Positions 1 through 64,000 of a stretch of 64,000 bases of DNA are shown piece by piece. Source of the stretch: Sphaerochaeta associata (GTDB lineage: Bacteria; Spirochaetota; Spirochaetia; Sphaerochaetales; Sphaerochaetaceae); NCBI RefSeq assembly GCF_022869165.1, contig NZ_CP094929.1, forward strand, positions 2,542,001 through 2,606,000, read 5' to 3'. A program made the position numbers and the translations under genes. The first letter of the stretch is position 1, and every line of letters begins with the position of its first letter. The notes under the pieces were generated by a model. That model was not told where the DNA came from. It searched no databases and saw nothing but the letters and a program-made list of their open reading frames with translations.

Positions 1-756
1 TTCTTTGAAGGGAAGGAGATTACCACTCTGGGCAAGCTGGAGATGAAGAACATCAGGCGCGATATGCAAATCATCTTCCAAGATCCATTCGCCTCACTCA
101 ATCCGCGCATGACCATCAGCGAGACAATCGGAGAGAGCCTGCTCATCCAAAAGATCTACACCCGCAAGCAAGCCGATCAGTTGAGAAAGCGTGTGCTGGA
201 GCTGATGGATTTCGTCGGACTGTCGCCAAGGCTGGTCAACAGCTATCCGCATGAGCTGGACGGAGGCAGAAGGCAGCGCATCGGAATCGCCCGAACCCTC
301 GCCCTCGATCCGAAGTTCATTGTCTGCGATGAGCCGGTATCTGCGTTGGACGTCTCCATTCAGGCTCAGATTCTCAACCTCATGCAGGATCTGCAGGATG
401 AGTTCGGCCTGACCTACCTCTTCATCACTCATGACCTTTCGGTGGTGAAGCATCTCTCCAATACCATTGCGGTCATGTACTTGGGACAGGTGGTCGAGCA
501 TGCACCTTCCTTGCAGCTCTTTGAAAAACCGCTGCACCCCTATACCCAGGCCCTGCTTTCCGCCATTCCCGTTCCCGACCCCGATTACGAGGTCAATCGG
601 GTGCTTCTACAGGGAGAACTGACCAGTCCCGTCGATCCAATCCCCGGTTGTCGATTCGCCAAGCGGTGTCCGTATGCCTGTGATGCATGCAGGAAGGCTG
701 ATATTCCTCTCAAGGAAGTGGCCCCCGGTCACTTTGTTGCTTGTACGTTGGTGTAA
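1..756 (+). CDS. Peptide ABC transporter ATP-binding protein (DppF/OppF type), 5' truncated
   Basis: The gene enters from the left edge; the frame is open from base 1, so Walker A and the N-terminus lie outside. What remains is the C-terminal two thirds of an oligopeptide or dipeptide importer ATPase. It has the Q-loop (IIFQDPFASLNPRM), Walker B (FIVCDEPVSALD), the H-loop (FITHDLSVV) and the Cys-rich C-terminal tail of the Opp/Dpp family (GCRFAKRCPYAC). The ABC signature is odd: HELDGGRRQRIGIAR replaces the usual FSGGQRQRI, so both the Ser and the Gln of SGGQ are changed. A binding protein follows 48 bases later and probably belongs to the same operon. The family call is secure; whether the ATPase is fully active is uncertain. 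Confidence 0.93.
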   Translation, partial: FFEGKEITTLGKLEMKNIRRDMQIIFQDPFASLNPRMTISETIGESLLIQKIYTRKQADQLRKRVLELMDFVGLSPRLVNSYPHELDGGRRQRIGIARTLALDPKFIVCDEPVSALDVSIQAQILNLMQDLQDEFGLTYLFITHDLSVVKHLSNTIAVMYLGQVVEHAPSLQLFEKPLHPYTQALLSAIPVPDPDYEVNRVLLQGELTSPVDPIPGCRFAKRCPYACDACRKADIPLKEVAPGHFVACTLV

Positions 757-804
757 AACATTGTTCCTGCCAAAGGGCCAATGAAAGAAATAGGAGAAAA
801 GACC

Positions 805-2334
805 ATGAAAAAGATGCTGACCGTGCTACTCGTTTTACTCTGCAGCGCAGCCCTCTTCGCTGGCGGGTCCGCAGAATCGTCCACCACAGCCGCAACAGGC
901 TACAAGGATACGATTACTGTCGGACAAGGTGCGGATGTCACCTCATTCGATCCTCACATCGGTAAGGAGACCCCCGCTGTCGCAGTCACCAACCACATCT
1001 TTGACACGCTTGTGGACACCAATCCGACTACCGGTGAGGTTGTCCCCCAGATTGCTGAGAAATGGGAGGTAGTATCCCCTACTTCGTACCGGTTCTTTAT
1101 CCGCAAGGGCCTTACGTTCCACAACGGTGAAGCCCTGGATGCCGACGACGTAAAGTTCTCACTCGATCGCGCCATTGCAAGCGGATCGGTCTCCTACATC
1201 GTCGACTTCATCAAGGAAGTAAAGATCGAAGACCAGTACACCGTCCTTGTCACCACCAAGGCTCCGTACGGACCGACGCTGCGCAACCTCGCAGTTCCCT
1301 TCGCCGCCATCGTTCCCAAGGACTATGTCTCTGCAAACCAGGACATCCTGAAGACCAAGCCCGTCGGATCAGGTCCCTACAAGTTCGTCTCCTGGACCCA
1401 GAACGACAATGCCAAGCTTGAAGCCTATGACCAGTACTACAACGGCGCCCCCAAGACCAAGAACCTGATCATCAAGGTCATTCCTGAAGCATCCCAGAGA
1501 ACCATAGCCCTAGAGACCGGTGAACTGGATATAGTGTACGATGTGCTGGTATCAGACCTCAAGCGTGTGAAGGAAAACAAGAACCTCGTTCTTTTGGAAG
1601 CACCGTCGTTGACCTGTTTCTACATCTCCTTCAACATGCGCAAGCCCCCGTTCGACAACCAGAAGGTCCGTCAGGCCATCAACATGGCGATCGACCGCCA
1701 GCTGCTGGTTGACACCGTCAACAGCGGTACCGGAGCCGCAGCCGATGAGATCATCGCCCCGGCCGTATACGGCTACTACTCCACCGGTGTATGGGAATAC
1801 AATCCCACCAAGGCAAAGCAACTGCTTGCAGAAGCCGGCTACCCCAACGGGTTCAATGCAACATTGTGGGTGAACAACAACCAGAGCCGTGTAGAGATGT
1901 GCCAGGCCATTCAGGAGATGCTCAGGGAAATCGGCATCACCGTAAAGGTCGAGGTGATGGAATTCGGCACCTTCATCAGCCGTACCACCGCCGGGGAGCA
2001 TGACATGGGATATTTCGGCTGGGTAACCTCCACCAAGGATGCCGACTACTCCTACTACTCCTTGCAGCACAGTTCACAGCAGGGAGCTCCCGGAAACCGC
2101 TCCTTCATCGCCGATCCCGAAGTCGACCGTCTGGTCATGCTCGGTCGCACCAGTGCCGACACCAAGGTTCGCGATGCCGCATACAAGGATCTAGCCATCA
2201 GGCTGAAGGAAATCGCAAACAACGCTCCGATCCTTTATACCGCGATCACCGCCGGTACAAACAAGAAGGTTGAGGGCTTCGTACTCGACCCGATCGGATA
2301 TCACAGATTGGAGACCGTCAAGGTGTCCAAGTAA
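805..2334 (+). CDS. Extracellular solute-binding protein family 5 (peptide ABC transporter)
   Basis: A 509-residue periplasmic binding protein of the DppA/OppA type. A hydrophobic signal segment (MLTVLLVLLCSAALFA) is followed by GGSAES, the spirochaete-style cleavage site, with no lipobox Cys at the junction. The mature part has the family landmarks: DVTSFDPH near the N-terminus, the KGLTFHNGEALDADDVKFS stretch, and VRQAINMAIDR. An in-frame ATG exists at 781, but the ATG at 805 has AGGAG eight bases upstream and starts directly at the signal peptide, so it is preferred. It follows the ATPase and precedes an M42 peptidase, which fits peptide uptake coupled to intracellular cleavage. The substrate cannot be read from the sequence. 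Confidence 0.93.
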   Translation: MKKMLTVLLVLLCSAALFAGGSAESSTTAATGYKDTITVGQGADVTSFDPHIGKETPAVAVTNHIFDTLVDTNPTTGEVVPQIAEKWEVVSPTSYRFFIRKGLTFHNGEALDADDVKFSLDRAIASGSVSYIVDFIKEVKIEDQYTVLVTTKAPYGPTLRNLAVPFAAIVPKDYVSANQDILKTKPVGSGPYKFVSWTQNDNAKLEAYDQYYNGAPKTKNLIIKVIPEASQRTIALETGELDIVYDVLVSDLKRVKENKNLVLLEAPSLTCFYISFNMRKPPFDNQKVRQAINMAIDRQLLVDTVNSGTGAAADEIIAPAVYGYYSTGVWEYNPTKAKQLLAEAGYPNGFNATLWVNNNQSRVEMCQAIQEMLREIGITVKVEVMEFGTFISRTTAGEHDMGYFGWVTSTKDADYSYYSLQHSSQQGAPGNRSFIADPEVDRLVMLGRTSADTKVRDAAYKDLAIRLKEIANNAPILYTAITAGTNKKVEGFVLDPIGYHRLETVKVSK

Positions 2335-2347
2335 CAGGCATCAGGTT

Positions 2348-2423
2348 CCAGGCAGGCGGCATTGCAGCGGACGTACGTACTCTGCTGCACATCCTTGGGT
2401 TCCCTTGTGATGCCCCTGCCTGG
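2348..2423 (+). terminator. Long structured intercistronic hairpin after the binding protein
   Basis: CCAGGCAGG, one bulged C, then GGCAT (2348-2362) pairs with ATGCC plus CCTGCCTGG (2410-2423), giving 14 base pairs. Inside it TGCAGC (2363-2368) pairs with GCTGCA (2384-2389) around an ACGTACGT loop. A short T-rich stretch follows. The position just after a binding-protein gene suggests a partial terminator or a 3' stabiliser that keeps the binding protein above its neighbours. Confidence 0.6.
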
Positions 2424-2452
2424 TTTCATTCCATCCAAAAGGATAAAAGTCC

Positions 2453-3529
2453 ATGAATACGCAAGACCTCATTCAGAGCATCAAACGCATCAGCGATGCC
2501 AACGGCATCAGCGGTTTTGAAGATGAAGTGCTTCATGTAATCCGAGCAGAAGGTGCCGGCCTGGGTACCTTCGAGGAAGACCGGATTCGCAACCTCTATC
2601 TCTACCGACACGAAAACAAAGCAGGAAGGCCCATCGTACAACTGAACGCCCACACAGATGAGGTTGGTTTCATGGTCAAGGCGATACGCCCTGACGGTAT
2701 GATTGAGTTCATAGCCATCGGAGGTTGGATCCCGACCAATGTCCCGGCCCACATGGTGCGCATCCTCAACAAGGATGGTGTCTATGTTCCGGCCGTAGTT
2801 GCAAGCAAACCTCCTCACTTTATGAGTGAGGCAGAAAAGAAGGCCCCCTTGGAAATCACAAACCTCGTACTCGATGTAGGGGCGAGCAGCAGTGAAGAGG
2901 TCATCAAGGAGTATCGAATCGGAATAGCTGCACCTGTGGTGCCCGAAGTAAGCTGCACCTTTGATGAGAAGCACGGCCTTTTCATCGGCAAGGCGTTCGA
3001 CTGCCGCATCGGCTGTGCAAGCACCCTCGCCACCCTCAAGGAGTTGCAGGGCATGGATCTGAAGGTCAACCTCGTTGGCGACTTCTCCAGCCAGGAGGAA
3101 GTGGGAACCCGAGGCTCGATTGTCAGTGCCAATACCATCAAGGCCGACCTGGCCATCGTCTTCGAAGGCTGTCCTGCCGATGATACGGTGGTGCCCTCGT
3201 ATCAGGCGCAAACGTGTCTAAAAAAGGGCCCGATGCTGCGCCACATCGATTCACGTATGATCACCAACCCCCGCTTCCAGCGGTACGCCCTGAACCTGGC
3301 CCAAGAGCTAGGCATCCCGGTACAGGAGGCCGTGCGCAGTGCAGGAGCAACCAACGGCGCTCCCATTCACTTGGCCCATGATGGAATTCCTGCCATTGTC
3401 ATCGGTGTCCCTGTCCGCTATGCCCACACGCATTATGGGATCAGCGCTCTCTTCGATGTCGAGCAGGCAGTACGCCTAGCCAAGGAAATCCTGCTGCGGA
3501 TGGACAGCAAGACCATCAGGAGCTTTTGA
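2453..3529 (+). CDS. M42 family metallopeptidase (aminopeptidase/FrvX type)
   Basis: A 358-residue cytoplasmic peptidase of the M42 (tetrahedral aminopeptidase, FrvX) family, expected to bind two metal ions and trim N-terminal residues from short peptides. Visible landmarks are VQLNAHTDEVGFMV (metal His and nearby Asp), FDCRIGCAST (bridging Asp region), DFSSQEEVGTRG (catalytic Glu pair) and the C-terminal NGAPIHLAHDGIPAIVIGVPVRYAHTHYG. Length is normal. The ATG has AAGGA about ten bases upstream. It sits after a peptide ABC transporter gene and one base before an aminotransferase, so it probably processes the imported peptides. Exact specificity is unknown; some M42 members were once called endoglucanases. 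Confidence 0.9.
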   Translation: MNTQDLIQSIKRISDANGISGFEDEVLHVIRAEGAGLGTFEEDRIRNLYLYRHENKAGRPIVQLNAHTDEVGFMVKAIRPDGMIEFIAIGGWIPTNVPAHMVRILNKDGVYVPAVVASKPPHFMSEAEKKAPLEITNLVLDVGASSSEEVIKEYRIGIAAPVVPEVSCTFDEKHGLFIGKAFDCRIGCASTLATLKELQGMDLKVNLVGDFSSQEEVGTRGSIVSANTIKADLAIVFEGCPADDTVVPSYQAQTCLKKGPMLRHIDSRMITNPRFQRYALNLAQELGIPVQEAVRSAGATNGAPIHLAHDGIPAIVIGVPVRYAHTHYGISALFDVEQAVRLAKEILLRMDSKTIRSF

Positions 3530-3530
3530 T

Positions 3531-4589
3531 ATGGGAATGCGCATCGGGTCCATGTTTCCTCTTCAGGAGGTCGGGGAGAAACCATCCTCTTACTTTTCGA
3601 ATAGAGGAGAGGATGTGCAATACTTTCTTTCCGGCCGATGCGCACTCTACGCCTGCCTTCTGGATTGCACTAAAAACAACACACCAAACATTGCCTACGT
3701 TCCTGCCTACACATGCGAGACAGTGCTTGCCAGCTATGTGAAGGCAGGTTATACCCTGCGTTTCTACGACGTCGACATAGAAGACCTCAGACCATGCTTC
3801 AAGACAGAGGACCTGCAAGGAGTCTCTGCTCTGAACCTCTGTGGCTACTTCGGTTTCAGCAGGTATGACAGCGCCTTTCTCCGTGAATGTAAAAGAAGAA
3901 ACATTACAATCATCCAAGATACCACCCACAGCATGTTCTCCAAAGATGGACACTACGAGGGAGCTGATTACTATGCAGGTAGTGTCCGAAAATGGCTGGG
4001 GATTGCAAGCGGCGGTGTTGCAGTCAAAAGGAACGGTACATTCTCAATACAGCCGATTCCCGCCGACGAAGAGCATCTCAAAGGCCGCTACAAGGCGATG
4101 GAGTTTCGAAAGTTCGCAATCAAGACGGACAGTGATTCCTACAACGAGATGGCCTCTTCGGTGTTCTGGGAGACGGAGATGCGCCTCAGACGCATGTTCG
4201 ATGCCTTTGCAGGCGACCAAAAATCCAAGACAATCCTGGACCATCTCGATCCGACATTCCTGATTGAAAAACGTAGAACGAATTACCAAACGCTTCTCGA
4301 TGCACTCACTCCCTCGTCGCAATGCCGGCCGATATTCAGCAACCTTGACGAACATACCTGCCCCAGTCACTTCTCCTTCTATGCACAGGACAGGGAGCAA
4401 GCGCAGCAGCAATTGGAGAAAAAGGGTATACGGAGCACCGTTTACTGGCCGCTGCCCCCTATGCTGGCCGACAGGGAACGCTATGGGCAGGCATCATACA
4501 TCTACGATCATGTAATGAGTGTGCAGATGGACCAGCGGTACAGCAAAGAGGATATGGCGTATCTGGGGAAGGAATTAGCGAAATTATAA
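3531..4589 (+). CDS. DegT/DnrJ/EryC1-type PLP-dependent aminotransferase
   Basis: A 352-residue fold-type-I PLP enzyme. The pattern PAYTCETVLASYVKAGY, followed by FYDVDIEDL, then IIQDTTHSMFS (the Asp that contacts the pyridine N) and SVRKWLGIASGG with the Schiff-base Lys, matches the DegT/ArnB group, which usually aminates sugars or sugar-like ketones. It starts one base after the stop of the M42 peptidase, with AGGAG eight bases before the ATG, so the two are translationally linked. That pairing is unusual because neighbouring genes are for peptide import, not cell-surface sugar synthesis. The substrate is not predictable; the family call is good. Confidence 0.82.
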   Translation: MGMRIGSMFPLQEVGEKPSSYFSNRGEDVQYFLSGRCALYACLLDCTKNNTPNIAYVPAYTCETVLASYVKAGYTLRFYDVDIEDLRPCFKTEDLQGVSALNLCGYFGFSRYDSAFLRECKRRNITIIQDTTHSMFSKDGHYEGADYYAGSVRKWLGIASGGVAVKRNGTFSIQPIPADEEHLKGRYKAMEFRKFAIKTDSDSYNEMASSVFWETEMRLRRMFDAFAGDQKSKTILDHLDPTFLIEKRRTNYQTLLDALTPSSQCRPIFSNLDEHTCPSHFSFYAQDREQAQQQLEKKGIRSTVYWPLPPMLADRERYGQASYIYDHVMSVQMDQRYSKEDMAYLGKELAKL

Positions 4590-4637
4590 TCGTTGCACTC
4601 TTGCACATAAGGTGTATTACTTGTACCCTTGGCTATT

Positions 4638-5756
4638 ATGAAAAGAAGACGCCTCCTGCTTGTCTTCCTGCTCTGTTCTACCTGCTTCGCCCTCCAAGCT
4701 ACACCAAATTTCACGGCTATCTACCAACCTGAACAGTATCTTGAGTTCAAGAATGGCACAGATCCCTATACAAACTCGCAATTCGTCGCGCTGTTGGGTA
4801 CCATGACGGTGGAAATCACTTCACCGGTTAGTATGAGACAACCCTCGTTTGTGCAGATGAATTCCAGTGCAGAGTTCTATTTCAGGGGCATGTTCGATTG
4901 GAATCCGAATAACATCAACACCACTCATACCATGCAGAACACCCAGTTCTATCTTGACACGGTTACCACTGTACGAAACCCGCAGGAGCATGTGTACAAA
5001 ATCAGGCAGTCGCGAGGAGATGGGATTGCATTGCTCACTACCGTAGACAATTGGTACAATGTTTCCTTCTTCGAGACGAAAATCTACCTGAGAGCCAATC
5101 CAAGCGCCGATAAATACCTTCCGGGGAGCCGGTACGATTTGGTAAGCGGGACCATTGGAACGTTCAACTTTGCCGTCTCGGATGAGAGCGGAAACATCAA
5201 CCATATGAAGGTGTATGTCTCGGTCAATGGGCAGGTAATCGTCGACAATAATCCCGTGAGTGAACCCATCCCCGTAGTAGGAACGTCAGGACCGACAACA
5301 ACGCTTCCGTCGGTTCCGTATGTCGACGGGGATCATCCAAATCCCGACAGGGTGCTCTATCTGCTTCAGATTCTCGATGTGCGATCCTTCAATCCTTCAG
5401 ATGCCTTCAACCCGCATAGAGCACGCGTCGCAACTGCAAAAATTACCTTGCAGAATGCAAAACCCGATGAAGCATATGATGTATATATCAGTTTTGACAG
5501 CGAAGTCACTCCCGGGCAGTTCAGACTCTCCCTTGACGGGGATCCATCCCAATATGGATTTTCCTACACGCTTTTCTTCCAAGATGAACCGGTCAATCCC
5601 GATGAGCAGGAAAGCTGGCTGGGCCTTACCTTGCAAGGCCCCAACGAGGCATATATCGATGCCAGGATCATTGAGGAATCGAAAGCCGAGAATGCCCCGG
5701 CTGGAACCTACAGTGATACCATCAGGGTCAGCATCACTCCGTTCGATACAATTTGA
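4638..5756 (+). CDS. Secreted protein of unknown function, beta-sandwich-like
   Basis: I do not recognise a named family. The protein begins with KRRR and a hydrophobic segment (LLLVFLLCSTCFA) that reads as a signal peptide, so it is exported. The rest is rich in Thr, Ser, Asn and Tyr with alternating hydrophobics typical of beta structure. A Pro-rich linker near residue 210 separates two halves. The last residues (AGTYSDTIRVSITPF) look like the final strand of a fimbrial or spore-coat-like domain. The start is uncertain: an in-frame TTG at 4629 lies eight bases after a TATTAC box whose TTGCAC -35 is 16 bases upstream, whereas the ATG at 4638 has no clear ribosome site. The gene stands alone, upstream of tRNA-Phe on the other strand. 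Confidence 0.65.
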   Translation: MKRRRLLLVFLLCSTCFALQATPNFTAIYQPEQYLEFKNGTDPYTNSQFVALLGTMTVEITSPVSMRQPSFVQMNSSAEFYFRGMFDWNPNNINTTHTMQNTQFYLDTVTTVRNPQEHVYKIRQSRGDGIALLTTVDNWYNVSFFETKIYLRANPSADKYLPGSRYDLVSGTIGTFNFAVSDESGNINHMKVYVSVNGQVIVDNNPVSEPIPVVGTSGPTTTLPSVPYVDGDHPNPDRVLYLLQILDVRSFNPSDAFNPHRARVATAKITLQNAKPDEAYDVYISFDSEVTPGQFRLSLDGDPSQYGFSYTLFFQDEPVNPDEQESWLGLTLQGPNEAYIDARIIEESKAENAPAGTYSDTIRVSITPFDTI

Positions 5757-5764
5757 AGCAAGCC

Positions 5765-5803
5765 CATAAAACAAAACTCCCCTTCCCGTAAGGGAGGAGG
5801 AGT
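5765..5803 (-). terminator. Rho-independent terminator of tRNA-Phe
   Basis: A 12-position stem (5776-5787 with 5792-5803, one mismatch and one G-U pair) closes a GTAA-type tetraloop. On the minus strand it is followed by TTTTGTTTTAT. It lies just past the 3' end of tRNA-Phe and may also stop the plus-strand gene that ends at 5756. Confidence 0.8.
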
Positions 5804-5814
5804 CTCTCTGTTTA

Positions 5815-5887
5815 TGCCGCCTCTCAGAATTGAACTGAGGACACAAGGATTTTCAGTCCTTTGCTCTACCAACTGAGCTAAAGCGGC
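5815..5887 (-). tRNA. tRNA-Phe (anticodon GAA)
   Basis: A 73-base cloverleaf reads on the minus strand. The acceptor GCCGCTT pairs with AGGCGGC (one G-U) and the discriminator is A. The D-arm contains AGCTCAGTTGGTAGAGC, the anticodon loop is CTGAAAA giving GAA, and the T-arm contains GTTCAATTC. The 3' CCA is not encoded. A promoter lies just upstream and a terminator just downstream, so it is transcribed alone. Confidence 0.97.
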
Positions 5888-5900
5888 GTCAACGTCCTCT

Positions 5901-5930
5901 TGTATACCCTAATTGAGGATTTCTTGTCAA
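5901..5930 (-). promoter_or_regulatory. Promoter of tRNA-Phe
   Basis: On the minus strand TTGACA (5925-5930) is separated by 18 bases from TATACA (5901-5906). The tRNA 5' end is at 5887, about 13 bases after the -10 box. Confidence 0.75.
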
Positions 5931-5961
5931 CACCTTTCTAAAAAAACGCAAAATCTTGCAC

Positions 5962-5989
5962 CTGACACCCGTTGGATATGTGCTATAGT
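5962..5989 (+). promoter_or_regulatory. Extended -10 promoter of the HAD gene
   Basis: CTGACA (5962-5967), a 16-base spacer, then TATAGT (5984-5989) preceded by TGC, an extended -10 motif. The predicted start near 5996 leaves a short leader carrying GGGAGG before the ATG at 6010. It diverges from the tRNA-Phe promoter. Confidence 0.7.
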
Positions 5990-6009
5990 CCTCTGGAAGG
6001 GAGGAGCGT

Positions 6010-6612
6010 ATGATCAAGGTATGCATGTTCGATATGGGAGGGGTGCTGGTACGCAATTTTCTGGTGGCTCCCAAGCTTCTCGCCTTTCTTGGCCGTAGTG
6101 AAACTTCCTTTTCCGAGCTTCCTGATTCGTTCAGGCAAGCTCTACGAGCTCACAGCAAAGGAGAAATCGAAGAGCTGGAACTATGGGACATCTATGAGAA
6201 GACAACAGGTTCCTGTGTCCTAAAGCATGAAGGGAGCCTGCTTGGGAAATTCTTTGAACCGACTGTCGACATACCCACGCAGGACATTCTCTGCGAACTA
6301 AAGCAGAAAGGCTATCGAGTAATCTGCGGCACCAATGTCAACGATTCCCACTACACCATCCACCATCAACTGCATCAGTATGACATTTTCGACCACGTCT
6401 ATGCCTCCCATCTTCTGCATAGCGCGAAACCTGAAGGAGCTTTCTTTCAAAGTATCCTGGAAAGCGAGCAGCTGGAACCCGACCAGCTGTTCTTTACCGA
6501 TGACATGCCTGCGAATATTGAAAGCGCCCGCACACAAGGCTTGGAAGCCTACCTGTACACCGATGCGATTGCGTTGCAAGCACAACTGGAGAAACTGAAA
6601 ATTCTTCGCTAG
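6010..6612 (+). CDS. HAD-family hydrolase (subfamily IA)
   Basis: A 200-residue haloacid-dehalogenase-like phosphatase. Motif I is FDMGGVLV, with the nucleophile Asp at residue 8 and Gly-Gly where many members have Asp-x-Thr. Motif II is at VICGTNVND, a conserved Lys occurs at HSAKPEGAFF, and motif IV is FFTDDMPANIESA with the acidic metal ligands. The cap is helical, as in YihX or epoxide-hydrolase N-terminal phosphatases. GGGAGG precedes the ATG. It has its own extended -10 promoter and overlaps the 3' end of the convergent acetyltransferase-like gene by four bases. The natural substrate is unknown; sugar phosphates are common in this group. Confidence 0.85.
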   Translation: MIKVCMFDMGGVLVRNFLVAPKLLAFLGRSETSFSELPDSFRQALRAHSKGEIEELELWDIYEKTTGSCVLKHEGSLLGKFFEPTVDIPTQDILCELKQKGYRVICGTNVNDSHYTIHHQLHQYDIFDHVYASHLLHSAKPEGAFFQSILESEQLEPDQLFFTDDMPANIESARTQGLEAYLYTDAIALQAQLEKLKILR

Positions 6613-7223
6613 AACGCATCCAGATGCTTCTGTATTGAATCAGCGAGCTTTGCGATATGCAAACCATCCACAAACGAATGATGCGCCTGCACAGAGAAAG
6701 GAAGCAGCCATTTGCCATCCTTTACCGTATACTTGCCCCAATCGAATAAAGGAGTGGATGCATCCTTCTTTCCGGAAATAGTATGGGAGATATGGGTGTA
6801 AGAGAGCCAAGGCATGGGAGAAAATTGGAAGACATCATTCGCCAAGGGACCGGTAAAGTACTCCTTCTGCGCTTTCACCCGTGCGGCAGCTTCAGCCAGA
6901 TAGTCGGGAAGGCTATCCTGCATAGGAACATAGACTACCTTGAACAAATCGCTCTGCTCATCCAAATAGGTACAAGCAGTATTGATCTTCTTGTACAAAA
7001 CAACCCGACCATCGAGAAACCGATACCGAAACTCCTCGATTTCCTGGGCACACGAAGTCACCAGATGCACCATTGAGAACGTAAATGAGCAACCTAAAGA
7101 CCGAACCCTCCCAAGAAAATGCGTAACGTCGAGTTCAACCGTCACACAATACGAAGGTTCCACACACTCCTTTCTTGTTTCAGATTCTATCACAATCACA
7201 TAAGCAATGCCCGAGGTTGACAA
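6609..7223 (-). CDS. Chloramphenicol acetyltransferase-like protein, N-terminus divergent
   Basis: A protein of about 204 residues belonging to the CAT trimeric acyl-CoA acyltransferase family. The catalytic signature HHSFVDGLH is present near the C-terminus (normally HHxxxDG), as are LDVTHFL near the N-terminus and the FSPMPWLSYTHI strand. The N-terminus is unclear. The longest frame starts at a TTG (7223), while AAAGGAG lies in the frame near 7178, only three bases before a GTG. Compared with CAT-I, about seven residues between RKE and the first core strand appear missing. It stands alone with no resistance genes or mobile DNA nearby, so a housekeeping xenobiotic acyltransferase is as likely as true chloramphenicol resistance. 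Confidence 0.75.
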   Translation of the reverse strand: MSTSGIAYVIVIESETRKECVEPSYCVTVELDVTHFLGRVRSLGCSFTFSMVHLVTSCAQEIEEFRYRFLDGRVVLYKKINTACTYLDEQSDLFKVVYVPMQDSLPDYLAEAAARVKAQKEYFTGPLANDVFQFSPMPWLSYTHISHTISGKKDASTPLFDWGKYTVKDGKWLLPFSVQAHHSFVDGLHIAKLADSIQKHLDAF

Positions 7224-7236
7224 TTCCTTTCAAATC

Positions 7237-7265
7237 TTGCCCAATGCAGGGTCATCTGCTACAGT
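7237..7265 (+). promoter_or_regulatory. Candidate promoter of the ECF operon, nearly leaderless
   Basis: TTGCCC (7237-7242), a 17-base spacer, TACAGT (7260-7265), then only eight bases to the ATG at 7274. No ribosome-binding site precedes that ATG, so the transcript probably starts at or just before it. Confidence 0.5.
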
Positions 7266-7273
7266 CACAGCAC

Positions 7274-8035
7274 ATGACTGATGCAAACCATCCCATCCTT
7301 TCGGTCCAAAACCTCAGCTTCTTCTTCGAGCAGGACAATCATATCCTCAAGGACCTCAGTTTTTCGATAGCAAAAGGTTCCTTCACCCTCATCACCGGGC
7401 CCAACGGGTCAGGCAAGAGTCTTTTGCTGCGTTGCCTGAAAGGGCTCCTGCAGCCAAAGACCGGTTCAATACACATCCTGGATGAAGATTTGACTCATAA
7501 GGCCAAGCAACGGATGCAAGCCATCGGACTGGTCTTTCAGGATGCAGAGACGCAGATAGTCGGCCAAACCGTCGAGAAGGACATCCGCTTCGGGATGGAG
7601 AATCTTGGATTACCCAAGGAAGTGCAGGAAAACAGACTGGAAGAAGTGCTTGCACTGCTGGATCTGCACAAGCAGAGGAACCAACGTCCACGCACGCTCA
7701 GCGGAGGGGAAAAGAGGCGCCTGGCAATCGCCGGGCTGCTGGTCATGGACCCCAGGCTGCTGGTTCTGGACGAACCGTTCGCAAACCTCGACTACCGCTC
7801 GGTGGTCAGCGTGCTCTCCACCCTGCTGCGTCTGCAAAAGGCGGGGCATACGATCATCCTGGTAAGCCATGAAGTGGACAAGACACTCGCACACGCAGAC
7901 CACGTGCTCCTGCTCGATGACGGGCATCTGGTACAAAGCGGCACTGCTGTCGATGTGTATCCGCACCTGGCATCCCATGGCATCTACCTGCCCTCCTCGG
8001 CGGGTATTGAGGAACTCTCATGGCTGAAGCGCTGA
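7274..8035 (+). CDS. Energy-coupling factor (ECF) transporter ATPase
   Basis: A 253-residue ABC ATPase of the CbiO/EcfA/BioM type. Walker A is GPNGSGKS near residue 40. The Q-loop is VFQDAETQIV, characteristic of ECF ATPases. The signature is TLSGGEKRRLAIAG, Walker B is LLVLDEPFANLD and the switch His is in VSHEVD. The frame is open to 7175, but the ATG at 7274 begins at the conserved part and fits the promoter. It overlaps the EcfT gene by 16 bases, so the two are co-translated. Only one ATPase is present, as in BioMNY or CbiMNQO systems, and no S component (substrate-binding membrane protein) occurs in the window, so the vitamin or metal substrate cannot be told. Confidence 0.88.
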   Translation: MTDANHPILSVQNLSFFFEQDNHILKDLSFSIAKGSFTLITGPNGSGKSLLLRCLKGLLQPKTGSIHILDEDLTHKAKQRMQAIGLVFQDAETQIVGQTVEKDIRFGMENLGLPKEVQENRLEEVLALLDLHKQRNQRPRTLSGGEKRRLAIAGLLVMDPRLLVLDEPFANLDYRSVVSVLSTLLRLQKAGHTIILVSHEVDKTLAHADHVLLLDDGHLVQSGTAVDVYPHLASHGIYLPSSAGIEELSWLKR

Positions 8036-8727
8036 TCTTCCACTACCGGGCGCAGGACACCTTCTTGTGCAAGGCAAATCCGCTCACCAAGGTTGTTGCC
8101 GTCATCGCCATTTGTGTACTCATTCTCTCCCTCTCCTTGTCCGGCTTGCTTTTGGTAAGCGCTGCCTTGCTTGTCACAACCTTTGCCCAACACCTGCCCT
8201 TGCGCAGCTATAAGCGCGAGCTCAAGTACTTTGCCTTTCTGCTGTTGCTCATCCTTATAACCGAATATATGGCGACACAAAGCCATCAGCAGGCAGCTTC
8301 GGCCTTTCTTCGTTTCGTCTGCATAATCCTCTGCGGCCTGCTCATCGCCGACAGCACCTCTCCCGACGACCTGGCTCGATCACTGGGAAGCCTTCTCGAT
8401 GGAATCCCGTTCATACGGGGTTGGGAGGTTGCCAGCGCCATCGAGCTGACTCTCTCCATTCTTCCCATGATCTTCGATGCAGCCCTGCAGGTCGTCACCG
8501 CCAGAAAAGCCCGCCTTGAGAGACGACGCAACCCGTTGGCCTCACTCACCTCCCTGATTTCCGCCATCTTCAGCCTCCTGTTGGACAAGACCGAGGACCT
8601 CTCCCTAGCCCTGGAGGCAAGGCTCTTCGACCCGGTTCGTCCACGGCAGAGACTTCCTTACACGATAGCCGACCTGAAGCTCGCAATCCTTCTTCTCATA
8701 CTGCTTTTGCTTGCTTCCATGCTATAG
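8020..8727 (+). CDS. ECF transporter transmembrane subunit (EcfT/CbiQ type)
   Basis: A 235-residue membrane protein with hydrophobic segments near residues 25-70, 90-115 and at the C-terminus (LAILLLILLLLASML). Between them is a basic cytoplasmic stretch containing the coupling-helix Ala-Arg motif (LSLALEARLFDP), where EcfT proteins contact the ATPase. It scaffolds an S component and the ATPase encoded just upstream, whose 3' end it overlaps. Length is slightly below the usual 250-270 residues. The 3' end contains the promoter of the next gene. Confidence 0.85.
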   Translation: MAEALIFHYRAQDTFLCKANPLTKVVAVIAICVLILSLSLSGLLLVSAALLVTTFAQHLPLRSYKRELKYFAFLLLLILITEYMATQSHQQAASAFLRFVCIILCGLLIADSTSPDDLARSLGSLLDGIPFIRGWEVASAIELTLSILPMIFDAALQVVTARKARLERRRNPLASLTSLISAIFSLLLDKTEDLSLALEARLFDPVRPRQRLPYTIADLKLAILLLILLLLASML

Positions 8728-8728
8728 T
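8701..8728 (+). promoter_or_regulatory. Leaderless-type promoter of the 5-formyl-THF cyclo-ligase gene
   Basis: CTGCTT (8701-8706), 16 bases, then TGC-TATAGT (-10 at 8723-8728). Six bases separate the -10 box from the ATG at 8735, so transcription would begin on the start codon. The box overlaps the stop codon of the EcfT gene. Confidence 0.55.
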
Positions 8729-8734
8729 TATCCT

Positions 8735-9283
8735 ATGGATGCCAAACAAGCACTACGCACCGAGCTTAGACGCCAGGCAAAGCGCCTTGCTGCCTCTGAC
8801 TTTTCGCATGAGGACGCAATGAGCTGTGATGCATTGCTGCAATCGAGTGCATACAAGCAGGCGACCATGTTGTTTGCCTATGCTCCCATGGAAGATGAAG
8901 TAAACATCACAGCACTCTTGGAGCATGCAATCGCAAACAAGGCTCTTGCCCTGCCGGTATGCAAAGAGGATGGAATCATCACCTTTTTTCGTGTTGAGAA
9001 TCTTGCTTCATTGACAGCCGGACGGTATGGAATCCTTGAACCGAAACAGGAATTGCAGGTTGAACCAACAATGCATGATCTATTGGTGATTCCCGGTCTC
9101 GCATATACCAGAAACGGCAGGAGGCTCGGCCGCGGGAAAGGCTATTACGACCGCTATCTCGCCTCCAACCCCGGCTTCTTCACCATCGGCATATGCCGCA
9201 GCCATCAATTATTGGAAGATATCCCCACCGATGCATGGGACAAGTCAGTCAGGACAGTGCTTTGTGCAGGAGTATTTTATTGA
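8735..9283 (+). CDS. 5-formyltetrahydrofolate cyclo-ligase
   Basis: A 182-residue cytoplasmic enzyme that converts 5-formyl-THF to 5,10-methenyl-THF using ATP, salvaging a dead-end folate. The N-terminal KQALRTELRRQAKRL helix, the MLFAYAPMEDEVNI strand, and the ATP-binding signature RLGRGKGYYDRYL near residue 135 are all typical. Length is normal. The longer frame starts at 8711, but the ATG at 8735 gives the standard N-terminus and sits exactly seven bases after a TATAGT box, with no Shine-Dalgarno sequence. Its 3' end overlaps the end of the convergent EIIA gene by seven bases. Confidence 0.92.
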   Translation: MDAKQALRTELRRQAKRLAASDFSHEDAMSCDALLQSSAYKQATMLFAYAPMEDEVNITALLEHAIANKALALPVCKEDGIITFFRVENLASLTAGRYGILEPKQELQVEPTMHDLLVIPGLAYTRNGRRLGRGKGYYDRYLASNPGFFTIGICRSHQLLEDIPTDAWDKSVRTVLCAGVFY

Positions 9284-9768
9284 TTGTCCTTGCAGAACCA
9301 GACGAATCGCTGATCGGCCATCATGGAGAAAAACCGCTGGCAGGCCTCGTCGGACTTGCTCTGATGTATGTCCAAGAGGTGCGAGCGCATCTCCTCGGTG
9401 CGGACGCTGCGCAAAATTGAACTCAAGGCACCCAAATACTCCATTTGGATGGAAGGAGAGGAGGCGATGACAAAGAGCAGATGCACAGGCATGCCATCGG
9501 CGCTTCCGTACTCAAGCCCATCCCTGCTGATGCCCAGGGCGATGTGCACCTCGTTCAGTCCCAGGATCTTGCCATGGGCTATGGCCACCCCGTGACCTAT
9601 GCCTGTCGTCTGGGCGCGCTCACGACGAAGCACCCCGCGTTTGAAGCGCTCGATATCGGGAAGAGAGGAAAATATGTTGCAGGAATCTATCACTTCCAGG
9701 ATGGCCTGGGTTTTTTCAGTAGCCTGAAGCTGACAGATCACCGATCGGCAATCGTTACGAATATCCAC
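9277..9768 (-). CDS. PTS EIIA domain protein (fructose/nitrogen class)
   Basis: A 163-residue single-domain EIIA type 2 protein. GIGHGVAIAHGK carries the phospho-accepting His (the usual Pro before it is Ala), and VHIALGISRDGL and VHLLFVIASSP are the following core strands. The protein would take phosphate from HPr. No EIIB or EIIC is adjacent, so a regulatory, PtsN-like role is as likely as sugar transport. The frame is open to a GTG at 9789, but the GTG at 9768 lies exactly seven bases after a good TATAGT promoter, so it is preferred. There is no ribosome site before either start. It sits just upstream of nfnAB on the same strand, reading away from that pair's stop. Confidence 0.82.
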   Translation of the reverse strand: MDIRNDCRSVICQLQATEKTQAILEVIDSCNIFSSLPDIERFKRGVLRRERAQTTGIGHGVAIAHGKILGLNEVHIALGISRDGLEYGSADGMPVHLLFVIASSPSIQMEYLGALSSILRSVRTEEMRSHLLDIHQSKSDEACQRFFSMMADQRFVWFCKDNQ

Positions 9769-9774
9769 TACGAT

Positions 9775-9803
9775 ACTATACACAAACACGAAATGAGCTT
9801 CAA
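9775..9803 (-). promoter_or_regulatory. Leaderless-type promoter of the EIIA gene
   Basis: On the minus strand TTGAAG (9798-9803), 17 bases, TATAGT (9775-9780), then six bases to a GTG codon at 9768. The geometry puts the transcription start on the G of GTG. Confidence 0.6.
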
Positions 9804-9843
9804 GGCGGTGGACCCGAACGCAATCGGGTCCACCTGCAGTGAT

Positions 9844-11331
9844 CTAAAGGGTTTGCAGATAGTCATTCATTGCCTTTGCCGCCTTACGGCCCTGTCCCAT
9901 GGCAAGGATGACCGTCGCAGCACCAAGTACGATATCGCCTCCGGCATAGACACCCTTGAGCGTAGTCTCACAGGTCTCTTCATTGACGATGAAGTTTCCC
10001 CGTCTATTAACCTCGATCCCGTCGGTGGTTGCCTTGATCAAGGGATTGCTGTCGTTTCCGATGGCGACGATGACGGTGTCATAGTCGTACATCTTCTCAC
10101 TTCCTGCGATCTCGATGGGACTGCGTCTGCCTGAGGCATCAGGCTCGCCCAGTTCGCACGTGATCAACTCAACCCCGTTCACCCGCCCCTTCTCATTGGC
10201 GGTAATCCTAAGTGGGGCGTGAAGGTACAAAAACTGTACACCCTCTTCCTTGGCGTGAGCGACCTCCTCCTTACGGGCAGGCATCTCAACCTCGGTGCGG
10301 CGATAGACGATCGTCACCTCTTCGGCACCCAAACGCTTTGCCGTACGGGCCGCATCCATGGCCACGTTGCCGCCGCCGAAGACTGCAACCTTGTGAGAAT
10401 CAAAGAGAGGAGTCAATGCTTCTCCGACTGCATACGCCTTCATAAGGTTGCTGCGGGTCAGATACTCATTGGCCGAAAATACACCGATGTAGTTCTCGCC
10501 TTCGATGTTCATGAACTTCGGAAGGCCGGCACCCGAGCCGACGAACACGGCATCAAAGCCGTCCTTCTCCATCAAATCGGAGATCTTTCGGGTTTTGCCC
10601 ACCAGATAGTTTCGGCGGATCTCTACACCCATGGCAACCAGATTGTTCAATTCATGCTCGACGATCTTCTTGGGAAGACGGAACTCAGGAATGCCGTACA
10701 CCAATACCCCACCGGCCTTGTGCAACGCTTCGAACATCACCACCTCGTGGCCGCCTCTTCTGAGGTCTGCAGCGGCTGAGATGCTGGCAGGTCCGGTTCC
10801 GACCACAGCGACACGCCTTCCCGTCGGTTCTCCCACCTGGGGAACCTTCTCAAGCTCGTGCTCTCGGGCGTAGTCGGCGACAAACCGTTCGATGCGGCCG
10901 ATGGATACCGACTGATCGATGTCCTTGTGCATTTTACCTACAGTGCAGTAGAGCTGGCACTGACTCTCCTGCGGACAAACACGTCCGCAAATAGAGGGAA
11001 GCAGGCTGCTCTGCTTGATGATTTCAACCGATTCGGCAAACTTTCCCTGGGCAGCCTTGTCGATGAAGGCAGGAATATCGATGGCGACCGGACAGCCGGC
11101 GATGCAAGGCTTGTTCTTGCACTGCAGACAGCGCATCGCCTCGATCCTCACTTGGCTTTCGGTGTATCCAATGGCTACTTCCTGCATATTGGCAACCCTG
11201 ATCTCGGGCGCCTGGGTGGGCATCTCCTGCAGCGGTATCTGGGCCCGATCCCTCGGGGTCAACTTCTTATCGGCATATTGGGCCAGCAATGCCTGCGCCT
11301 GTGCGTCCAACTCTTCTCTCGTAGCATGCAT
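9844..11331 (-). CDS. nfnB: NADH-dependent ferredoxin:NADP+ oxidoreductase, large subunit (NfnB/GltD-like)
   Basis: A 495-residue flavoprotein of the glutamate synthase small-subunit family. The N-terminal part has the Cys-rich ferredoxin-like region (RCLQCKNKPCIAGCPVAIDIPAF, then CGRVCPQESQCQ) for two [4Fe-4S] clusters. Two nucleotide-binding folds follow: VVGTGPASISAAADLRRGG for FAD and VFGGGNVAMDAARTAKRLG for NAD(P)H. The ATG at 11331 has GGGGAGG upstream and lies five bases after the stop of the FNR-like gene, so the pair is one operon. With that partner it is best read as NfnB, which bifurcates electrons between NADPH, NADH and ferredoxin. A GltD role is less likely because no GltB is present. 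Confidence 0.9.
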   Translation of the reverse strand: MHATREELDAQAQALLAQYADKKLTPRDRAQIPLQEMPTQAPEIRVANMQEVAIGYTESQVRIEAMRCLQCKNKPCIAGCPVAIDIPAFIDKAAQGKFAESVEIIKQSSLLPSICGRVCPQESQCQLYCTVGKMHKDIDQSVSIGRIERFVADYAREHELEKVPQVGEPTGRRVAVVGTGPASISAAADLRRGGHEVVMFEALHKAGGVLVYGIPEFRLPKKIVEHELNNLVAMGVEIRRNYLVGKTRKISDLMEKDGFDAVFVGSGAGLPKFMNIEGENYIGVFSANEYLTRSNLMKAYAVGEALTPLFDSHKVAVFGGGNVAMDAARTAKRLGAEEVTIVYRRTEVEMPARKEEVAHAKEEGVQFLYLHAPLRITANEKGRVNGVELITCELGEPDASGRRSPIEIAGSEKMYDYDTVIVAIGNDSNPLIKATTDGIEVNRRGNFIVNEETCETTLKGVYAGGDIVLGAATVILAMGQGRKAAKAMNDYLQTL

Positions 11332-11336
11332 AACGC

Positions 11337-12185
11337 TTATGCCTCCCCTTCCTTGATGTGCATACCAATATGGCAGCGGTGATGAGCTTCCTGTTCCTTG
11401 CTCTTGTAGGTGCCCAGACGAAGCAGCATATTGTCCCAATCCACCTGATGTCCATCAAATTCCGGGCCGTCTACACAGACGAACTTGGTTTTTCCCCCGA
11501 TTGTCACCCGGCAACCGCCGCACATGCCCGTACCGTCGATCATAATGGTGTTCAAGCTGACAATCGTGTGAATCCCATAGGGTTTGGTGGTGAGGGCGGC
11601 AAACTTCATCATGATCGGAGGACCGATGATGACGACACAGTCGGGTTTGTATTGCTCACACAGCTCCTTCAGCGGTTCGGTCACCAACGCCTTGCGCCCG
11701 TAGGAACCGTCGTCGGTTACGACAATGACTTCATCGGCGGTAGCCTTCATATCCTCTTCCATGATCAAGAGGTCCTTGTTTCTGGCTCCCATGATCACCT
11801 TGACCTCATTGCCGGCTCGCTTCATGCCCTGTACGATGGGAAACAGGGGCGCCACACCAATACCTCCGCCGACACAAACAACCTTGCCGTATTTCTTGAT
11901 GTCGGTGGGTTTTCCCAGCGGACCAAGCAGGTTTTCTATGGTGTCGCCTACCTCAAAAAGAGCCAGGCGATGGGTTGTTTCTCCGACAGCCTGGAAAATC
12001 AGGGTGATGGAACCCTTGACAGGGTCTGCATCGGCAATCGTCAACGGAATGCGCTCGCCGAAATCCCCACCCATCTGCAGGATGATGAACTGTCCGGGCT
12101 TTCGCGCCTCGGCAATCTCCTTGGCCTCAATCTCCATTCTGAAAACTTCGGCCGAAAGCCGCTGCTTAGAAAGAATCGTATTCAT
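11337..12185 (-). CDS. nfnA: NADH-dependent ferredoxin:NADP+ oxidoreductase, small subunit (NfnA, FNR-like)
   Basis: A 282-residue ferredoxin-NADP reductase family protein. The FAD-binding barrel comes first (FGERIPLTIADAD), then the NAD(H) fold (VCVGGGIGVAPLFPIVQGMK). Near the C-terminus Cys residues in GTGMCGGCRV and FVCVDGPEFDGHQVDW provide a [2Fe-2S] site, as in NfnA and dihydroorotate dehydrogenase electron-transfer subunits. GAGGAGAAG precedes the ATG at 12185. It is the first gene of the nfnAB pair. Expected role: redox balancing between NADH, NADPH and reduced ferredoxin in an anaerobe. Confidence 0.9.
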   Translation of the reverse strand: MNTILSKQRLSAEVFRMEIEAKEIAEARKPGQFIILQMGGDFGERIPLTIADADPVKGSITLIFQAVGETTHRLALFEVGDTIENLLGPLGKPTDIKKYGKVVCVGGGIGVAPLFPIVQGMKRAGNEVKVIMGARNKDLLIMEEDMKATADEVIVVTDDGSYGRKALVTEPLKELCEQYKPDCVVIIGPPIMMKFAALTTKPYGIHTIVSLNTIMIDGTGMCGGCRVTIGGKTKFVCVDGPEFDGHQVDWDNMLLRLGTYKSKEQEAHHRCHIGMHIKEGEA

Positions 12186-12369
12186 GACTTCTCCTCAACA
12201 CTTGTCTTGGCGTATGCACAATCCACCACTCTGGCCTAAAGATAGGTCAAACATGCGAATAATAACAGGTGTGCATGGTGTTGTCAGTATTAAATTCTGA
12301 GCAAGGAGTGTCAAGTGTATCTTGCCCAAGAAGACGCATGCTGGCAAACTAGGGAAAGGAGGGTCAATC

Positions 12370-12714
12370 ATGATCAAGAAAGAACAGGAGATGAAAAGCG
12401 TCGTCAAGCAGAGGATGCGGGAAGGTACCGGGCAGGTGGTGGTCAAATCATTGATGGATGAGGGGACTGTATCGCACAGTCGGTTGTTCGCTGAGTTGGT
12501 CATCGAGAAAGGCTGCTCCATCGGCAAGCACGATCACGTAAATGAGACCGAGTACTATTGGATCACCGAAGGGAAAGGCATCGTCACCGAAGCCGACGGC
12601 GAGAAGGTCGTGCAGAAAGGCGATTTGGTCATCACCGGCGGCGGAGCCAGTCATGCCATCCGAAACGATGAGGATGAGACCTTGAAACTGATGGCCCTCA
12701 TCATTTTGGAGTAG
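12370..12714 (+). CDS. Cupin-domain protein
   Basis: A 114-residue small beta-barrel protein. Cupin motif 1 is visible as GCSIGKHDHVNETEYYWITEGKG, with His, His and Glu placed as metal ligands, and motif 2 as KGDLVITGGGASHAIRN with the last His. The ATG at 12370 has AAAGGAGG just upstream. Such single-domain cupins include sugar isomerases, dioxygenases and binding proteins; nothing here narrows the role. It is transcribed alone, between nfnAB and hsp20, and ends at a perfect hairpin. Confidence 0.85.
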   Translation: MIKKEQEMKSVVKQRMREGTGQVVVKSLMDEGTVSHSRLFAELVIEKGCSIGKHDHVNETEYYWITEGKGIVTEADGEKVVQKGDLVITGGGASHAIRNDEDETLKLMALIILE

Positions 12715-12722
12715 AGAATTGA

Positions 12723-12750
12723 AACAGCCTGCAGGAAACTGCAGGCTGTT
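12723..12750. terminator. Perfect 12-bp hairpin between convergent genes
   Basis: AACAGCCTGCAG (12723-12734), loop GAAA, CTGCAGGCTGTT (12739-12750). It lies between the ends of the cupin gene (+) and hsp20 (-), where a shared terminator is expected. Neither side has a clear T-tract, so the function is inferred from position. Confidence 0.6.
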
Positions 12751-12776
12751 GTGTGCAAGAGTATTGGTGATTGATG

Positions 12777-13199
12777 CTATTTAATCTTCACTTCAATCGT
12801 CTTTGGAAGGACTTCCTTCTTCTTGGGCAGGGTAAGGGTCAAGACACCGTCGGAGAACTCGCCCTCGATCTTCTCCTCATCGATATCCTCGGGAAGGCTG
12901 AAGGAACGCTCGAACTTCTTGAAGTATCGCTCGCGTACCAGGCTCTTCTTACCGTCGACATCCTTGAGAGACTCCTTGTTGCTGGAAAGCTTGAGAACAT
13001 GCTTGTCCACATTGACCTGCACCTCATCCTGCTTGTAGCCGGCGAGTTCTGCCTCGATCACATACGACTTCTCAGTCTCATAGATGTCCACCGGGGGAAT
13101 CTTGGAGCGACTCACACCCCAGTCGGAGAAGAGATCGTTGAACAGGGAATCGAAGTTCGAAAGACCATTATTCTGATTGTAGGTTACGTAATATTTCAT
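12777..13199 (-). CDS. Small heat shock protein, Hsp20/alpha-crystallin family
   Basis: A 140-residue ATP-independent chaperone that binds unfolding proteins. The alpha-crystallin domain begins at PVDIYETEKSYVIEAELAGYKQDEVQV and ends with the characteristic FSDGVLTLTLPKK; the C-terminal I-x-V motif is present as IEVKI. RYFKKFERSFSLPEDIDEEKI is also standard. GGAGG lies seven bases before the ATG. Upstream is a near-perfect sigma-54 promoter rather than a visible heat-shock operator such as CIRCE, so control may be through RpoN and an enhancer-binding activator. Confidence 0.95.
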   Translation of the reverse strand: MKYYVTYNQNNGLSNFDSLFNDLFSDWGVSRSKIPPVDIYETEKSYVIEAELAGYKQDEVQVNVDKHVLKLSSNKESLKDVDGKKSLVRERYFKKFERSFSLPEDIDEEKIEGEFSDGVLTLTLPKKKEVLPKTIEVKIK

Positions 13200-13250
13200 G
13201 TTGACACCTCCATGTGTTCATTGCTGTGCTTTTTCATTCGTAAAGTACTA

Positions 13251-13267
13251 TGCAACTGGCGTGCCAA
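13251..13267 (-). promoter_or_regulatory. Sigma-54 (RpoN) type promoter upstream of hsp20
   Basis: The minus strand reads TTGGCACGCCAGTTGCA. The -24 element TGGCACG and the -12 element TTGCA match the sigma-54 consensus, and GG and GC are separated by exactly ten bases as required. The predicted start is near 13240, giving a leader of about 40 bases to the hsp20 ATG. A very A+T-rich stretch (13274-13324) lies upstream. Confidence 0.7.
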
Positions 13268-13361
13268 CTTTTACCTAAATTTATAATATATTTCTATTTT
13301 TTTATATTATATCAATTTATAAAATCCTTTACGTACAGAGATTTCCATCACACTCCCTTGC

Positions 13362-13392
13362 ATGATTCCAATGTGGCCCAATCGGGAATCAT
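13362..13392. repeat. Inverted repeat downstream of purL
   Basis: ATGATTCC (13362-13369) and GGAATCAT (13385-13392) form a perfect 8-bp inverted repeat about 70 bases past the purL stop. There is no T-tract on the minus strand. It may mark the 3' end of the purine operon. Nothing else is evident between 13325 and 13459. Confidence 0.35.
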
Positions 13393-13459
13393 TGCTTCAT
13401 AGATAGGGCCAGAATGACACACCCATATCATAAAGACTCGATTTCTGTTCCCATCTGAC

Positions 13460-16400
13460 TCACCGAACGTAGTTTGCAGCCCCTTTGAAGAGTCCAAAGT
13501 CGGCCGAAACAGGCGCATTGCGGTAGAGCTCGCTGACGGCTCGCTCGCTATGTGCCATCCGTCCGAAGACCTTCCCATCTACAGAACTCAGGGCCTCCAC
13601 TGCATACAGCGACCCGTTGGGATTGTCGACCGAGAACGGGGCTGCAACATTGTGCTCATCCACATACTGGCTTGCTATCTGCCCGGCCTCCGCCAACGCG
13701 TTCAGGGTATCGGCATCGGCGGTGAAACGGCCTTCGCCGTGACTGATCGGAAGCCGATGAACCTGCCCCACCTCGTACTCGCTGAACCACGGCGAAAGCG
13801 TTGAACTGACCCGCGTCCTCACCACCGTCGAGATATGCCTGCCCGCTCGGTTGTAATCGAGCAAAGGATCGTGTTCTCCAATTGTCGTGATACGGCCGTG
13901 CGGCAGAAGGCCGAGCTGCACCAACGCCTGAAACCCGTTGCAGATACCGCCGACCAACCCGTCACGCTTCTCAAGCAGGTCGACGATCTCCTTCTGTATA
14001 AGAGGATTGCGCAAGAAGGCTGCGATGAACTTGCCCGACCCATCCGGTTCGTCGGCAGCAGAGAACCCTCCGCTGAGAAACAAAATCTGGGCCTGTCGGA
14101 GGGCGTCGCGCAGCCGCACGATGCTTCGTCTCACCTCGCTTTCGCTCTGGGTATTGATCACAACCGTTTCGCAGCTGACATTGCAGGCATTCCAGGCACG
14201 CTCGGCATCATACTCACAGTTGGTACCGAAAAAAACCGGAAGCAGCACCTTGGGCTTTGCAACCGGGTAACGGGAGCGGATGCGCGCCCGCTTCATATAA
14301 GACAAGGTAGGAACGGTCGATTCAGACTCCCACTCCTCCCTGTTGCCGTACACCGAAGAAAGAGGTGCTGCAAGCAGCTGTTGAATGTGCTCAAGCTCCC
14401 ATGTTCCAAAGGGCACGCAAAGTTCGGCTTTCTCCATGGTATGGCCGATGCAAACACTACCGGGACCAAGTTCGTGATCACTCTCAACCAGGAACGCACC
14501 GTAACGCTTGCAGAACAGATCGATGTCGGCAGTAACCTTGCAGCCGATGTCATTACCCAAGGCCATCTTGGAAAGAGCCTCGGCAATCCCACCGTATCCC
14601 AATGCCCAGCAGGAGAGAACCTGTTTCTTCCTCACCAACCCACCGACCTGCTCAAACAAGGCGGGAAGCTCTCTTTCCTGCTCTTTCTGCAGCAGATAGA
14701 GCTTGGAACCGGCTCTCTTCCATTCGGGACCGATAACATCGTCCTTGGGTGCGACCGAGACGGCAAAGCTCACCAAGGTGGGGGGGACATCCAGTTGCCT
14801 AAACGATCCGCTCATTGAATCCTTGCCTCCGATGGCGGCCTTGCCGAAAAGCCTTTGGGCCTTGTAGGCACCCAGAAGCGCCGAGGCAACCACGCCCCAA
14901 CGAGCCGGGTCATCCCCCGGCCGCCCGAAGTACTCCTGGAAGGTCAAATAGGTCTGGTCCCAATCACCACCGGCGGCCACCACTTTTGCAAGCGAGTGAA
15001 CAACAGCCAGAAAAGCTCCTTCAAACGGATTTGACTCCATAACATAAGGATCATACCCCCAGGCGGCAAGGCTGGCTGTGGAGCTTTCCACTTCCGGCAG
15101 GGCAATCAAGGCCGCCATCGCCTGAATGGGGGAGCGCATCGTCTTCCCGCCGAACGGCAGGAGCAGCGTTCCACAGCCGATGGTGCTGTCGAACATCTGA
15201 TTCAATGCCTGCTTGCTGGCGACATTCAAATCGGAGAGCATGGCTTCAAAGGCTTGGACGCTTTGTGCTGACGGCCTTTTCTCACTTCTTGGATAGTGTG
15301 GAATCTCCACCGTTGCATGCTTCTTCGCTCCGTTGCTATCGAGCAGGGATCGATCGATCTCAACAAGGACTTTACCCTGACAGGTCATCCTCAGAACAGG
15401 ATCTCCCGTCACTCGTGCTACAACCGTTGCTTCCAGATTCTCCTCGTTTGCATACTGTAGAAAGGCCGATACATCGAGCGGGGCGACCACCATGGCCATT
15501 CGCTCCTGACTTTCACTGATTGCCCGCTCGGTGCCGTCCAGCCCTTCATACTTGGTAGGGATGGCATCGAGGTCGATCACCAGGCCGGGGGCGAGCTCGC
15601 CGATGGCCACGCTCACCCCGCCGGCTCCAAAGTCGTTGCATCGCTTGATCAGAGACGAAACCTCCGCTCTTCTGAGCAGCCGCTGGATCTTTCGCTCCTC
15701 GGGGGCGTTGCCTTTCTGTACCTCGGCGGCGCACGACTCAAGCGAGGAAACATCGTGGCTTTTGGAGGAGCCGGTGGCTCCACCGCAGCCGTCACGGCCT
15801 GTCCTTCCCCCGACCAGGATGATCACATCACCTTCCACGGGAGTCTCTCTTCTCACGAAAGCTTGTCGAGCAGAACCGATGACAAAGCCGAGCTCAAGGT
15901 GCTTGGCGATAAAGTTCGGGTGATAGATCTCCTCGACAAGACCGGTGGCAAGACCAACCTGGTTTCCATAAGAACTGTAGCCCAAGGCCGAGCGTTGGGC
16001 GATGACACGCTGGGGCAGCTTTCCCTGCAGGGTTTCAGAAATGGGGGCACGAGGGTCTGCACTGCCGCTGATACGCATTGCCTGATACACATAAGCACGG
16101 GAGGAAAGGGGGTCGCGAATCGCTCCTCCTATACAGGTGGCTGCTCCTCCGAACGGTTCGATCTCGGTTGGATGATTGTGTGTCTCATTCTTGAACAACA
16201 ACAGGGAGGGAACCACACCCTCATTGGTTTGCACATCGACCTTGACGGAACAGGCATTGATTTCCTCTGAGACTTCCAGCTTGTCAAGCCTTCCCTCCTT
16301 CTTCAGCTGCTTTGCAGCAAGGGTGGCGATTTCCATCAAGCAAATCGGTTTATGGGGGGCAAGCAACCTATGAGAGTCCAAGAAGGAGGCAAACACCGAG

Positions 16401-17116
16401 AGAATCTCGGGGTCCTTGATGAGAACCCGATCGAGTTCGGTCAAGAACGTGGTATGCCGGCAGTGGTCCGACCAGTAGGTGTCTATCACCTTCAACTCCG
16501 TCAGAGAGGGGTCGCGGCCCTTGTCGGCAAAATAGCGCTGCACCAACGCTAGGTCGTCACCATCCATGGCCAGGGAGTACTCTTGCAGTATTGCCATGCG
16601 GTCGGTCCGGGAGGAGAAACCGACCAAGCATGCGGGAAAAGCGGGAGCGGCAGAGCTCTCTCCTATATGCATGGGTATGCACAATGAGGCTTCCCTCGCT
16701 TCCACGGGATTGATGAGATAGGATCGGATACGTGTTTTCTCCTCGTCCGAAACCTCTGATTCGAAGCAATAGAACGTTGCACAGCGAACCGTACAGAGAA
16801 GGTGCGGATAGACCAGCTGGATGCACATACGGGTAGAATCAGCACGCTGATCGAACTGACCGCCGAGCATTTCCACCCCCAAGGCCCAAGAACATGCAGG
16901 AAGCTCGGAAAGCATGGCATCGCGCTGGACCATACTCAATACGGTACGGGAAACATATGCTGCCTCTTGATCGCTCATCCCCTCGATGTCATACCGGTGG
17001 CAGATCGCCAAACGTGCAGGTTCCTTGAGTCCCAGAACGGAGGTCAGAGAAACAGCCAATGCCTCTTCAGCACTGCGAAATCCTTGTTTGCGTCGTACCC
17101 AGAATCGATGAACCAT
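13460..17116 (-). CDS. purL: Phosphoribosylformylglycinamidine synthase, single-chain (PurL with fused PurQ domain)
   Basis: A 1218-residue enzyme for step 4 of purine synthesis: FGAR, glutamine and ATP give FGAM. The N-terminal domain is followed by a linker with SDHCRHTTF, two AIRS-like halves (ETHNHPTEIEPFGGAATCIGG; GGKDSMSGSF) and a C-terminal class-I glutaminase. The glutaminase has VFFGTNCEYD, the nucleophile Cys in GGICNGFQAL and the catalytic His and Glu in PISHGEGRF. This is the long form, so separate purS and purQ are unnecessary. The frame is open to 17224, but the ATG at 17116 has GAGAGG upstream and starts the homologous region; it overlaps purD by 50 bases. It is the last gene of the operon. 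Confidence 0.95.
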   Translation of the reverse strand: MVHRFWVRRKQGFRSAEEALAVSLTSVLGLKEPARLAICHRYDIEGMSDQEAAYVSRTVLSMVQRDAMLSELPACSWALGVEMLGGQFDQRADSTRMCIQLVYPHLLCTVRCATFYCFESEVSDEEKTRIRSYLINPVEAREASLCIPMHIGESSAAPAFPACLVGFSSRTDRMAILQEYSLAMDGDDLALVQRYFADKGRDPSLTELKVIDTYWSDHCRHTTFLTELDRVLIKDPEILSVFASFLDSHRLLAPHKPICLMEIATLAAKQLKKEGRLDKLEVSEEINACSVKVDVQTNEGVVPSLLLFKNETHNHPTEIEPFGGAATCIGGAIRDPLSSRAYVYQAMRISGSADPRAPISETLQGKLPQRVIAQRSALGYSSYGNQVGLATGLVEEIYHPNFIAKHLELGFVIGSARQAFVRRETPVEGDVIILVGGRTGRDGCGGATGSSKSHDVSSLESCAAEVQKGNAPEERKIQRLLRRAEVSSLIKRCNDFGAGGVSVAIGELAPGLVIDLDAIPTKYEGLDGTERAISESQERMAMVVAPLDVSAFLQYANEENLEATVVARVTGDPVLRMTCQGKVLVEIDRSLLDSNGAKKHATVEIPHYPRSEKRPSAQSVQAFEAMLSDLNVASKQALNQMFDSTIGCGTLLLPFGGKTMRSPIQAMAALIALPEVESSTASLAAWGYDPYVMESNPFEGAFLAVVHSLAKVVAAGGDWDQTYLTFQEYFGRPGDDPARWGVVASALLGAYKAQRLFGKAAIGGKDSMSGSFRQLDVPPTLVSFAVSVAPKDDVIGPEWKRAGSKLYLLQKEQERELPALFEQVGGLVRKKQVLSCWALGYGGIAEALSKMALGNDIGCKVTADIDLFCKRYGAFLVESDHELGPGSVCIGHTMEKAELCVPFGTWELEHIQQLLAAPLSSVYGNREEWESESTVPTLSYMKRARIRSRYPVAKPKVLLPVFFGTNCEYDAERAWNACNVSCETVVINTQSESEVRRSIVRLRDALRQAQILFLSGGFSAADEPDGSGKFIAAFLRNPLIQKEIVDLLEKRDGLVGGICNGFQALVQLGLLPHGRITTIGEHDPLLDYNRAGRHISTVVRTRVSSTLSPWFSEYEVGQVHRLPISHGEGRFTADADTLNALAEAGQIASQYVDEHNVAAPFSVDNPNGSLYAVEALSSVDGKVFGRMAHSERAVSELYRNAPVSADFGLFKGAANYVR

Positions 17117-18389
17117 CACCTCTCTCCTTGAGCAAGGCTCTCTTTCCGATGTCCTTGCGATAGTGCATTCCTGCAAATGAAATCGAGTCAACGGCACGAT
17201 AGGCCTGCTCGACGGCCGAATCAAGGGTGTCTGCGCGGGCGATTACATGCAGCACCCTGCCCCCGCTGGTAACCAGATTCCCGCTCTCATCGATGGCAGT
17301 GCCGGCATGCAGCACCTCAACGCCGTCAACCAGGCGGCCTATGGTGATCTGCTTTCCCGTCTCATAGGAGAGCGGATACCCGCCGCTTGCCAAGGCGATG
17401 CTGCAGGCATAGCCGCTTGAAAAACACACCTCCACCTGATCAAGTGTCTGGTTCGTACAACTGACTAGAATGTCTGCGATGTCGCTTTGAAGAAGGCTGA
17501 GCACAGCCTCGGTTTCAGGATCGCCGAAGCGGCAGTTGTACTCGATGACCACCGGCCCTGCCTGGGTGAGCATAAGACCGAAAAAGAGACAGCCGGTAAA
17601 GGGAATGCCCTCCTCACGAAGCCCCTGCAAGGTAGGCTCGATGATGGTCTTCTCACACAACGCGGCAATCTCCTCAGTGTACCAAGGGTTTGGCGCGATC
17701 GCCCCCATACCGCCGGTATTCGGCCCTGCATCACCGTCATAGGCACGTTTGTGATCCATGGCGCTGACCATTGCCTTGGCATTAACTCCGTCGCTGAAAA
17801 CCAAAAGAGAGACTTCAGGACCGCTTGCATACGCTTCGATGACCACCGTTTTCCCGCTCGCACCGAATTGGTCGTCGACCATCATCTGTTTCACAGCCTT
17901 GAAGGCTGTTTCGCGATCGAATGCAATGACCACCCCCTTGCCCAAGGCAAGGCCGTCTGCCTTCACAACAACCGGTAATTCGCAGTCAACAAGATAGGAA
18001 TATGCTTGGTCGCAGTCGCTGAACACCCGGTAGGCAGGTGTGGGAATATGGTGGCGTTGCATAAAGGCTTTTGAAAAGGCCTTGCTGCCCTCAATCCTGG
18101 CCGCCTCCTTGGAGGGGCCGAAACAAGGGATGCCGTGAGATCTGAATGCATCGGCCAATCCGTTGACCAACGGTTCATCGGGTCCGACGACTGCAAGCTC
18201 GATCTGCTGACTCAAGGCGTATGCTGCGATGGCCGCATGGTCGGACATGCTGATATCGGCCATGCTGCACAGGCTCTGCATCCCTGCATTCCTTCCGATT
18301 GCAAACAGCTCATGGACGTGCTGCGGCTTGCTCAGTGCCTTCGCCAAGGCGTGTTCACGACCTCCACTGCCGATGATGAGGATACGCAT
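17067..18389 (-). CDS. purD: Phosphoribosylamine-glycine ligase
   Basis: A 440-residue ATP-grasp enzyme for step 2 of purine synthesis, joining glycine to phosphoribosylamine. It begins MRILIIGSGGREHALAKAL, the classical PurD N-terminus. VVKADGLALGKGVV and the metal-binding VIEYNCRFGDPETEAVL follow, and it ends around HYRKDIGKRA with an extra tail of about 25 residues. That tail is encoded by the stretch overlapping purL. The ATG is one base after the stop of the AICAR transformylase gene, so translation is coupled. Confidence 0.96.
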   Translation of the reverse strand: MRILIIGSGGREHALAKALSKPQHVHELFAIGRNAGMQSLCSMADISMSDHAAIAAYALSQQIELAVVGPDEPLVNGLADAFRSHGIPCFGPSKEAARIEGSKAFSKAFMQRHHIPTPAYRVFSDCDQAYSYLVDCELPVVVKADGLALGKGVVIAFDRETAFKAVKQMMVDDQFGASGKTVVIEAYASGPEVSLLVFSDGVNAKAMVSAMDHKRAYDGDAGPNTGGMGAIAPNPWYTEEIAALCEKTIIEPTLQGLREEGIPFTGCLFFGLMLTQAGPVVIEYNCRFGDPETEAVLSLLQSDIADILVSCTNQTLDQVEVCFSSGYACSIALASGGYPLSYETGKQITIGRLVDGVEVLHAGTAIDESGNLVTSGGRVLHVIARADTLDSAVEQAYRAVDSISFAGMHYRKDIGKRALLKERGDGSSILGTTQTRISQC

Positions 18390-18390
18390 G

Positions 18391-19548
18391 CTAGTGGTGG
18401 AAGAGGCGGATGCCGTTGGCGACCATGACCATGCCGTACTCGTTGCAGGCCTGGATCACTTCCTCGTCCCTAAGAGATCCCCCGCTCTGAGCAATATAGG
18501 AAACACCGCTTCGGGCCGCCCGATCGATGTTGTCACGGAAAGGGAAGAAGGCGTCACTGGCCAGGCTCACCCCTGAAACCTGTGCGAGGAAAGATCGCCT
18601 CTCATCCTCGGTCATGGCAGAAACATCGGTGGTAAGGAACCGTTTGCATTGCGCTGTCTCGGAGCGCAAAAAAAGCTCAACGGCATTATCCTTGTCGTTG
18701 CGGCTCAGGTTCGGCAGGAATGGAAGCGAAAGAACCCTCCCGCTCTGCCTGAGCTGCCACATGTCGGCTTTCTCGCCGGCCAGGCGCGTGCAGTGAATCC
18801 TGGACTGTTGTCCCGCCCCCACCCCGATGGTCTGGCCGCGTTTGGCATAACAGACCGAGTTGGACTGGGTGTACTTGAGCGTATTGAGGGCTACCAGCAA
18901 ATCCAATTCAGCTTCAGGAGGAAGGTTCCGATTCGCGGTTACAATGGGCGTAAGAACCGAAAGGTCCAGGATTTGGGTATTGCGCATCTGCTTGAAAGTA
19001 ATGCCGAATACCGACCGTGTTTCTTGCAGCGGCGGTTCATAATCCTCATCGATTTGCAGGATGGTATAGGCCCCGCCCTTCTTCTTTTTCAACACCTCCA
19101 AGGCTTCCTTGCTGTAGGATGGGGCGATGACTCCGTCGGAGACCTCGCTCTTGATGATCTGGGCGGTTGAGAGGTCGCACTCACAGCTGAGGCTGATGAA
19201 ATCACCGAAACTGGACATGCGGTCGGCACCCCGGGCCCGCACATAAGCGACGGCCAAGTCACTGAGTTCGGTCTTCTCCCCAATGAAGTACATTTGCCGC
19301 TCAGCCTCATCAAGAGGCAGACCAACCGCTGCACCTGCAGGGCTGACATGCTTGAAAGAAGCTGCACTTGCATATCCGGTGGCCTTGGAAAGGGAGCGGA
19401 CCAGCTGCCAGCCGTTGAGGGCATCCAATAAATTGATGTACCCCGCCCTCCCGTTGAGTACGGTCAGAGGCAGCCTGCCCTCCTCGACACAGATGCTCGC
19501 CATCCGTTGATTGGGGTTGCATCCATACTTCAGCTCAATACAATCCAT
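18391..19548 (-). CDS. AICAR transformylase, stand-alone (no cyclohydrolase domain)
   Basis: A 385-residue protein resembling only the formyltransferase part of PurH, for step 9 of purine synthesis (AICAR and 10-formyl-THF to FAICAR). LKYGCNPNQ, the SFKHVSPAGAAVG strand with the catalytic Lys-His pair, LLVALNTLKYTQSNSV and SDAFFPFRDNID are all AICARFT landmarks. The usual N-terminal methylglyoxal-synthase-like cyclohydrolase domain of about 200 residues is absent. The frame extends to 19581, but AAGGAG precedes the ATG at 19548. It overlaps the end of the PurN-cyclohydrolase fusion gene by 14 bases, so the missing last step is supplied by the neighbour. Confidence 0.92.
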   Translation of the reverse strand: MDCIELKYGCNPNQRMASICVEEGRLPLTVLNGRAGYINLLDALNGWQLVRSLSKATGYASAASFKHVSPAGAAVGLPLDEAERQMYFIGEKTELSDLAVAYVRARGADRMSSFGDFISLSCECDLSTAQIIKSEVSDGVIAPSYSKEALEVLKKKKGGAYTILQIDEDYEPPLQETRSVFGITFKQMRNTQILDLSVLTPIVTANRNLPPEAELDLLVALNTLKYTQSNSVCYAKRGQTIGVGAGQQSRIHCTRLAGEKADMWQLRQSGRVLSLPFLPNLSRNDKDNAVELFLRSETAQCKRFLTTDVSAMTEDERRSFLAQVSGVSLASDAFFPFRDNIDRAARSGVSYIAQSGGSLRDEEVIQACNEYGMVMVANGIRLFHH

Positions 19549-20830
19549 TATCCGCTCCTTGTCTGATTGCAAACACTGCATCAGTGCCTGTCAGATTGAT
19601 CTCCTTGACACACACGGCCACACGATACTGCCTGTCAAGCATCTCCCATATTCGGTCGGCTATCGAGTCGGCATCACCGGCCAGATCCACCTCCCTCGGC
19701 TCTCCTGTGAAACCGGGGAGCGGGTTGCCGTCCCCTTCGTAGGTGTGTATAAGATGGGCTTTTCCCTTTTCCAACTCTGTATAGGAGTAATAAGAACGAT
19801 CGCAGCTTCCATCGTCTGAACGCCTGAGAATGGACAGTGTGTAGAAAGGATCTTGCCCAAGGCGAAAGAGACCGCTGATGCGGGGGGTGTAGTTGGGCGC
19901 ATCAGGCTCGAACGTGCGGCTTTCAAGGGAGGCCTGCAGGGTCCTTCCCTGTCTCAAGCCATCCAGAATTGTATCGCTCTGATCGCCGTTTGCCACCACT
20001 ACATCTTCACCCAGCCTGTCCATTGCACGGTAGATGATCAGCGAGGGATCGACAAGAAGGCTCTCATCGACGGCCTTTGTTCGCACCGTATCGCCTTCGG
20101 CCACCAGACAGCGATTCTTGCTGTGACTGCTACGCGCTGTAATGAAGTAGGCGATGATTGCATTTCCTCTCTCATTCAAACCGCATACAATTCCCCTGCC
20201 GGGGTACCTGTTTGCAGCCAGGTTCTGTAGTAGACTCATGTTTCTCTCCATGTACAGGCAGTAGGAGGCCACTGTCCTTGGAAGCAGTTTCCACTCCACC
20301 TGCTCTAAAATTCGTCGCCCCAGGGATGTGGGGGTGTCGTCGCCGAGTACATCGATCGCCTGTTGGGCGAGGATCGGACCGCCGTCGGCAACTTCATCGA
20401 CCAGGTGCACGGTTGCCCCGCTGATTTTCACCCCCCGATGGAGGGCTGCTTGATGAACACGCAGTCCATAATACCCTTTTCCGCAGAAACTGGGTATCAG
20501 GGAGGGATGAATGTTGATGATGCGTCGCCGATAGCGCTCTGTCACCTCACAGGAGAGGATGCTAAGAAACCCTGCCAGCACAATTAAATCGATGTTGTGC
20601 TGTCCCAAACATGCAAGCAACCGGCTCTCAAACGCTTTCCCACCCAGCGTTCGTCTGTCCAATCCGACAGCCTCAATGTCATGCCGTTCGGCCCGCTCGA
20701 GGGCGGTGCATCGGCGGTCGCCGATTACAAGAACGATACGTCCATCAGCATTCTCCCCCCGCTTCTGGGCAACCAGCAGAGCCTGGAGATTGCTGCCATC
20801 ACCGCTTACCAACACCGCTATACGAATCAT
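19535..20830 (-). CDS. purN: Fusion of GAR transformylase (PurN) and PurO-type IMP cyclohydrolase
   Basis: One uninterrupted 431-codon frame encodes two enzymes. Residues 1-190 are PurN: IAVLVSGDGSNLQAL, INIHPSLIPSFCGKGYYG with the catalytic Asn-His, and GATVHLVDEVADGGPI with the catalytic Asp. Residues from about 198 resemble the small PurO/PF07826 IMP cyclohydrolase: NRYPGRGIVCGLN, VANGDQSDTI and LGQDPFYTLSILRRS. PurN performs step 3 and the cyclohydrolase performs the final ring closure to IMP. Inside the frame GGAGAGAAAC precedes an ATG at 20239 (residue 198), so the cyclohydrolase may also be made separately. The gene overlaps purM (ATGA) and the AICARFT gene. Confidence 0.88.
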   Translation of the reverse strand: MIRIAVLVSGDGSNLQALLVAQKRGENADGRIVLVIGDRRCTALERAERHDIEAVGLDRRTLGGKAFESRLLACLGQHNIDLIVLAGFLSILSCEVTERYRRRIINIHPSLIPSFCGKGYYGLRVHQAALHRGVKISGATVHLVDEVADGGPILAQQAIDVLGDDTPTSLGRRILEQVEWKLLPRTVASYCLYMERNMSLLQNLAANRYPGRGIVCGLNERGNAIIAYFITARSSHSKNRCLVAEGDTVRTKAVDESLLVDPSLIIYRAMDRLGEDVVVANGDQSDTILDGLRQGRTLQASLESRTFEPDAPNYTPRISGLFRLGQDPFYTLSILRRSDDGSCDRSYYSYTELEKGKAHLIHTYEGDGNPLPGFTGEPREVDLAGDADSIADRIWEMLDRQYRVAVCVKEINLTGTDAVFAIRQGADNGLY

Positions 20831-21861
20831 ACCAGCTCACACGCCTTGTCGTTTGCCACCACCTCACCCAGGTGATAGGAGCCTTCAAGCAGGGCCAAGG
20901 CGGCTGCGGCATCCTCTTTACCTACGGTAAGGACCATCCCCACCCCCATGTTGAAGGTATTGAACATGTCGTGCTCGCTGACTGAACCGGTACGCTGAAG
21001 CAGTTTGAAGATCGACAGTACCCGTACATCGCTTCTCCGTATCCTGGCGCCAAGGCCTTCAGGGAGGGAACGGGGAATATTCTCATAGAACCCGCCGCCT
21101 GTGATGTGCGACGCCCCCTTGACGGTAATGTGCCGGGCAAGCTCAAGCACTTCTTTGACATAGATGCGGGTGGGCTCCAGCAAAGCCTGGCCGAGGGTCA
21201 TCCCCAGTTCCGGGTAGAACACCTTCAGGATTTCAGGTTTGTCGTCCACGTTGAAGATATGCCTGACCAAGGAAAATCCATTGGAGTGCACCCCGCTTGA
21301 GGGAAGGGCGATCAAGACATCGCCTTCGGCTATGCCTGCATTGTTGAACACCTTGCTTTTGTCGACCAAAGCGGTACAAAAACCCGCCAAGTCGTACTCC
21401 CCTTCCTGATACAAGCCGGGCATTTCAGCGGTCTCACCCCCGATGAGGGCGCACCCTGCCTCTTTGCAACCTTGGGCGACACCTTTGACGATTTGCTCGA
21501 CTTTTTCAGGTTCCAAGCGACCCAGGGCGATGTAGTCCAGGAAGACTTGAGGCTTGGCGCCGCAGCAGATGACATCGTTGACACACATGGCCACGCAGTC
21601 GATGCCGATGGTATCGTGACGGTCAAGAGCGAATGCAAGCTTGAGTTTTGTGCCAACCCCGTCGGTTCCGCACACCAACACCGGATTGGGGGTCTCTTTC
21701 ACATCCAGCTCAAACAGACCGCCGAAGCCTCCCAGATCGGAGATGACACCACGTGTATAGGTGGATGCAACATGCTTTTTCATCAGTTCAACCGCTTGAT
21801 AACCGCGCCTGATGTCCACCCCGGCTTCTTCATACCGTGTGCTGTAACTGTCATTGTGCAT
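20827..21861 (-). CDS. purM: Phosphoribosylformylglycinamidine cyclo-ligase
   Basis: A 344-residue AIR synthetase for step 5 of purine synthesis. The landmarks are YEEAGVDIRRG at the N-terminus, VCGTDGVGTKLKLAF, IGIDCVAMCVNDVICCGAKP, ALIGGETAEMPG and HITGGGFYENIPRSL. AAGGAGG lies five bases before the ATG at 21861; the frame is open further upstream, inside purF, but that part has no homology. Its start overlaps the last 11 bases of purF and its stop overlaps the purN start by four bases, a tight translational chain. Confidence 0.96.
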   Translation of the reverse strand: MHNDSYSTRYEEAGVDIRRGYQAVELMKKHVASTYTRGVISDLGGFGGLFELDVKETPNPVLVCGTDGVGTKLKLAFALDRHDTIGIDCVAMCVNDVICCGAKPQVFLDYIALGRLEPEKVEQIVKGVAQGCKEAGCALIGGETAEMPGLYQEGEYDLAGFCTALVDKSKVFNNAGIAEGDVLIALPSSGVHSNGFSLVRHIFNVDDKPEILKVFYPELGMTLGQALLEPTRIYVKEVLELARHITVKGASHITGGGFYENIPRSLPEGLGARIRRSDVRVLSIFKLLQRTGSVSEHDMFNTFNMGVGMVLTVGKEDAAAALALLEGSYHLGEVVANDKACELV

Positions 21862-23254
21862 TGTTGCCTCCTTGGGGTACTGCACCGGGATACACGCCGG
21901 TGAAGCATGCACTGCAAAACCCGATGCAGGGATGGTCGCTGAGTTTGACAACCTGCTCGGGAAGCAGGAATCCCAGTGAATCGACGTCAAGAATCGTTTT
22001 CATCTGTTGCATGTCATACTTACAGGCAAGCAGATCCTTGCGTGAATTGATGTCCGTGCCGTAATAACAGGGGTGGAGAAAGGGAGGGGCCGAGGAACGA
22101 AGGTGAACTTCCTTCGCCCCCGCCTCCCGAAGCAGTCGGACGATGCGCTTGCTGGTGGTCCCCCTGACGATGGAGTCGTCGATGAGCACCACCCGCTTTC
22201 CCCTGACCGTGGAGGCGATGGGGTTGAGCTTGATGCGCACCCCGCTCTCCCTGTCCCCCGCCTTCGGCTGGATGAAGGTACGGCCGATGTATTTGTTCTT
22301 GATGAAGCCGATACCGTAGGGAATGCCCGACTGACGTGAGTAGCCGATGGCTGCGTCGATGCCGCTGTCGGGAACCCCGATCACCACATCCGCCTGACAG
22401 GGGTGTTCCAAGGCCAAAAAAGATCCGCTTCTGATACGCGCCTGATGCACGCTGATCGTATCGATCACGCTGTCGGGGCGGGCGAAATAAATCAACTCAA
22501 AGACGCACAGGCTGCTCTTGACCTTGTTCGTATGCACAATCGAACTGGTCAGGCGCTGGTCCGCCCGGTCGACGATGCAAATCTCACCGGGCTGAAGGTC
22601 CCGGACAAAGGAGGCTCCCACCGCATCGAGGGCGCAGCTCTCGCTGGCAAACACATACCCATCCTCCAGTTTTCCCAGACACAGCGGCCTGAAACCCCGG
22701 GGATCGCGTACTGCAATAAGTTGGGAGGAGGTCATGATCAACAGTGAATAGGCCCCTTCCAATTCAGCCATCGCTTTTTCAATCGCCTCTGCGATGGTGT
22801 GTGTAGTCAAACGGTGCTTGTAAATGAGATATGCGATGACTTCGGTGTCGCTGGTGGTGTGAAACAGGCAGCCGTCCCGCTCGAACTGCGAACGCAGCGA
22901 CTCGTCGTTGGTCAGATTCCCATTGTGGGCGATCGCCATGCTCCCTGCATGGTGGCGGACCAGCAGCGGCTGTACGTTCTCCCGCGACCGCTCCCCGCTC
23001 GTCCCGTAGCGGGTATGGACGATGGCCATCCGGGTCTTCTCCTCATCAAAGACCAAGGCTTTGGGAAAGACTTCATTCACCAGACCCAAATCTTTCTGCA
23101 ACGACAACTCACCGTCGGTGTTCAGTGCAATGCCGCACCCTTCCTGACCACGGTGCTGCAAGGCATACAGACCGTAGTGACAGCCAAGGCCTATGTGCTC
23201 CTTGTGTGCCGAACTGATGCCGAACAGTCCGCACTCCTCCTTGAGGCCGCCCAC
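21851..23254 (-). CDS. purF: Amidophosphoribosyltransferase
   Basis: A 467-residue enzyme for the committed step of purine synthesis, PRPP plus glutamine to phosphoribosylamine. A short propeptide precedes the nucleophile in EECGLFG. The glutaminase part (LQHRGQEGCGI, THNGNLTN-like) is followed by the phosphoribosyltransferase part with the PRPP loop RVVLIDDSIVRGTTS. Cys residues near 390 and in SACFTGVYPG fit the [4Fe-4S]-containing Bacillus-type enzyme. The start is a GTG with GGGGAG upstream, two bases after the purC stop. Confidence 0.95.
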   Translation of the reverse strand: MGGLKEECGLFGISSAHKEHIGLGCHYGLYALQHRGQEGCGIALNTDGELSLQKDLGLVNEVFPKALVFDEEKTRMAIVHTRYGTSGERSRENVQPLLVRHHAGSMAIAHNGNLTNDESLRSQFERDGCLFHTTSDTEVIAYLIYKHRLTTHTIAEAIEKAMAELEGAYSLLIMTSSQLIAVRDPRGFRPLCLGKLEDGYVFASESCALDAVGASFVRDLQPGEICIVDRADQRLTSSIVHTNKVKSSLCVFELIYFARPDSVIDTISVHQARIRSGSFLALEHPCQADVVIGVPDSGIDAAIGYSRQSGIPYGIGFIKNKYIGRTFIQPKAGDRESGVRIKLNPIASTVRGKRVVLIDDSIVRGTTSKRIVRLLREAGAKEVHLRSSAPPFLHPCYYGTDINSRKDLLACKYDMQQMKTILDVDSLGFLLPEQVVKLSDHPCIGFCSACFTGVYPGAVPQGGNNAQ

Positions 23255-23256
23255 GT

Positions 23257-23970
23257 TCAGCTTCTCCCCAGAAGGCGTTGCATCACTTCGTGATACGCCT
23301 CTTCAACATCCCCCAAATCCCGACGGAATCGATCCTTATCGAGCTTCCTGCCTGTCTTGACATCCCAGAACCGGCAGGTATCAGGGCTGATCTCATCGGC
23401 GAGAACCAGCATTCCGTCTTCGGTGACCCCGAACTCCAGCTTGAAGTCGATCAAGGCGATGCCTACCTTTGCAAGGTAGTCGCTGAGGATGTCGTTGACT
23501 GCAAGGCTGTAGCGCTTGATGAGTTCAAGCTCCTCTTCGGTGGCAAGACCGAGGGCCTTGATATGACTGGAGTTCACCAAGGGGTCCCCCAGATCGTCAC
23601 GCTTGTAGCAGAATTCAAGGACGGTACTTGCCAGTCTGGTGCCTTCTTCAAGACCCAGTCGCTGGGACAACGAACCTGCGGCAATAGAACGTACGATTAC
23701 TTCCAAGGGAATTATGCGTACCGCCTTCACTGCCGTTTCCGTCTCTGAGAGCTGCTGGACGAAATGCGTCGGGATGCCTTCTTTGGCAAGCAGTTGCATC
23801 AGATGGTTGGTAATCTGGTTGTTGATAGCTCCTTTTCCAGAAATCGAGCCTCTCTTCTTACCGTTGAACGCAGTAGCATCATCCTTGTATGAAACAATAT
23901 AGACACCCTTGATGTCGGTTTCATACACCCGTTTCGCCTTTCCTTCGTAAAGCATGGACAGCTTTTGCAT
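23257..23970 (-). CDS. purC: Phosphoribosylaminoimidazole-succinocarboxamide synthase
   Basis: A 237-residue SAICAR synthetase for step 7 of purine synthesis, adding aspartate to CAIR. The first strand [14 protein letters not shown], the [10 protein letters not shown] motif, [23 protein letters not shown] and [14 protein letters not shown] are standard. The frame is open to 23988 through a TTG, but the ATG at 23970 has AGGGGGA close upstream and gives the normal N-terminus. It is the second gene of the operon, 35 bases after purE. Confidence 0.95.
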
Positions 23971-24005
23971 CGCTTCCCCCTGTTGCAATAAAAAAAGAGC
24001 CTTAT

Positions 24006-24506
24006 CTACATAAAGCTCTTCGCAATTCTCCTATCGGCTTCGCGCACAGCCTCCTGGCCCGCCTTTCTTCGCTCGTCAAGCCGCACAAGCAGCTCGGAGT
24101 CGGACAAGGCCAGTATTTGGGCGGCAAGCAGGGCTGCATTGGCCGCCCCGTCGATGGCGACTGTAGCCACTGGATACCCGCTGGGCATCTGAACCGTGGA
24201 AAGCAGGGCATCCAAGCCACCCAGGGAGGCGGAAAGAGGAAGCCCGATGACCGGCAGCAGGGTTCTACTCGCCAGCGTGCCTGCCAGGTGGGCGGCTTTT
24301 CCCGCTGCAGCTATCAAAACACCAAACCCTTCACTTCGGGCGTCAGAGGCAAATTGACAGGCTTCGTCACCGAGTCGGTGGGCTGAGAGTATCCGTACAG
24401 AGTAGGGAATTTCCAATTCTGCAAGGGCCTTGATGGCCGGCTGTACCAGGCTTAGGTCGTTCTCACTTCCAAGAAGGAGGGCAACTCGTTGTTTGGCTGT
24501 CTGCAT
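24006..24506 (-). CDS. purE: CAIR mutase/AIR carboxylase, class I-like PurE
   Basis: A 166-residue protein for step 6 of purine synthesis. Class-I-like features are [13 protein letters not shown] and [35 protein letters not shown]. Two motifs drift from the usual form: GSENDL for GSxSDx, and [12 protein letters not shown] for AGGAAHLPGM. Class I enzymes normally need PurK to make N5-CAIR, but no purK is in this operon or window. It heads the purine operon; its ATG lies seven bases after a -10 box and lacks a Shine-Dalgarno sequence. Confidence 0.92.
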
Positions 24507-24512
24507 AGGCGT

Positions 24513-24541
24513 ACGATAGACAAAATTGCATACTTATACAA
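24513..24541 (-). promoter_or_regulatory. Promoter of the purine operon, leaderless geometry
   Basis: On the minus strand TTGTAT (24536-24541), 17 bases, TATCGT (24513-24518), then six bases to the purE ATG at 24506. No purine riboswitch or obvious PurR-type operator is visible between the promoter and the gene; there is no room for a leader. Confidence 0.5.
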
Positions 24542-24595
24542 GTAGTTTTGCAACAAAATCTACACGTATTGGACAATTATGTTGTAGTAATGCAG

Positions 24596-25021
24596 TTAGT
24601 TGTTTTCACTAATCGCTTTTTGCAACATTTTATGCACCAAACGTACAGCATCTTCAACGCAACCATCGCAACTACGCAACACAATACCAGTCTCATCTCC
24701 AAGCAGGTCCTTACAGACCAGGCTGCCGTTCTTCTGGGAAAACTCCGATAGTATTGCAGACGACCGGCTATAGGAAAGGCTCTTCGTCCCACCCTCTACA
24801 CTGCCCTTGCTGGTCAACAACCCTACAATGGCCACCGCCCCGCTTACCGCTCCGCAGGTTCCCTGATGAGATCCCATCCCGCCTCCAAACCCTTCCATCA
24901 GCGAAAAGAGTGTTTGTTCAGGCAAGCCGACTTCATTACAAAAGGTGCAGGCCACCGCTTGGGCGCAGTTGTAGCCTTTGCTGCGCAACAGCATCGCTTT
25001 ATCCACATAGTCTTGTTCCAT
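24596..25021 (-). CDS. C_GCAxxG_C_C family protein (putative redox-active protein)
   Basis: A 141-residue protein with the Cys pattern that names the family: GYNCAQAVACTFC near residue 18, GMGSHQGTCGAVSGA near 50, and CKDLLG followed by RSCDGCVEDAV near the C-terminus. The conserved Cys residues suggest a metal or redox centre, but the biochemical function is not established. GAAAGG precedes the ATG. It lies 12 bases after the ABC-F gene on the same strand and may be co-transcribed with it. Confidence 0.85.
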   Translation of the reverse strand: MEQDYVDKAMLLRSKGYNCAQAVACTFCNEVGLPEQTLFSLMEGFGGGMGSHQGTCGAVSGAVAIVGLLTSKGSVEGGTKSLSYSRSSAILSEFSQKNGSLVCKDLLGDETGIVLRSCDGCVEDAVRLVHKMLQKAISENN

Positions 25022-25033
25022 GGCTTTTCCTTT

Positions 25034-26650
25034 CTACTCCCTGCCCGACTTGTGCAGGTAATAGGCATAGTCTCCTTCATAGATATTGAGCACACCCTTG
25101 TCCAACTCGAACACACGGTTGGCAAGATGCTTGAGGAAATACCGATCGTGGCTGACGATCATCAGCGTTCCTTCAAAGCGTGAGAGAGCATCCAACAACA
25201 CCTCGCGGCTTTGGATGTCCAAGTGGTTGGTCGGTTCGTCCAGTACCAGGAAGTTGACCGGAACCGATAACATGCAGGCCAGCATCACCCGGCTCTTCTC
25301 TCCCCCGCTCAGCGTCCCGATCTTCTTGTCCACATCGTCACCGCTGAACAGGAAGGAGCCGAGCATCGAGCGTATGGAGGGGATGGTGGACATGGGAACC
25401 CTATCGAAGACCTCTTCGAAGATTGTTTTATTGGGGTCCAGTACGTCGGATGAGTACTGACTGAAGTATCCCATGTTCACACTTGCGCCAAGCGTGGCTT
25501 CACCGCTGGAAGCCTCGGTAAGTCCGACGATGACTTTCAGAAGAGTGGACTTGCCCGCTCCGTTGATACCGGTCAAGGCAATCTTGTTGGTCCGCATGAC
25601 AACTCCGCTGATATTCTCAAAGACGGTATGCTCACCGCCTTGGGCCTTGGGCCAGCGCTTGGTCAGGTCCTTGAGGACCACCACCTGGTCCCCGCTTCGC
25701 TGACAGGGAGCAAACTGGACCTGCATGATCTTTGATTCAGCAGGAAGTGTAATGCGTTCAATCTTTTCCAGCGCCTTGATGCGTGATTGCACCAAGGATG
25801 CATGGCTTGCCCGGGCGGCAAATTTGGCGATGAACTCCTCGTCCTTTGCGAACCTGGCCTGCTGCCGGTTGTAGGTGGCGATGAGTTGCTCCCGCCTGAT
25901 TTCGCGTTCACGGATGTAGAAATCGTAGTCGCCGCTGTAGCTGGTGACCTGACCGTTTGCCACCTCGACGGTTCGGGTGCAGATCCGGGTCATGAACTGG
26001 CGGTCGTGACTGGTCATCACCACATCACCCTTGAAGCTTGCAAGCCAGGATTCAAGATAGATGATCGATTCGAGATCCAAATGGTTGGTGGGTTCATCCA
26101 TCAACAGTACATCAGGATTCAAGGCAAGGATCTTGGCAAGGGCGATGCGCATCTTCCAACCGCCGCTGAAGTGCTCCACTGGCTCATGATAGCGGTCCGG
26201 CCCAATACCCAGACCGGTGAGAATCTCTTCGCTTCGCTGGGTCAGGTCATACCCGTCGCGGGCAAGGAACTCGGTCTGAAGTTGCCCGTAACGCTCCATG
26301 TCGGCATCACTGAACACTTGACTTGCATCGCCCATACGGTGCTCAAGCGCCTCGAGCTCCAAACCGATCTCATAGACCGATCCCGAGCCGGCAATGACTT
26401 CCATCAGGGCGCTTCGGCCCTGCATCTCACCGACATTCTGGCTGAAATAGCCGATCACGGTATTATTGTCGATGAGCACCTGGCCGCTGTCGGCTTGTTC
26501 CTCGCCTGCCAGCACACGCAACAAGGTCGTCTTGCCGGCGCCGTTCGGACCTACAAGCCCGATTCTATCACCGCTTTTTATTAAAAAATCCGCATCCTTG
26601 AGAATGAAACGATCCCCGTAGGCTACAGTTATACCACTCAGTTTTACCAC
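25034..26650 (-). CDS. ABC-F family ATPase (ribosome-associated type)
   Basis: A 538-residue soluble protein with two ABC domains and no membrane segments. The first Walker A is GPNGAGKTTLLR with signature HFSGGWKMRIALAKIL and Walker B VLLMDEPTNHLD; the second is GINGAGKSTLLK with TLSGGEKSRVMLA and FLVLDEPTNHLD. The charged linker between the domains carries the P-site tRNA interaction motif in this family. Members act on the translating ribosome (EttA, Uup, YkpA types); some protect against antibiotics. The start is a GTG with GAGGAG six bases upstream. Confidence 0.93.
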   Translation of the reverse strand: MVKLSGITVAYGDRFILKDADFLIKSGDRIGLVGPNGAGKTTLLRVLAGEEQADSGQVLIDNNTVIGYFSQNVGEMQGRSALMEVIAGSGSVYEIGLELEALEHRMGDASQVFSDADMERYGQLQTEFLARDGYDLTQRSEEILTGLGIGPDRYHEPVEHFSGGWKMRIALAKILALNPDVLLMDEPTNHLDLESIIYLESWLASFKGDVVMTSHDRQFMTRICTRTVEVANGQVTSYSGDYDFYIREREIRREQLIATYNRQQARFAKDEEFIAKFAARASHASLVQSRIKALEKIERITLPAESKIMQVQFAPCQRSGDQVVVLKDLTKRWPKAQGGEHTVFENISGVVMRTNKIALTGINGAGKSTLLKVIVGLTEASSGEATLGASVNMGYFSQYSSDVLDPNKTIFEEVFDRVPMSTIPSIRSMLGSFLFSGDDVDKKIGTLSGGEKSRVMLACMLSVPVNFLVLDEPTNHLDIQSREVLLDALSRFEGTLMIVSHDRYFLKHLANRVFELDKGVLNIYEGDYAYYLHKSGRE

Positions 26651-26697
26651 CTGTCACTCCTCGAAAGGTCGAGTGTAGCAGAAAATGGTCGTGTATG

Positions 26698-27660
26698 TCA
26701 GGATGTCCAACGCCCGTAGATTTGTCGGTTGCACCTGCTGCACCTGCCTCCGACGAATGCTTTTTCGGGGTGCACAGGAACGTATCGTCTGTCCGATATC
26801 AAGAGCGAATTGCAATAAGGACAACAGGTGGCCTGCTTCTGCTCGGAATTCCCTGCATAGACATACTCGATGGGCGAAGATGAGACTGCATCAAGCAACT
26901 GCTTCATATACGTTTCTGAGGTTGCCTTTTCTGTTGCGAGGTAGCGGGGAAAGTATCGACTCAGGTGCCACACCTGCACTCCCCGCACGGCAAGCTGGTT
27001 TGCGAGGGTGAGGATGTGGGCCGTGTCATGCTCGCTTTCCATGACCATGGTGGTGACTTCGACATGGGCTTTCCTGTGAACAAGGTATTCAATGGCGTCC
27101 AACACAGGTTTTGCACTGCCTTTGCATACGCGCCGGTAGAATTGTTCATCCCCCTTGAGGTCGATGTTGTAGGCATCGATGAGGGGGAAAATCCGATTCA
27201 GGGCCTCCTCGCTGAATGTGCCGTTGGTCACCATGATGGTTGCAAGCCCTTTGGCCTTGGCAAGAGAGGCAACTTCGAGCATATAATCCTGCCACACCAG
27301 CGGCTCGCTGTAGGTGAAGCTGATCGAAGGGCATTTGCGTTCCATGGCGAGAGAGACAAGCGCCGGTCCGTCGACAGGCTCGGCTGCCGGGTTCTGCATG
27401 AAGGAGGGTTGGCTGATGGTGTAGTTCTGACAGAAATTGCAGTGCAGGTTGCAGCCGTACATCGCCAGCGACAGTGTTTTGCTTCCCGGAAGGAAGTGGT
27501 ACAACGGCTTCTTCTCCACCGGATCGACTGCAAGGGCTACAAGCTGACCATACGCTTGAGTCACTAGTTCGCCCTGACGAACCATCCTCACCGAACAGAG
27601 GCCGCTTTGGCCTTCCTCAAGGGTGCAACGGTGGTAGCAAAAGTCACAGCTGATCTTCAC
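26698..27660 (-). CDS. amrS: AmmeMemoRadiSam system radical SAM enzyme
   Basis: A 320-residue radical SAM enzyme. The cluster motif is CNLHCNFC (CxxxCxxC). Near the start CDFCYHRCTLEEGQSGLC is a second Cys-rich region, and the C-terminus has a zinc-ribbon-like CCPYC ... CSRCNRQIYG. The order and Cys layout match the enzyme of the AmmeMemoRadiSam system, whose reaction is unknown. The longest frame begins at 27702, but GGAGG precedes a GTG at 27660, which also gives the standard N-terminus. That start overlaps the AMMECR1 gene by 17 bases. Confidence 0.9.
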   Translation of the reverse strand: MKISCDFCYHRCTLEEGQSGLCSVRMVRQGELVTQAYGQLVALAVDPVEKKPLYHFLPGSKTLSLAMYGCNLHCNFCQNYTISQPSFMQNPAAEPVDGPALVSLAMERKCPSISFTYSEPLVWQDYMLEVASLAKAKGLATIMVTNGTFSEEALNRIFPLIDAYNIDLKGDEQFYRRVCKGSAKPVLDAIEYLVHRKAHVEVTTMVMESEHDTAHILTLANQLAVRGVQVWHLSRYFPRYLATEKATSETYMKQLLDAVSSSPIEYVYAGNSEQKQATCCPYCNSLLISDRRYVPVHPEKAFVGGRCSRCNRQIYGRWTS

Positions 27661-28204
27661 CAAAGACCTCCGCCTGGAATACTTCAAAGCTGCAGGCTGC
27701 ATCCAGGTATGCCTGAGGATAGAGCCCTGCCTTCATGGAAAGATGGGATAACATCGTCGGCAGGTCCCACCCCTGTTCTACGGCAACCTGCGGTAGAAAA
27801 ACCGCCCGATGGTAGCCGTGCGTGAGCAGAACACCGTCGATGCCGAGGCGAATGTCAGACCAATTTTCGATGCTCCGCATGCTGCTCAAGAGGGATATCT
27901 CAATGATGAGGTGAGGCAGCTCTTCTTCGGTAACCGGATGAAAGCGCGGGTCGCTGAAGGCCGATTGGCGCGCAAGCGCCGGTATTTCCTGATAAAGGGG
28001 ACCCCTGCCCCACAGATTGCCGATGCATCCCCTCAAATCACCCTTGTCTGTTTTGAGGGTGACAAAGCAGCCCATCTCAAGGCTGAAAGGCAGACTGTTT
28101 TCCGCCTTCAGCCTTTCGCAGAGCGGTGTTGGATTATGGGTCAATGTACCTGCAATAGCCTCGCGGGCGAGTGACAGCAATTGCTTGTGTACCATACGGT
28201 CCAT
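27644..28204 (-). CDS. amrA: AMMECR1-domain protein (AmmeMemoRadiSam system protein A)
   Basis: A 186-residue protein with the AMMECR1 core: GCFVTLKTDKGDLRGCIGN is the diagnostic block, followed by AFSDPRFHPVTEEELPHL, a conserved IDGVLLTHG and FLPQVAVEQGWD. The human homologue is linked to a contiguous gene syndrome, but the bacterial function is unknown. GGAGG lies six bases before the ATG, overlapping the end of the MEMO gene, so the three genes form one unit. Confidence 0.92.
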   Translation of the reverse strand: MDRMVHKQLLSLAREAIAGTLTHNPTPLCERLKAENSLPFSLEMGCFVTLKTDKGDLRGCIGNLWGRGPLYQEIPALARQSAFSDPRFHPVTEEELPHLIIEISLLSSMRSIENWSDIRLGIDGVLLTHGYHRAVFLPQVAVEQGWDLPTMLSHLSMKAGLYPQAYLDAACSFEVFQAEVFGEDQL

Positions 28205-28207
28205 ACG

Positions 28208-29056
28208 TTACCTCCACAGGATGGTAGAATAGGCGACAAAGTTGGCGTCCGTCGATGAGCTGATGTCCAAGGACGTGTAGTAATCGGCTACCCATCCTCT
28301 GCTTTGCATGCGGCCGGCTATGTGGCTGACCACCATGGCTGGAGCGTAGCCGCATACCGTACTCTTTTTTGATGAACAAAAAGCGAAAGCCTCCTCGATC
28401 CGTCCCTCGCAGAGCAGGTGGGAGAGAGCCAGGTCATCCTCCCTGACTCTCAGGGGGGCTCCGCTCTGATACGGGGTGTAGCCGAAACGCGGGCCGTAAT
28501 GGGTGAAATCGCTGCTGGCGATCAAGGCTGTCCTGCCCTCCTTGATCTCATCCTGTCCGAGCTCTGAGACCAACGCATCAGCAATGGCTGCAACCGCTTG
28601 AGGCTGGGAAAAATGACTGATGAGGGCCAGGGTGACCTTCGGCCGATGAGAAAGACTTGCAATGTAGGGAAGTACCATCTCCAAGGCGTGTTCACTTTGT
28701 ATTGCAGAGAAGTACTTGGCTTTGGCACTCGCAAGGTTTTGGCTTTCCAGCATTCCCAACGGGGTTTCCATCCCATCAAGGGGAGAGCTGGCCAAGGTGT
28801 CCATGCCCAGGTTTGCATAGTGGCTCGGAGCAAGCACGACAAGACGCCGGACGTTGGAGAGGTCGGCGGCGAAGAACGGTGCAATACCCGTTTTGGAATA
28901 GAACAATCCTGCATGGGGAAGGACTGCAAACCGGTAAGGACAGTGCTGATACGTGGTATTCTTCAGCACCGTCTCGATCGATTCGCTGATCAAGAGCCTG
29001 AGTGCCTGTTCATCGGCGGGATACCAGGATCCAGCAAAAAGTGCTTTGCGTATCAT
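28208..29056 (-). CDS. amrB: MEMO-like protein (AmmeMemoRadiSam system protein B)
   Basis: A 282-residue protein of the MEMO1 family, related in fold to class III extradiol dioxygenases. FAGSWYPAD, LPHAGLFYSKTGIAP, LAPSHYANLG and ASSDFTHYGPRFGYTP give the His and Asp positions of the cleft, and the C-terminal CGYAPAMVV is conserved. It is the first gene of the trio MEMO-AMMECR1-radical SAM, all tightly spaced. Together they are a widespread conserved set thought to carry out a shared modification or small-molecule reaction. Confidence 0.92.
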   Translation of the reverse strand: MIRKALFAGSWYPADEQALRLLISESIETVLKNTTYQHCPYRFAVLPHAGLFYSKTGIAPFFAADLSNVRRLVVLAPSHYANLGMDTLASSPLDGMETPLGMLESQNLASAKAKYFSAIQSEHALEMVLPYIASLSHRPKVTLALISHFSQPQAVAAIADALVSELGQDEIKEGRTALIASSDFTHYGPRFGYTPYQSGAPLRVREDDLALSHLLCEGRIEEAFAFCSSKKSTVCGYAPAMVVSHIAGRMQSRGWVADYYTSLDISSSTDANFVAYSTILWR

Positions 29057-29139
29057 CGTGTTCTAGTCCTCCGTACCTGTCTTCATGATATTCCACCTAC
29101 TCCAAAATGCAAGGTGGCGGGTACTTTATTGATAAAAGA

Positions 29140-29179
29140 GGCAACTTGCCTGATTGCGTGACCTATCAGACAAGTTGCC
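29140..29179 (-). terminator. Hairpin terminator after the GH3 gene, GGCAACTTG type
   Basis: GGCAACTTG-x-CTGAT (29140-29154) pairs with ATCAG-x-CAAGTTGCC (29165-29179): 14 of 15 positions, ten-base loop. On the minus strand it is followed by TCTTTTATC. It lies 34 bases past the GH3 stop. A related element occurs at 38560-38600. Confidence 0.7.
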
Positions 29180-29212
29180 AAACGTGGAGGTAAAAAAGAA
29201 ACCAAAGGAGAA

Positions 29213-31570
29213 TCAGGACACAGAGACAATCGAAACAGAGGAGAGACAGCGCCACGATTTGGGAAGTACTTTATGTTCTCCAAGGATGGAGAGCTCACTT
29301 GCAAATACAATATCATCACTGCTTTTACCGACCAACAGGTCGAAGCTTCCACTTTCAAGCACCCGTTCCATCCGTTCCCCGATGAAGGAGAACAGGTCTG
29401 CAGGGAGGGTGAAGAGCACCTTTTTCTTTTCTCCGGGTTCAAGGCTCACACGGGCGAATGCTTTCAACTCCTTCACCGGGCGGACGATCGAGGCCACCTT
29501 GTCGTGAATGTACAGCTCAATCACCTCGTCTCCGCCGACCTTCCCGCTGTTCTCAACCTGCAGACTCACTTTGAATTCTCCGTTATTGGGAATCTGATTC
29601 TGCTCGACCTGGAAGTCCGACCAGGCAAAGCTGGTGTAGGACAGACCATGTCCGAAGGGAAACAAGGACCCGAACTGCTTCTGGGTCGGCAGGCCGCCGG
29701 CTTTCTTGTGATGATTGTATACGTACGGCATCGCACCGACCGATTTCGGGAACGAGAGAGGAGAGCGCCCACTCGGATTGTTCAACCCGACCAACGTCCT
29801 GGCAATCGCCTCACCCCCGCCTTCTCCGGGTAGCCAGGCAGAGAGAATGGCACGTGCATCAGTGACTGCTGCATGCATGGTATAGGGTCTGCCGCTTACA
29901 AGCACTACAACCACCGGTTTACCTGTCTTCAGGACTTCGTCCATCAACTGTTCCTGCACACCGGGGAGATTGAGGCTGGAGGCATCCAAACCTTCACCGA
30001 CCGTACCTTGTCCAAACAGACCGGCAAGGTCCCCGACGACCAGAATGGTTGCATCGGCCTTGCTGCTTGCTTCGCAGGCACGTTTGATCCCGCTCGTATC
30101 CTTGCTCAACTCATGCGCTGTCCCGCCACCCTGTTCATTGACGTCGCCGGGGAAGAATACGGCGCGTTCCATCTTGCTCTCATAGAGCATGCAACCAGGT
30201 TCAAACAGCACCTGTTCTTTTCCCATCACGTCTTCCAGGGCCGTCCGTATGGTCTTAGCCAATGCAGGGACGGTTTCCTTCGGACCATGGGAACCTTGCA
30301 GATGCACCGGAGGAGCATACCCGCCGAACATTGCATACGGGTGGTCTGCAAGAGCTCCGATGAGTGCGACCTTCATTCCCTTCTTCAAGGGCAGCGTACC
30401 ATCATTTTTCAACAGCACCAACGACTTTTCCGCCACTTCCCTGGCAAGCGCATGATTCTTCGCCGACCCGATGTCGATTGCATCCTCCTGGATGTAAGGA
30501 TGCTCGAACACACCTTGGCGCAGTTTCTCCTCAAGAATCCTGAGAACCGACCGGTCCAGCGCCTCATCGGTCACCAGACCCCTATACAGGGCTTCGATGA
30601 GTCCCTCCTTGAAGACGGTGAAACCGGGAAGTTCGATATCCATGCCGGCATTGAACGCCAAAGCAGCCGCCTCGGCCATATCATCGGCGACATGGTGGTC
30701 GTTGACCAGCTGCACGATAGCTTCATAGTCGGCTACGATCAAGCCGTCAAAGCCCCATTGCTTCTTCAGCAGGTCGGTTACCAGGCTGTAATTGCTGGTG
30801 CAGGGAATGCCGTCGATATCATGGTAGGCAGGCATCACCGAACCCGGATTTGCATTGCGTACAACCATTTCAAAGGGAAGGGCGAAGGTGTTGCGGAGCT
30901 CGCGCATCCCGCAGTGTACCGGAGCATGGTTGCGAGCCCCCTCGCTGAACGAGTGGCCGACAAAGTGCTTCAACGTTGCCAAGGGAGAACGGCCGGGCCC
31001 TTGCAGGCCTTTCACATAGCTGATACCCATCAGCCCGCACAGATACGGGTCCTCTCCGAAGGTCTCTTCCAGACGGCCCCAACGGGCATCACGGGCGACA
31101 TCCAGAACCGGGGCGAGCCCTTGATGGATGCCCAGGCTTCTCAGTTCATCACCGATGGCCGAAGCTGCGCGGCCGATCAAATCAGGATCCCAGGTCGCCC
31201 CATAGTTCAGGGCTGAAGGGAAAACCGTCGCCCCTTTGATCATCGCACCGGTCAAACACTCCTCATGGAGCATGGCTGGAATTTTCAAGCGGGTCTGCGT
31301 CACCAGGTAGTGCTGGAGTTTGTTGATGGCTTTCGCCTGCTTTCGGGGGTCGTTGGCCATGGTTCCGAACGGCCGGGTGAGCTGGCCGATGCCCTTGCCC
31401 AACACCTCTTGGTATACATCGCCGGTACGCTGCTCCTTCTGTCCGTATTCACGAACATTGAAGGTTCCATCCTCCCGTATTTCAAGCCAGGCAGATACTA
31501 GTTGGGCCACCTTTTCCTCGATGGTCATACTGTGCAAGAGCTGCTGAGCCCGTTCCCTATTCTGCTGCAT
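29213..31570 (-). CDS. Glycoside hydrolase family 3 (beta-glucosidase/beta-xylosidase type)
   Basis: A 785-residue cytoplasmic enzyme (no signal peptide). The N-terminal TIM barrel contains LAPVLDVARDARWGRLEETFGEDPYL and the nucleophile Asp in GLIVADYEAIVQL. The second alpha/beta domain has VALIGALADHPYAMFGGY, and LFPFGHGLSYTSF leads into a fibronectin-III-like C-terminal domain. AAGGAG precedes the ATG at 31570. As the last gene of a sugar ABC operon, it probably hydrolyses imported beta-linked oligosaccharides. Substrate choice (glucoside or xyloside) is not decidable. Confidence 0.94.
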   Translation of the reverse strand: MQQNRERAQQLLHSMTIEEKVAQLVSAWLEIREDGTFNVREYGQKEQRTGDVYQEVLGKGIGQLTRPFGTMANDPRKQAKAINKLQHYLVTQTRLKIPAMLHEECLTGAMIKGATVFPSALNYGATWDPDLIGRAASAIGDELRSLGIHQGLAPVLDVARDARWGRLEETFGEDPYLCGLMGISYVKGLQGPGRSPLATLKHFVGHSFSEGARNHAPVHCGMRELRNTFALPFEMVVRNANPGSVMPAYHDIDGIPCTSNYSLVTDLLKKQWGFDGLIVADYEAIVQLVNDHHVADDMAEAAALAFNAGMDIELPGFTVFKEGLIEALYRGLVTDEALDRSVLRILEEKLRQGVFEHPYIQEDAIDIGSAKNHALAREVAEKSLVLLKNDGTLPLKKGMKVALIGALADHPYAMFGGYAPPVHLQGSHGPKETVPALAKTIRTALEDVMGKEQVLFEPGCMLYESKMERAVFFPGDVNEQGGGTAHELSKDTSGIKRACEASSKADATILVVGDLAGLFGQGTVGEGLDASSLNLPGVQEQLMDEVLKTGKPVVVVLVSGRPYTMHAAVTDARAILSAWLPGEGGGEAIARTLVGLNNPSGRSPLSFPKSVGAMPYVYNHHKKAGGLPTQKQFGSLFPFGHGLSYTSFAWSDFQVEQNQIPNNGEFKVSLQVENSGKVGGDEVIELYIHDKVASIVRPVKELKAFARVSLEPGEKKKVLFTLPADLFSFIGERMERVLESGSFDLLVGKSSDDIVFASELSILGEHKVLPKSWRCLSSVSIVSVS

Positions 31571-31603
31571 ACATCCAAACTCCTTGTACCAATTAAGAGG
31601 TTC

Positions 31604-32449
31604 CTACTCCTTCAGTGCACCGAGTGCAACGCCTGCAATTATGTATTTGCTGAGCAGGAAGTAGACGATAAACAGCGGCAATACCGTAAGGGCCAAGCCC
31701 AGGTAGACCGAACCATACTCGGTTTTATAAATATCACCGCGCAGAAGGCTCACCATGATCGGCATCGTATACTTCTCCCTGCGCGTTAAAATGATTGTGG
31801 GGATAAACAAATTGTTCCAGTTGATGACGAACGTAAAAATCGCTTGGGTTGCCATCGCCGGCTTCATAATCGGCAAAATGATGCGGTTGAAGGTGTAAAA
31901 CTCCCCCGCCCCGTCGATCCTGGCTGAGTTCACGATATCCAACGACAAGGTGGCCATAAGATACTGGCGCATGAAGAACACCATGGCAGGGGCTGCAATG
32001 GAGGGGAGAATCAAGGGCCAGAGGCTGTTGACCCATCCTATTCGGTACATCATCTGATAAAAACCGATGCCGGTGACCTGGGCCGGGATCATCATGATGG
32101 CCAGAATGAAGGAAAAGAAGGGCTGACGAAGCTTCCAGGTATAGGCAACCAAGGCGTATGCGGTAAGCGAGGAGAAGTAGACTGCACAAAGCGTAGCCCC
32201 GCTGCTTACCAGCATGGAGTTCATAAATCCGACTGCTGCGTTGAAGCTCTTGCCATTGAGAATCTTCCAGTTGCTGAGCAAAAATGTGGAAGGAAACAAG
32301 GCAACCGAGTTCTGCTGTATCTGGAACGTACTTCTGGTTGCATTCACAAACATGAGCCAGAACGGGAAGATGCTCAAAATCGAGAGGAAAATACAGACGA
32401 CATAGATAATCGTCTTGGTGATATTCGTAGATGCCTTCAAGCTCTTCAT
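31604..32449 (-). CDS. Carbohydrate ABC transporter permease (MalG type, CUT1)
   Basis: A 281-residue inner-membrane protein with about six hydrophobic segments starting IIYVVCIFLSILSIFPFWLMFV. The cytoplasmic EAA loop, where the ATPase docks, reads DGAGEFYTFNRIILPIMKPA. The start overlaps the upstream permease stop by four bases. No ATPase gene is in the operon, so it likely uses a shared MsmK-like ATPase from elsewhere, as is common for CUT1 systems. Confidence 0.93.
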   Translation of the reverse strand: MKSLKASTNITKTIIYVVCIFLSILSIFPFWLMFVNATRSTFQIQQNSVALFPSTFLLSNWKILNGKSFNAAVGFMNSMLVSSGATLCAVYFSSLTAYALVAYTWKLRQPFFSFILAIMMIPAQVTGIGFYQMMYRIGWVNSLWPLILPSIAAPAMVFFMRQYLMATLSLDIVNSARIDGAGEFYTFNRIILPIMKPAMATQAIFTFVINWNNLFIPTIILTRREKYTMPIMVSLLRGDIYKTEYGSVYLGLALTVLPLFIVYFLLSKYIIAGVALGALKE

Positions 32450-33408
32450 ACCGATGCCTCCTGCTTCAGTGCACGCAAGCGTGCCCGTTCCTGCCTTCTG
32501 AGTTTTTGCTCGCCCCTGTCACGCATCAGATAGAACATGGCAATGGAGAGGACGACGATGATCAGGAACATGAGCATGCTCGCCGCAGCGGCACGATTGT
32601 AGAGATAGCTGCCGCTGAAGGCCTGGTTGTGGATGAAGACGTTTGCGGTAAGGGTGGCGTTGTCCGGCCCTCCCCACAGATAGAGCTTGGGAATATCGTA
32701 CATCTGAAGGCCTCCGACCATGCTGGTGATCAGGACGTACAGCAGAATGGTTTTCAGTCTGGGAAGCGTAATCTTGAAGAATATCTGCGTCGGGGTGGCT
32801 CCATCCACCTCGGCAGCCTCAAAGAGGGTCGGGTTGATCCCAAGCACCCCTGCAATAAGCACGATCATGGAGTTTCCATACCACATCCAGAACTGGATGA
32901 AGGCAACGACTCCCTTTGAAGTCCATATCTGCATATGGAAGTTGGCAGGGGCATCGAGGAGCCCCAAGCTGATGAACAGGTCGTTTACAGGACCCTTGGG
33001 GTAGCCGAAAAGCGAGTTGAATAAAATGGCGATGGTAGCGGCGGTGATGATGTTGGGCATGTAAATCAGTACCTTGAAAGCCCCCTGGCCTTTAACCTTG
33101 AACCGACGGTTGGTGAACCAGGCGGTAAGCAACAAGGCCAACAGTATCTGGGGAATGAAGTTCATGATCCAGATGACCGCAGTATTGACCACTGATTTCT
33201 TGAAGGTGTCATTGGCTAAAATCGATTTGAAGTTCTCAAAGGGATCGGAAAGGAAGGTAAACGAGGTCCGTCCGAGGCCCCTGAGGTCGGTGAAGCCGAT
33301 AATTACCGTATAAATGGTGGGATAGAGAGAGAAAATCAGATAGGCAAGCACGAAAGGAATGGAAAAGTAATACCCGTACTTTGCATAGTTGATGCCTTTC
33401 TTATGCAT
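32446..33408 (-). CDS. Carbohydrate ABC transporter permease (MalF type, CUT1)
   Basis: A 320-residue membrane protein with six predicted helices; YYFSIPFVLAYLIFSLYPTIYTVIIGF is the first. The EAA loop is EAAEVDGATPTQIFFKITLPRL. It forms the channel with the MalG-type partner that follows it. It is separated from the binding-protein gene by 131 bases containing a strong hairpin, which would lower permease output relative to the binding protein. Confidence 0.93.
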   Translation of the reverse strand: MHKKGINYAKYGYYFSIPFVLAYLIFSLYPTIYTVIIGFTDLRGLGRTSFTFLSDPFENFKSILANDTFKKSVVNTAVIWIMNFIPQILLALLLTAWFTNRRFKVKGQGAFKVLIYMPNIITAATIAILFNSLFGYPKGPVNDLFISLGLLDAPANFHMQIWTSKGVVAFIQFWMWYGNSMIVLIAGVLGINPTLFEAAEVDGATPTQIFFKITLPRLKTILLYVLITSMVGGLQMYDIPKLYLWGGPDNATLTANVFIHNQAFSGSYLYNRAAAASMLMFLIIVVLSIAMFYLMRDRGEQKLRRQERARLRALKQEASV

Positions 33409-33496
33409 GGCGTGTTCCTCCAGTAAGTTTCACTGTGCATCGAAGCGTGCAGGAATAGCAAATCTCCATCCTTGCGATGCTGTTTGGCAGAAGAAT

Positions 33497-33525
33497 CCAG
33501 GTGCAGGTTGCAAACCCGCACCTGG
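33497..33525 (-). terminator. Intercistronic hairpin between binding protein and permease genes
   Basis: A 13-position stem with one mismatch (CCAGGTGC-x-GGTT against AACC-x-GCACCTGG) closes a three-base loop. It starts 15 bases past the binding-protein stop on the minus strand and is followed by a modest ATTCTTCT tail. It probably terminates part of the transcripts. Confidence 0.65.
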
Positions 33526-33539
33526 AAGTCAACATTCCC

Positions 33540-34892
33540 TTACAGGGCGCTGATTGCGAGGTTGTCGGCAACCTGCTTCTTGAACTCTGCGAGAGCAGCG
33601 GAGCGGGACTTGTTTCCTGCGCTGTAGGAACGAACCTGATCACGCCAGTACATGTTGATGGTCTCATCATACTGGGTCTTGTTCTTACCGGTGGCGAAAG
33701 CGCCGGCGGGTACGAATACGTCAAACATATCCTGTCCACCGAGGAACGGCAGGGTGCCGTCGCTCTTCTTCATGACCGTACCGGAAGCAACAGTGTCCTT
33801 GGTTCCGCCGGGACCATTGAGGGTGCCGTTGGCCCAGAAGTACTGCAGACCGGTCTCGGAGCTGTCCAGGGTGATCCATTCGATAATCTTGCCCACTGCG
33901 TCCTTGACGGGGCTGTTGTTGTTTGCAATAACCCACGTACCGCCCCAGAAGAATCCTACCGGAGGTTCGCACACTGCCCAGTCACCATAGGTGCCTTCAC
34001 CGGGCTTGGTTCCACCGCTGTTGCCGGCCATGACGTAATTGATCAGCCATGCGGGACCGAAGAAACCAAATACCTTCTTGGCACCGGCGTCTTTCATGTC
34101 GGCAAACCAAGCATCGGTCCAGTCGCGGGTGTCGTTGTGATACCCCTTATCGAGCATGGTCTTGGCAATGTCAAGGAAATCTTCACGGGTCTTGTCGACA
34201 TAGAGCTTTCCGTCTACGATCCATCCCTTCGGGGAAGAGCCTTCGATGGCGTGCCAGATGTCTCCGTCACCGCTGATGATGGCGTAGTTTTTCTTGCGAA
34301 GGTCTTCTGCAGCCTGGAAGAATTTCTCCCAACCCGGACCGACCTTGGATCCGACTACTGCTGGATCGTCGGTGCCCCAGACGTCTTTTGCAATAGAGCG
34401 GCGATAGATGAAAGCTCCACCGGTTGCCTGATAGCCCAAACCTACCAGCTCACCCTTGCTGTTGCTTCCGATGTCAACAGTATAAGGAGCGATATCGGAT
34501 TCCTTAAGCTTCTTGTCTACATCGATGCCCAAGGATTTGTAGGGAGCTGCGAAATGTGCAGCATCACCCTGGGTATACTTCAGGACGAATGCAGACTCTG
34601 CACAGTAGAGGTCGGGAGCATTGTCTCCACCCGAAGCAAGGGCCTGGTCAAGTGCCGGCTGATAAGCTCCGTCAGTGGTGGCGATGATGGTTGTGTTGAT
34701 CTCATAGTCGAAATCGGGATTAAGTGCTTTGTACTTTTCGAGCATCTTGGGCACTTCATCGGTGAAGCTCCAAAGATTGATGACCTTTCTCGCAGGGGCC
34801 TTGGCGGCTTCAGTCTGGCCGGCGGCGAACAGCGAGAGACTCATGCAGACGACCAGCAGCAAACTGACGACGATGCGCATGTTCCGTTTCAT
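33540..34892 (-). CDS. Extracellular solute-binding protein family 1 (sugar ABC transporter)
   Basis: A 450-residue periplasmic sugar-binding protein. A basic N-terminus and hydrophobic stretch (IVVSLLLVVCMSLSLFAAG) form a signal peptide ending before QTEA. VINLWSFTDEVPKMLEKYK is the usual first strand, and TWVIANNNSPVKDAVGKIIEW is a typical C-lobe element. AAGGAGG precedes the ATG. It heads the sugar operon and lies directly downstream of the LacI-kinase and response-regulator genes; palindromes in its upstream region are likely operators. Confidence 0.93.
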   Translation of the reverse strand: MKRNMRIVVSLLLVVCMSLSLFAAGQTEAAKAPARKVINLWSFTDEVPKMLEKYKALNPDFDYEINTTIIATTDGAYQPALDQALASGGDNAPDLYCAESAFVLKYTQGDAAHFAAPYKSLGIDVDKKLKESDIAPYTVDIGSNSKGELVGLGYQATGGAFIYRRSIAKDVWGTDDPAVVGSKVGPGWEKFFQAAEDLRKKNYAIISGDGDIWHAIEGSSPKGWIVDGKLYVDKTREDFLDIAKTMLDKGYHNDTRDWTDAWFADMKDAGAKKVFGFFGPAWLINYVMAGNSGGTKPGEGTYGDWAVCEPPVGFFWGGTWVIANNNSPVKDAVGKIIEWITLDSSETGLQYFWANGTLNGPGGTKDTVASGTVMKKSDGTLPFLGGQDMFDVFVPAGAFATGKNKTQYDETINMYWRDQVRSYSAGNKSRSAALAEFKKQVADNLAISAL

Positions 34893-34913
34893 ACAGATTC
34901 CTCCTTACATTGT

Positions 34914-34976
34914 ATATGTCCAAGACATATGAACGATTACCACGCAGGCTACTTTGCTTTCGTACAACGCTTGTAC
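34914..34976 (-). promoter_or_regulatory. Operator-like palindromes upstream of the sugar-binding-protein gene
   Basis: Two perfect inverted repeats lie just upstream of the gene: ATATGTC-CAA-GACATAT (34914-34930) and GTACAA-CGC-TTGTAC (34962-34976). The first abuts a TACAAT-like box (34909-34914, minus strand). A third, TAGGAC-ATTT-GTCCTA, lies farther up at about 35053-35068, close to the response-regulator stop. The arrangement suits binding by the NarL-type regulator or a LacI-type repressor. Confidence 0.5.
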
Positions 34977-35076
34977 TGAACAGAGGTTCCCACAACCATC
35001 ATACTAGAAGAGGCTGAGCGAGAATGACACTAGGTGTTTGTCTTGACTTTGGATAGGACATTTGTCCTAGGTTTCA

Positions 35077-35733
35077 TCAACGTTCGTTGCTTTTCACCCA
35101 TTGGATCGCAAACCTGCGCAGAGAGCCTGCGTCGTTTATCGACAGCTTGTGACGGATGTTATCCCTATAGACATTGATGGTCTTGACCGAGAGGTTGAGG
35201 TTCTGTGCTATCTCGGAGACACCGAACCCTTGACCCAGGAGGCGCAGGACCTCCATCTCCCTGATGCTCAGCAGCTTTACCGGATCGATTTCCTCCCGAC
35301 TGTCCCCAAGCAGCATCGTGTCCAGCATCCGTTCGCGCATATCCTTGGACAAGTAGATTTTTCCCTTGAGCACCAACTCGATGGCATCGAGCAGCGAGGA
35401 GGCTGCTTCCTGTTTCATCACATATCCCTTTGCCCCCGCCTTCAAGGCACTGGAAGCGTAGATGATTTCATCGTACATCGATACAACGATGCAGGAAATC
35501 CTGGGATGGGTGGTTTTCAACGTCTTGACCAGCTCAAGACCGTTCTCCTGCTGCAACGAGATGTCCACCAGAGCCACATCAACCTCGATCGAATCGAGCA
35601 ATGAGAGAGCCTGGGTGATGGTGGTCGCCTCAGCGGTTACCTTGTAACGCCGGACATTTTCTATGACACTGGCCAGGCCCTGCCTGAACAGGGGGTGGTC
35701 ATCCACCAAGAGGAATCGAACGGTATGATTCAT
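35077..35733 (-). CDS. NarL/LuxR-type response regulator
   Basis: A 218-residue two-component regulator. The receiver domain has the acidic pair in LLVDDHPLFRQGL, the phospho-acceptor Asp in VALVDISLQQENGLEL and a Lys in KAGAKGYVMKQE. The C-terminal LuxR-type helix-turn-helix reads LSIREMEVLRLLGQG ... LSVKTINVYRDNIRHKL. Its ATG overlaps the stop of the histidine kinase gene (ATGA), so the two are a pair. The adjacent sugar ABC operon is the likely target. Confidence 0.95.
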   Translation of the reverse strand: MNHTVRFLLVDDHPLFRQGLASVIENVRRYKVTAEATTITQALSLLDSIEVDVALVDISLQQENGLELVKTLKTTHPRISCIVVSMYDEIIYASSALKAGAKGYVMKQEAASSLLDAIELVLKGKIYLSKDMRERMLDTMLLGDSREEIDPVKLLSIREMEVLRLLGQGFGVSEIAQNLNLSVKTINVYRDNIRHKLSINDAGSLRRFAIQWVKSNER

Positions 35734-38048
35734 GCATGCTTCTCCTTCAGTAGTACGCTCACCGTCGTACCCTCCTCGTTGCTCTGGATGGTAAGCTCGG
35801 CATCAGCCATGGCTGCACGATTGCGCATGATTCTCAGTCCCAGCCCGCGCTTTTGCAGCTTCTTGGGTAGTCCCGTCCCATCATCGCTTACGGTGAGGCA
35901 CAGGGTGGTTTCACCTTCCTCTCCATCAATTCTGCTGGATGAGATCTCTATATGGCTTGCATGTGAGTGCTTGATGGCATTGGTCAGTGCTTCCTGCACG
36001 ATACGGAACAAGTTGAGCTCCCGGGTGGGGTCCTTTATATGAAACAAGGGATCGACATTCACATCAATCTCCACCTGGGCATACCGCAGGCTGTCCGCCA
36101 CCAACGCCTCCAGTCGCTTCTGGAAACTCGAGTGTTCGAGGTCAAGCGGCATCAGGCCGCGACTGATCGTCTTGATTTTGCTTATCGCCTCATTCAAATG
36201 CCTGCTGATGGACTCAAGCTCATCGGCAATGATGCCTTCTTTGTTTCCCAATCGTTGCTTGGCAGAGGAAGCCAACAAGGAGATGCCAAGCAGGTATTGG
36301 CACAAATCGTCGTGGAGGTCCTGCCCGATCCGTTCCATGGTCTTGGTTGAAATCTCCATGACCTCCTGTTCCAGCTCCGTCCGCCGCTTGATCTCAGAAA
36401 GCAGGTCCTGTGTTCTCACTCTCACCTGCTCCTCAAGATTCTTTTCGTGCTTTCGAATCTGAGAGAGAAGCAACGAACCTTTGAAAGTGCTGGACACCTG
36501 CTCCTGCAGCACATCATAGAGAGCGGGCAGCACCATGCCGAAGGGGACCAGGAAGTAACCAAGCGGCTCATCCATATAGACAAGCGGAAGCAGGACCCAA
36601 CGACGCTGTTTCCACGTTTTCCCCAACACAGGGGGAAGAATCTCCTGTGCCGGGAACGTAGAGGAGAAGGCCTGCTCGTCCTCGAGATCCTGAATGGTCA
36701 TCAGCAACTGAACCTGGTCCGAACGGTTGAGAAACTTGACCAAATACCCTTCATGTATGCCGAAGAGGTGCAAGCTTTGTTTGAGATTGATCATCAACTG
36801 CTCAAGCTCGAAGGTTCCGCTGAGCATGGCGCTTACTTTGCGAAGCGAGTCGAACGAACACTCCACAGCCACACGCTTTGCTGCCTGGAAGCGGCCGATC
36901 TTGTCTCCGATGAGCGCTCTTGCAGCTCCGGTGAGCATCGCCTGTGTCTTGCTGCTGAGATCGCTTTCCACGCTTGTCTTATACTCGATCACCGAAAGAT
37001 ACTCGTTCCAACGATGCATCGAACCGCTTTCGCTTGCAGTGGCATCAAGGGCACGGTTGAGCCGGAAAATCATTTGATGGTAGTCACCAAGGCGCATCAG
37101 ACGCAGCAGGTCCTGAACGGCCAGTCTCTCCGCCGGGGTTGCATAGCTTGGCAGCTCGTGCAAACCCGGAGTATAGCTGACATGGGGATTGCAACCGCAT
37201 GACTCCCTGATCACCGCCGTGCAAGGCAGTGTGATATGCTCCTCCTCCCCTCCCGCCATGATCCGGTCAAGGACATCGATGGCAAGAACGCCCATCTCAT
37301 ACAGCGGCTGGACGACGGTGGTCAGGGGGGGAAGCGTATAGCGGGAGGGGTCCAGTCCATCGAATCCGATGACCGACACATCGTCGGGAACCCGAAGACC
37401 CGATGCGGCAAGCTCTTCCAAGGCTCCCTGGGCCATCCAGTCGTTGAGACAGACGAGGCAGTCGAACGTCAGGTGATTGTCGAGTAGATACCGGACAGCC
37501 TCCCTTCCCGCCACATCGGTGAAGGTACCGGGCATGATCAGGGCGGGATCGACTTCGATGCCGTGAGCCTGAAGCTCTTGGATGCAGGCACTCAGTCTTC
37601 GTATCGACTCCTCATGGGTTTCAGGGCCTTTGAGGATGGCAAACCGACGACGGTGGTGCACTTCAATCAGGTGCTGCACCAGTGAAGCGATGCCCTCATC
37701 GCCTTCCACTGTTATATCGCTCATCCCCTGCATTCGCATGCCGATGGAAACCCTGGGCAATGAAGACCAAGGAGAGAAGAACTTGTTCAAATCAACGGTT
37801 GTAAAAAAGGTGGCCAACGAAGAAGCGATGATTATCAGCCCGTCTATGTTCTGTTCACTGGCAAGATGGTAAGCGAGGTTGGAGGAGGCTTCACTGGCGA
37901 TCGGCGATCCAAGACGGGAGCCGATGAAGGAAATCGTGCCGATATTGCGCTTCTTGGCTTCCTGTTCCATGGCATGCCAGAGGGCCGATTGATACTCATC
38001 ATCCAGACTGGCAGTAAATATTCCGATACAACGATGCTTGGACTGCAA
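35730..38048 (-). CDS. Cytosolic sensor histidine kinase with LacI-like sugar-binding domain
   Basis: A 772-residue protein without signal peptide or membrane segment. Residues about 6-286 are a periplasmic-binding-like domain of the LacI/GalR group (CIGIFTASLDDEYQ, DGLIIIASSL, LVCLNDWMAQGALEEL, VSVIGFDGLDPSRYTLPPLTTV) but with no DNA-binding HTH. A Cys pair (ESCGCNP) ends it. A helical part and a GAF-like region follow, then a coiled coil (530-570). The HisKA_3 motif IGQDLHDDLCQYLLG carries His 579, followed by an HATPase with EALTNAIKHSHA and GTGLPKKLQKRGLGL. The start is inferred as a TTG with AAGGAG six bases upstream; the longer frame to 38198 crosses the promoter. Confidence 0.88.
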   Translation of the reverse strand: MQSKHRCIGIFTASLDDEYQSALWHAMEQEAKKRNIGTISFIGSRLGSPIASEASSNLAYHLASEQNIDGLIIIASSLATFFTTVDLNKFFSPWSSLPRVSIGMRMQGMSDITVEGDEGIASLVQHLIEVHHRRRFAILKGPETHEESIRRLSACIQELQAHGIEVDPALIMPGTFTDVAGREAVRYLLDNHLTFDCLVCLNDWMAQGALEELAASGLRVPDDVSVIGFDGLDPSRYTLPPLTTVVQPLYEMGVLAIDVLDRIMAGGEEEHITLPCTAVIRESCGCNPHVSYTPGLHELPSYATPAERLAVQDLLRLMRLGDYHQMIFRLNRALDATASESGSMHRWNEYLSVIEYKTSVESDLSSKTQAMLTGAARALIGDKIGRFQAAKRVAVECSFDSLRKVSAMLSGTFELEQLMINLKQSLHLFGIHEGYLVKFLNRSDQVQLLMTIQDLEDEQAFSSTFPAQEILPPVLGKTWKQRRWVLLPLVYMDEPLGYFLVPFGMVLPALYDVLQEQVSSTFKGSLLLSQIRKHEKNLEEQVRVRTQDLLSEIKRRTELEQEVMEISTKTMERIGQDLHDDLCQYLLGISLLASSAKQRLGNKEGIIADELESISRHLNEAISKIKTISRGLMPLDLEHSSFQKRLEALVADSLRYAQVEIDVNVDPLFHIKDPTRELNLFRIVQEALTNAIKHSHASHIEISSSRIDGEEGETTLCLTVSDDGTGLPKKLQKRGLGLRIMRNRAAMADAELTIQSNEEGTTVSVLLKEKHA

Positions 38049-38078
38049 AACACGCTCCTTACGCGACGGCTTTCTCTC

Positions 38079-38106
38079 ATCATACCGTATGGAACAAGGA
38101 TTGCAA
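38079..38106 (-). promoter_or_regulatory. Promoter of the sensor kinase/response regulator operon
   Basis: On the minus strand TTGCAA (38101-38106), 16 bases, TATGAT (38079-38084). The predicted start near 38072 leaves a leader containing AAGGAG before the TTG start at 38048. This supports the shorter kinase start. Confidence 0.6.
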
Positions 38107-38136
38107 TGATAGGGTTGTCGCTGGAACAAAGCTTGG

Positions 38137-38493
38137 TTATTGGTACTTCTTCCCGGTGAGCATGTCGTAGGGCAGAGAAAGGGAGACCTGCTCTTCACCC
38201 TTTTGCAGTATGAGGCGGGAACCTTCCAGTCTGCAGCAGCGAATCAACATTTTTCCATTGACTCCCTTCAGAGAGATGCCCTGCATCAAGGACTGGACAT
38301 CCTGGATGTCCGTCCCTACCCTCCTGCCGGTAAATGGGCAGTAGACGGGCCGGATATGGACGGAGGAGAACACCGAATCGTCGTTTTCAATCGAGACGGT
38401 CAGGCGCATATCCATGTGGTAGGAGTAGGCATATACAGCAAGTGAATGCTTGGCATCCACTGCAAGTGCAAGAGCAGGTGTGTTTTCGTCCAT
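38137..38493 (-). CDS. Hypothetical protein, 118 residues, leaderless promoter
   Basis: I do not recognise this protein. It has mixed charged and beta-prone sequence (LTVSIENDDSVFSSVHI; RLEGSRLILQKGEEQVSLSL) and no signal peptide or membrane segment. The PVYCPFTGRRVGTDIQDV stretch and RCCRLEG carry its three Cys residues. The main support for a real gene is its promoter: a perfect TTGACA-17-TATAAT with the ATG eight bases after the -10 box. It lies upstream of the kinase on the same strand, but the kinase has its own promoter. A shadow frame exists on the other strand. Confidence 0.6.
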   Translation of the reverse strand: MDENTPALALAVDAKHSLAVYAYSYHMDMRLTVSIENDDSVFSSVHIRPVYCPFTGRRVGTDIQDVQSLMQGISLKGVNGKMLIRCCRLEGSRLILQKGEEQVSLSLPYDMLTGKKYQ

Positions 38494-38501
38494 ATTTTTT
38501 T

Positions 38502-38530
38502 ATTATATAGAAATAGTTCAACCTTGTCAA
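38502..38530 (-). promoter_or_regulatory. Perfect consensus sigma-70 promoter
   Basis: On the minus strand TTGACA (38525-38530), exactly 17 bases, TATAAT (38502-38507), then seven A and one T before the ATG at 38493. Both hexamers match consensus at all positions. Confidence 0.85.
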
Positions 38531-38559
38531 AAGAGTGACAGGGCCGATATAAAAAGGAA

Positions 38560-38600
38560 GGCAACCCGCCGTGCGACCATTGTCACCTCAACAAGTTGCC
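38560..38600 (-). terminator. GGCAAC/GTTGCC element downstream of tRNA-fMet
   Basis: GGCAAC (38560-38565) and GTTGCC (38595-38600) bracket a 29-base loop; on the minus strand TTCCTTTTTAT follows. It lies 80 bases past the initiator tRNA. It shares ends, length (41 bases) and T-rich flank with the element at 29140-29179. Confidence 0.45.
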
Positions 38601-38680
38601 CAAAAGCTTGGTAGAATCAGGAATCACCGTCCTGCTGTGTACCTTTGTACATTCAACAGTCCATTCATCAGCCAACTATT

Positions 38681-38753
<73 letters not shown>

Positions 38754-38768
38754 CCGAATTTCCTACCA

Positions 38769-38797
38769 ACTATAGGGGAAATGGAAAATCTTGTCAA
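38769..38797 (-). promoter_or_regulatory. Promoter of initiator tRNA-fMet
   Basis: On the minus strand TTGACA (38792-38797), 17 bases, TATAGT (38769-38774); the tRNA 5' end at 38753 is 16 bases after the -10 box. Confidence 0.8.
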
Positions 38798-38799
38798 CT

Positions 38800-39066
38800 A
38801 GAACTATAAATATTCCTTGAAATCTTCAGCTCTCATATCTCATATCTCTATATTATATACTTTTACTTCCGTTCCCATTCATCAGCAACCAGGGAACGAG
38901 TCTTCACGCCGTGTGCCGACCAGCGTTGAACTTCAGCTGTACACATCAATGCATGCCATCGTCCATGAGCGAGGTACCTGTACACGTGGCAACACCGTGG
39001 AGTGTAAAAAACCAGATGCTTATAGTTGATAATTTTTTCTCATATTTCGGTACTTTTAATAATTTA
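38800..39066. other. Non-coding stretch between tRNA-fMet and the aminotransferase gene
   Basis: No convincing gene is seen. The stretch has A+T-rich ends and a G+C-richer middle. Around 38985-39010 a weak stem (TACAC ... GTGTA) followed by AAAAAA could form. The remainder shows no repeat, tRNA or conserved reading frame. Confidence 0.5.
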
Positions 39067-39096
39067 TTGACACTGAGTGATACTTCGTTGTATATT
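39067..39096 (+). promoter_or_regulatory. Promoter of the peptide-catabolic cluster
   Basis: TTGACA (39067-39072), 18 bases, TATATT (39091-39096). The start near 39103 gives a leader of about 32 bases with AAAGAGG before the ATG at 39135. Confidence 0.65.
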
Positions 39097-39134
39097 TATG
39101 CACAACATTGAATATAATTTTCAAAAGAGGTTTT

Positions 39135-40328
39135 ATGCAAAAGGACGCTGCAGCACTATTCAGTCATGAATCAATCAATCTCACTGCGCTGAAGGCCAAG
39201 GCATTCAATTTCCGATGGGCGGAAGTTGACGAGGGAGTCATCCCGATGACAGCCGCCGACCCCGACTTTCCCGTAGCCCCTGAAATTGTGCAGTCCATCC
39301 AGGATTACATCAAGGACGGGTATTTCTCCTATACTCCGCACACAGGGTTCCCTCGGTTCAAGCAATCAATGGCCCGATATGTCAATGAGAAGAAAGCGGA
39401 GGGAATCGAGGCTGATTTGGTTCTTCCCATAGACAGTGCCGCACGCGGGATGTACATCATTGCCGAAACAGTCCTTGCACCTGGAGACGAAGTCATTGTG
39501 TTCGATCCGGTTGACTATCTCTTCAGGGAATCCACCCTGGCCGCTGGAGGAAAGGTGGTCCTGTTCCCCGCCAAGGTCACCGAGGACGAGCGGATCGACT
39601 TGAGCAATCTTGAATCATATGTTACTCCGAAAACTAAAATGATCTGCCTGTGCAATCCGCATAACCCTCTGGGTTTGGTGTATTCCAAGGAAGACCTTGA
39701 GCACATCCTGGCAATAGCGAACAAGTATGACTTGTGGATCATGAACGATGAGATCTGGTCCGATATCGTCTATTCCGAACGTCCGTTTACAAGCATCCTT
39801 TCTCTCGGAAAAGCCTTGAACAAGAAAACCCTCAGCGTCTTTGGCTTCTCCAAAAGTTTCGGCATTGCATCCCTGCGTGCCGGAGCCCTGTATGCAACCC
39901 AACCGGAGATTTTCCAGGAATTGGTTAAGAAATCCGGGGTCTTGACCACAGCCGGAGGCATAACGGCAATCTCGCAGATAGCTGCGATCACTTGTCTGGA
40001 CTCGTGCGGTTATTGGCTGGATGCGTTTCTCAAGCATCTTCAGGCAAACCGCGACCATGCCGTACAGCGCCTGAGGGCGATGCCCTATGTTTCGGTGCGT
40101 AAACCCCAGGCAACCTATCTGCTGTTCATCGACATCTCGGCAACAGGCCTCTCTTCAGAAACTTTTGCAGCCAGGCTCCGTACGGAAGGCCGTCTTGCCC
40201 TCGTTCCTGGCACGGCACGCTTCTTCGGACCAGGAGCCGAGGGGTATGTGCGCCTCTGCTTTGCAACTTCGCGCCAGCTGCTTGATGAAGGGCTGGACCG
40301 TCTCGAGGCGTTTTTGAACAGCCTGTAA
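39135..40328 (+). CDS. PLP-dependent aminotransferase class I/II (MalY/PatB-like)
   Basis: A 397-residue fold-type-I enzyme similar to cystathionine beta-lyase or MalY-like aminotransferases. The N-terminal FRWAEVDEGVIPMTAADPDFPV, the LCNPHNPLGLVYS block, NDEIWSDIVY (Asp contacting the cofactor) and GFSKSFGIASLRAG with the Schiff-base Lys are all present. An upstream in-frame start exists at 39108, but AAAGAGG precedes the ATG at 39135. It begins the cluster that also encodes a peptide importer, four peptidases and RidA. An imine-producing beta-lyase or transaminase reaction would fit RidA downstream. Confidence 0.88.
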   Translation: MQKDAAALFSHESINLTALKAKAFNFRWAEVDEGVIPMTAADPDFPVAPEIVQSIQDYIKDGYFSYTPHTGFPRFKQSMARYVNEKKAEGIEADLVLPIDSAARGMYIIAETVLAPGDEVIVFDPVDYLFRESTLAAGGKVVLFPAKVTEDERIDLSNLESYVTPKTKMICLCNPHNPLGLVYSKEDLEHILAIANKYDLWIMNDEIWSDIVYSERPFTSILSLGKALNKKTLSVFGFSKSFGIASLRAGALYATQPEIFQELVKKSGVLTTAGGITAISQIAAITCLDSCGYWLDAFLKHLQANRDHAVQRLRAMPYVSVRKPQATYLLFIDISATGLSSETFAARLRTEGRLALVPGTARFFGPGAEGYVRLCFATSRQLLDEGLDRLEAFLNSL

Positions 40329-40413
40329 ATGCAAGGAAACTTACTGTTGTGCGTTTCAGAAACACCTGAAGCAAACACATTGAGGATACGTTACATCATG
40401 GAGGAAAAGGTAC

Positions 40414-42117
40414 ATGAAAAAATCCACAGTGCTTCTGCTACTCGCGATTGTGTTGCTCATCGTCCCCGGTTTCGTCTTTGCCGGAGGAGCAGCTGAGAAA
40501 CCCGCCGCCGCACCTGTTGCAAAGGGCCCGATCATCATCGGCAGCAATAGTGCCCCCAGAACATTGAACCCCCTCTACTTCCCCAGTAGACAGGATTCAA
40601 TCGTCACCAATCTGATCTTCGACAATTTCGTGCAACCTGACAAGGAAGGCAGGATAGTCGGAGGCCTGGCCGAGTCATTCTCCGTCGCCGCCGATGGCGT
40701 CACCTATACGTTCAACCTTGCCAAGAACGTAGTGTGGCATGACGGCGAAAAGTTTGACGGGGACGACGTCGTCGCCACACTGAACATGCTCGCTCACCCC
40801 GACTATGCAGGCGGTGTCGACCGCGTCAACCAGATTGTCGGTGTCGAGGAATTCAAGGCCAATCCGACTTCCACAATCTCCGGTGTCAGCCTGAGTGCGG
40901 ACAAAATGACGGTGACCATCAAAATAAAGAAACCGTCGGCAACCTTCCTCCCCGGCCTGTATTTCCAGATTCTTCCCGAGCACCACATCAAGAACATCAA
41001 CCTTGCAGAGCTCGAGAAGGCAGCCTTCAATACCAATCCCGTCGGTACCGGCCCCTTCAAATTCAAGGAATGGAAGGTAGGCAACTCAATTACCGTCGAG
41101 AAGAACAGTGCATACTGGCAGGGAGAACCGAAGGTGGACTCCATCATCGTGAAATTCGGTGAATTGGTAGCCTTGACCACCCAGTTGCAATCAGGTGAAA
41201 TCGACATGCTCGAAGTCGAGGAAGAAGGTTACAACACCTTCAAGAATAACAAGAACTTCAACATTTACACCTACCCGATGCTCAGTGTCGACTATGTTGG
41301 ATTCCTTACCGGACCCGGCAGGGCAGCCGACACCCGTGATGACCGTCCCGTCTTCAACAAGAACATCCGTCAGGCTCTCGCATATGCAACCAACAAAGAG
41401 GCTCTGGTCAATGGTGCCTACGGCGTGATGGGCTATGCACATGATTCGATTTTCCCGAAGAACTCACTAGGCGACAGTCCCAACGACAATCCGTACACCT
41501 TCAACCTTGCAAAGGCAAAAGCCATGATCGAGGCAGAAGGATATGTGATGAACAACACCACAAAGTTCTACGAGAAGAACGGCAAGAGCCTGCGCATCGA
41601 GATGTACTATGCTGAATCCAGCGCACCTCAAGCTGCAATTTTCAAGGAACAGTGGAAGGCCGCAGGCGTAGACTTGAATCTCAAGCTTGTTGACTTCGGC
41701 GCCCTCATCGGAGTACTGCTCAGAAAGAGCGACGCAAACGGCAAATTGGCAAATGAAGTCGGTTACGACCAAACCACTGCCGCCACCGACTCCAACTTTG
41801 ACACCTACCTGCTTGGGTTCGCCCAGGAATCAGATCCTCAGGAGTATGCCCAGTACTTCGTCGACGATCCTTTCTGGAACTTCTATCACTACGACAATGC
41901 CAATGTACGCACGTGGTTTGCAGAGCAGGAAGTCACCACCGACCAGGCCAAGCGTTCAGCAATTCTTCACCAGATTTCCGAGCAGATCACCGAGGACCTT
42001 CCTTGGTTCACCTATGCAGGAAAGAACGAGACAATTATTGCCGGCAAGAACATTGGAGGTCTGAATCCCGATACCCGTGGATACACCCTCGATACTCACC
42101 TTTGGTTCCTTCAGTAA
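40414..42117 (+). CDS. Extracellular solute-binding protein family 5 (peptide ABC transporter)
   Basis: A 567-residue binding protein. The signal segment VLLLLAIVLLIVPGFVFA ends at GGAAEK. SNSAPRTLNPLYFPS opens the mature protein, then FNLAKNVVWHDGEKFDGDDVVATLNML and IRQALAYATNKEALV follow, all family-5 landmarks. GGAGG stands upstream of the ATG at 40414. The matching permeases and ATPases are encoded five genes later in the same direction. It is diverged from the binding protein at 805-2334, so it likely has a different ligand. Confidence 0.92.
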   Translation: MKKSTVLLLLAIVLLIVPGFVFAGGAAEKPAAAPVAKGPIIIGSNSAPRTLNPLYFPSRQDSIVTNLIFDNFVQPDKEGRIVGGLAESFSVAADGVTYTFNLAKNVVWHDGEKFDGDDVVATLNMLAHPDYAGGVDRVNQIVGVEEFKANPTSTISGVSLSADKMTVTIKIKKPSATFLPGLYFQILPEHHIKNINLAELEKAAFNTNPVGTGPFKFKEWKVGNSITVEKNSAYWQGEPKVDSIIVKFGELVALTTQLQSGEIDMLEVEEEGYNTFKNNKNFNIYTYPMLSVDYVGFLTGPGRAADTRDDRPVFNKNIRQALAYATNKEALVNGAYGVMGYAHDSIFPKNSLGDSPNDNPYTFNLAKAKAMIEAEGYVMNNTTKFYEKNGKSLRIEMYYAESSAPQAAIFKEQWKAAGVDLNLKLVDFGALIGVLLRKSDANGKLANEVGYDQTTAATDSNFDTYLLGFAQESDPQEYAQYFVDDPFWNFYHYDNANVRTWFAEQEVTTDQAKRSAILHQISEQITEDLPWFTYAGKNETIIAGKNIGGLNPDTRGYTLDTHLWFLQ

Positions 42118-42131
42118 CCATACAAACTCCA

Positions 42132-42155
42132 CTGTGGCAGCGTTTGCTGCCACAG
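42132..42155 (+). terminator. Perfect hairpin after the binding-protein gene
   Basis: CTGTGGCAGC, loop GTTT, GCTGCCACAG (ten perfect pairs) followed by TTCTTT. It lies 14 bases past the binding-protein stop and 17 bases before the next start; likely a partial terminator within the operon. Confidence 0.7.
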
Positions 42156-42171
42156 TTCTTTGGAACAAGGC

Positions 42172-43458
42172 ATGGATCACATACCGTCAACCCTTGAACT
42201 GCTGCAAGACCTTCTACACATCGATTCGCAGAACCCTCCCGGAAACGAGCAGGGCATGGTCGACTATATCGCTGAGTATTGCAGAAAGCTCGGCATACCA
42301 TACACCACCTACACCTACGCTGAGAATCGCTCAAACCTATTTATTACATTCGGAACGGGAAGCCAAAGGCCCCTGACGCTTCTGGGCCATCTCGACACCG
42401 TACGCTTCGACAGCGCAGCGTGGACCTACCCTCCGCTCGGAGGCGAAATTCATGACAACTACCTCTACGGCAGGGGAGCTTTGGACATGAAATACTTTGT
42501 TGCAGCTGCTATGACCATTGTAGGTCGGTTGCATGCAATGCAAGACCGTTTCAACGGCCCCATCAATGTACTCTTTACCGCCGATGAGGAGACCGGAAGC
42601 TCCCAGGGTATACGCAAGGTTCTCCAAGAGAACAAGGTCCGTGATGCCCTAGCCGGATCACTCGTATTGAATGAAGGCGGCGGCTTTGCCACCCGTCACG
42701 GCCAAACACTGACGTACCTGTTTGAAACAGGACAGAAATCAGTAGCACGGCTTCGGGTGAGCATACCAGAGCTGCCTGATACCAATCCCTACTTCCCCAC
42801 CCTCTCTCATGAAAAAATTCTCGTGCAGGTCATCAGACGACTCGACGCCTTGAAGCTGGACACAGCCCTGCCTCGTTCGGTCGAGGACTTGAAGCGCGTT
42901 TTCTTTGCGGAAAACACCGATTTTTCAGCATCTGATCGTCGGCTCTTCGAAACCATGAGTCAGTCGATGATTACCCCGACCATCATACACGGCGGCTCCA
43001 GAAACAAGCAGTTGCCTGCTGGATTGAAAGCAGCCATCGACTTCGATTGCCGCCTCCTTCCCAATCTGGGTAGACAGGAATTCCTTGACGCCATCGAAAA
43101 AGCCATCGGCGACCTTCCGGTCACATTTGAGCTCACTTCCTTCTCACAAGGCTATGAAGCGACAGTGGGACCGGATCTTGTATATCTGCTGGAGACGGCA
43201 CTACAGAAGCATGATAGCGAGATTGAATCGCTGGTGCCGTTCATCACCCCAGGTTCGAATGACGGTAAATACCTCAAACCGCTCGGCTGCGATGTCCTGG
43301 GGTTTGCTCCGCTCTCCAGCGAGCAACCCTTCAGCTCCATCATGCCCCTGATACATGGTGTGGATGAGCGAATTTCCCTTGCCTCGCTTACTTTTTGTGA
43401 ACAGGTGCTCCAAGACGTTTGTCTGACGTACCTGACAGGAGACACCATACGTGAGTAA
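42172..43458 (+). CDS. M20 family metallopeptidase (ArgE/DapE type), copy 1
   Basis: A 428-residue zinc amidohydrolase. The metal and catalytic motifs are visible: LLGHLDTVRFD (His and Asp), YGRGALDMKYFVAA (bridging Asp), FTADEETGSSQG (catalytic Glu and metal Glu), NEGGGFATRHG, and the C-terminal His in MPLIHGVDERISL. A dimerisation domain lies between. These enzymes cleave N-acyl amino acids or dipeptides. An in-frame TTG at 42160 is possible, but the ATG at 42172 is preferred. The stop overlaps the next gene by eight bases. Confidence 0.9.
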   Translation: MDHIPSTLELLQDLLHIDSQNPPGNEQGMVDYIAEYCRKLGIPYTTYTYAENRSNLFITFGTGSQRPLTLLGHLDTVRFDSAAWTYPPLGGEIHDNYLYGRGALDMKYFVAAAMTIVGRLHAMQDRFNGPINVLFTADEETGSSQGIRKVLQENKVRDALAGSLVLNEGGGFATRHGQTLTYLFETGQKSVARLRVSIPELPDTNPYFPTLSHEKILVQVIRRLDALKLDTALPRSVEDLKRVFFAENTDFSASDRRLFETMSQSMITPTIIHGGSRNKQLPAGLKAAIDFDCRLLPNLGRQEFLDAIEKAIGDLPVTFELTSFSQGYEATVGPDLVYLLETALQKHDSEIESLVPFITPGSNDGKYLKPLGCDVLGFAPLSSEQPFSSIMPLIHGVDERISLASLTFCEQVLQDVCLTYLTGDTIRE

Positions 43459-44620
43459 CGTCGAAAAGATCACCCAACTGATCCAGGAACTTCGCAATCA
43501 AGACATTGACACCCTGCTCATCCTCTCTCGAGAGGATTCCGATAAGGTTCTTCCTCTCCTGCTGCCCGTCCACGTGGTTGCGCAAACAGCTTTCTTCATC
43601 AACAAAACCGGCAAGCCCATCGTGCTGACCGGCAGTACCGATGCAAATATGTACAAGGACTTTGGCATTTTCGAAATTGTCGAAGTGAAGGAGGATTTCG
43701 AAACCGACTTCCTTCGCTTGTTCAATCGCATCAATCCGAAAAAACTCGCGCTGAACATCAGCGAGCTTGACTACCTCGCCGATGGACTTACCGTCGGTCA
43801 GTACATGCTTTTGGAGAAGATTATCGGTCCAAAGCGTTTGGCCGGGTGTGAAACGAGCAGTGAACAGATTGTAAGAAAGCTGCGCAGCATCAAGAGCGAG
43901 TACGAAATACAGTGCATCAGGCATGCTGTGGAAGTGACCTGCAGCATCTATGAGGAAGTAGCCTCATGTATCTCGATCGGTATGAGTGAGACGCAAATCG
44001 GAGACCTCTTTGTCGAAGGCATGAAACGCCATCAGGTGGTCAATGCGTTTGGAGAGCCCTACAGTTACCCTTTGGTCTGCATAAACCGCTGCGGTCTTGC
44101 ACACCGTGAGCCGAACGCAAAAAACATCCTTGAACAAGGAGATATCCTGATTTGCGACTTCAGCGTCTCCTACAAAGGGTATTGCTCTGATATCGCACGA
44201 AGTTTTTATGCCCTGGCCGAGGGAGAGCAAGAAGCCCTGCAGGAGGTGTTGAGGGCATTTCAGACCACCGTCGATGCGGTGTCTGCAGTCATTGAAGCCA
44301 TCAAGCCAGGCCTGATGGGATATGAAGCCGACCGCATTGGTCGTTCCATCATAGAGAACGCAGGCTATCCGACCATTCGCCACTCAACAGGCCACCAGCT
44401 CGGCATGCGTGTGCACGATGGGGGAACCTCCCTCAGCCCCGAATCCAATCCCAACAGCCATTTCCCCATCCAGAAGGGAGAAGTCTATGCAATCGAACCC
44501 ACGGTAATCCAGGATGGCGGGGCGCCCTCCTTCATTGTTGAAGAAGATGTGGTTGTGACCGAAAGCACAGTGCAAATTCTCAGCAGACGCCAGAGGGAAC
44601 TCTGGTATATTGCGAGGTAG
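43451..44620 (+). CDS. M24 family peptidase (Xaa-Pro aminopeptidase-like), copy 1
   Basis: A 389-residue pita-bread metallopeptidase. The five metal ligands can be traced: the Asp pair in ILICDFSVSYKGYCSDIAR, His in HSTGHQLGMRVHDGG, Glu in VYAIEPTVI and Glu in FIVEEDVVV. The N-terminal creatinase-like domain spans residues 1-140. The start is a GTG inside the previous gene. Members cleave Xaa-Pro bonds or creatine-like amidines; specificity here is unknown. It pairs with the M20 gene before it, and the same pair is repeated directly downstream. Confidence 0.9.
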   Translation: MSNVEKITQLIQELRNQDIDTLLILSREDSDKVLPLLLPVHVVAQTAFFINKTGKPIVLTGSTDANMYKDFGIFEIVEVKEDFETDFLRLFNRINPKKLALNISELDYLADGLTVGQYMLLEKIIGPKRLAGCETSSEQIVRKLRSIKSEYEIQCIRHAVEVTCSIYEEVASCISIGMSETQIGDLFVEGMKRHQVVNAFGEPYSYPLVCINRCGLAHREPNAKNILEQGDILICDFSVSYKGYCSDIARSFYALAEGEQEALQEVLRAFQTTVDAVSAVIEAIKPGLMGYEADRIGRSIIENAGYPTIRHSTGHQLGMRVHDGGTSLSPESNPNSHFPIQKGEVYAIEPTVIQDGGAPSFIVEEDVVVTESTVQILSRRQRELWYIAR

Positions 44621-44623
44621 GCC

Positions 44624-45859
44624 ATGGATATCGTTGAGCTTTTCAAGCAGATGGTACGTCTGGATACCACCAATCCCCCGGGCAATGAGTACCTGATGAC
44701 CGATCTCATCAGTGCCGTTCTTGCCAAGGAAGGCATTTGGCATGAAGTCCAGACTACAGCCGAAGGAAGGACCAATCTGATCGCCCGCATCGGGGTCGAA
44801 TCAGAATTGCCTCCGATAATCCTCATCAGTCACACCGATGTAGTGGGTTGCGAGAACCAAGCTTGGAAACATCCGCCCTTTGAAGCCGTAGAGGAGGACC
44901 AGATCATCTACGGAAGAGGGACGGTGGACACCAAGCACCTGACGGCAATGCAAATTGGTGCTTTGCTTGCCTTGAAGGACCAACCCCTCAATCGTGCCGT
45001 CTATCTGCTTGCCACATCGGATGAGGAACAGGGGAGCAGCCTGGGCATGCCCAGGCTTGTCCAACAGTATGGTGATCTCTTCAAGCGCGGCTTGGTGATC
45101 AATGAAGGGGGAGGATTTTGCATCACCCATCAGGGAAACCCCTACTGGTTGTGCACCGTCGGGGAGAAAGGACGAATCGAGGTGAAGGTCACCATCGAGG
45201 GGGCCAGTGGACCCGCTTCCTTTAAAAGTGAGAACAAGGCAATCGATACCTTTATTGGGTTGCTGGACCACCTTGGCTCCTATCAGTTCCCGGCCGTCGA
45301 CACCGCTGTCCACCATCTTTTCAGCGAGGTTGTCGGAACAGATATAACCCACCCGTTTCTGAAACACTTCAGTTGGTACAACAGCCACGATGCAATCATT
45401 TTACAACGCTACGATATCGGCACCCAGGTGAACGTGCTGCCCTATCGGATCGAGTTCGAGTTCTCGTTGCAGTTATTGCCTGGAAGAAGTGAACAAGAAG
45501 CCCGAGCTCTGCTCGCAGCACTCTTTGCCGGCACCACCGTTTCATACGAAGTCCTTCGTTTCGATGCGGGTTTTGAGAGTGACTGCACCAATCACTTCTA
45601 CAAAAGCATGGAGACCTTGGCGCAGAAGCACTACGGTGCACACAGGCTCATTCCCGTGTATGCACTGGGAAGAACCGACGGGAGATTTCTCGGACCACTG
45701 CCATCAGATGTCTACGGGTTCTCCCCGGTGACCGATGCCATACCGTTCGAAACCATCTTGAAGCTGGTACATCAGGTCGATGAGAGAATCGACCGGGATT
45801 CGATTGTGAAGGGAACTCGGTTTCTGACCGACCTGATACAAACCATGGGGAACTGTTGA
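44624..45859 (+). CDS. M20 family metallopeptidase, copy 2
   Basis: A 411-residue paralogue of the M20 enzyme at 42172. Motifs are ISHTDVVGCENQAWKHPPFEAV, YGRGTVDTKHLTAMQ, ATSDEEQGSSLGMP, NEGGGFCITHQG, and the final metal His in LKLVHQVDERIDRDS. It starts four bases after the M24 stop. Middle and C-terminal sequence differ clearly from copy 1, so the two probably have different substrates and are not a recent duplication. Confidence 0.9.
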   Translation: MDIVELFKQMVRLDTTNPPGNEYLMTDLISAVLAKEGIWHEVQTTAEGRTNLIARIGVESELPPIILISHTDVVGCENQAWKHPPFEAVEEDQIIYGRGTVDTKHLTAMQIGALLALKDQPLNRAVYLLATSDEEQGSSLGMPRLVQQYGDLFKRGLVINEGGGFCITHQGNPYWLCTVGEKGRIEVKVTIEGASGPASFKSENKAIDTFIGLLDHLGSYQFPAVDTAVHHLFSEVVGTDITHPFLKHFSWYNSHDAIILQRYDIGTQVNVLPYRIEFEFSLQLLPGRSEQEARALLAALFAGTTVSYEVLRFDAGFESDCTNHFYKSMETLAQKHYGAHRLIPVYALGRTDGRFLGPLPSDVYGFSPVTDAIPFETILKLVHQVDERIDRDSIVKGTRFLTDLIQTMGNC

Positions 45860-45861
45860 AT

Positions 45862-47040
45862 ATGGAAGATGCATACGCACTGAATAGAGAAAAGATCGCC
45901 CAAGCCAAACTCATTCTGGCTCAATCCGGCATCGATTGTTGGATTGTGAAGACAAAGGAAGGCAGTGATCCCTGCATGCCGTTGATGTTCGGCCTGACCA
46001 TCAGCGGTGATGCCGCCCTGATCGTAACGCCGAAGACCACCATCGCCATCACCAGCTCCATAGATGCCCATGATGTCGTCTCGAGCGGGCTCTTCGAGCA
46101 GGTAATAACCTACACCCGTACCGGCTTTGGAGAACAGCTGCGTAGGTTGATAGAGCGTCTCGATCCGAAACGAATAGCCGTCAACTACAGCATGGAGAAC
46201 CATCTCAGCGACGGCTTGACCGTTGGATCGTACCGGGCATTGAAGAACATGCTGGGGAGCACCTATGCGACTCGCCTTGAGTCGAGCGAGCAGTTTTTGC
46301 AAAAGCTGAGAAGCATCAAGAGCCCAAAAGAGGTCGAGTACATCCAAAAGGCAATTGACATAACCTTGGAAATCTACGACGAGGTTTTTGCTCAGGTGCG
46401 CAAGGGGATGACCGAGATCGAGATTGGACAGCTCTTTGTCGATGGCATGATCAAGCGCGGGGTGGTCAACGGCATCACCCGCAAACTCACCCCTCCGATC
46501 GTCATGAACCATAATATCGCCCATCGCGGGCCGGGCAACTCGGTATTGAAGGAAGGCGACTACTTGATCTTTGATTTTTCAGTAGACTACAAGGGATATT
46601 GCTCCGATATCGCACGCACCTGCTATGTACTGAGAGAGGGAGAGACTTCTGCCTCGCCACAGATGCAGAGGGCTTTTGAGACCATCTACGAGGCGATCAA
46701 CCGGGCTTTGGCTGCACTCAGACCAGGGGCCGTAGGCACCGATGTCGACCGCTGTGCCCGCCAGCACATCCTCGATTGCGGGTATCAGGACATCTTCCAT
46801 GCCGTCGGGCATCAGGTCGGTCGTGATGTGCATGACGGAGGAACGTTGCTCGGTCCGATCAAGAAACGGTATAAGAATGCCTCGCTTGGCGTTGTTGAGG
46901 AAGGCATGGTCTTTGCAATCGAACCAACCATCCTCTACGAGCAAGGCCCTGCGATCATCAGCGAAGAAAATGCATTGGTTACCGCCGACGGTGCGGTCCT
47001 GTTGAGTAAACGACAAGAATCACTTGTACTGATTCACTGA
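45862..47040 (+). CDS. M24 family peptidase (Xaa-Pro aminopeptidase-like), copy 2
   Basis: A 392-residue paralogue of the M24 enzyme at 43451. It retains IFDFSVDYKGYCSDIAR, HAVGHQVGRDVHDGGTLLGP, VFAIEPTIL and IISEENALVT as metal and catalytic elements. The N-terminal domain (CWIVKTKEGSDPCMPLMFGLTI) is the usual creatinase/prolidase fold. An in-frame TTG at 45856 exists; the ATG at 45862, two bases after the M20 stop, is preferred. It ends just before the permease genes. Confidence 0.9.
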   Translation: MEDAYALNREKIAQAKLILAQSGIDCWIVKTKEGSDPCMPLMFGLTISGDAALIVTPKTTIAITSSIDAHDVVSSGLFEQVITYTRTGFGEQLRRLIERLDPKRIAVNYSMENHLSDGLTVGSYRALKNMLGSTYATRLESSEQFLQKLRSIKSPKEVEYIQKAIDITLEIYDEVFAQVRKGMTEIEIGQLFVDGMIKRGVVNGITRKLTPPIVMNHNIAHRGPGNSVLKEGDYLIFDFSVDYKGYCSDIARTCYVLREGETSASPQMQRAFETIYEAINRALAALRPGAVGTDVDRCARQHILDCGYQDIFHAVGHQVGRDVHDGGTLLGPIKKRYKNASLGVVEEGMVFAIEPTILYEQGPAIISEENALVTADGAVLLSKRQESLVLIH

Positions 47041-47054
47041 GGGAGTAAGAGCAT

Positions 47055-48014
47055 ATGCTGAAGTACATTTCCAAACGGTTGTTGATTTCCATTCCTGTCA
47101 TCATCGGTATTACCATCCTTTCCTTCATCATCATGAAACTTTCGCCGGGCGATCCCCTGGCAAATTTCATCAACCCCTCCATCGACATGGCGGACCTTGA
47201 GAAGTCACGCCAGGCCCTCGGGCTCAACGATCCTCTCTATGTCCAGTATTTCAAGTGGATCGGACAGGTTGCCAAGGGTAATTTCGGCTATACATACAGC
47301 GGAAACCACTCGATCAGCGGCTTGATTTTGGAGAGGTTGCCCAATACCGTCATTCTCACACTCAGTGCATTCGTGATGAGCTTTGTCGTCGGAATCCCCC
47401 TGGGTGTTATCGGTGCGGTGAAAAAGAACACCAGAACCGACTATGGCATTACCTTGATGAGCCTGGTAGGGGTGGCCATCCCCTCGTTCTTCTTCGGCTT
47501 GCTGGTAATCTACGTGTTCGCGTTGATGCTCGGAATCTTCCCCTCGGGGGGGATGGTCAACATCAGGGCGGGCTACACAGGGTTTGCATACTACACCGAT
47601 ATTCTGCACCATCTGGTGCTTCCCGCCGTGGTGCTGAGCCTTGGCAATATCGCCAGCGTCTCGCGCTTCACCCGTTCCAACATGCTGGACATCCTGAAGG
47701 AGGACTATATCAGGACGGCAAAGGCGAAAGGGCTGCGCAACAAGGCGGTCATCTATCGCCATGCGCTTCGAAATGCACTCATTCCTGTAGTGACCATCTT
47801 CGGGCTCTCCATCCCGTTCCTCTTCAGTGGAGCCTACATCACCGAAAGTATTTTCAACTGGCCTGGAATGGGTCAACTCGGCATTCGGGCCATCCAAGAT
47901 CGTGAGTATGGCATCATCATGGCACTGAACCTCATCACCGCAACGCTGGTGCTGACGGGAAATCTCATCAGTGACATTCTGTATGCAATCGTCGATCCAA
48001 GAATCAGGCACTAA
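47055..48014 (+). CDS. Peptide ABC transporter permease (DppB/OppB type)
   Basis: A 319-residue inner-membrane permease with six hydrophobic segments; LLISIPVIIGITILSFIIMKLSPGDP is the first and ends in the classic PGDP motif. The EAA-type loop is DILKEDYIRTAKAKGLRNKAVIYRHALRNALIPV, and the C-terminus (IFNWPGMGQLGIRAIQDREYGIIM) is standard. It begins 14 bases after the peptidase gene and is followed by the DppC partner. Confidence 0.95.
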   Translation: MLKYISKRLLISIPVIIGITILSFIIMKLSPGDPLANFINPSIDMADLEKSRQALGLNDPLYVQYFKWIGQVAKGNFGYTYSGNHSISGLILERLPNTVILTLSAFVMSFVVGIPLGVIGAVKKNTRTDYGITLMSLVGVAIPSFFFGLLVIYVFALMLGIFPSGGMVNIRAGYTGFAYYTDILHHLVLPAVVLSLGNIASVSRFTRSNMLDILKEDYIRTAKAKGLRNKAVIYRHALRNALIPVVTIFGLSIPFLFSGAYITESIFNWPGMGQLGIRAIQDREYGIIMALNLITATLVLTGNLISDILYAIVDPRIRH

Positions 48015-48025
48015 GGGTGAACAAC

Positions 48026-48898
48026 ATGCTCATTAAAAAAAACAGCTTCTATGACTATGCGTATCGCCGCTTCAGGCGCAACAAGCTTGCAGTAATCGGA
48101 ACGTACATCACCTTGGCTTTCATTGTGGTGGCCCTCCTCGCTCCGATCCTCTCCCCCTATGAACCAAGTGAATTCTTCTTCATGGAGGGTCAGAATCTCT
48201 ACAATAAGTATGATACGCCCTCCCTGCAGCACTTGCTGGGAACCGACTCACTGGGACGGGATGTGTTCTCAAGACTTCTCTACGGGGCGAGAGTAACCAT
48301 GATGGTAGCCCTTTCTGCTGTCAGCATCTCGACGATAATCGGCACCATCATTGGACTGGTCACTGGATATTTCGGCAGGTTCATCGATGCATTTTTCATG
48401 CGCATCGTCGATATTGTCATCTCTTTTCCGGTTCTGTTTCTGTTGATTTCCATCTCCACCATCATGGACCCTTCCATCTGGATCGTTATCCTGGCCATCG
48501 GGTTGGTGAGCTGGACCAGTACGGCACGCCTGGTTCGCGGCGAGGTGCTCAGGGTCAAGGAACTCGATTACATAGTTGCCGCCAACGCGTGCGGCTCATC
48601 CTCCCTGAAGATCATCATCAAGCATATCCTGCCGAACATCCTTGCACCCATCATGGTGCAGGTGACCATCGGTACGGCACAGGCGATTCTCATGGAGGCT
48701 TCGTTGAGCTTCCTTGGAGTCGGTGTGCAACAGCCCACCCCGAGCTGGGGCAACATGCTGATGGACGCCCAGAAGCTCCTTGTGCTGCGTGATATGCCCT
48801 GGATCTGGATTCCCCCGGGAGTGGTGACGCTTTTGCTCGTTCTGGCCATCTATTTTGTCGGTGATGGACTGCGCGATGCTTTCGACCCGAAACAATGA
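48026..48898 (+). CDS. Peptide ABC transporter permease (DppC/OppC type)
   Basis: A 290-residue permease partner. The N-terminal RRFRRNKLAVIGTYITLAFIVVALLAPILSPY is typical, followed by HLLGTDSLGRDVFSRLLYGAR and the cytoplasmic loop VREVLRVKELDYIVAANACG-like docking region. FVGDGLRDAFDPK is the usual end. A GTG at 48017 is in frame, but the ATG at 48026 has AAGGG at better spacing. The stop overlaps a possible start of the next gene. Confidence 0.94.
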   Translation: MLIKKNSFYDYAYRRFRRNKLAVIGTYITLAFIVVALLAPILSPYEPSEFFFMEGQNLYNKYDTPSLQHLLGTDSLGRDVFSRLLYGARVTMMVALSAVSISTIIGTIIGLVTGYFGRFIDAFFMRIVDIVISFPVLFLLISISTIMDPSIWIVILAIGLVSWTSTARLVRGEVLRVKELDYIVAANACGSSSLKIIIKHILPNILAPIMVQVTIGTAQAILMEASLSFLGVGVQQPTPSWGNMLMDAQKLLVLRDMPWIWIPPGVVTLLLVLAIYFVGDGLRDAFDPKQ

Positions 48899-48915
48899 GA
48901 ACCAGGAGTACGATG

Positions 48916-49902
48916 ATGAAGACCATATTGGAAGTAAAGGACTTGAGCGTCCAGTTTCGCACCGAGGAGGGATCTTTTCATGCAATCGAGCATGTCAGCT
49001 TCTCAGTCGAGGAACAAAAGACGCTGGCCATAGTCGGTGAGTCAGGCAGCGGAAAGAGCGTTACCAGTCTTGCTATCATGCAACTGATTGCAGAGAATGG
49101 GAAAATAACCGATGGGGAGATTTTCATCGAGGGACAGGACATCCTGAAACTCACGAGAAAGGAGGTTCAGCAATCCATCCTGGGAAAGAAGATTTCCATG
49201 ATTTTCCAAGAGCCGATGACAGCCCTCAATCCCGTCATTAAAATCGGGGATCAGATCACCGAAAGCATTCTCGAACACCAACAGGTGAGCAAGAAGGAAG
49301 CCAGGCAGATAGCCCTCGATACACTCAAGCAGGTGGGCATCCCCTCACCGGAAGAGAGAATCAAGCAGTATCCCCACCAACTCAGCGGCGGCATGCGTCA
49401 ACGGGTCATGATTGCAATGGGCTTGGTCACAAGACCAAAAATCATGATTGCAGACGAGCCTACGACTGCTTTGGACGTCACCATCGAGGCACAAATCCTG
49501 AATCTTCTTGAGGAACTGAAAAAGAAGTTCAAGACATCAATCCTCTTTGTGACCCATGACTTGAACATCGTCGCCGATATCGCCGATGACGTTCTGGTCA
49601 TGTATTGTGGAGAAGTCATCGAGAAGGGTCCTGTCGCCGACATTTTCGAATCACCCAAACACCCGTACACCAAGGGACTCCTGGCTACCATGCCATCCTT
49701 GGACCAGACAAAGAGCGTACTACCCACAATCAAAGGTTCGGTGCCGAATATCTCCAAGCGTCCTTCAGGATGCCACTTTCATCCACGGTGCGAGTATGCA
49801 ACCGAGCGATGCCGAAAGGAAAAACCCAAGACATACGTTGAGGGTGCACACCATGTACAATGCTTCCTGTATGCACCGAAGGAGGGAACAAAGCATGCCT
49901 GA
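48916..49902 (+). CDS. Peptide ABC transporter ATPase (DppD/OppD type)
   Basis: A 328-residue ATPase. Walker A is GESGSGKSVTS, the Q-loop is MIFQEPMTALNPV, the signature is QLSGGMRQRVMIAMGL, Walker B is IMIADEPTTALD, and the switch His is in FVTHDLNIV. A Cys-rich tail (GCHFHPRCEYATERCRKEKP) follows, as in Opp/Dpp ATPases. An earlier in-frame ATG overlaps the DppC stop, but AGGAG lies seven bases before the ATG at 48916. It overlaps the partner ATPase by eight bases. Confidence 0.94.
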   Translation: MKTILEVKDLSVQFRTEEGSFHAIEHVSFSVEEQKTLAIVGESGSGKSVTSLAIMQLIAENGKITDGEIFIEGQDILKLTRKEVQQSILGKKISMIFQEPMTALNPVIKIGDQITESILEHQQVSKKEARQIALDTLKQVGIPSPEERIKQYPHQLSGGMRQRVMIAMGLVTRPKIMIADEPTTALDVTIEAQILNLLEELKKKFKTSILFVTHDLNIVADIADDVLVMYCGEVIEKGPVADIFESPKHPYTKGLLATMPSLDQTKSVLPTIKGSVPNISKRPSGCHFHPRCEYATERCRKEKPKTYVEGAHHVQCFLYAPKEGTKHA

Positions 49903-50908
49903 TACCCCATTACTGGTTGTAGAAAACCTGAACAAGCACTTTCTTCTTCACAAGTCGATGAAAAAAGAACATGCAGTCTATGTGAAAGCAGTAAACAATG
50001 TTTCGTTTACCGTCAATGAAGGTGAGACATTGGGCATCGTTGGAGAGTCCGGATGCGGAAAAAGCACCTTGGGCAGAACACTGCTCAGACTTCTGGAGCC
50101 TACCGGCGGCGAGGTGTATTTTGAAGGCAAGCGAATCAGCGACTATACTACTAATGAGATGCGAAGCCTTCGTGAACGGATGCAGTATATTTTCCAAGAC
50201 CCGTACAGTTCCATGAACCCCAAAATGACGATTCGCGATATTGTCAGCGAACCGCTGGAGAATTTCCGGAAGGACATGAGTTCAGAGCAGCGCGAAGAGC
50301 GGGTTGCAGAGCTCTTGGAGTTGGTCGGGCTCTCCCGGGAGGCGATGACTCGCTATCCGCATGAGTTCAGCGGAGGCCAACGTCAACGAATCGTGATAGC
50401 CCGAGGAATCGCCCTCAATCCCCGCTTGCTCATCTGTGATGAGTCGGTAAGTGCACTCGATGTCTCAGTGCAGGCGCAAATCATCAATTTGCTCCAGGAA
50501 TTGAAGCAGAAACTCTCGTTGACCTATCTGTTCATCAGTCATGACCTGCGGGTTGTGAAGTTCATCAGCGACCGAATCATGGTTCTGTATCTGGGGGAGG
50601 TGATGGAGATCGCACCCTCCTCCACCCTTTTTGCAGATCCCAAACATCCCTATACCCGGAGCTTGATCGGCTCCATAAGCAAGGGCGATCCCCGTCATCG
50701 TGATGAACGAAAGATTTTGGAGGGAGAAATTCCCAATCCGATGAACGCTCCGAAGGGCTGTCCCTTCTCTTCACGCTGCCCGGTTGCGATCGAACGCTGC
50801 CATATTGAAAAACCAACACTGAGGACGGTGGGAAAAGACCATGTGGCCGCGTGCCTCCTCCTCTCGCAACCTATGCAATCAGATACAAAAACAGGAGAGA
50901 ACGAATGA
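49895..50908 (+). CDS. Peptide ABC transporter ATPase (DppF/OppF type)
   Basis: A 337-residue second ATPase. Walker A is [12 protein letters not shown], the Q-loop is [14 protein letters not shown], the signature is [15 protein letters not shown], Walker B is [12 protein letters not shown] (Ser for the usual Pro after Glu) and the H-loop is FISHDLRVV. It ends with the Cys-containing tail. The frame is open far upstream, but GGAGGG precedes the ATG at 49895. It completes a full Dpp-type importer with the binding protein at 40414. Confidence 0.94.
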
Positions 50909-51285
50909 AGAAAACCATCGCAACAACAGCTGCTCCGGCAGCAGTCGGGCCCTATGCACAAGCCTACCAAGTCAATGACACCCTTTTTGTTTCAGGGCAG
51001 ATCCCCTTCGTCCCCGAGACGATGCAGCTCGTCAGCGAGGATGTTTCCAAGCAGGCGCTTCAGTCGCTGAACAATATCAAGGCAATCGTCGAGGCTGCCG
51101 GTTTCAGCATCACCGATATCGTCAAATGCCAGGTATTCCTCAAGAGCATGAACGACTTTGCCGCTGTCAACGCAGTATATGCAGATTTTTTCCAGGGGCA
51201 CACCCCGGCAAGGGTTGCCGTGGAAGTATCGAGGCTGCCAAAGGATGTCAGCGTCGAGATCGATGCCATATGCATGAAGGGATGA
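50905..51285 (+). CDS. ridA: RidA/YjgF family protein (enamine/imine deaminase)
   Basis: A 126-residue RidA-type protein that hydrolyses reactive enamines or imines released by PLP enzymes. The landmarks are APAAVGPYAQAYQVNDTLFVSGQIP, QALQSLNNIKAIVEAAG, and the catalytic Arg region GHTPARVAVEVSRLPKDVSVEIDAICMKG. AGGAG precedes the ATG at 50905, which overlaps the stop of the ATPase gene. Its placement with two PLP aminotransferases suggests that it clears their imine by-products. Confidence 0.94.
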   Translation: MKKTIATTAAPAAVGPYAQAYQVNDTLFVSGQIPFVPETMQLVSEDVSKQALQSLNNIKAIVEAAGFSITDIVKCQVFLKSMNDFAAVNAVYADFFQGHTPARVAVEVSRLPKDVSVEIDAICMKG

Positions 51286-51290
51286 AGACA

Positions 51291-51956
51291 ATGGGAACGA
51301 GGGAGGAACTGCGTCGATATTTTCCCATCGCCGATTACATCGCAGCCATCAATGGCAGGAACTGCGAAGTACTCATTCACGACCTCAGTGACCTGAGTCA
51401 CTCCATCTGCCACATAGTCAACGGGCATGTAACCAACCGTGAGGTCGGAGGCTCGATTACCAACTATGCGCTCGAACTTTTACAGAACAAGGTGTATGAA
51501 ACACAGCAAAGCGTGACCAACTACACGGGAACAACCCGTGAAGGAAGGCGGATTCTGCGGTCATCCACTTATTTCATCAAGGACGAGAAAGGCGAGGTCA
51601 TCGGTCTCTTGTGTGTGAATATCGATATCACCGACCTTCTGAGGGCTCACGACCTCTTGTCCGATTTGGTGGTCATCAACCCTGCACGCAGGCAGGATGC
51701 CCCCGAGGCGGAAAAGAGTTTTGAGCGGTTCGATGGTTCGGTGGATTCCATCGTCCGGGAGATCATCGATACCGTCATTCTCGAATCAGGCCTGAAGCTG
51801 GTGGATAGTACAACCTCGGAGAAGCAAGCCTTGATCGGCAGAATGGAAGCGAAGGGTGTGTTTAAATTCAAAGGAGCGGTAGGTCGGGTTGCCGATGTGC
51901 TGGGGGTTTCATCCCAGACCATATACCGCTATCTGCAGAACATGAATAAAGAGTAG
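51291..51956 (+). CDS. YheO/DauR-type transcriptional regulator (PAS-like plus HTH)
   Basis: A 221-residue regulator. The N-terminal YheO-like PAS domain reads YFPIADYIAAINGRNCEVLIHDLSDLSHSICHIVNGHVTNREVGG and IKDEKGEVIGLLCVNIDITDL. The C-terminal HTH is RMEAKGVFKFKGAVGRVADVLGVSSQTIYRYLQNM. The best-known relative, DauR, controls D-amino-acid use. It follows RidA directly, so it likely controls this cluster. AAGGG precedes the ATG; an ATG nine bases earlier is possible. Confidence 0.9.
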   Translation: MGTREELRRYFPIADYIAAINGRNCEVLIHDLSDLSHSICHIVNGHVTNREVGGSITNYALELLQNKVYETQQSVTNYTGTTREGRRILRSSTYFIKDEKGEVIGLLCVNIDITDLLRAHDLLSDLVVINPARRQDAPEAEKSFERFDGSVDSIVREIIDTVILESGLKLVDSTTSEKQALIGRMEAKGVFKFKGAVGRVADVLGVSSQTIYRYLQNMNKE

Positions 51957-51980
51957 CAGCAAGGAAACAGGAGTAGGAAC

Positions 51981-53204
51981 ATGGATGCAAGGAGTCTGAT
52001 GAATCCCGCGTTTGCAACCATCAAAGGTGGTTTGTTTGATACGGTGGCAAAAGCCGATGTGGGCGACGGTGTCGGCCGGTTGCTTGAGAAAGGAGTAGAC
52101 ATCCTTGCCTGGGCTGATCCGTTCTTCCCCGACCCAGCCCTCCCCGAACCTGTACAGAAGTCCATGATTGAAGCATTGAAGACCGGTCTGCCCGCCCACT
52201 ACAGCATGCCCATCGGCATGCAGGAGCTGCGCAAAACCATTACATCAAAGGTGGTGCGGCAGACCGGTCTCTCTCTTGATTCTTCTCGCAACACTCTGGT
52301 GACACCCGGATCCGACTCAGGGCTCTTGTATGCCATGATGCCTTTTCTCAACCCCCTCGACGAGGTCCTCGTACCCGATCCCAGTTATCCGAGCAATTTC
52401 CTCAACCCAAAGCTGCTTGGGGCGAAAACGGTTGCCGTGCCCTTGGATGCAAAGCACAACTATGCCCTGGACATCCAGGCTTTTGAGCGCGCGTATACAC
52501 CCAGGACCAAAATGGTGCTGCTCACCCACCCGAACAACCCTACAACCACCGTTTTCAGAAGGGAAAACCTTGAGGCGTTGAGCAGGTTCATCATCGAGCA
52601 CAACCTCATCCTGGTCTGCGACCAAGCATTTGAGGACCATATCTTCGACGACCTTGAGTTCGTCGCTCCGGCAACGTTGCCAGGAATGTGGGAGCGAACG
52701 GTCACCGTCTGCTCCATCTCCAAGGGCTTGGGATTGAGCGGCCTGCGAATCGGGTATGTCTATGCACATGAATGCATCATGGATGTGCTGTACGGAGCTG
52801 CAGTAAATGTGCTGGGAGCCAGTGCAACCATCTCATCCATCGGAGCAATCACCGCTCTTGAACAGATTGACTACCTTGCAGAACTTTCCCAAAGACACGA
52901 AAGGCGCAGGAACCTGGCCTTTGACATTTTTTCCGCAGTACCCGGGGTTGCGATGCAGAAAAGCGAAAGCGGCATCCTCAGTTGGCTTGATGTATCCGAA
53001 CTTGGAACCGACGCAGAGGTGGTTGCCTACCTGCTTGAACATGCCAATGTCTTGGTGAATGCCGGCTCCGCCTACGGAAAACAGGGGGAAGGCCATATCC
53101 GCATCGTCACTTCCTGCTTTGCCGACGATGCCAAGGCCGCAGAGGTGTTCACCCGCATGGCGAAAGCACTGAGGAAGTTGGGAGAACAGAAAGGTATCAG
53201 ATGA
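51981..53204 (+). CDS. PLP-dependent aminotransferase class I/II
   Basis: A 407-residue aspartate-aminotransferase-superfamily enzyme. AWADPFFPDPALPEPV and AHYSMPIGMQELRKTI open it, then VTPGSDSGLLYAMMPFL, LTHPNNPTTTVFR, CDQAFEDHIF and SISKGLGLSGLRIGY with the Schiff-base Lys. It differs from the MalY-like enzyme at the front of the cluster. It comes 24 bases after the regulator. Its 3' end overlaps the convergent M24 gene by eight bases. Confidence 0.9.
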   Translation: MDARSLMNPAFATIKGGLFDTVAKADVGDGVGRLLEKGVDILAWADPFFPDPALPEPVQKSMIEALKTGLPAHYSMPIGMQELRKTITSKVVRQTGLSLDSSRNTLVTPGSDSGLLYAMMPFLNPLDEVLVPDPSYPSNFLNPKLLGAKTVAVPLDAKHNYALDIQAFERAYTPRTKMVLLTHPNNPTTTVFRRENLEALSRFIIEHNLILVCDQAFEDHIFDDLEFVAPATLPGMWERTVTVCSISKGLGLSGLRIGYVYAHECIMDVLYGAAVNVLGASATISSIGAITALEQIDYLAELSQRHERRRNLAFDIFSAVPGVAMQKSESGILSWLDVSELGTDAEVVAYLLEHANVLVNAGSAYGKQGEGHIRIVTSCFADDAKAAEVFTRMAKALRKLGEQKGIR

Positions 53205-54519
53205 TATGCAACTGCTGCTGACGGCCGGAAAGGAATTCGACCCTTGTGTCCTGGAACAGGATGTCTATTTCCTGGCCGTACATTATTCTTAGGTTGTCCC
53301 ATGAGGGTACCTGCTCCATGACGTTCAATTCCATCGCATAACAGGTCGAATCGTTGATGAGCCTCTCCCCTGAACCAGGGACGAAGACCTGATTGCCGAA
53401 GCTGCCGATCGTCGGCCCGGGTCCATGGCCGTAGAGGCCGATGGGATGGGAGTAGATCATGGGTTTTTCAATTCCTTCGGCTTTCGCTTGCGCCAGCGCC
53501 TGCTCAAGCACCTGATTCCCTGTCGCACCCTTGGAAAACGTGCGGGCCAGGATGTCCTGCAAACGCATGGCCTTCCTATGGATGAGCTCCAACTCTGCAA
53601 TGAGTTTCTCATCATCTTCGGCCTTCACATAGGCCATTTCCTGCACGTCCGAGCAGAGCTTGCCGTACCGGACGCCGAAATCGCAATGCAGCAGATCACC
53701 TTGCTCGATGACGGCGCTGTCATCATCGATGTGCGCAAATCCTTTACGTCTGATCCAGACGGTAGCATCGAACCAAGGAATCATCCCCAGCTTGATTGCA
53801 CTCTCCATGAGAAAGAAGCGGGCTTCCCCTATGGTGGTTTTCCCTGGAACAATGAAGGTGCGGGAGTAGCACTTTGCAATGATTTCGCGTGTGATGTGAC
53901 TGATATAGCGCATCAGATCGATTTCTTTTGGACGTCTTGTCTCCAGCCATCTGACGACCAAGTCCTCTGCCGAGTGCAGCCGAGTCTGGAACGAGGGGTC
54001 CAGGCATGCATGAAGCTTGTCGTAATTGCTCTTGGACAAACCATCGGCAAAGGGGACTTGGTCTGATACCTCGATGGCAATCCTGCGTGGGTTGTGCTGG
54101 TGGACAATGCGTGAAATGCAGCTGTACAGGTCCTCTTCGGGCATCGCCCGAATCGCCTCAAGGTCGTAACGGGAGGCGAACGCCCGGTAAAAAGTCTCCC
54201 AGTCAAAACCCTTGGGCTTGAGCAGCACCGGTTCATAAAAACGGTCTATGGAGAAATCAGGTTTGGAGACAACCATGCGCGAGAGTTTTCCCTGCTGCAG
54301 GGAGAATAGGAAAGCTGCGGTTCTGCGGGCATGGAAGAAACTGCTGGGAAGCAAGGACTCCACCGTAGGGCCTTCATTGTACTCGTCACCTATGACGATC
54401 CACATATCGATGCCGCTTTCTTCCATAAGGGCAGGTAAAAGGTGTTCGAGCCGGTCCAGCAGAATTTCGTCCTGCAGTCGGAACAGTGATTGGAGAGACA
54501 TCGATTGATATGCTGGCAT
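53197..54519 (-). CDS. M24 family peptidase, third member, opposite strand
   Basis: A 440-residue M24 protein, larger than the other two. Metal ligands appear in LLHCDFGVRYGKLCSDVQE (two Asp), YSHPIGLYGHGPGPTIGSFG (His), YAMELNVMEQVP (Glu) and MYGQEIDILF (Glu). The N-terminal region (ESGIDMWIVIGDEYNEGPTVESLLPSSFF) matches uncharacterised prolidase-like proteins. AAGGAG precedes the ATG. It converges with the aminotransferase gene, so it is a separate transcription unit, but its family links it to the same cluster. Confidence 0.88.
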   Translation of the reverse strand: MPAYQSMSLQSLFRLQDEILLDRLEHLLPALMEESGIDMWIVIGDEYNEGPTVESLLPSSFFHARRTAAFLFSLQQGKLSRMVVSKPDFSIDRFYEPVLLKPKGFDWETFYRAFASRYDLEAIRAMPEEDLYSCISRIVHQHNPRRIAIEVSDQVPFADGLSKSNYDKLHACLDPSFQTRLHSAEDLVVRWLETRRPKEIDLMRYISHITREIIAKCYSRTFIVPGKTTIGEARFFLMESAIKLGMIPWFDATVWIRRKGFAHIDDDSAVIEQGDLLHCDFGVRYGKLCSDVQEMAYVKAEDDEKLIAELELIHRKAMRLQDILARTFSKGATGNQVLEQALAQAKAEGIEKPMIYSHPIGLYGHGPGPTIGSFGNQVFVPGSGERLINDSTCYAMELNVMEQVPSWDNLRIMYGQEIDILFQDTRVEFLSGRQQQLHII

Positions 54520-54731
54520 GACAACTCCTTGGAGATTTGGCTCATCATACCAAAAAGTGAGGGATTTTGCACTGTGTCATCAAAAAAAAAGCGGAGTATT
54601 GACGATTGAATCATGAGACTTGGAAGCTGAAAAATACCTCCTGCAAGAGGCCTTTTGCTTTTAGGAAGGTTCTGGTATCATCATGAGGTAGCATCACAAT
54701 TTCCTGGTCATAGGAAAGGAAGGAGCTTGAT

Positions 54732-56087
54732 ACGAGCAAGAAGGTAATCATCCTGGGGGCAGGAAGACGCGGGTTGGGATTGGCCAAGCAGCTGATTGTA
54801 GATGGAAAGGATGTTGTGTTGATCGACAACTCCCATGAACGCATCGAAAGCGCCGTCTCCAAGCTTGACTGTCTGGGAATACTGGGCAACGGCACCGATA
54901 TCGCCAAGCTCCTGGAGGCCGATATTGAGCACGCCCAAGCGTTCATTGCTGTCACCAACAGCGATGAGATCAACCTGGTCTCCTGCGGCCTGGTCTCATC
55001 CTCATATCCACAAGTCAAAACAGTGGCCGCCATTCGATCCTTGATCTACACCGGTGCCGACGGATTGAAGGAAGGCTTGCTGGGCATCGACTACATCGTC
55101 AATCCCAATGCAGAAACTGCAAGATCCATCTTCAACATCATAGAACAAGGGGTGAACGGCAACGTGCTCGGATTCACCAACTCCAAGCTGCTGCTCTACA
55201 ACTTCTTCATCGAGCCGTTCAGTTCCTATGTAGGTTCGACCGTCATGGAGATGAGAAACAAGCTGCAGGCCGAGTTTGTCATCGCATCCATCAACCGCAG
55301 GGGTCTGGTCATCGTTCCCTCGGGCAACACGACCATCCAGGCACGCGACACCCTCTCCATCGTCGCCGACAGCGAGGAGGTTACCGACATTCTCAAGACG
55401 GTGGGCCAGCTGCAAAAAAAGCCGAACAACATGGTGTTGGTTGGAGCGAGTAGAATCACGCGGGCACTGTTGAACCGCATGAGCCCTTCCATGCGTTCCA
55501 AAGTTGCAGTCGTCGACCAGGACGAGGAGGTATGCCGGAACTTCAGCGAACGATTCCGTGAGATTCTGGTCATCAAGGCCGACATCACCGATGAGGACAT
55601 CATGGCCGAGGAGCAGTTGGGCTCTTACGACCTGCTGGTCGCCCTCACCGACAACGATGAGCTGAACATCATCACCGCAAGCTACGCAAAACGCATTGGA
55701 GTCGATCGCTCGATCGCCCTGATCAAACAGAACAACAACTACACGCGCATGGCCAGCTACCTCGATATCGATGTGGTCATCTCCACCACCGATACCACCG
55801 TCGAGTCGCTGTTACGATACCTCAGGGGTACCAATGTATCCAGCATTCACACGTTGTTCAACGATCAGTTGGAAGTCTATGAATTTGTCGTTCGGGCGGA
55901 GAGCCTGGTGTGCAACAAACAACTGAAGGATATCAACATGCGAAAGAAAGCCATCGTTGCCGGCCTTACTGATCGAGCGGGCAACAGCACCATTCCCACC
56001 GGGCTCACCGCCCTGAAGGAAGGAGACACCGTTCTGGTGGCTGTCATGCGTGATTCTTCTGAATTCATCCAAAAGCTATTCGGGTAA
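54732..56087 (+). CDS. trkA: Trk-type potassium uptake protein TrkA, non-canonical ACG start
   Basis: A protein of about 451 residues with two RCK NAD-binding domains, the cytoplasmic gate of TrkH. The first Rossmann motif is VIILGAGRRGLGLAKQL, followed by VVLIDNSHERIE and LGNGTD. The second starts at NNMVLVGASRITRALL, with VVDQDEEV. No ATG, GTG or TTG lies upstream of the Rossmann glycines; the first TTG (54774) is beyond them and would remove the NAD site. AAGGAG (54720-54725) is six bases before an ACG at 54732 followed by AGC AAG AAG GTA, so ACG is the likely start, or a mutated ATG. TrkH follows six bases later. Confidence 0.85.
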   Translation, partial: TSKKVIILGAGRRGLGLAKQLIVDGKDVVLIDNSHERIESAVSKLDCLGILGNGTDIAKLLEADIEHAQAFIAVTNSDEINLVSCGLVSSSYPQVKTVAAIRSLIYTGADGLKEGLLGIDYIVNPNAETARSIFNIIEQGVNGNVLGFTNSKLLLYNFFIEPFSSYVGSTVMEMRNKLQAEFVIASINRRGLVIVPSGNTTIQARDTLSIVADSEEVTDILKTVGQLQKKPNNMVLVGASRITRALLNRMSPSMRSKVAVVDQDEEVCRNFSERFREILVIKADITDEDIMAEEQLGSYDLLVALTDNDELNIITASYAKRIGVDRSIALIKQNNNYTRMASYLDIDVVISTTDTTVESLLRYLRGTNVSSIHTLFNDQLEVYEFVVRAESLVCNKQLKDINMRKKAIVAGLTDRAGNSTIPTGLTALKEGDTVLVAVMRDSSEFIQKLFG

Positions 56088-56093
56088 CGACAG

Positions 56094-57551
56094 ATGATCA
56101 ACTGGAGACTGGACCTTAGACTGCTTGCGTTCATTGAGCTATTCATCGGCATATTGATGCTAATTCCCACGACACTCGCCTACCGTTATCAGGAAGCTGA
56201 TGCCCTGCGGGGTTTTCTCATTGCCTACCTTGCCATCGCTGTCTTCTGCTCAACCAGCCTGATTCTTACCGGAAAGCCTAAGACCAAGACCATGTATGCC
56301 CGGGACGGCTATCTGGTGGTCACCCTGACGTGGATTATTGCAACTGCGTTCTCCGCCATTCCCTTGGTTGCGAGCGGTGCCTATGTCGACTACAGCAGCG
56401 CTTACTTCGAAGTGATGAGCGGCTTCACCACCACCAGCGCAACGGTACTGCCGGAAATTGAAAGCCTTCCCAAGGCAATCCTCTTCTGGCGGTCTCAGAC
56501 CAACTGGCTTGGAGGCATGGGAATCGTCGTACTCTTCGTAGCCCTCCTTCCAGCGTTGGGGGTAAGTGGTTCGTTGCTTGTCGGTGCTGAGTCGGTGGGA
56601 CCCACCAAAGACAAGTTGACGCCGAAAATCAAGAACACCGCGCTCATTCTCTGGTCCATCTATATCGGATTCTCCTTCATCGAAACACTCCTGCTCCTGC
56701 TGGGAGGACTCAATCTCTACGATGCCGTGACGGTCACCTTCTCCACCATGGCTGCAGCAGGATTCTGTGTAAAAAACTCTTCGATAGGAACTTTCGGCAG
56801 TGCTTATGTCGATATCGTCGTCACCCTGTTCATGCTGGTCAGCGGGGCTAATTTCGCCCTCTACTACAAGGCTCTGAGCGGAAAGCTCTCGTCGGTGCTC
56901 AAGGATGGGGAACTGCGGGTTTATCTCGGTATTTGGGCGGTGGTCTCACTGCTCGCCGCATTGAAGCTTTTCACTTCCAACACCTATGATACGTTTGCCC
57001 AGTCGCTGCGCTACAGCACATTTCAGACCGCATCCATTCTCACCACCACCGGCTTCGCCACCGCCAATTACATCCATTGGCCTGCATTCACCCAGGTCCT
57101 GCTCTTTTTGCTCTTCTTCATAGGAGGTTCGGCAGGGTCGGCCGGGGGTGGAGTGAAGGTCATACGCATCGTCGCCCTCTTCAAGATGGGCAGGGCCCAG
57201 ATCAAGCACAGGATTCATCCAAGGGGTGTCTTCCAAGTAAGGGTGGGACAAACGACATTCCGCGAAGATCTGCTCGTCTCCATCGCCACCTTCTTCGGGG
57301 TGTACATCCTCACCGGTGTGGTGGGAGCGGTGGTCATCTCGCTCAGCGGAGCCGATCCACTTACCAGCTTTTCCGCCTCGTTTCTCTTTCTGGGGAACAT
57401 CGGCATCGGGTTCGGGGAAGTCGGTCCTGCAGGCAACTTTGCATTCCTCCCCTCCTGGATCAAGTGGTTCTGCTCGTTTCTGATGCTTGTCGGCCGGTTG
57501 GAACTCTTCACCGTCTACGTTCTGTTCTCAAAACACTTCTGGAAGCACTAA
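56094..57551 (+). CDS. trkH: Trk-type potassium channel/transporter membrane protein TrkH
   Basis: A 485-residue membrane protein with about ten hydrophobic segments and four pore-like repeats, one visible as FTTTSATVLPEI and others as STMAAAGFCVKNSS, TTGFATANYIHWPA and FLFLGNIGIGFGEVGPAGNF. GGSAGSAGGGVKVIRIVALFK is the conserved loop of TrkH/KtrB proteins. It is encoded six bases after trkA and forms the ion path that TrkA gates. Confidence 0.94.
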   Translation: MINWRLDLRLLAFIELFIGILMLIPTTLAYRYQEADALRGFLIAYLAIAVFCSTSLILTGKPKTKTMYARDGYLVVTLTWIIATAFSAIPLVASGAYVDYSSAYFEVMSGFTTTSATVLPEIESLPKAILFWRSQTNWLGGMGIVVLFVALLPALGVSGSLLVGAESVGPTKDKLTPKIKNTALILWSIYIGFSFIETLLLLLGGLNLYDAVTVTFSTMAAAGFCVKNSSIGTFGSAYVDIVVTLFMLVSGANFALYYKALSGKLSSVLKDGELRVYLGIWAVVSLLAALKLFTSNTYDTFAQSLRYSTFQTASILTTTGFATANYIHWPAFTQVLLFLLFFIGGSAGSAGGGVKVIRIVALFKMGRAQIKHRIHPRGVFQVRVGQTTFREDLLVSIATFFGVYILTGVVGAVVISLSGADPLTSFSASFLFLGNIGIGFGEVGPAGNFAFLPSWIKWFCSFLMLVGRLELFTVYVLFSKHFWKH

Positions 57552-57603
57552 TCTATCCAATTCCTGCACTTGAGCCTCTGGTGGGTTGACTGTATCGACT
57601 CTT

Positions 57604-57625
57604 TATATTACATATGTTATATAAC
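57604..57625 (+). promoter_or_regulatory. Palindromic operator candidate upstream of the TetR gene
   Basis: TATATTACATATGTTATATA is an imperfect palindrome centred on CATATG. Immediately downstream, ATAAC-TTTT-GTTAT is a second inverted repeat (about 57621-57634). TTGACT at 57586-57591 could be the -35 of the same promoter. Autoregulation by the TetR protein is the simplest reading. Confidence 0.45.
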
Positions 57626-57657
57626 TTTTGTTATTATCTAACAAGGAGGGATACCAT

Positions 57658-58218
57658 ATGGCGCCAAGACAGAAGATCACCAAGGAAATGATACTGGAGG
57701 CCACGTTCCGCCTTACCCGGGAGCATGGATTTGAACAGGTCAACGCCCGAAGCCTGGCTGCAGAGCTGGGGTGCTCGACACAACCGATTTTCAGTCGCTT
57801 CGAGCACATGGACGCACTGAAGAAAGCCTTCCACGCCTATGCAGGAAGGTACTTCGACCGATATGCCGCACAGGCGATGCAAGGTGGCGACGCATTTCGC
57901 AAACTCGGTGAAGCCTACATCACCTTCGCCCGCCAAGAGAGCAACCTGTTCAGGCTCTTGTTTATGAGCGAGGTGATGGACCTGCACGGGTTTGAGCATA
58001 TGTATGATGATCGGGAAAATCTGGAGGTTGCAGAAAACCTCTCTCGCGAGATGCACATCAGCTTGGAATCTGCAAAACGTTTCTACATGAAAATGTTCAT
58101 CTTCACGCATGGAATAGCAGCAATGGTTGCATCCGGTTTCGTTCAACTCGAACCGGGAGAGGCCGAGGCACTGCTTTCCGAGGCCCAGACTGCTTTTACT
58201 GCACAACACACGGAATAA
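57658..58218 (+). CDS. TetR-family transcriptional regulator
   Basis: A 186-residue repressor-like protein. The N-terminal HTH reads ITKEMILEATFRLTREHGFEQVNARSLAAELGCSTQPIFSRFEHMDALKKAF. The all-helical C-terminal part contains the effector pocket with no recognisable ligand type. AAGGAGG precedes the ATG at 57658. It is followed 13 bases later by a membrane-anchored hydrolase gene, which it likely controls with itself. Confidence 0.92.
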   Translation: MAPRQKITKEMILEATFRLTREHGFEQVNARSLAAELGCSTQPIFSRFEHMDALKKAFHAYAGRYFDRYAAQAMQGGDAFRKLGEAYITFARQESNLFRLLFMSEVMDLHGFEHMYDDRENLEVAENLSREMHISLESAKRFYMKMFIFTHGIAAMVASGFVQLEPGEAEALLSEAQTAFTAQHTE

Positions 58219-58231
58219 GGTGGGAAATTGA

Positions 58232-59542
58232 ATGCTTGCATTGGGAATTTTTCTTGGACTATGCTGCTTGGAAGTGGTGATGTACAAAAAGCGAGAGTGC
58301 TGGGGACGCAACACCCTGCGCCTGCGCATTGTTCTATTTTTGCTCTTTGTACTGCTTGCCGGCATTCGATTCATTCCATGGGGATTTTCGTGGTACCTCT
58401 TGGGTGGTCTGCTCGCCGTAAGGGCGCTGATTTCATTACTTGGCTTGTTAAAGAAATCAGCAACGAAAGCCAGGTCCAAAGGAAAAACTGCAGGCAATCT
58501 GGTGATCAGCATCGTGCTTATAGGGTTGTCAGTGATTCCTTTGCTCTTGCTGCCGCCCCCTGTCCCCTTGCAACAAACCTCAAGCAATGCAGTGGGAACC
58601 ATGGTTTATACCTGGACTGATGAGAATCGCGAGGACGTGTTCACCCCTGAGGCGGATTATCGCAACATAACGGTACAGTTTTGGTATCCAGCCGTCACGC
58701 CGGGAGAGAGCGCACCTGTTTTGGAAGGTCCATTCCCCTTGGTTGTATTCTCCCACGGGGCCTTCGGCTATAGGATGAGCAATCATTCCACCTTCATGGA
58801 ATTGGCCGGCAACGGGTATATCGTTGCAAGCATCGACCATACGTATCAGGCCTTCATGACCAAGGAAGCTGATGGAAGGGTTGTGCTCGGCGATACCGGC
58901 TTCATCCAAACCGCCATGCATGTGGAGAATGGTGAGATCACAGGTGAAGCACTCTATCAGCTGCAAAAAGATTGGATGGCCCTGCGCTCCTGTGATATGG
59001 CATTTGTACTGGAGCAGATACGGAAACGAGCGGCCCTTCCAACCTCCAGCGAACTCTTTCACCAGTTGGATATCGAGTGCATCGGAGTCCTCGGCCACTC
59101 GATGGGCGGCGCAACCGCCGCATGGATCGGACGCGAGGACGATGCAATTGATGCAGTGATCGTTCTTGACGGGACGCTGATGGGCGAGATAGTGGGCTTC
59201 GAACAGGGGAAGGAGGTATTGACCGATGTTCCCTATCCCAAACCGATATTGGATGTATTCAACGAGAGTCATTACGCAGATGCCACTGCAATCGGCCTGG
59301 ACTACGCAAACATGAGGATGCAAGGGAATGCGTTTGAAGCATATCAACTGGTCGTCGATGGTTCAGGACATCTGAACTTCACCGACCTCCCCCTCGTTTC
59401 GCCCTTGCTTGCATCCTTGTTGGGCACCGGTAGCGTAGACCCACGCGCTTGCATGGAAATCACCAATACCGCGGTACGGGAGTTTCTCGATTACCACCTC
59501 AAGGGAGAGGGAATCGAAATACCACCGTTCAGGAGGGTTTAG
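58232..59542 (+). CDS. Membrane-anchored alpha/beta hydrolase (PAF-acetylhydrolase-like)
   Basis: A 436-residue protein. Three hydrophobic segments occupy residues 1-110 (MLALGIFLGLCCLEVVMY, IVLFLLFVLLAGIRF, VISIVLIGLSVIPLLLL). The catalytic domain follows: VQFWYPA, LVVFSHGAFGYR (oxyanion region), the nucleophile elbow GHSMGGATAAW, DGTLMG, and a late His in VVDGSGHLNFTD. This is close to the platelet-activating-factor acetylhydrolase and dienelactone-hydrolase-like group that cleaves short acyl esters. It is paired with the TetR gene and ends at a strong hairpin. Confidence 0.85.
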   Translation: MLALGIFLGLCCLEVVMYKKRECWGRNTLRLRIVLFLLFVLLAGIRFIPWGFSWYLLGGLLAVRALISLLGLLKKSATKARSKGKTAGNLVISIVLIGLSVIPLLLLPPPVPLQQTSSNAVGTMVYTWTDENREDVFTPEADYRNITVQFWYPAVTPGESAPVLEGPFPLVVFSHGAFGYRMSNHSTFMELAGNGYIVASIDHTYQAFMTKEADGRVVLGDTGFIQTAMHVENGEITGEALYQLQKDWMALRSCDMAFVLEQIRKRAALPTSSELFHQLDIECIGVLGHSMGGATAAWIGREDDAIDAVIVLDGTLMGEIVGFEQGKEVLTDVPYPKPILDVFNESHYADATAIGLDYANMRMQGNAFEAYQLVVDGSGHLNFTDLPLVSPLLASLLGTGSVDPRACMEITNTAVREFLDYHLKGEGIEIPPFRRV

Positions 59543-59549
59543 CATCCTC

Positions 59550-59582
59550 TTGTGGTGCTTGGGAACATACCAAGCACCACAA
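59550..59582 (+). terminator. Perfect 13-bp hairpin after the hydrolase gene
   Basis: TTGTGGTGCTTGG (59550-59562), seven-base loop, CCAAGCACCACAA (59570-59582). It starts eight bases past the stop codon. There is no T-run, so it may be factor-assisted or a 3' stabiliser. Confidence 0.65.
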
Positions 59583-59651
59583 TGATGAATGCAATTCATC
59601 TTACATTGTGTATTGGATATACGACATGGTTCTTTCTTTTACCTGCACCGG

Positions 59652-59660
59652 TGGTATACT
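59652..59660 (+). promoter_or_regulatory. Extended -10 promoter of the GntP-type permease gene
   Basis: TGG-TATACT forms an extended -10 element (-10 at 59655-59660) with only a weak -35. The start would be near 59667, leaving GAGGAGG in the leader before the ATG at 59687. Confidence 0.5.
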
Positions 59661-59686
59661 GTTCAAAAACCATGAGGAGGTTGTTC

Positions 59687-61063
59687 ATGTCTGGAATTGC
59701 ATTGATCATCACGTTTGTGATCGCCATCGCGGTCATGATCATGGCCATCTCGAAATGGAACGTCCATCCGTTCCTCGCCCTGATGGGAGTCTCCTTGCTT
59801 CTTGCCATCGTCATCGGCCTGCCATTGAAGGACATCCCGGGTGTCATAGGCTCTGGATTCAGCGGCATTTTCAGCAGCATCGGCATCGTCATCATCCTTG
59901 GAGCCCTGATCGGCACCATTCTGGAGAAGACGGGAGCCGCTCTCAAGCTTGCTGAGATGGTCGTCCGGCTTGTGGGTCGCAAACATCCCCAGCTTGCCAT
60001 GGAACTCATGGGCTGGGTGGTATCGATTCCTGTGTTCTGCGACAGCGGATTTGTCATTCTCGATCCCATCCGCAAGGCTCTTAGAAAAAAGACCCAATTC
60101 TCGTCTGTTGCCATGACAGTCGCGCTTTCTGCCGGTCTGTACACCAGTCATGTGCTCATTCCACCTACTCCCGGTCCGATCGCAGCAGCAGGAACCTTGG
60201 GAATCGGAGACAATTTGTTCATGGTGATCGTCATAGGTGCCATCGTTTCCATCCCCTCGCTTGCCATCGCCTACTTCTATGCCAACTACATCGGCAAGAA
60301 AGTTCAGAGTGGTGAGGATTTGGGAGAAGACGAAGAAGGCGTCGATTATGACACGCTGCTCAAGAGCTTCGGGGACCTGCCGAACGGATTTCTTTCCCTT
60401 GCCCCGATTCTCATGCCCATTCTTGCCATGGCCCTCGGCTCTCTTTCCGCCGCCTTGAAGTGGAAGGGAGCGATGGCCGGCTTCCTGGCCTTTATCGGCA
60501 CACCGATCATCGCGTTGACCATCGGATTGTTGTTCGGTATTCTCCTGCTCGTTCAACGCAGTGAGATGAAATATTTCAACACCATGACCACCGAGACGCT
60601 GAAAGTGGTCGGTCCGATCCTGTTCATCACCGCTGCCGGCGGAGTGCTCGGAAAAGTCATCGCAAGCGCCGGCTTCGTCGCGTTCATGCAAGAGCATGCC
60701 ACAGTCTTGGCTGCAGTCGGTATTTTCTTCCCGTTCCTGATTTCGGCGATACTGAAAACCGCTCAAGGCTCTTCAACCGTCGCCATCACCACTACGGCCG
60801 GTATTATGGGCAGCATCGCTGAAAGCTCGTCCATGATGACTGCACTCGGGCTCGCCAGTCCGATGGCCGCCGTGTTGACAGTCATGGCGATCGGAGCGGG
60901 ATCGATGACGGTTTCACATGCCAATGACAGCTATTTCTGGGTGGTGACCAACTTCGGAAAGCTCAAGCCCGAGGACGGATACAAGACCCAGACCATGGTC
61001 ACATTGCTGCAAGGTTTGGCAAGCATCATTTTCATCTGGCTTTTCTCCCTCATTTTGCTGTAA
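59687..61063 (+). CDS. GntP-family permease (probable glycerate or gluconate uptake)
   Basis: A 458-residue polytopic permease with 12 or more hydrophobic segments. VHPFLALMGVSLLLAIVIGLP, GIVIILGALIGTILEKTGAA, IPVFCDSGFVIL, SAGLYTSHVLIPPTPGPIAAAG and AQGSSTVAITTTAGI are GntP signatures. The frame is open to 59552, but GAGGAGG lies six bases before the ATG at 59687. The glycerate kinase gene follows, so D-glycerate is the likely substrate; a gluconate role is possible. Confidence 0.9.
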   Translation: MSGIALIITFVIAIAVMIMAISKWNVHPFLALMGVSLLLAIVIGLPLKDIPGVIGSGFSGIFSSIGIVIILGALIGTILEKTGAALKLAEMVVRLVGRKHPQLAMELMGWVVSIPVFCDSGFVILDPIRKALRKKTQFSSVAMTVALSAGLYTSHVLIPPTPGPIAAAGTLGIGDNLFMVIVIGAIVSIPSLAIAYFYANYIGKKVQSGEDLGEDEEGVDYDTLLKSFGDLPNGFLSLAPILMPILAMALGSLSAALKWKGAMAGFLAFIGTPIIALTIGLLFGILLLVQRSEMKYFNTMTTETLKVVGPILFITAAGGVLGKVIASAGFVAFMQEHATVLAAVGIFFPFLISAILKTAQGSSTVAITTTAGIMGSIAESSSMMTALGLASPMAAVLTVMAIGAGSMTVSHANDSYFWVVTNFGKLKPEDGYKTQTMVTLLQGLASIIFIWLFSLILL

Positions 61064-61077
61064 CATAGAGGCAATAC

Positions 61078-61093
61078 GGGGGCTTCGGCCCCC
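61078..61093 (+). terminator. UUCG-loop hairpin between permease and kinase genes
   Basis: GGGGGC-TTCG-GCCCCC is an extra-stable tetraloop hairpin. It lies in the 50 bases between the two genes, just before the GAGGAG ribosome site of the kinase. It has no T-tract, so it may stabilise or attenuate instead of terminating. Confidence 0.5.
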
Positions 61094-61113
61094 ACATCAG
61101 TGAGGAGCCCGCG

Positions 61114-62247
61114 ATGAAGAATATCCTATTAATCCCCGATTCCTTCAAAGGAACCATGAGTTCCGAACAGATCTGTTCCATCATGGACAGAGCGATCAAG
61201 CAACACTATCCCGATGCCCATGTCACCAGCATTCCTGTAGCAGATGGAGGAGAAGGTAGTGTCGATGCGTTCCTGCAAGCTCTCGGAGGCGAAAAGAGAT
61301 CTCTTACCGTCCAAGGCCCCTTTGCATTCCCCATGGAAAGCTTTTATGGGGTTATCAAGAAAAATACCGCAGTCATTGAGATGGCGGCTTGTGCCGGCCT
61401 TCCCCTCGTAGGGGATGAGCTTCATCCTGATTTGACCACTACCTACGGCGTCGGCGAGTTGATTCTCGATGCAGCAAAGAGCGGCTGTAAGACCATCATC
61501 GTTGGTCTTGGCGGCAGTGCCACCAACGACGGCGGCTGTGGGGCTGCTGCTGCATGCGGCGTCGTGTTCCGTGACAAGGATGGAAAGGCCTTTGTTCCCA
61601 CCGGAGGAACCTTGGGCAAGGTGGCAAGCATCGATACTTCGAGCCTGGACCCCGCGCTCAAGGATGTCACCATCACCACCATGTGCGACATCGACAACCC
61701 CTTTTACGGCACCACCGGTGCGGCGTATATCTTCGGGCCGCAGAAGGGAGCCAATCCCGACATGGTCAAGATTCTCGATGCAAACCTGCAAAGTCTTGCC
61801 AAGGTCATCGAGCGTGACTGCCACATCGATGTGCAAGCCATCCCCGGCAGCGGTGCTGCAGGCGGTATGGGAGGCGGAATGGCAGCCTTTTTCGGCAGCC
61901 AACTGCAAATGGGTATCGAGACGGTGCTCGAGACTGTAAACTTCGACAAGCTTTTGACCAAAGCCGATCTGGTACTCACCGGTGAGGGAAAGATCGACGG
62001 CCAGAGCCTGCGAGGCAAGGTTGTCATCGGGGTTGCAAGGCGGGCAAAGAAGGTCAATGTACCGGTTGTTGCCATCGTCGGTGACATCGGAGACGACGTT
62101 GAAGGCGCCTACAACGAAGGTGTGAGTGCAATCTTCTCGATCAACCGCCTGGCCATCGACTTCAAGGCTGCAAAACCCCGCGCTCCCCAGGATATGGCGA
62201 AAACCATGGACAATCTGATGCGCTTCGTCAAGCGCATGGGCCTGTGA
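61114..62247 (+). CDS. Glycerate kinase (GckA/GlxK family)
   Basis: A 377-residue kinase that phosphorylates D-glycerate for entry into glycolysis. LLIPDSFKGTMSSEQIC opens it, with PVADGGEGSVDAFL, ETAACAGLPL-like, IIVGLGGSATNDGGCGAAAACG (nucleotide-binding Gly-rich loop), IPGSGAAGGMGGGM and LTGEGKIDGQSLRGKVVIGVARRA as family blocks. Length is normal. It follows the GntP-type permease in the same direction, and its stop overlaps the next gene's GTG start by four bases. Confidence 0.94.
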   Translation: MKNILLIPDSFKGTMSSEQICSIMDRAIKQHYPDAHVTSIPVADGGEGSVDAFLQALGGEKRSLTVQGPFAFPMESFYGVIKKNTAVIEMAACAGLPLVGDELHPDLTTTYGVGELILDAAKSGCKTIIVGLGGSATNDGGCGAAAACGVVFRDKDGKAFVPTGGTLGKVASIDTSSLDPALKDVTITTMCDIDNPFYGTTGAAYIFGPQKGANPDMVKILDANLQSLAKVIERDCHIDVQAIPGSGAAGGMGGGMAAFFGSQLQMGIETVLETVNFDKLLTKADLVLTGEGKIDGQSLRGKVVIGVARRAKKVNVPVVAIVGDIGDDVEGAYNEGVSAIFSINRLAIDFKAAKPRAPQDMAKTMDNLMRFVKRMGL

Positions 62248-62939
62248 ACCAACACCTGCTTCGCCAAAGGCTCAGCGATCTCGCTGAGCCTTCCTATCGC
62301 GCCTTCAGCAAGAAACTCAAGGTCAGTGACCGACTCATCTTCGGAATCCGGACCCCCAAGCTTCAGAAGCTCATCAAGCAGCTGTACGGGGAGGAAGGCA
62401 TCAAGGCCCTTGATGATTTCTTCATCTACCAAGAGCCTTCGTATGAAGAGATCCAAATTGCCTTCTCTCTCTTCGGGCTCCTGAAACTTGACTATCAGAG
62501 TGCCCTTTCATATTTGGACAGGCTCAGACCGTTCAACGATAGTTGGGCGACCAATGACAACCTTGCCGGATGGTTTTCCCATCTTGCGCAGGAAAAAGAT
62601 TTCTACAGGTATCTTCGCTCTCTTCTCCGAGAGCAAAATCCATACGACCAGCGCCTCGGCATCGTTTCACTGATGAATTACTACCTTGAGGAGAATTCGA
62701 TTGCGGAAACACTGGTCGAGCTCGCTTCTGTCACCAACCCTCATTATTACGTTGTGATGGCACTCGGTTGGGCCTATGCCACCGCCTTCTGCAAGGACCG
62801 CAACAAAACACTGCCGTATCTGCAACCGGGCATCCTGGGCGAGCAGGTTCGGCGAAAAGCCATTCAGAAGTGCCTTGAGTCACGCCTTGTCAGTGAAGAG
62901 GATAAAACCCTGTTGAAAAGCCTCAGGAAAACACCCTGA
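62244..62939 (+). CDS. DNA alkylation repair (AlkD-like) HEAT-repeat protein
   Basis: A 231-residue all-helical protein of the AlkD family. FGIRTPKLQKLIKQL, FNDSWATNDNLAGWF and VMALGWAYATAFCKDRNKTL are the blocks seen in AlkD-like proteins; the RRKAIQKCLESR end is also typical. AlkD removes bulky alkylated bases by trapping the DNA backbone, but not every member is active. It starts on a GTG that overlaps the glycerate kinase stop; the functional link to that kinase is probably only positional. It converges with the dipeptidase gene and overlaps it by 17 bases. Confidence 0.85.
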   Translation: MNQHLLRQRLSDLAEPSYRAFSKKLKVSDRLIFGIRTPKLQKLIKQLYGEEGIKALDDFFIYQEPSYEEIQIAFSLFGLLKLDYQSALSYLDRLRPFNDSWATNDNLAGWFSHLAQEKDFYRYLRSLLREQNPYDQRLGIVSLMNYYLEENSIAETLVELASVTNPHYYVVMALGWAYATAFCKDRNKTLPYLQPGILGEQVRRKAIQKCLESRLVSEEDKTLLKSLRKTP

Positions 62940-63831
62940 GGGCATTCTCAAACCACATGGCCTGCAACTCGGAGGACGTAAAGCCTGACTTTTCCAATGC
63001 CTGCCAGAGCAGAGAAAGTGCATCGTAATGGGGAATTTCAAGCTCACCCGTGATGCCGTCGTAATCGGTGCCCAATGCCGTAACAGCACTTCCCCCAACC
63101 TGCTTGAGATGGACGGCATGACGAACCATCGCCTCGATGCTGCTTCTCATCCAGTCCTCACTGAGAAAGGAGGGACAGAAATTCAATCCCACCACCCCGC
63201 CTTTGTCTGCGATGGTTCGGATCATGCGGTCACTGAGGTTTCTGCTGTGATTGGTAACTGAACGGCAGTTCGAGTGGCTCGCCACAAACGGCTTTCTCGA
63301 TATCGAGGCTACGTCATTGAGTCCTTCATCGTTGAGGTGAGAGACATCGACGAGGATGTTGTGGTGCTCAAGCTCCTCAACCGCCGAGAAACCCAGCCGT
63401 TTCAAGCCTCCTGCAAGGTGATGAGGAAACCCATAGTCGTTCTCATGGTTCCATGTCAGGGTGGCAAGGCGGACGCCCCAGGAGGCAAGTGTCCCGATGC
63501 GGCTGAGTTCTCCTTCCAGGATTTGCAGCTCCTCGCAACTGAGAATCGCACCATGAAGAGAAGATCCCCTGATTTCGTCTGCAGTTCTGACCTGCACAAT
63601 CCTATCCTGATTCTGCTCCAATTCCAGAAGGAATCGTTCATGCAGTCTCTGTGCCGATCGCCAGCAATTGCCTTGCTCGCTGTCGACGAACATGGCGAAA
63701 CAGGCGGTCACTTGTCCTGCCTTATCCATCCAAGCGAGTGATACCTGGCCGGAGTTTTCGGCTAGGGTTCCCGTACCCAGTTGCTGGAGTTCGTAGATGG
63801 TATCACAGTGCAGATCGAAGACTGGATGCAT
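62923..63831 (-). CDS. Membrane-dipeptidase family enzyme (M19)
   Basis: A 302-residue zinc dipeptidase. FDLHCDTIYEL carries the His-x-Asp metal ligands, ILSCEELQIL the bridging Glu, VDVSHLNDEGLNDVA the third-strand His, ASHSNCRSVTNHSRNLSD the next His-Arg region, and ALGTDYDGITG the Asp. Members cleave dipeptides, including ones with D-residues. The frame begins at 63864, but GGGAG is about nine bases before the ATG at 63831, which gives the usual N-terminus. It is not joined to the peptide cluster but adds to the large peptidase set of this window. Confidence 0.92.
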   Translation of the reverse strand: MHPVFDLHCDTIYELQQLGTGTLAENSGQVSLAWMDKAGQVTACFAMFVDSEQGNCWRSAQRLHERFLLELEQNQDRIVQVRTADEIRGSSLHGAILSCEELQILEGELSRIGTLASWGVRLATLTWNHENDYGFPHHLAGGLKRLGFSAVEELEHHNILVDVSHLNDEGLNDVASISRKPFVASHSNCRSVTNHSRNLSDRMIRTIADKGGVVGLNFCPSFLSEDWMRSSIEAMVRHAVHLKQVGGSAVTALGTDYDGITGELEIPHYDALSLLWQALEKSGFTSSELQAMWFENALRVFS

Positions 63832-63934
63832 AAAAAAGTACTCCCAAGTAGTTGCCGTTAGCAAATAAAAGTAGTAATGTATCTATACGATATAAGAATT
63901 CACCTGTATAGTATACAGTAACAAGGAGCATAGA

Positions 63935-64000
63935 ATGATCAAACATGTAACCAAGAGCACATATGAAGCTGAAGTACTGAAGAGCAGTGTACCCGTAGTC
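63935..64000 (+). CDS. trxA: Thioredoxin, 5' fragment cut by the window edge
   Basis: The first 22 codons (MIKHVTKSTYEAEVLKSSVP and on) match the thioredoxin N-terminus up to just before the WCGPC site, which lies outside the window. AAGGAG precedes the ATG. Upstream a TATAGT (63907-63912) directly after TG is a plausible -10. The identification rests on a short stretch, so it is likely but not certain. Confidence 0.7.
   Translation, partial: MIKHVTKSTYEAEVLKSSVPVV

What the first reader, a model, noticed from the sequence alone, without database searches (positions are those of the whole stretch)
35077..38106. Histidine kinase that senses with a cytoplasmic LacI-like sugar-binding domain
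Seen: one 772-codon frame with a full LacI/GalR-type ligand domain but no HTH, a GAF-like region, a coiled coil and a NarL-type kinase core, with no signal peptide or membrane segment. A NarL-type regulator overlaps its end and a sugar ABC operon with a GH3 glycosidase follows. Known: LacI-type domains bind sugars; two-component kinases usually sense outside the membrane. Inference: it reads the cytoplasmic level of a sugar released by the GH3 enzyme and controls the uptake operon through phosphorylation instead of direct repressor binding.
Basis: partly seen in the sequence, partly recalled or inferred. Interest (0 to 1): 0.62.

Follow-up and report, generated by a model that had tools for sequence, protein, structure and literature searches.

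The report
Cytoplasmic xyloside-sensing two-component system
A spirochaete has put the sugar-binding half of a Lac-type repressor onto a soluble histidine kinase, which with its partner regulator and a private DNA site most likely switches on uptake and breakdown of xylose-containing sugars; the parts are known, but I found no published study of this combination.

Summary
The kinase is 38048-35730 (TTG start, 772 aa) and its NarL-type regulator 35733-35077 (ATGA overlap). The kinase has a complete LacI/PurR ligand domain (1-286; PurR Z 28.8) without HTH, a helical segment, a GAF fold, a coiled coil and a HisKA_3/HATPase core, and no membrane segment. All 25 genomes of the order that carry the kinase also carry the transporter, and HK-RR-SBP-permease-permease-GH3 is kept in the loci long enough to show it. 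The seven residues at PurR's effector-contact positions are invariant in xylosidase-linked kinases and differ in the host's HTH repressors. The GH3 is closest to solved beta-xylosidases; relatives place the same transporter beside xylA/xylB, xylB or GH52. A 7-2-7 palindrome, TAGGACA-NN-TGTCCTA (35054-35069), stands before the transporter in all 23 orthologous loci examined, 54-55 bp from the -10 (near -67), and occurs once in the 3.55-Mb genome. Best reading: cytoplasmic xylose or xylo-oligosaccharide binds the kinase and phosphorylated regulator activates the operon. Ligand and sign of response are inferred. LacI-type sensors with kinase, AraC, LuxR or GGDEF outputs recur in Spirochaetota: a new variant of a known kind.

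The parts
35730..38048 (-). Sensor histidine kinase, 772 aa, TTG start: LacI-type ligand domain (1-287), helical segment (305-361), GAF (about 391-532), coiled coil, HisKA_3 DHp (H579, DxxxQ) and HATPase_c (677-769)
35077..35733 (-). NarL/FixJ-type response regulator, 218 aa, receiver + GerE, ATGA overlap with the kinase
35054..35069 (.). Operator O1, 7-2-7 palindrome TAGGACA-NN-TGTCCTA, probable regulator-binding site
35031..35044 (-). O2, weaker second site AAGACAAACACCTA (perfect TAGGCA-TT-TGCCTA in L083), centre 24 bp from O1
35001..35006 (-). Putative -10 hexamer TAGTAT of the operon promoter, 55 bp from the O1 centre (54-55 bp in 23 orthologous regions)
33540..34892 (-). Extracellular sugar-binding protein of the ABC transporter
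   Evidence: weak match to a cellobiose-binding protein, 8bfy
32446..33408 (-). ABC permease 1 (BPD_transp_1)
31604..32449 (-). ABC permease 2 (BPD_transp_1)
29213..31570 (-). GH3 glycosidase, 785 aa, no evident signal peptide, closest to solved beta-xylosidases (7zb3, 8c7f)

Best explanation
A soluble two-component system that measures a sugar inside the cell. Xylosides enter through the SBP/permease transporter and are cut by the cytoplasmic GH3 beta-xylosidase; D-xylose (or the imported xylo-oligosaccharide) binds the cleft of the LacI-type domain. The closing movement passes through the helical segment, GAF and coiled coil to the HisKA_3 core and shifts the kinase/phosphatase balance towards phosphorylating the NarL-type partner. 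The phosphorylated dimer binds the 7-2-7 palindrome O1 (about -67) and the weaker O2 (about -43) and activates the SBP-permease-permease-GH3 operon, closing a positive loop. Shown here: architecture, folds, invariant cleft residues, catalytic motifs, operon conservation, operator conservation and fixed spacing. Inferred: ligand identity, ligand-dependent kinase activity, regulator-DNA contact and sign.
For: Fold: residues 1-286 superpose on PurR (Z 28.8), RbsR (28.1), LacI (27.8). Cleft: Y19, Q20, H145, E147, R151, F176, D230 align with PurR Y73, F74, R190, T192, R196, F221, D275 (alignment; that these are PurR's effector contacts is my own knowledge) and are invariant in two kinase subfamilies about 30% identical (hypergeometric p 1.5e-6, rows not independent). 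The nine-position signature YQHERFNDD is kept in all 20 xylosidase-linked kinases examined, down to 37-42% identity, and differs in the host's HTH-LacI proteins and in LacI-AraC paralogs. Linkage: HK-RR-SBP-P1-P2-GH3 in the orthologous loci long enough; all 25 genomes with the kinase also have the SBP, out of 31 with SBP among 139. Sugar: GH3 664 bits to solved beta-xylosidases, next family 379; in G116 the same SBP-permease-GH3 cassette adjoins xylA, xylB and an HTH LacI; in four genomes of another genus the transporter adjoins xylB, a GH3 and an AraC regulator; in G077 a second-subfamily LacI kinase, NarL-type regulator and GH52 adjoin the 75%-identical SBP. Operator: present in all 23 intergenic regions (14 of 23 match every specified base; the rest differ by one or two); -10 at 54-55 bp; one exact copy in 3.55 Mb; core TAGG-N8-CCTA only 17 times per genome, yet before the transporter or target operon in four distant loci (L170, L172, L173, L174) and L058, L059, including L170 where HK-RR lie at the operon's end. 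NarL precedent: 7-2-7 sites, natural activation from -44.5 and -77.5, engineered activation from -67.5 (PMC7419079).
Against: No binding, phosphorylation or expression data. LacI kinases of another family (L176, L177, L185) have nearly the same cleft (YQHDRFNDD) beside chemotaxis genes and no sugar operon, so the cleft alone does not diagnose xylose. Own-genome xylA/xylB (L130) lie elsewhere and have no O1-type site. The second site O2 is degenerate in several orthologs, and one distant locus (L175) has no TAGG-N8-CCTA at all. The -10 and transcript start are inferred from sequence. The linker's GAF could carry a second signal.
Confidence: 0.68

Rival explanations
1. Same circuit, other ligand: the sensor reads another cytoplasmic sugar (L-arabinose, glucose, a hexose or pentose phosphate) and serves as a general pentose or carbon-status input to the xyloside operon.
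For: The Treponema-like kinases with almost the same cleft sit beside chemotaxis genes, not sugar operons. The GH3 also scores 808 bits with a beta-xylosidase/alpha-L-arabinosidase model, below its 1050-bit cut-off. The SBP's only solved relative is a cellobiose-binding protein, at 50 bits.
Against: Neighbouring enzymes across four gene arrangements are beta-xylosidases, xylose isomerase or xylulokinase.
Confidence: 0.22
2. Repressing rather than activating circuit: the regulator holds the operon off and the sugar turns the kinase to phosphatase.
For: LacI-type domains usually act in repressors; the kinase keeps the HDxxxQ motif (H579, D580, Q584) associated with phosphatase activity.
Against: O1 and O2 lie upstream of the -10 at about -67 and -43 with fixed spacing, and no good -35 is evident; NarL activates from comparable positions.
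Confidence: 0.12
3. The LacI domain is a ligand-free dimerisation scaffold and the GAF or another input controls the kinase.
For: A GAF fold lies between the LacI domain and the kinase; no ligand has been shown.
Against: All seven cleft positions are invariant while the LacI domain as a whole is far less conserved (45 of 287 invariant).
Confidence: 0.06

Closest known systems
LacI/GalR-family repressors (PurR, RbsR, LacI)
   Same: Ligand domain has the same fold over its whole length (Z 27-29), with R151, N202 and D230 at LacI R197, N246 and D274.
   Different: No HTH or hinge helix; output is a kinase acting through a separate regulator.
E. coli XylR (cytoplasmic LacI-like xylose domain + AraC DNA-binding domain; own knowledge)
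   Same: A cytoplasmic LacI-type domain with a swapped output in xylose control; the same genome has a 1064-aa LacI+GAF-like+AraC paralog aligning with kinase residues 2-547 at 26%.
   Different: XylR binds DNA itself; here the output is phosphotransfer.
NarX/NarL, UhpB/UhpA, DesK/DesR-type two-component systems
   Same: HisKA_3 core, HDxxxQ motif, GerE-type regulator, 7-2-7 inverted repeat as described for NarL (PMC7419079).
   Different: Those kinases have membrane sensors; this one is soluble with a LacI-type sensor.
XylFII-LytS-YesN and Bacteroides hybrid two-component systems (own knowledge; PMC10766802 for the hybrid systems)
   Same: Two-component control of xylose or xylan genes by a sugar-binding protein or domain.
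   Different: They sense outside the membrane; this one senses the cytoplasm.
Periplas_BP-type domains on diguanylate cyclases (PMC8846402)
   Same: The same kind of domain coupled to a signalling output; a LacI-GGDEF protein was found here in L182.
   Different: Output is c-di-GMP synthesis, not phosphotransfer to a dedicated regulator.

Membership tests
HisKA_3 / NarL-type histidine kinase | HisKA_3 phosphoacceptor helix with H-box and HATPase_c with N and G boxes | tested here: met
   Pfam HisKA_3 36.2 bits and HATPase_c 55.5 bits, both above cut-off; H579, D580, Q584, N690, D722, G724, G726 invariant in 22 sequences
HisKA_3 / NarL-type histidine kinase | Autophosphorylation and transfer to a partner regulator | not testable with these tools
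   needs purified proteins
LacI/GalR transcription factor | LacI-type ligand-binding fold | tested here: met
   PurR Z 28.8 over 274 residues; Peripla_BP_3 104.9 bits
LacI/GalR transcription factor | N-terminal HTH and hinge helix | tested here: not met
   No HTH in Pfam; the model starts at PurR residue 55. Works like a LacI sensor but is not a LacI repressor
NarL/FixJ response regulator | Receiver with phosphoacceptor Asp plus GerE HTH | tested here: met
   Response_reg 86.7 bits, GerE 52.2 bits; aspartate of VDIS at residue 57
NarL-type 7-2-7 operator | Two 7-bp elements as inverted repeat separated by 2 bp, upstream of the promoter | tested here: met
   TAGGACA-NN-TGTCCTA in 23 orthologous regions at fixed distance from the -10; binding not tested
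GAF domain | GAF fold | tested here: met
   Z 12.4, rmsd 3.0 over 139 residues to 5w10; no Pfam GAF hit
XylR (LacI-AraC) regulators | AraC HTH output | tested here: not met
   none in the kinase; present in paralog L057

The most novel reading that the evidence does not exclude
Spirochaetota hold a modular class of cytoplasmic sugar receptors: a LacI-type ligand domain lacking an HTH, in several cases followed by a GAF-like relay, joined to interchangeable outputs (HisKA_3 or HisKA kinase, AraC, LuxR/GerE, GGDEF). In the xyloside branch the kinase version took the place of direct DNA-binding regulators in front of one transporter, giving an intracellular-metabolite two-component switch with its own private operator.
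Probability: 0.6. Interest if true: 0.62.

Novelty: new variant of a known kind. Interest (0 to 1): 0.52.

Why it matters
Sugar operons are usually controlled by a cytoplasmic one-component repressor or a two-component system looking outside. This joins the two: a repressor's sugar pocket drives a phosphorelay that reads the inside of the cell. Ligand domain, kinase, regulator, operator and target operon are all defined here, so whether intracellular sugar can set kinase activity is directly testable. It also proposes a function for proteins that recur across Spirochaetota.

Tried and rejected
Plus-strand reading of 35077-37400: stops throughout. The 822-aa GTG frame: runs into the upstream 118-aa ORF and orthologs start at the TTG position. 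GGDEF output for the 1064-aa paralog, my first guess: Pfam shows AraC. A wider regulon: no further exact O1 in the genome and no excess of 2-mismatch sites over the reversed-pattern control; none near xylA. GH52 in the host genome: no hit, but the controls did not ring either, so inconclusive. Kinase homologs on plasmids: no full-length match. Literature: ten searches in the held library gave no paper on a LacI-domain histidine kinase; subscription papers are not held. Other phyla were not searched as whole genomes.

Full report
WHAT IS THERE. The window lies in a 3.55-Mb single-contig genome; named relatives are Spirochaetales bacteria. On the minus strand run, in order: a 772-aa kinase (38048-35730), a NarL-type regulator (35733-35077), a sugar-binding protein, two permeases and a GH3 glycosidase (29213). 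The kinase starts at a TTG preceded by AAGGAG; most orthologs have ATG at that codon.

ARCHITECTURE. Pfam finds Peripla_BP_3, HisKA_3 and HATPase_c and no HTH. An AlphaFold2 model on 22 sequences (pLDDT 80.4) gives a LacI-type domain 1-286 that matches PurR (Z 28.8, rmsd 2.3), RbsR and LacI and begins where PurR's HTH and hinge end. The middle, folded alone (pLDDT 88.7), is a helical segment (305-361) and a GAF fold at about 391-532 (Z 12.4). No segment reaches membrane-like hydropathy clearly (1.62 against 2.64 in the permease) and there is no signal peptide. The HDxxxQ, N and G boxes are invariant.

LIGAND CLEFT. Aligned with E. coli PurR and LacI, residues Y19, Q20, H145, E147, R151, F176, D230 fall on PurR Y73, F74, R190, T192, R196, F221, D275, which I know as effector contacts. 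All seven are invariant among the aligned kinases, in two subfamilies about 30% identical. Over 47 LacI-type domains the nine-letter signature YQHERFNDD marks every xylosidase-linked kinase, while the host's HTH-LacI proteins and the LacI-AraC paralogs differ. Caution: Treponema-like kinases beside chemotaxis genes have YQHDRFNDD.

OPERON. HK-RR-SBP-P1-P2-GH3 is kept in the orthologous loci long enough to show it, down to about 52% kinase identity. In 139 genomes of the order, the 25 that have the kinase all have the SBP; six more have the SBP without it. Those six show what stands in: in G116 xylA, xylB and an HTH LacI; in G129, G130, G132, G134 xylB, AraC and GH3; in G077 a second-subfamily LacI kinase, NarL-type regulator and GH52. 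The window's GH3 scores 664 bits with solved beta-xylosidases and 379 with the next family. Hence the xylose or beta-xyloside inference.

OPERATOR. The gap between regulator and SBP genes holds TAGGACA-NN-TGTCCTA (35054-35069), a 7-2-7 inverted repeat, in all 23 orthologous regions; 14 match all specified bases and the rest differ by one or two. A putative -10 lies 54-55 bp downstream throughout, placing O1 near -67 if the start is 12 bases past the hexamer's first base; a weaker O2 sits near -43. The exact palindrome occurs once in the genome; 2-mismatch hits (9 further sites) do not exceed the reversed-pattern control (14). The core TAGG-N8-CCTA occurs 17 times in 3.55 Mb, about one per 200 kb, yet lies just before the transporter or target operon in L170, L172, L173, L174 and after the regulator in L058 and L059. 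In L170 the kinase and regulator sit at the end of the operon but the site is still in front of the SBP. L175 lacks it. NarL uses such 7-2-7 sites and activates naturally from -44.5 and -77.5 and, engineered, from -67.5 (PMC7419079).

MECHANISM. Shown: parts, folds, conservation, linkage, operator. Inferred: cytoplasmic xylose or xylo-oligosaccharide closes the LacI cleft, raises regulator phosphorylation, and the regulator activates the operon. Activation rather than repression is inferred from operator position. Ligand identity is the least certain step.

RELATION TO KNOWN SYSTEMS. By tested features it is a HisKA_3 kinase and a NarL-type regulator; it is not a LacI repressor (no HTH) nor a XylR (no AraC). 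In the phylum LacI-type sensors occur with HisKA_3, HisKA, AraC, GerE and GGDEF outputs, and a Deinococcus EAL protein aligns with kinase residues 1-553. I found no paper on a LacI-domain histidine kinase in the held library. Hence a new variant of a known kind, with an unusually complete comparative case.

Noticed in passing
G000:C1:191628-193700 (L088:7551-10147): A second LacI-domain kinase of the host genome is interrupted by an in-frame TAA, and its partner regulator is a 141-aa receiver without the GerE domain. In G091 (L060) the kinase is intact and the regulator seems equally short.
   Followed up: partly
L057:6488-9682 (G000:C1, near 3468987): 1064-aa LacI-type + GAF-like + AraC protein aligning with kinase residues 2-547, beside genes that look like hexuronate catabolism (by eye): same sensor module, different output.
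   Followed up: partly
window 34962-34976: Inverted repeat GTACAA-GCG-TTGTAC downstream of the putative -10, found only in the closer relatives: possible site of a further regulator.
   Followed up: no
window 34914-34930: Hairpin-like repeat ATATGTC-TTG-GACATAT just upstream of the SBP ribosome site; other orthologs have different but still complementary arms, though predicted folds vary and L065 and L066 show none. No Rfam hit.
   Followed up: partly
kinase residues 281-286, window about 37191-37208: The LacI domain ends in a conserved SCGC motif shared by LacI-kinase, LacI-AraC and LacI-GGDEF proteins but absent from HTH-LacI repressors; metal, redox or structural role unknown.
   Followed up: partly
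L176, L177, L185: In a Treponema-like family a LacI-domain kinase lies back to back with a NarL-type regulator beside what look like cheA, cheW and cheX genes.
   Followed up: no
window 26698-29056: Three genes that look like AmmeMemoRadiSam, AMMECR1 and a radical-SAM protein (by eye, not scanned) follow the GH3 in most close relatives but not in the more distant ones.
   Followed up: no
window 31604-34892: The sugar ABC operon has no ATPase gene, so it probably borrows a shared one encoded elsewhere.
   Followed up: no
window 40414-50908: Oligopeptide-type ABC transporter genes interleaved with alternating M20-like and M24-like peptidase genes.
   Followed up: no
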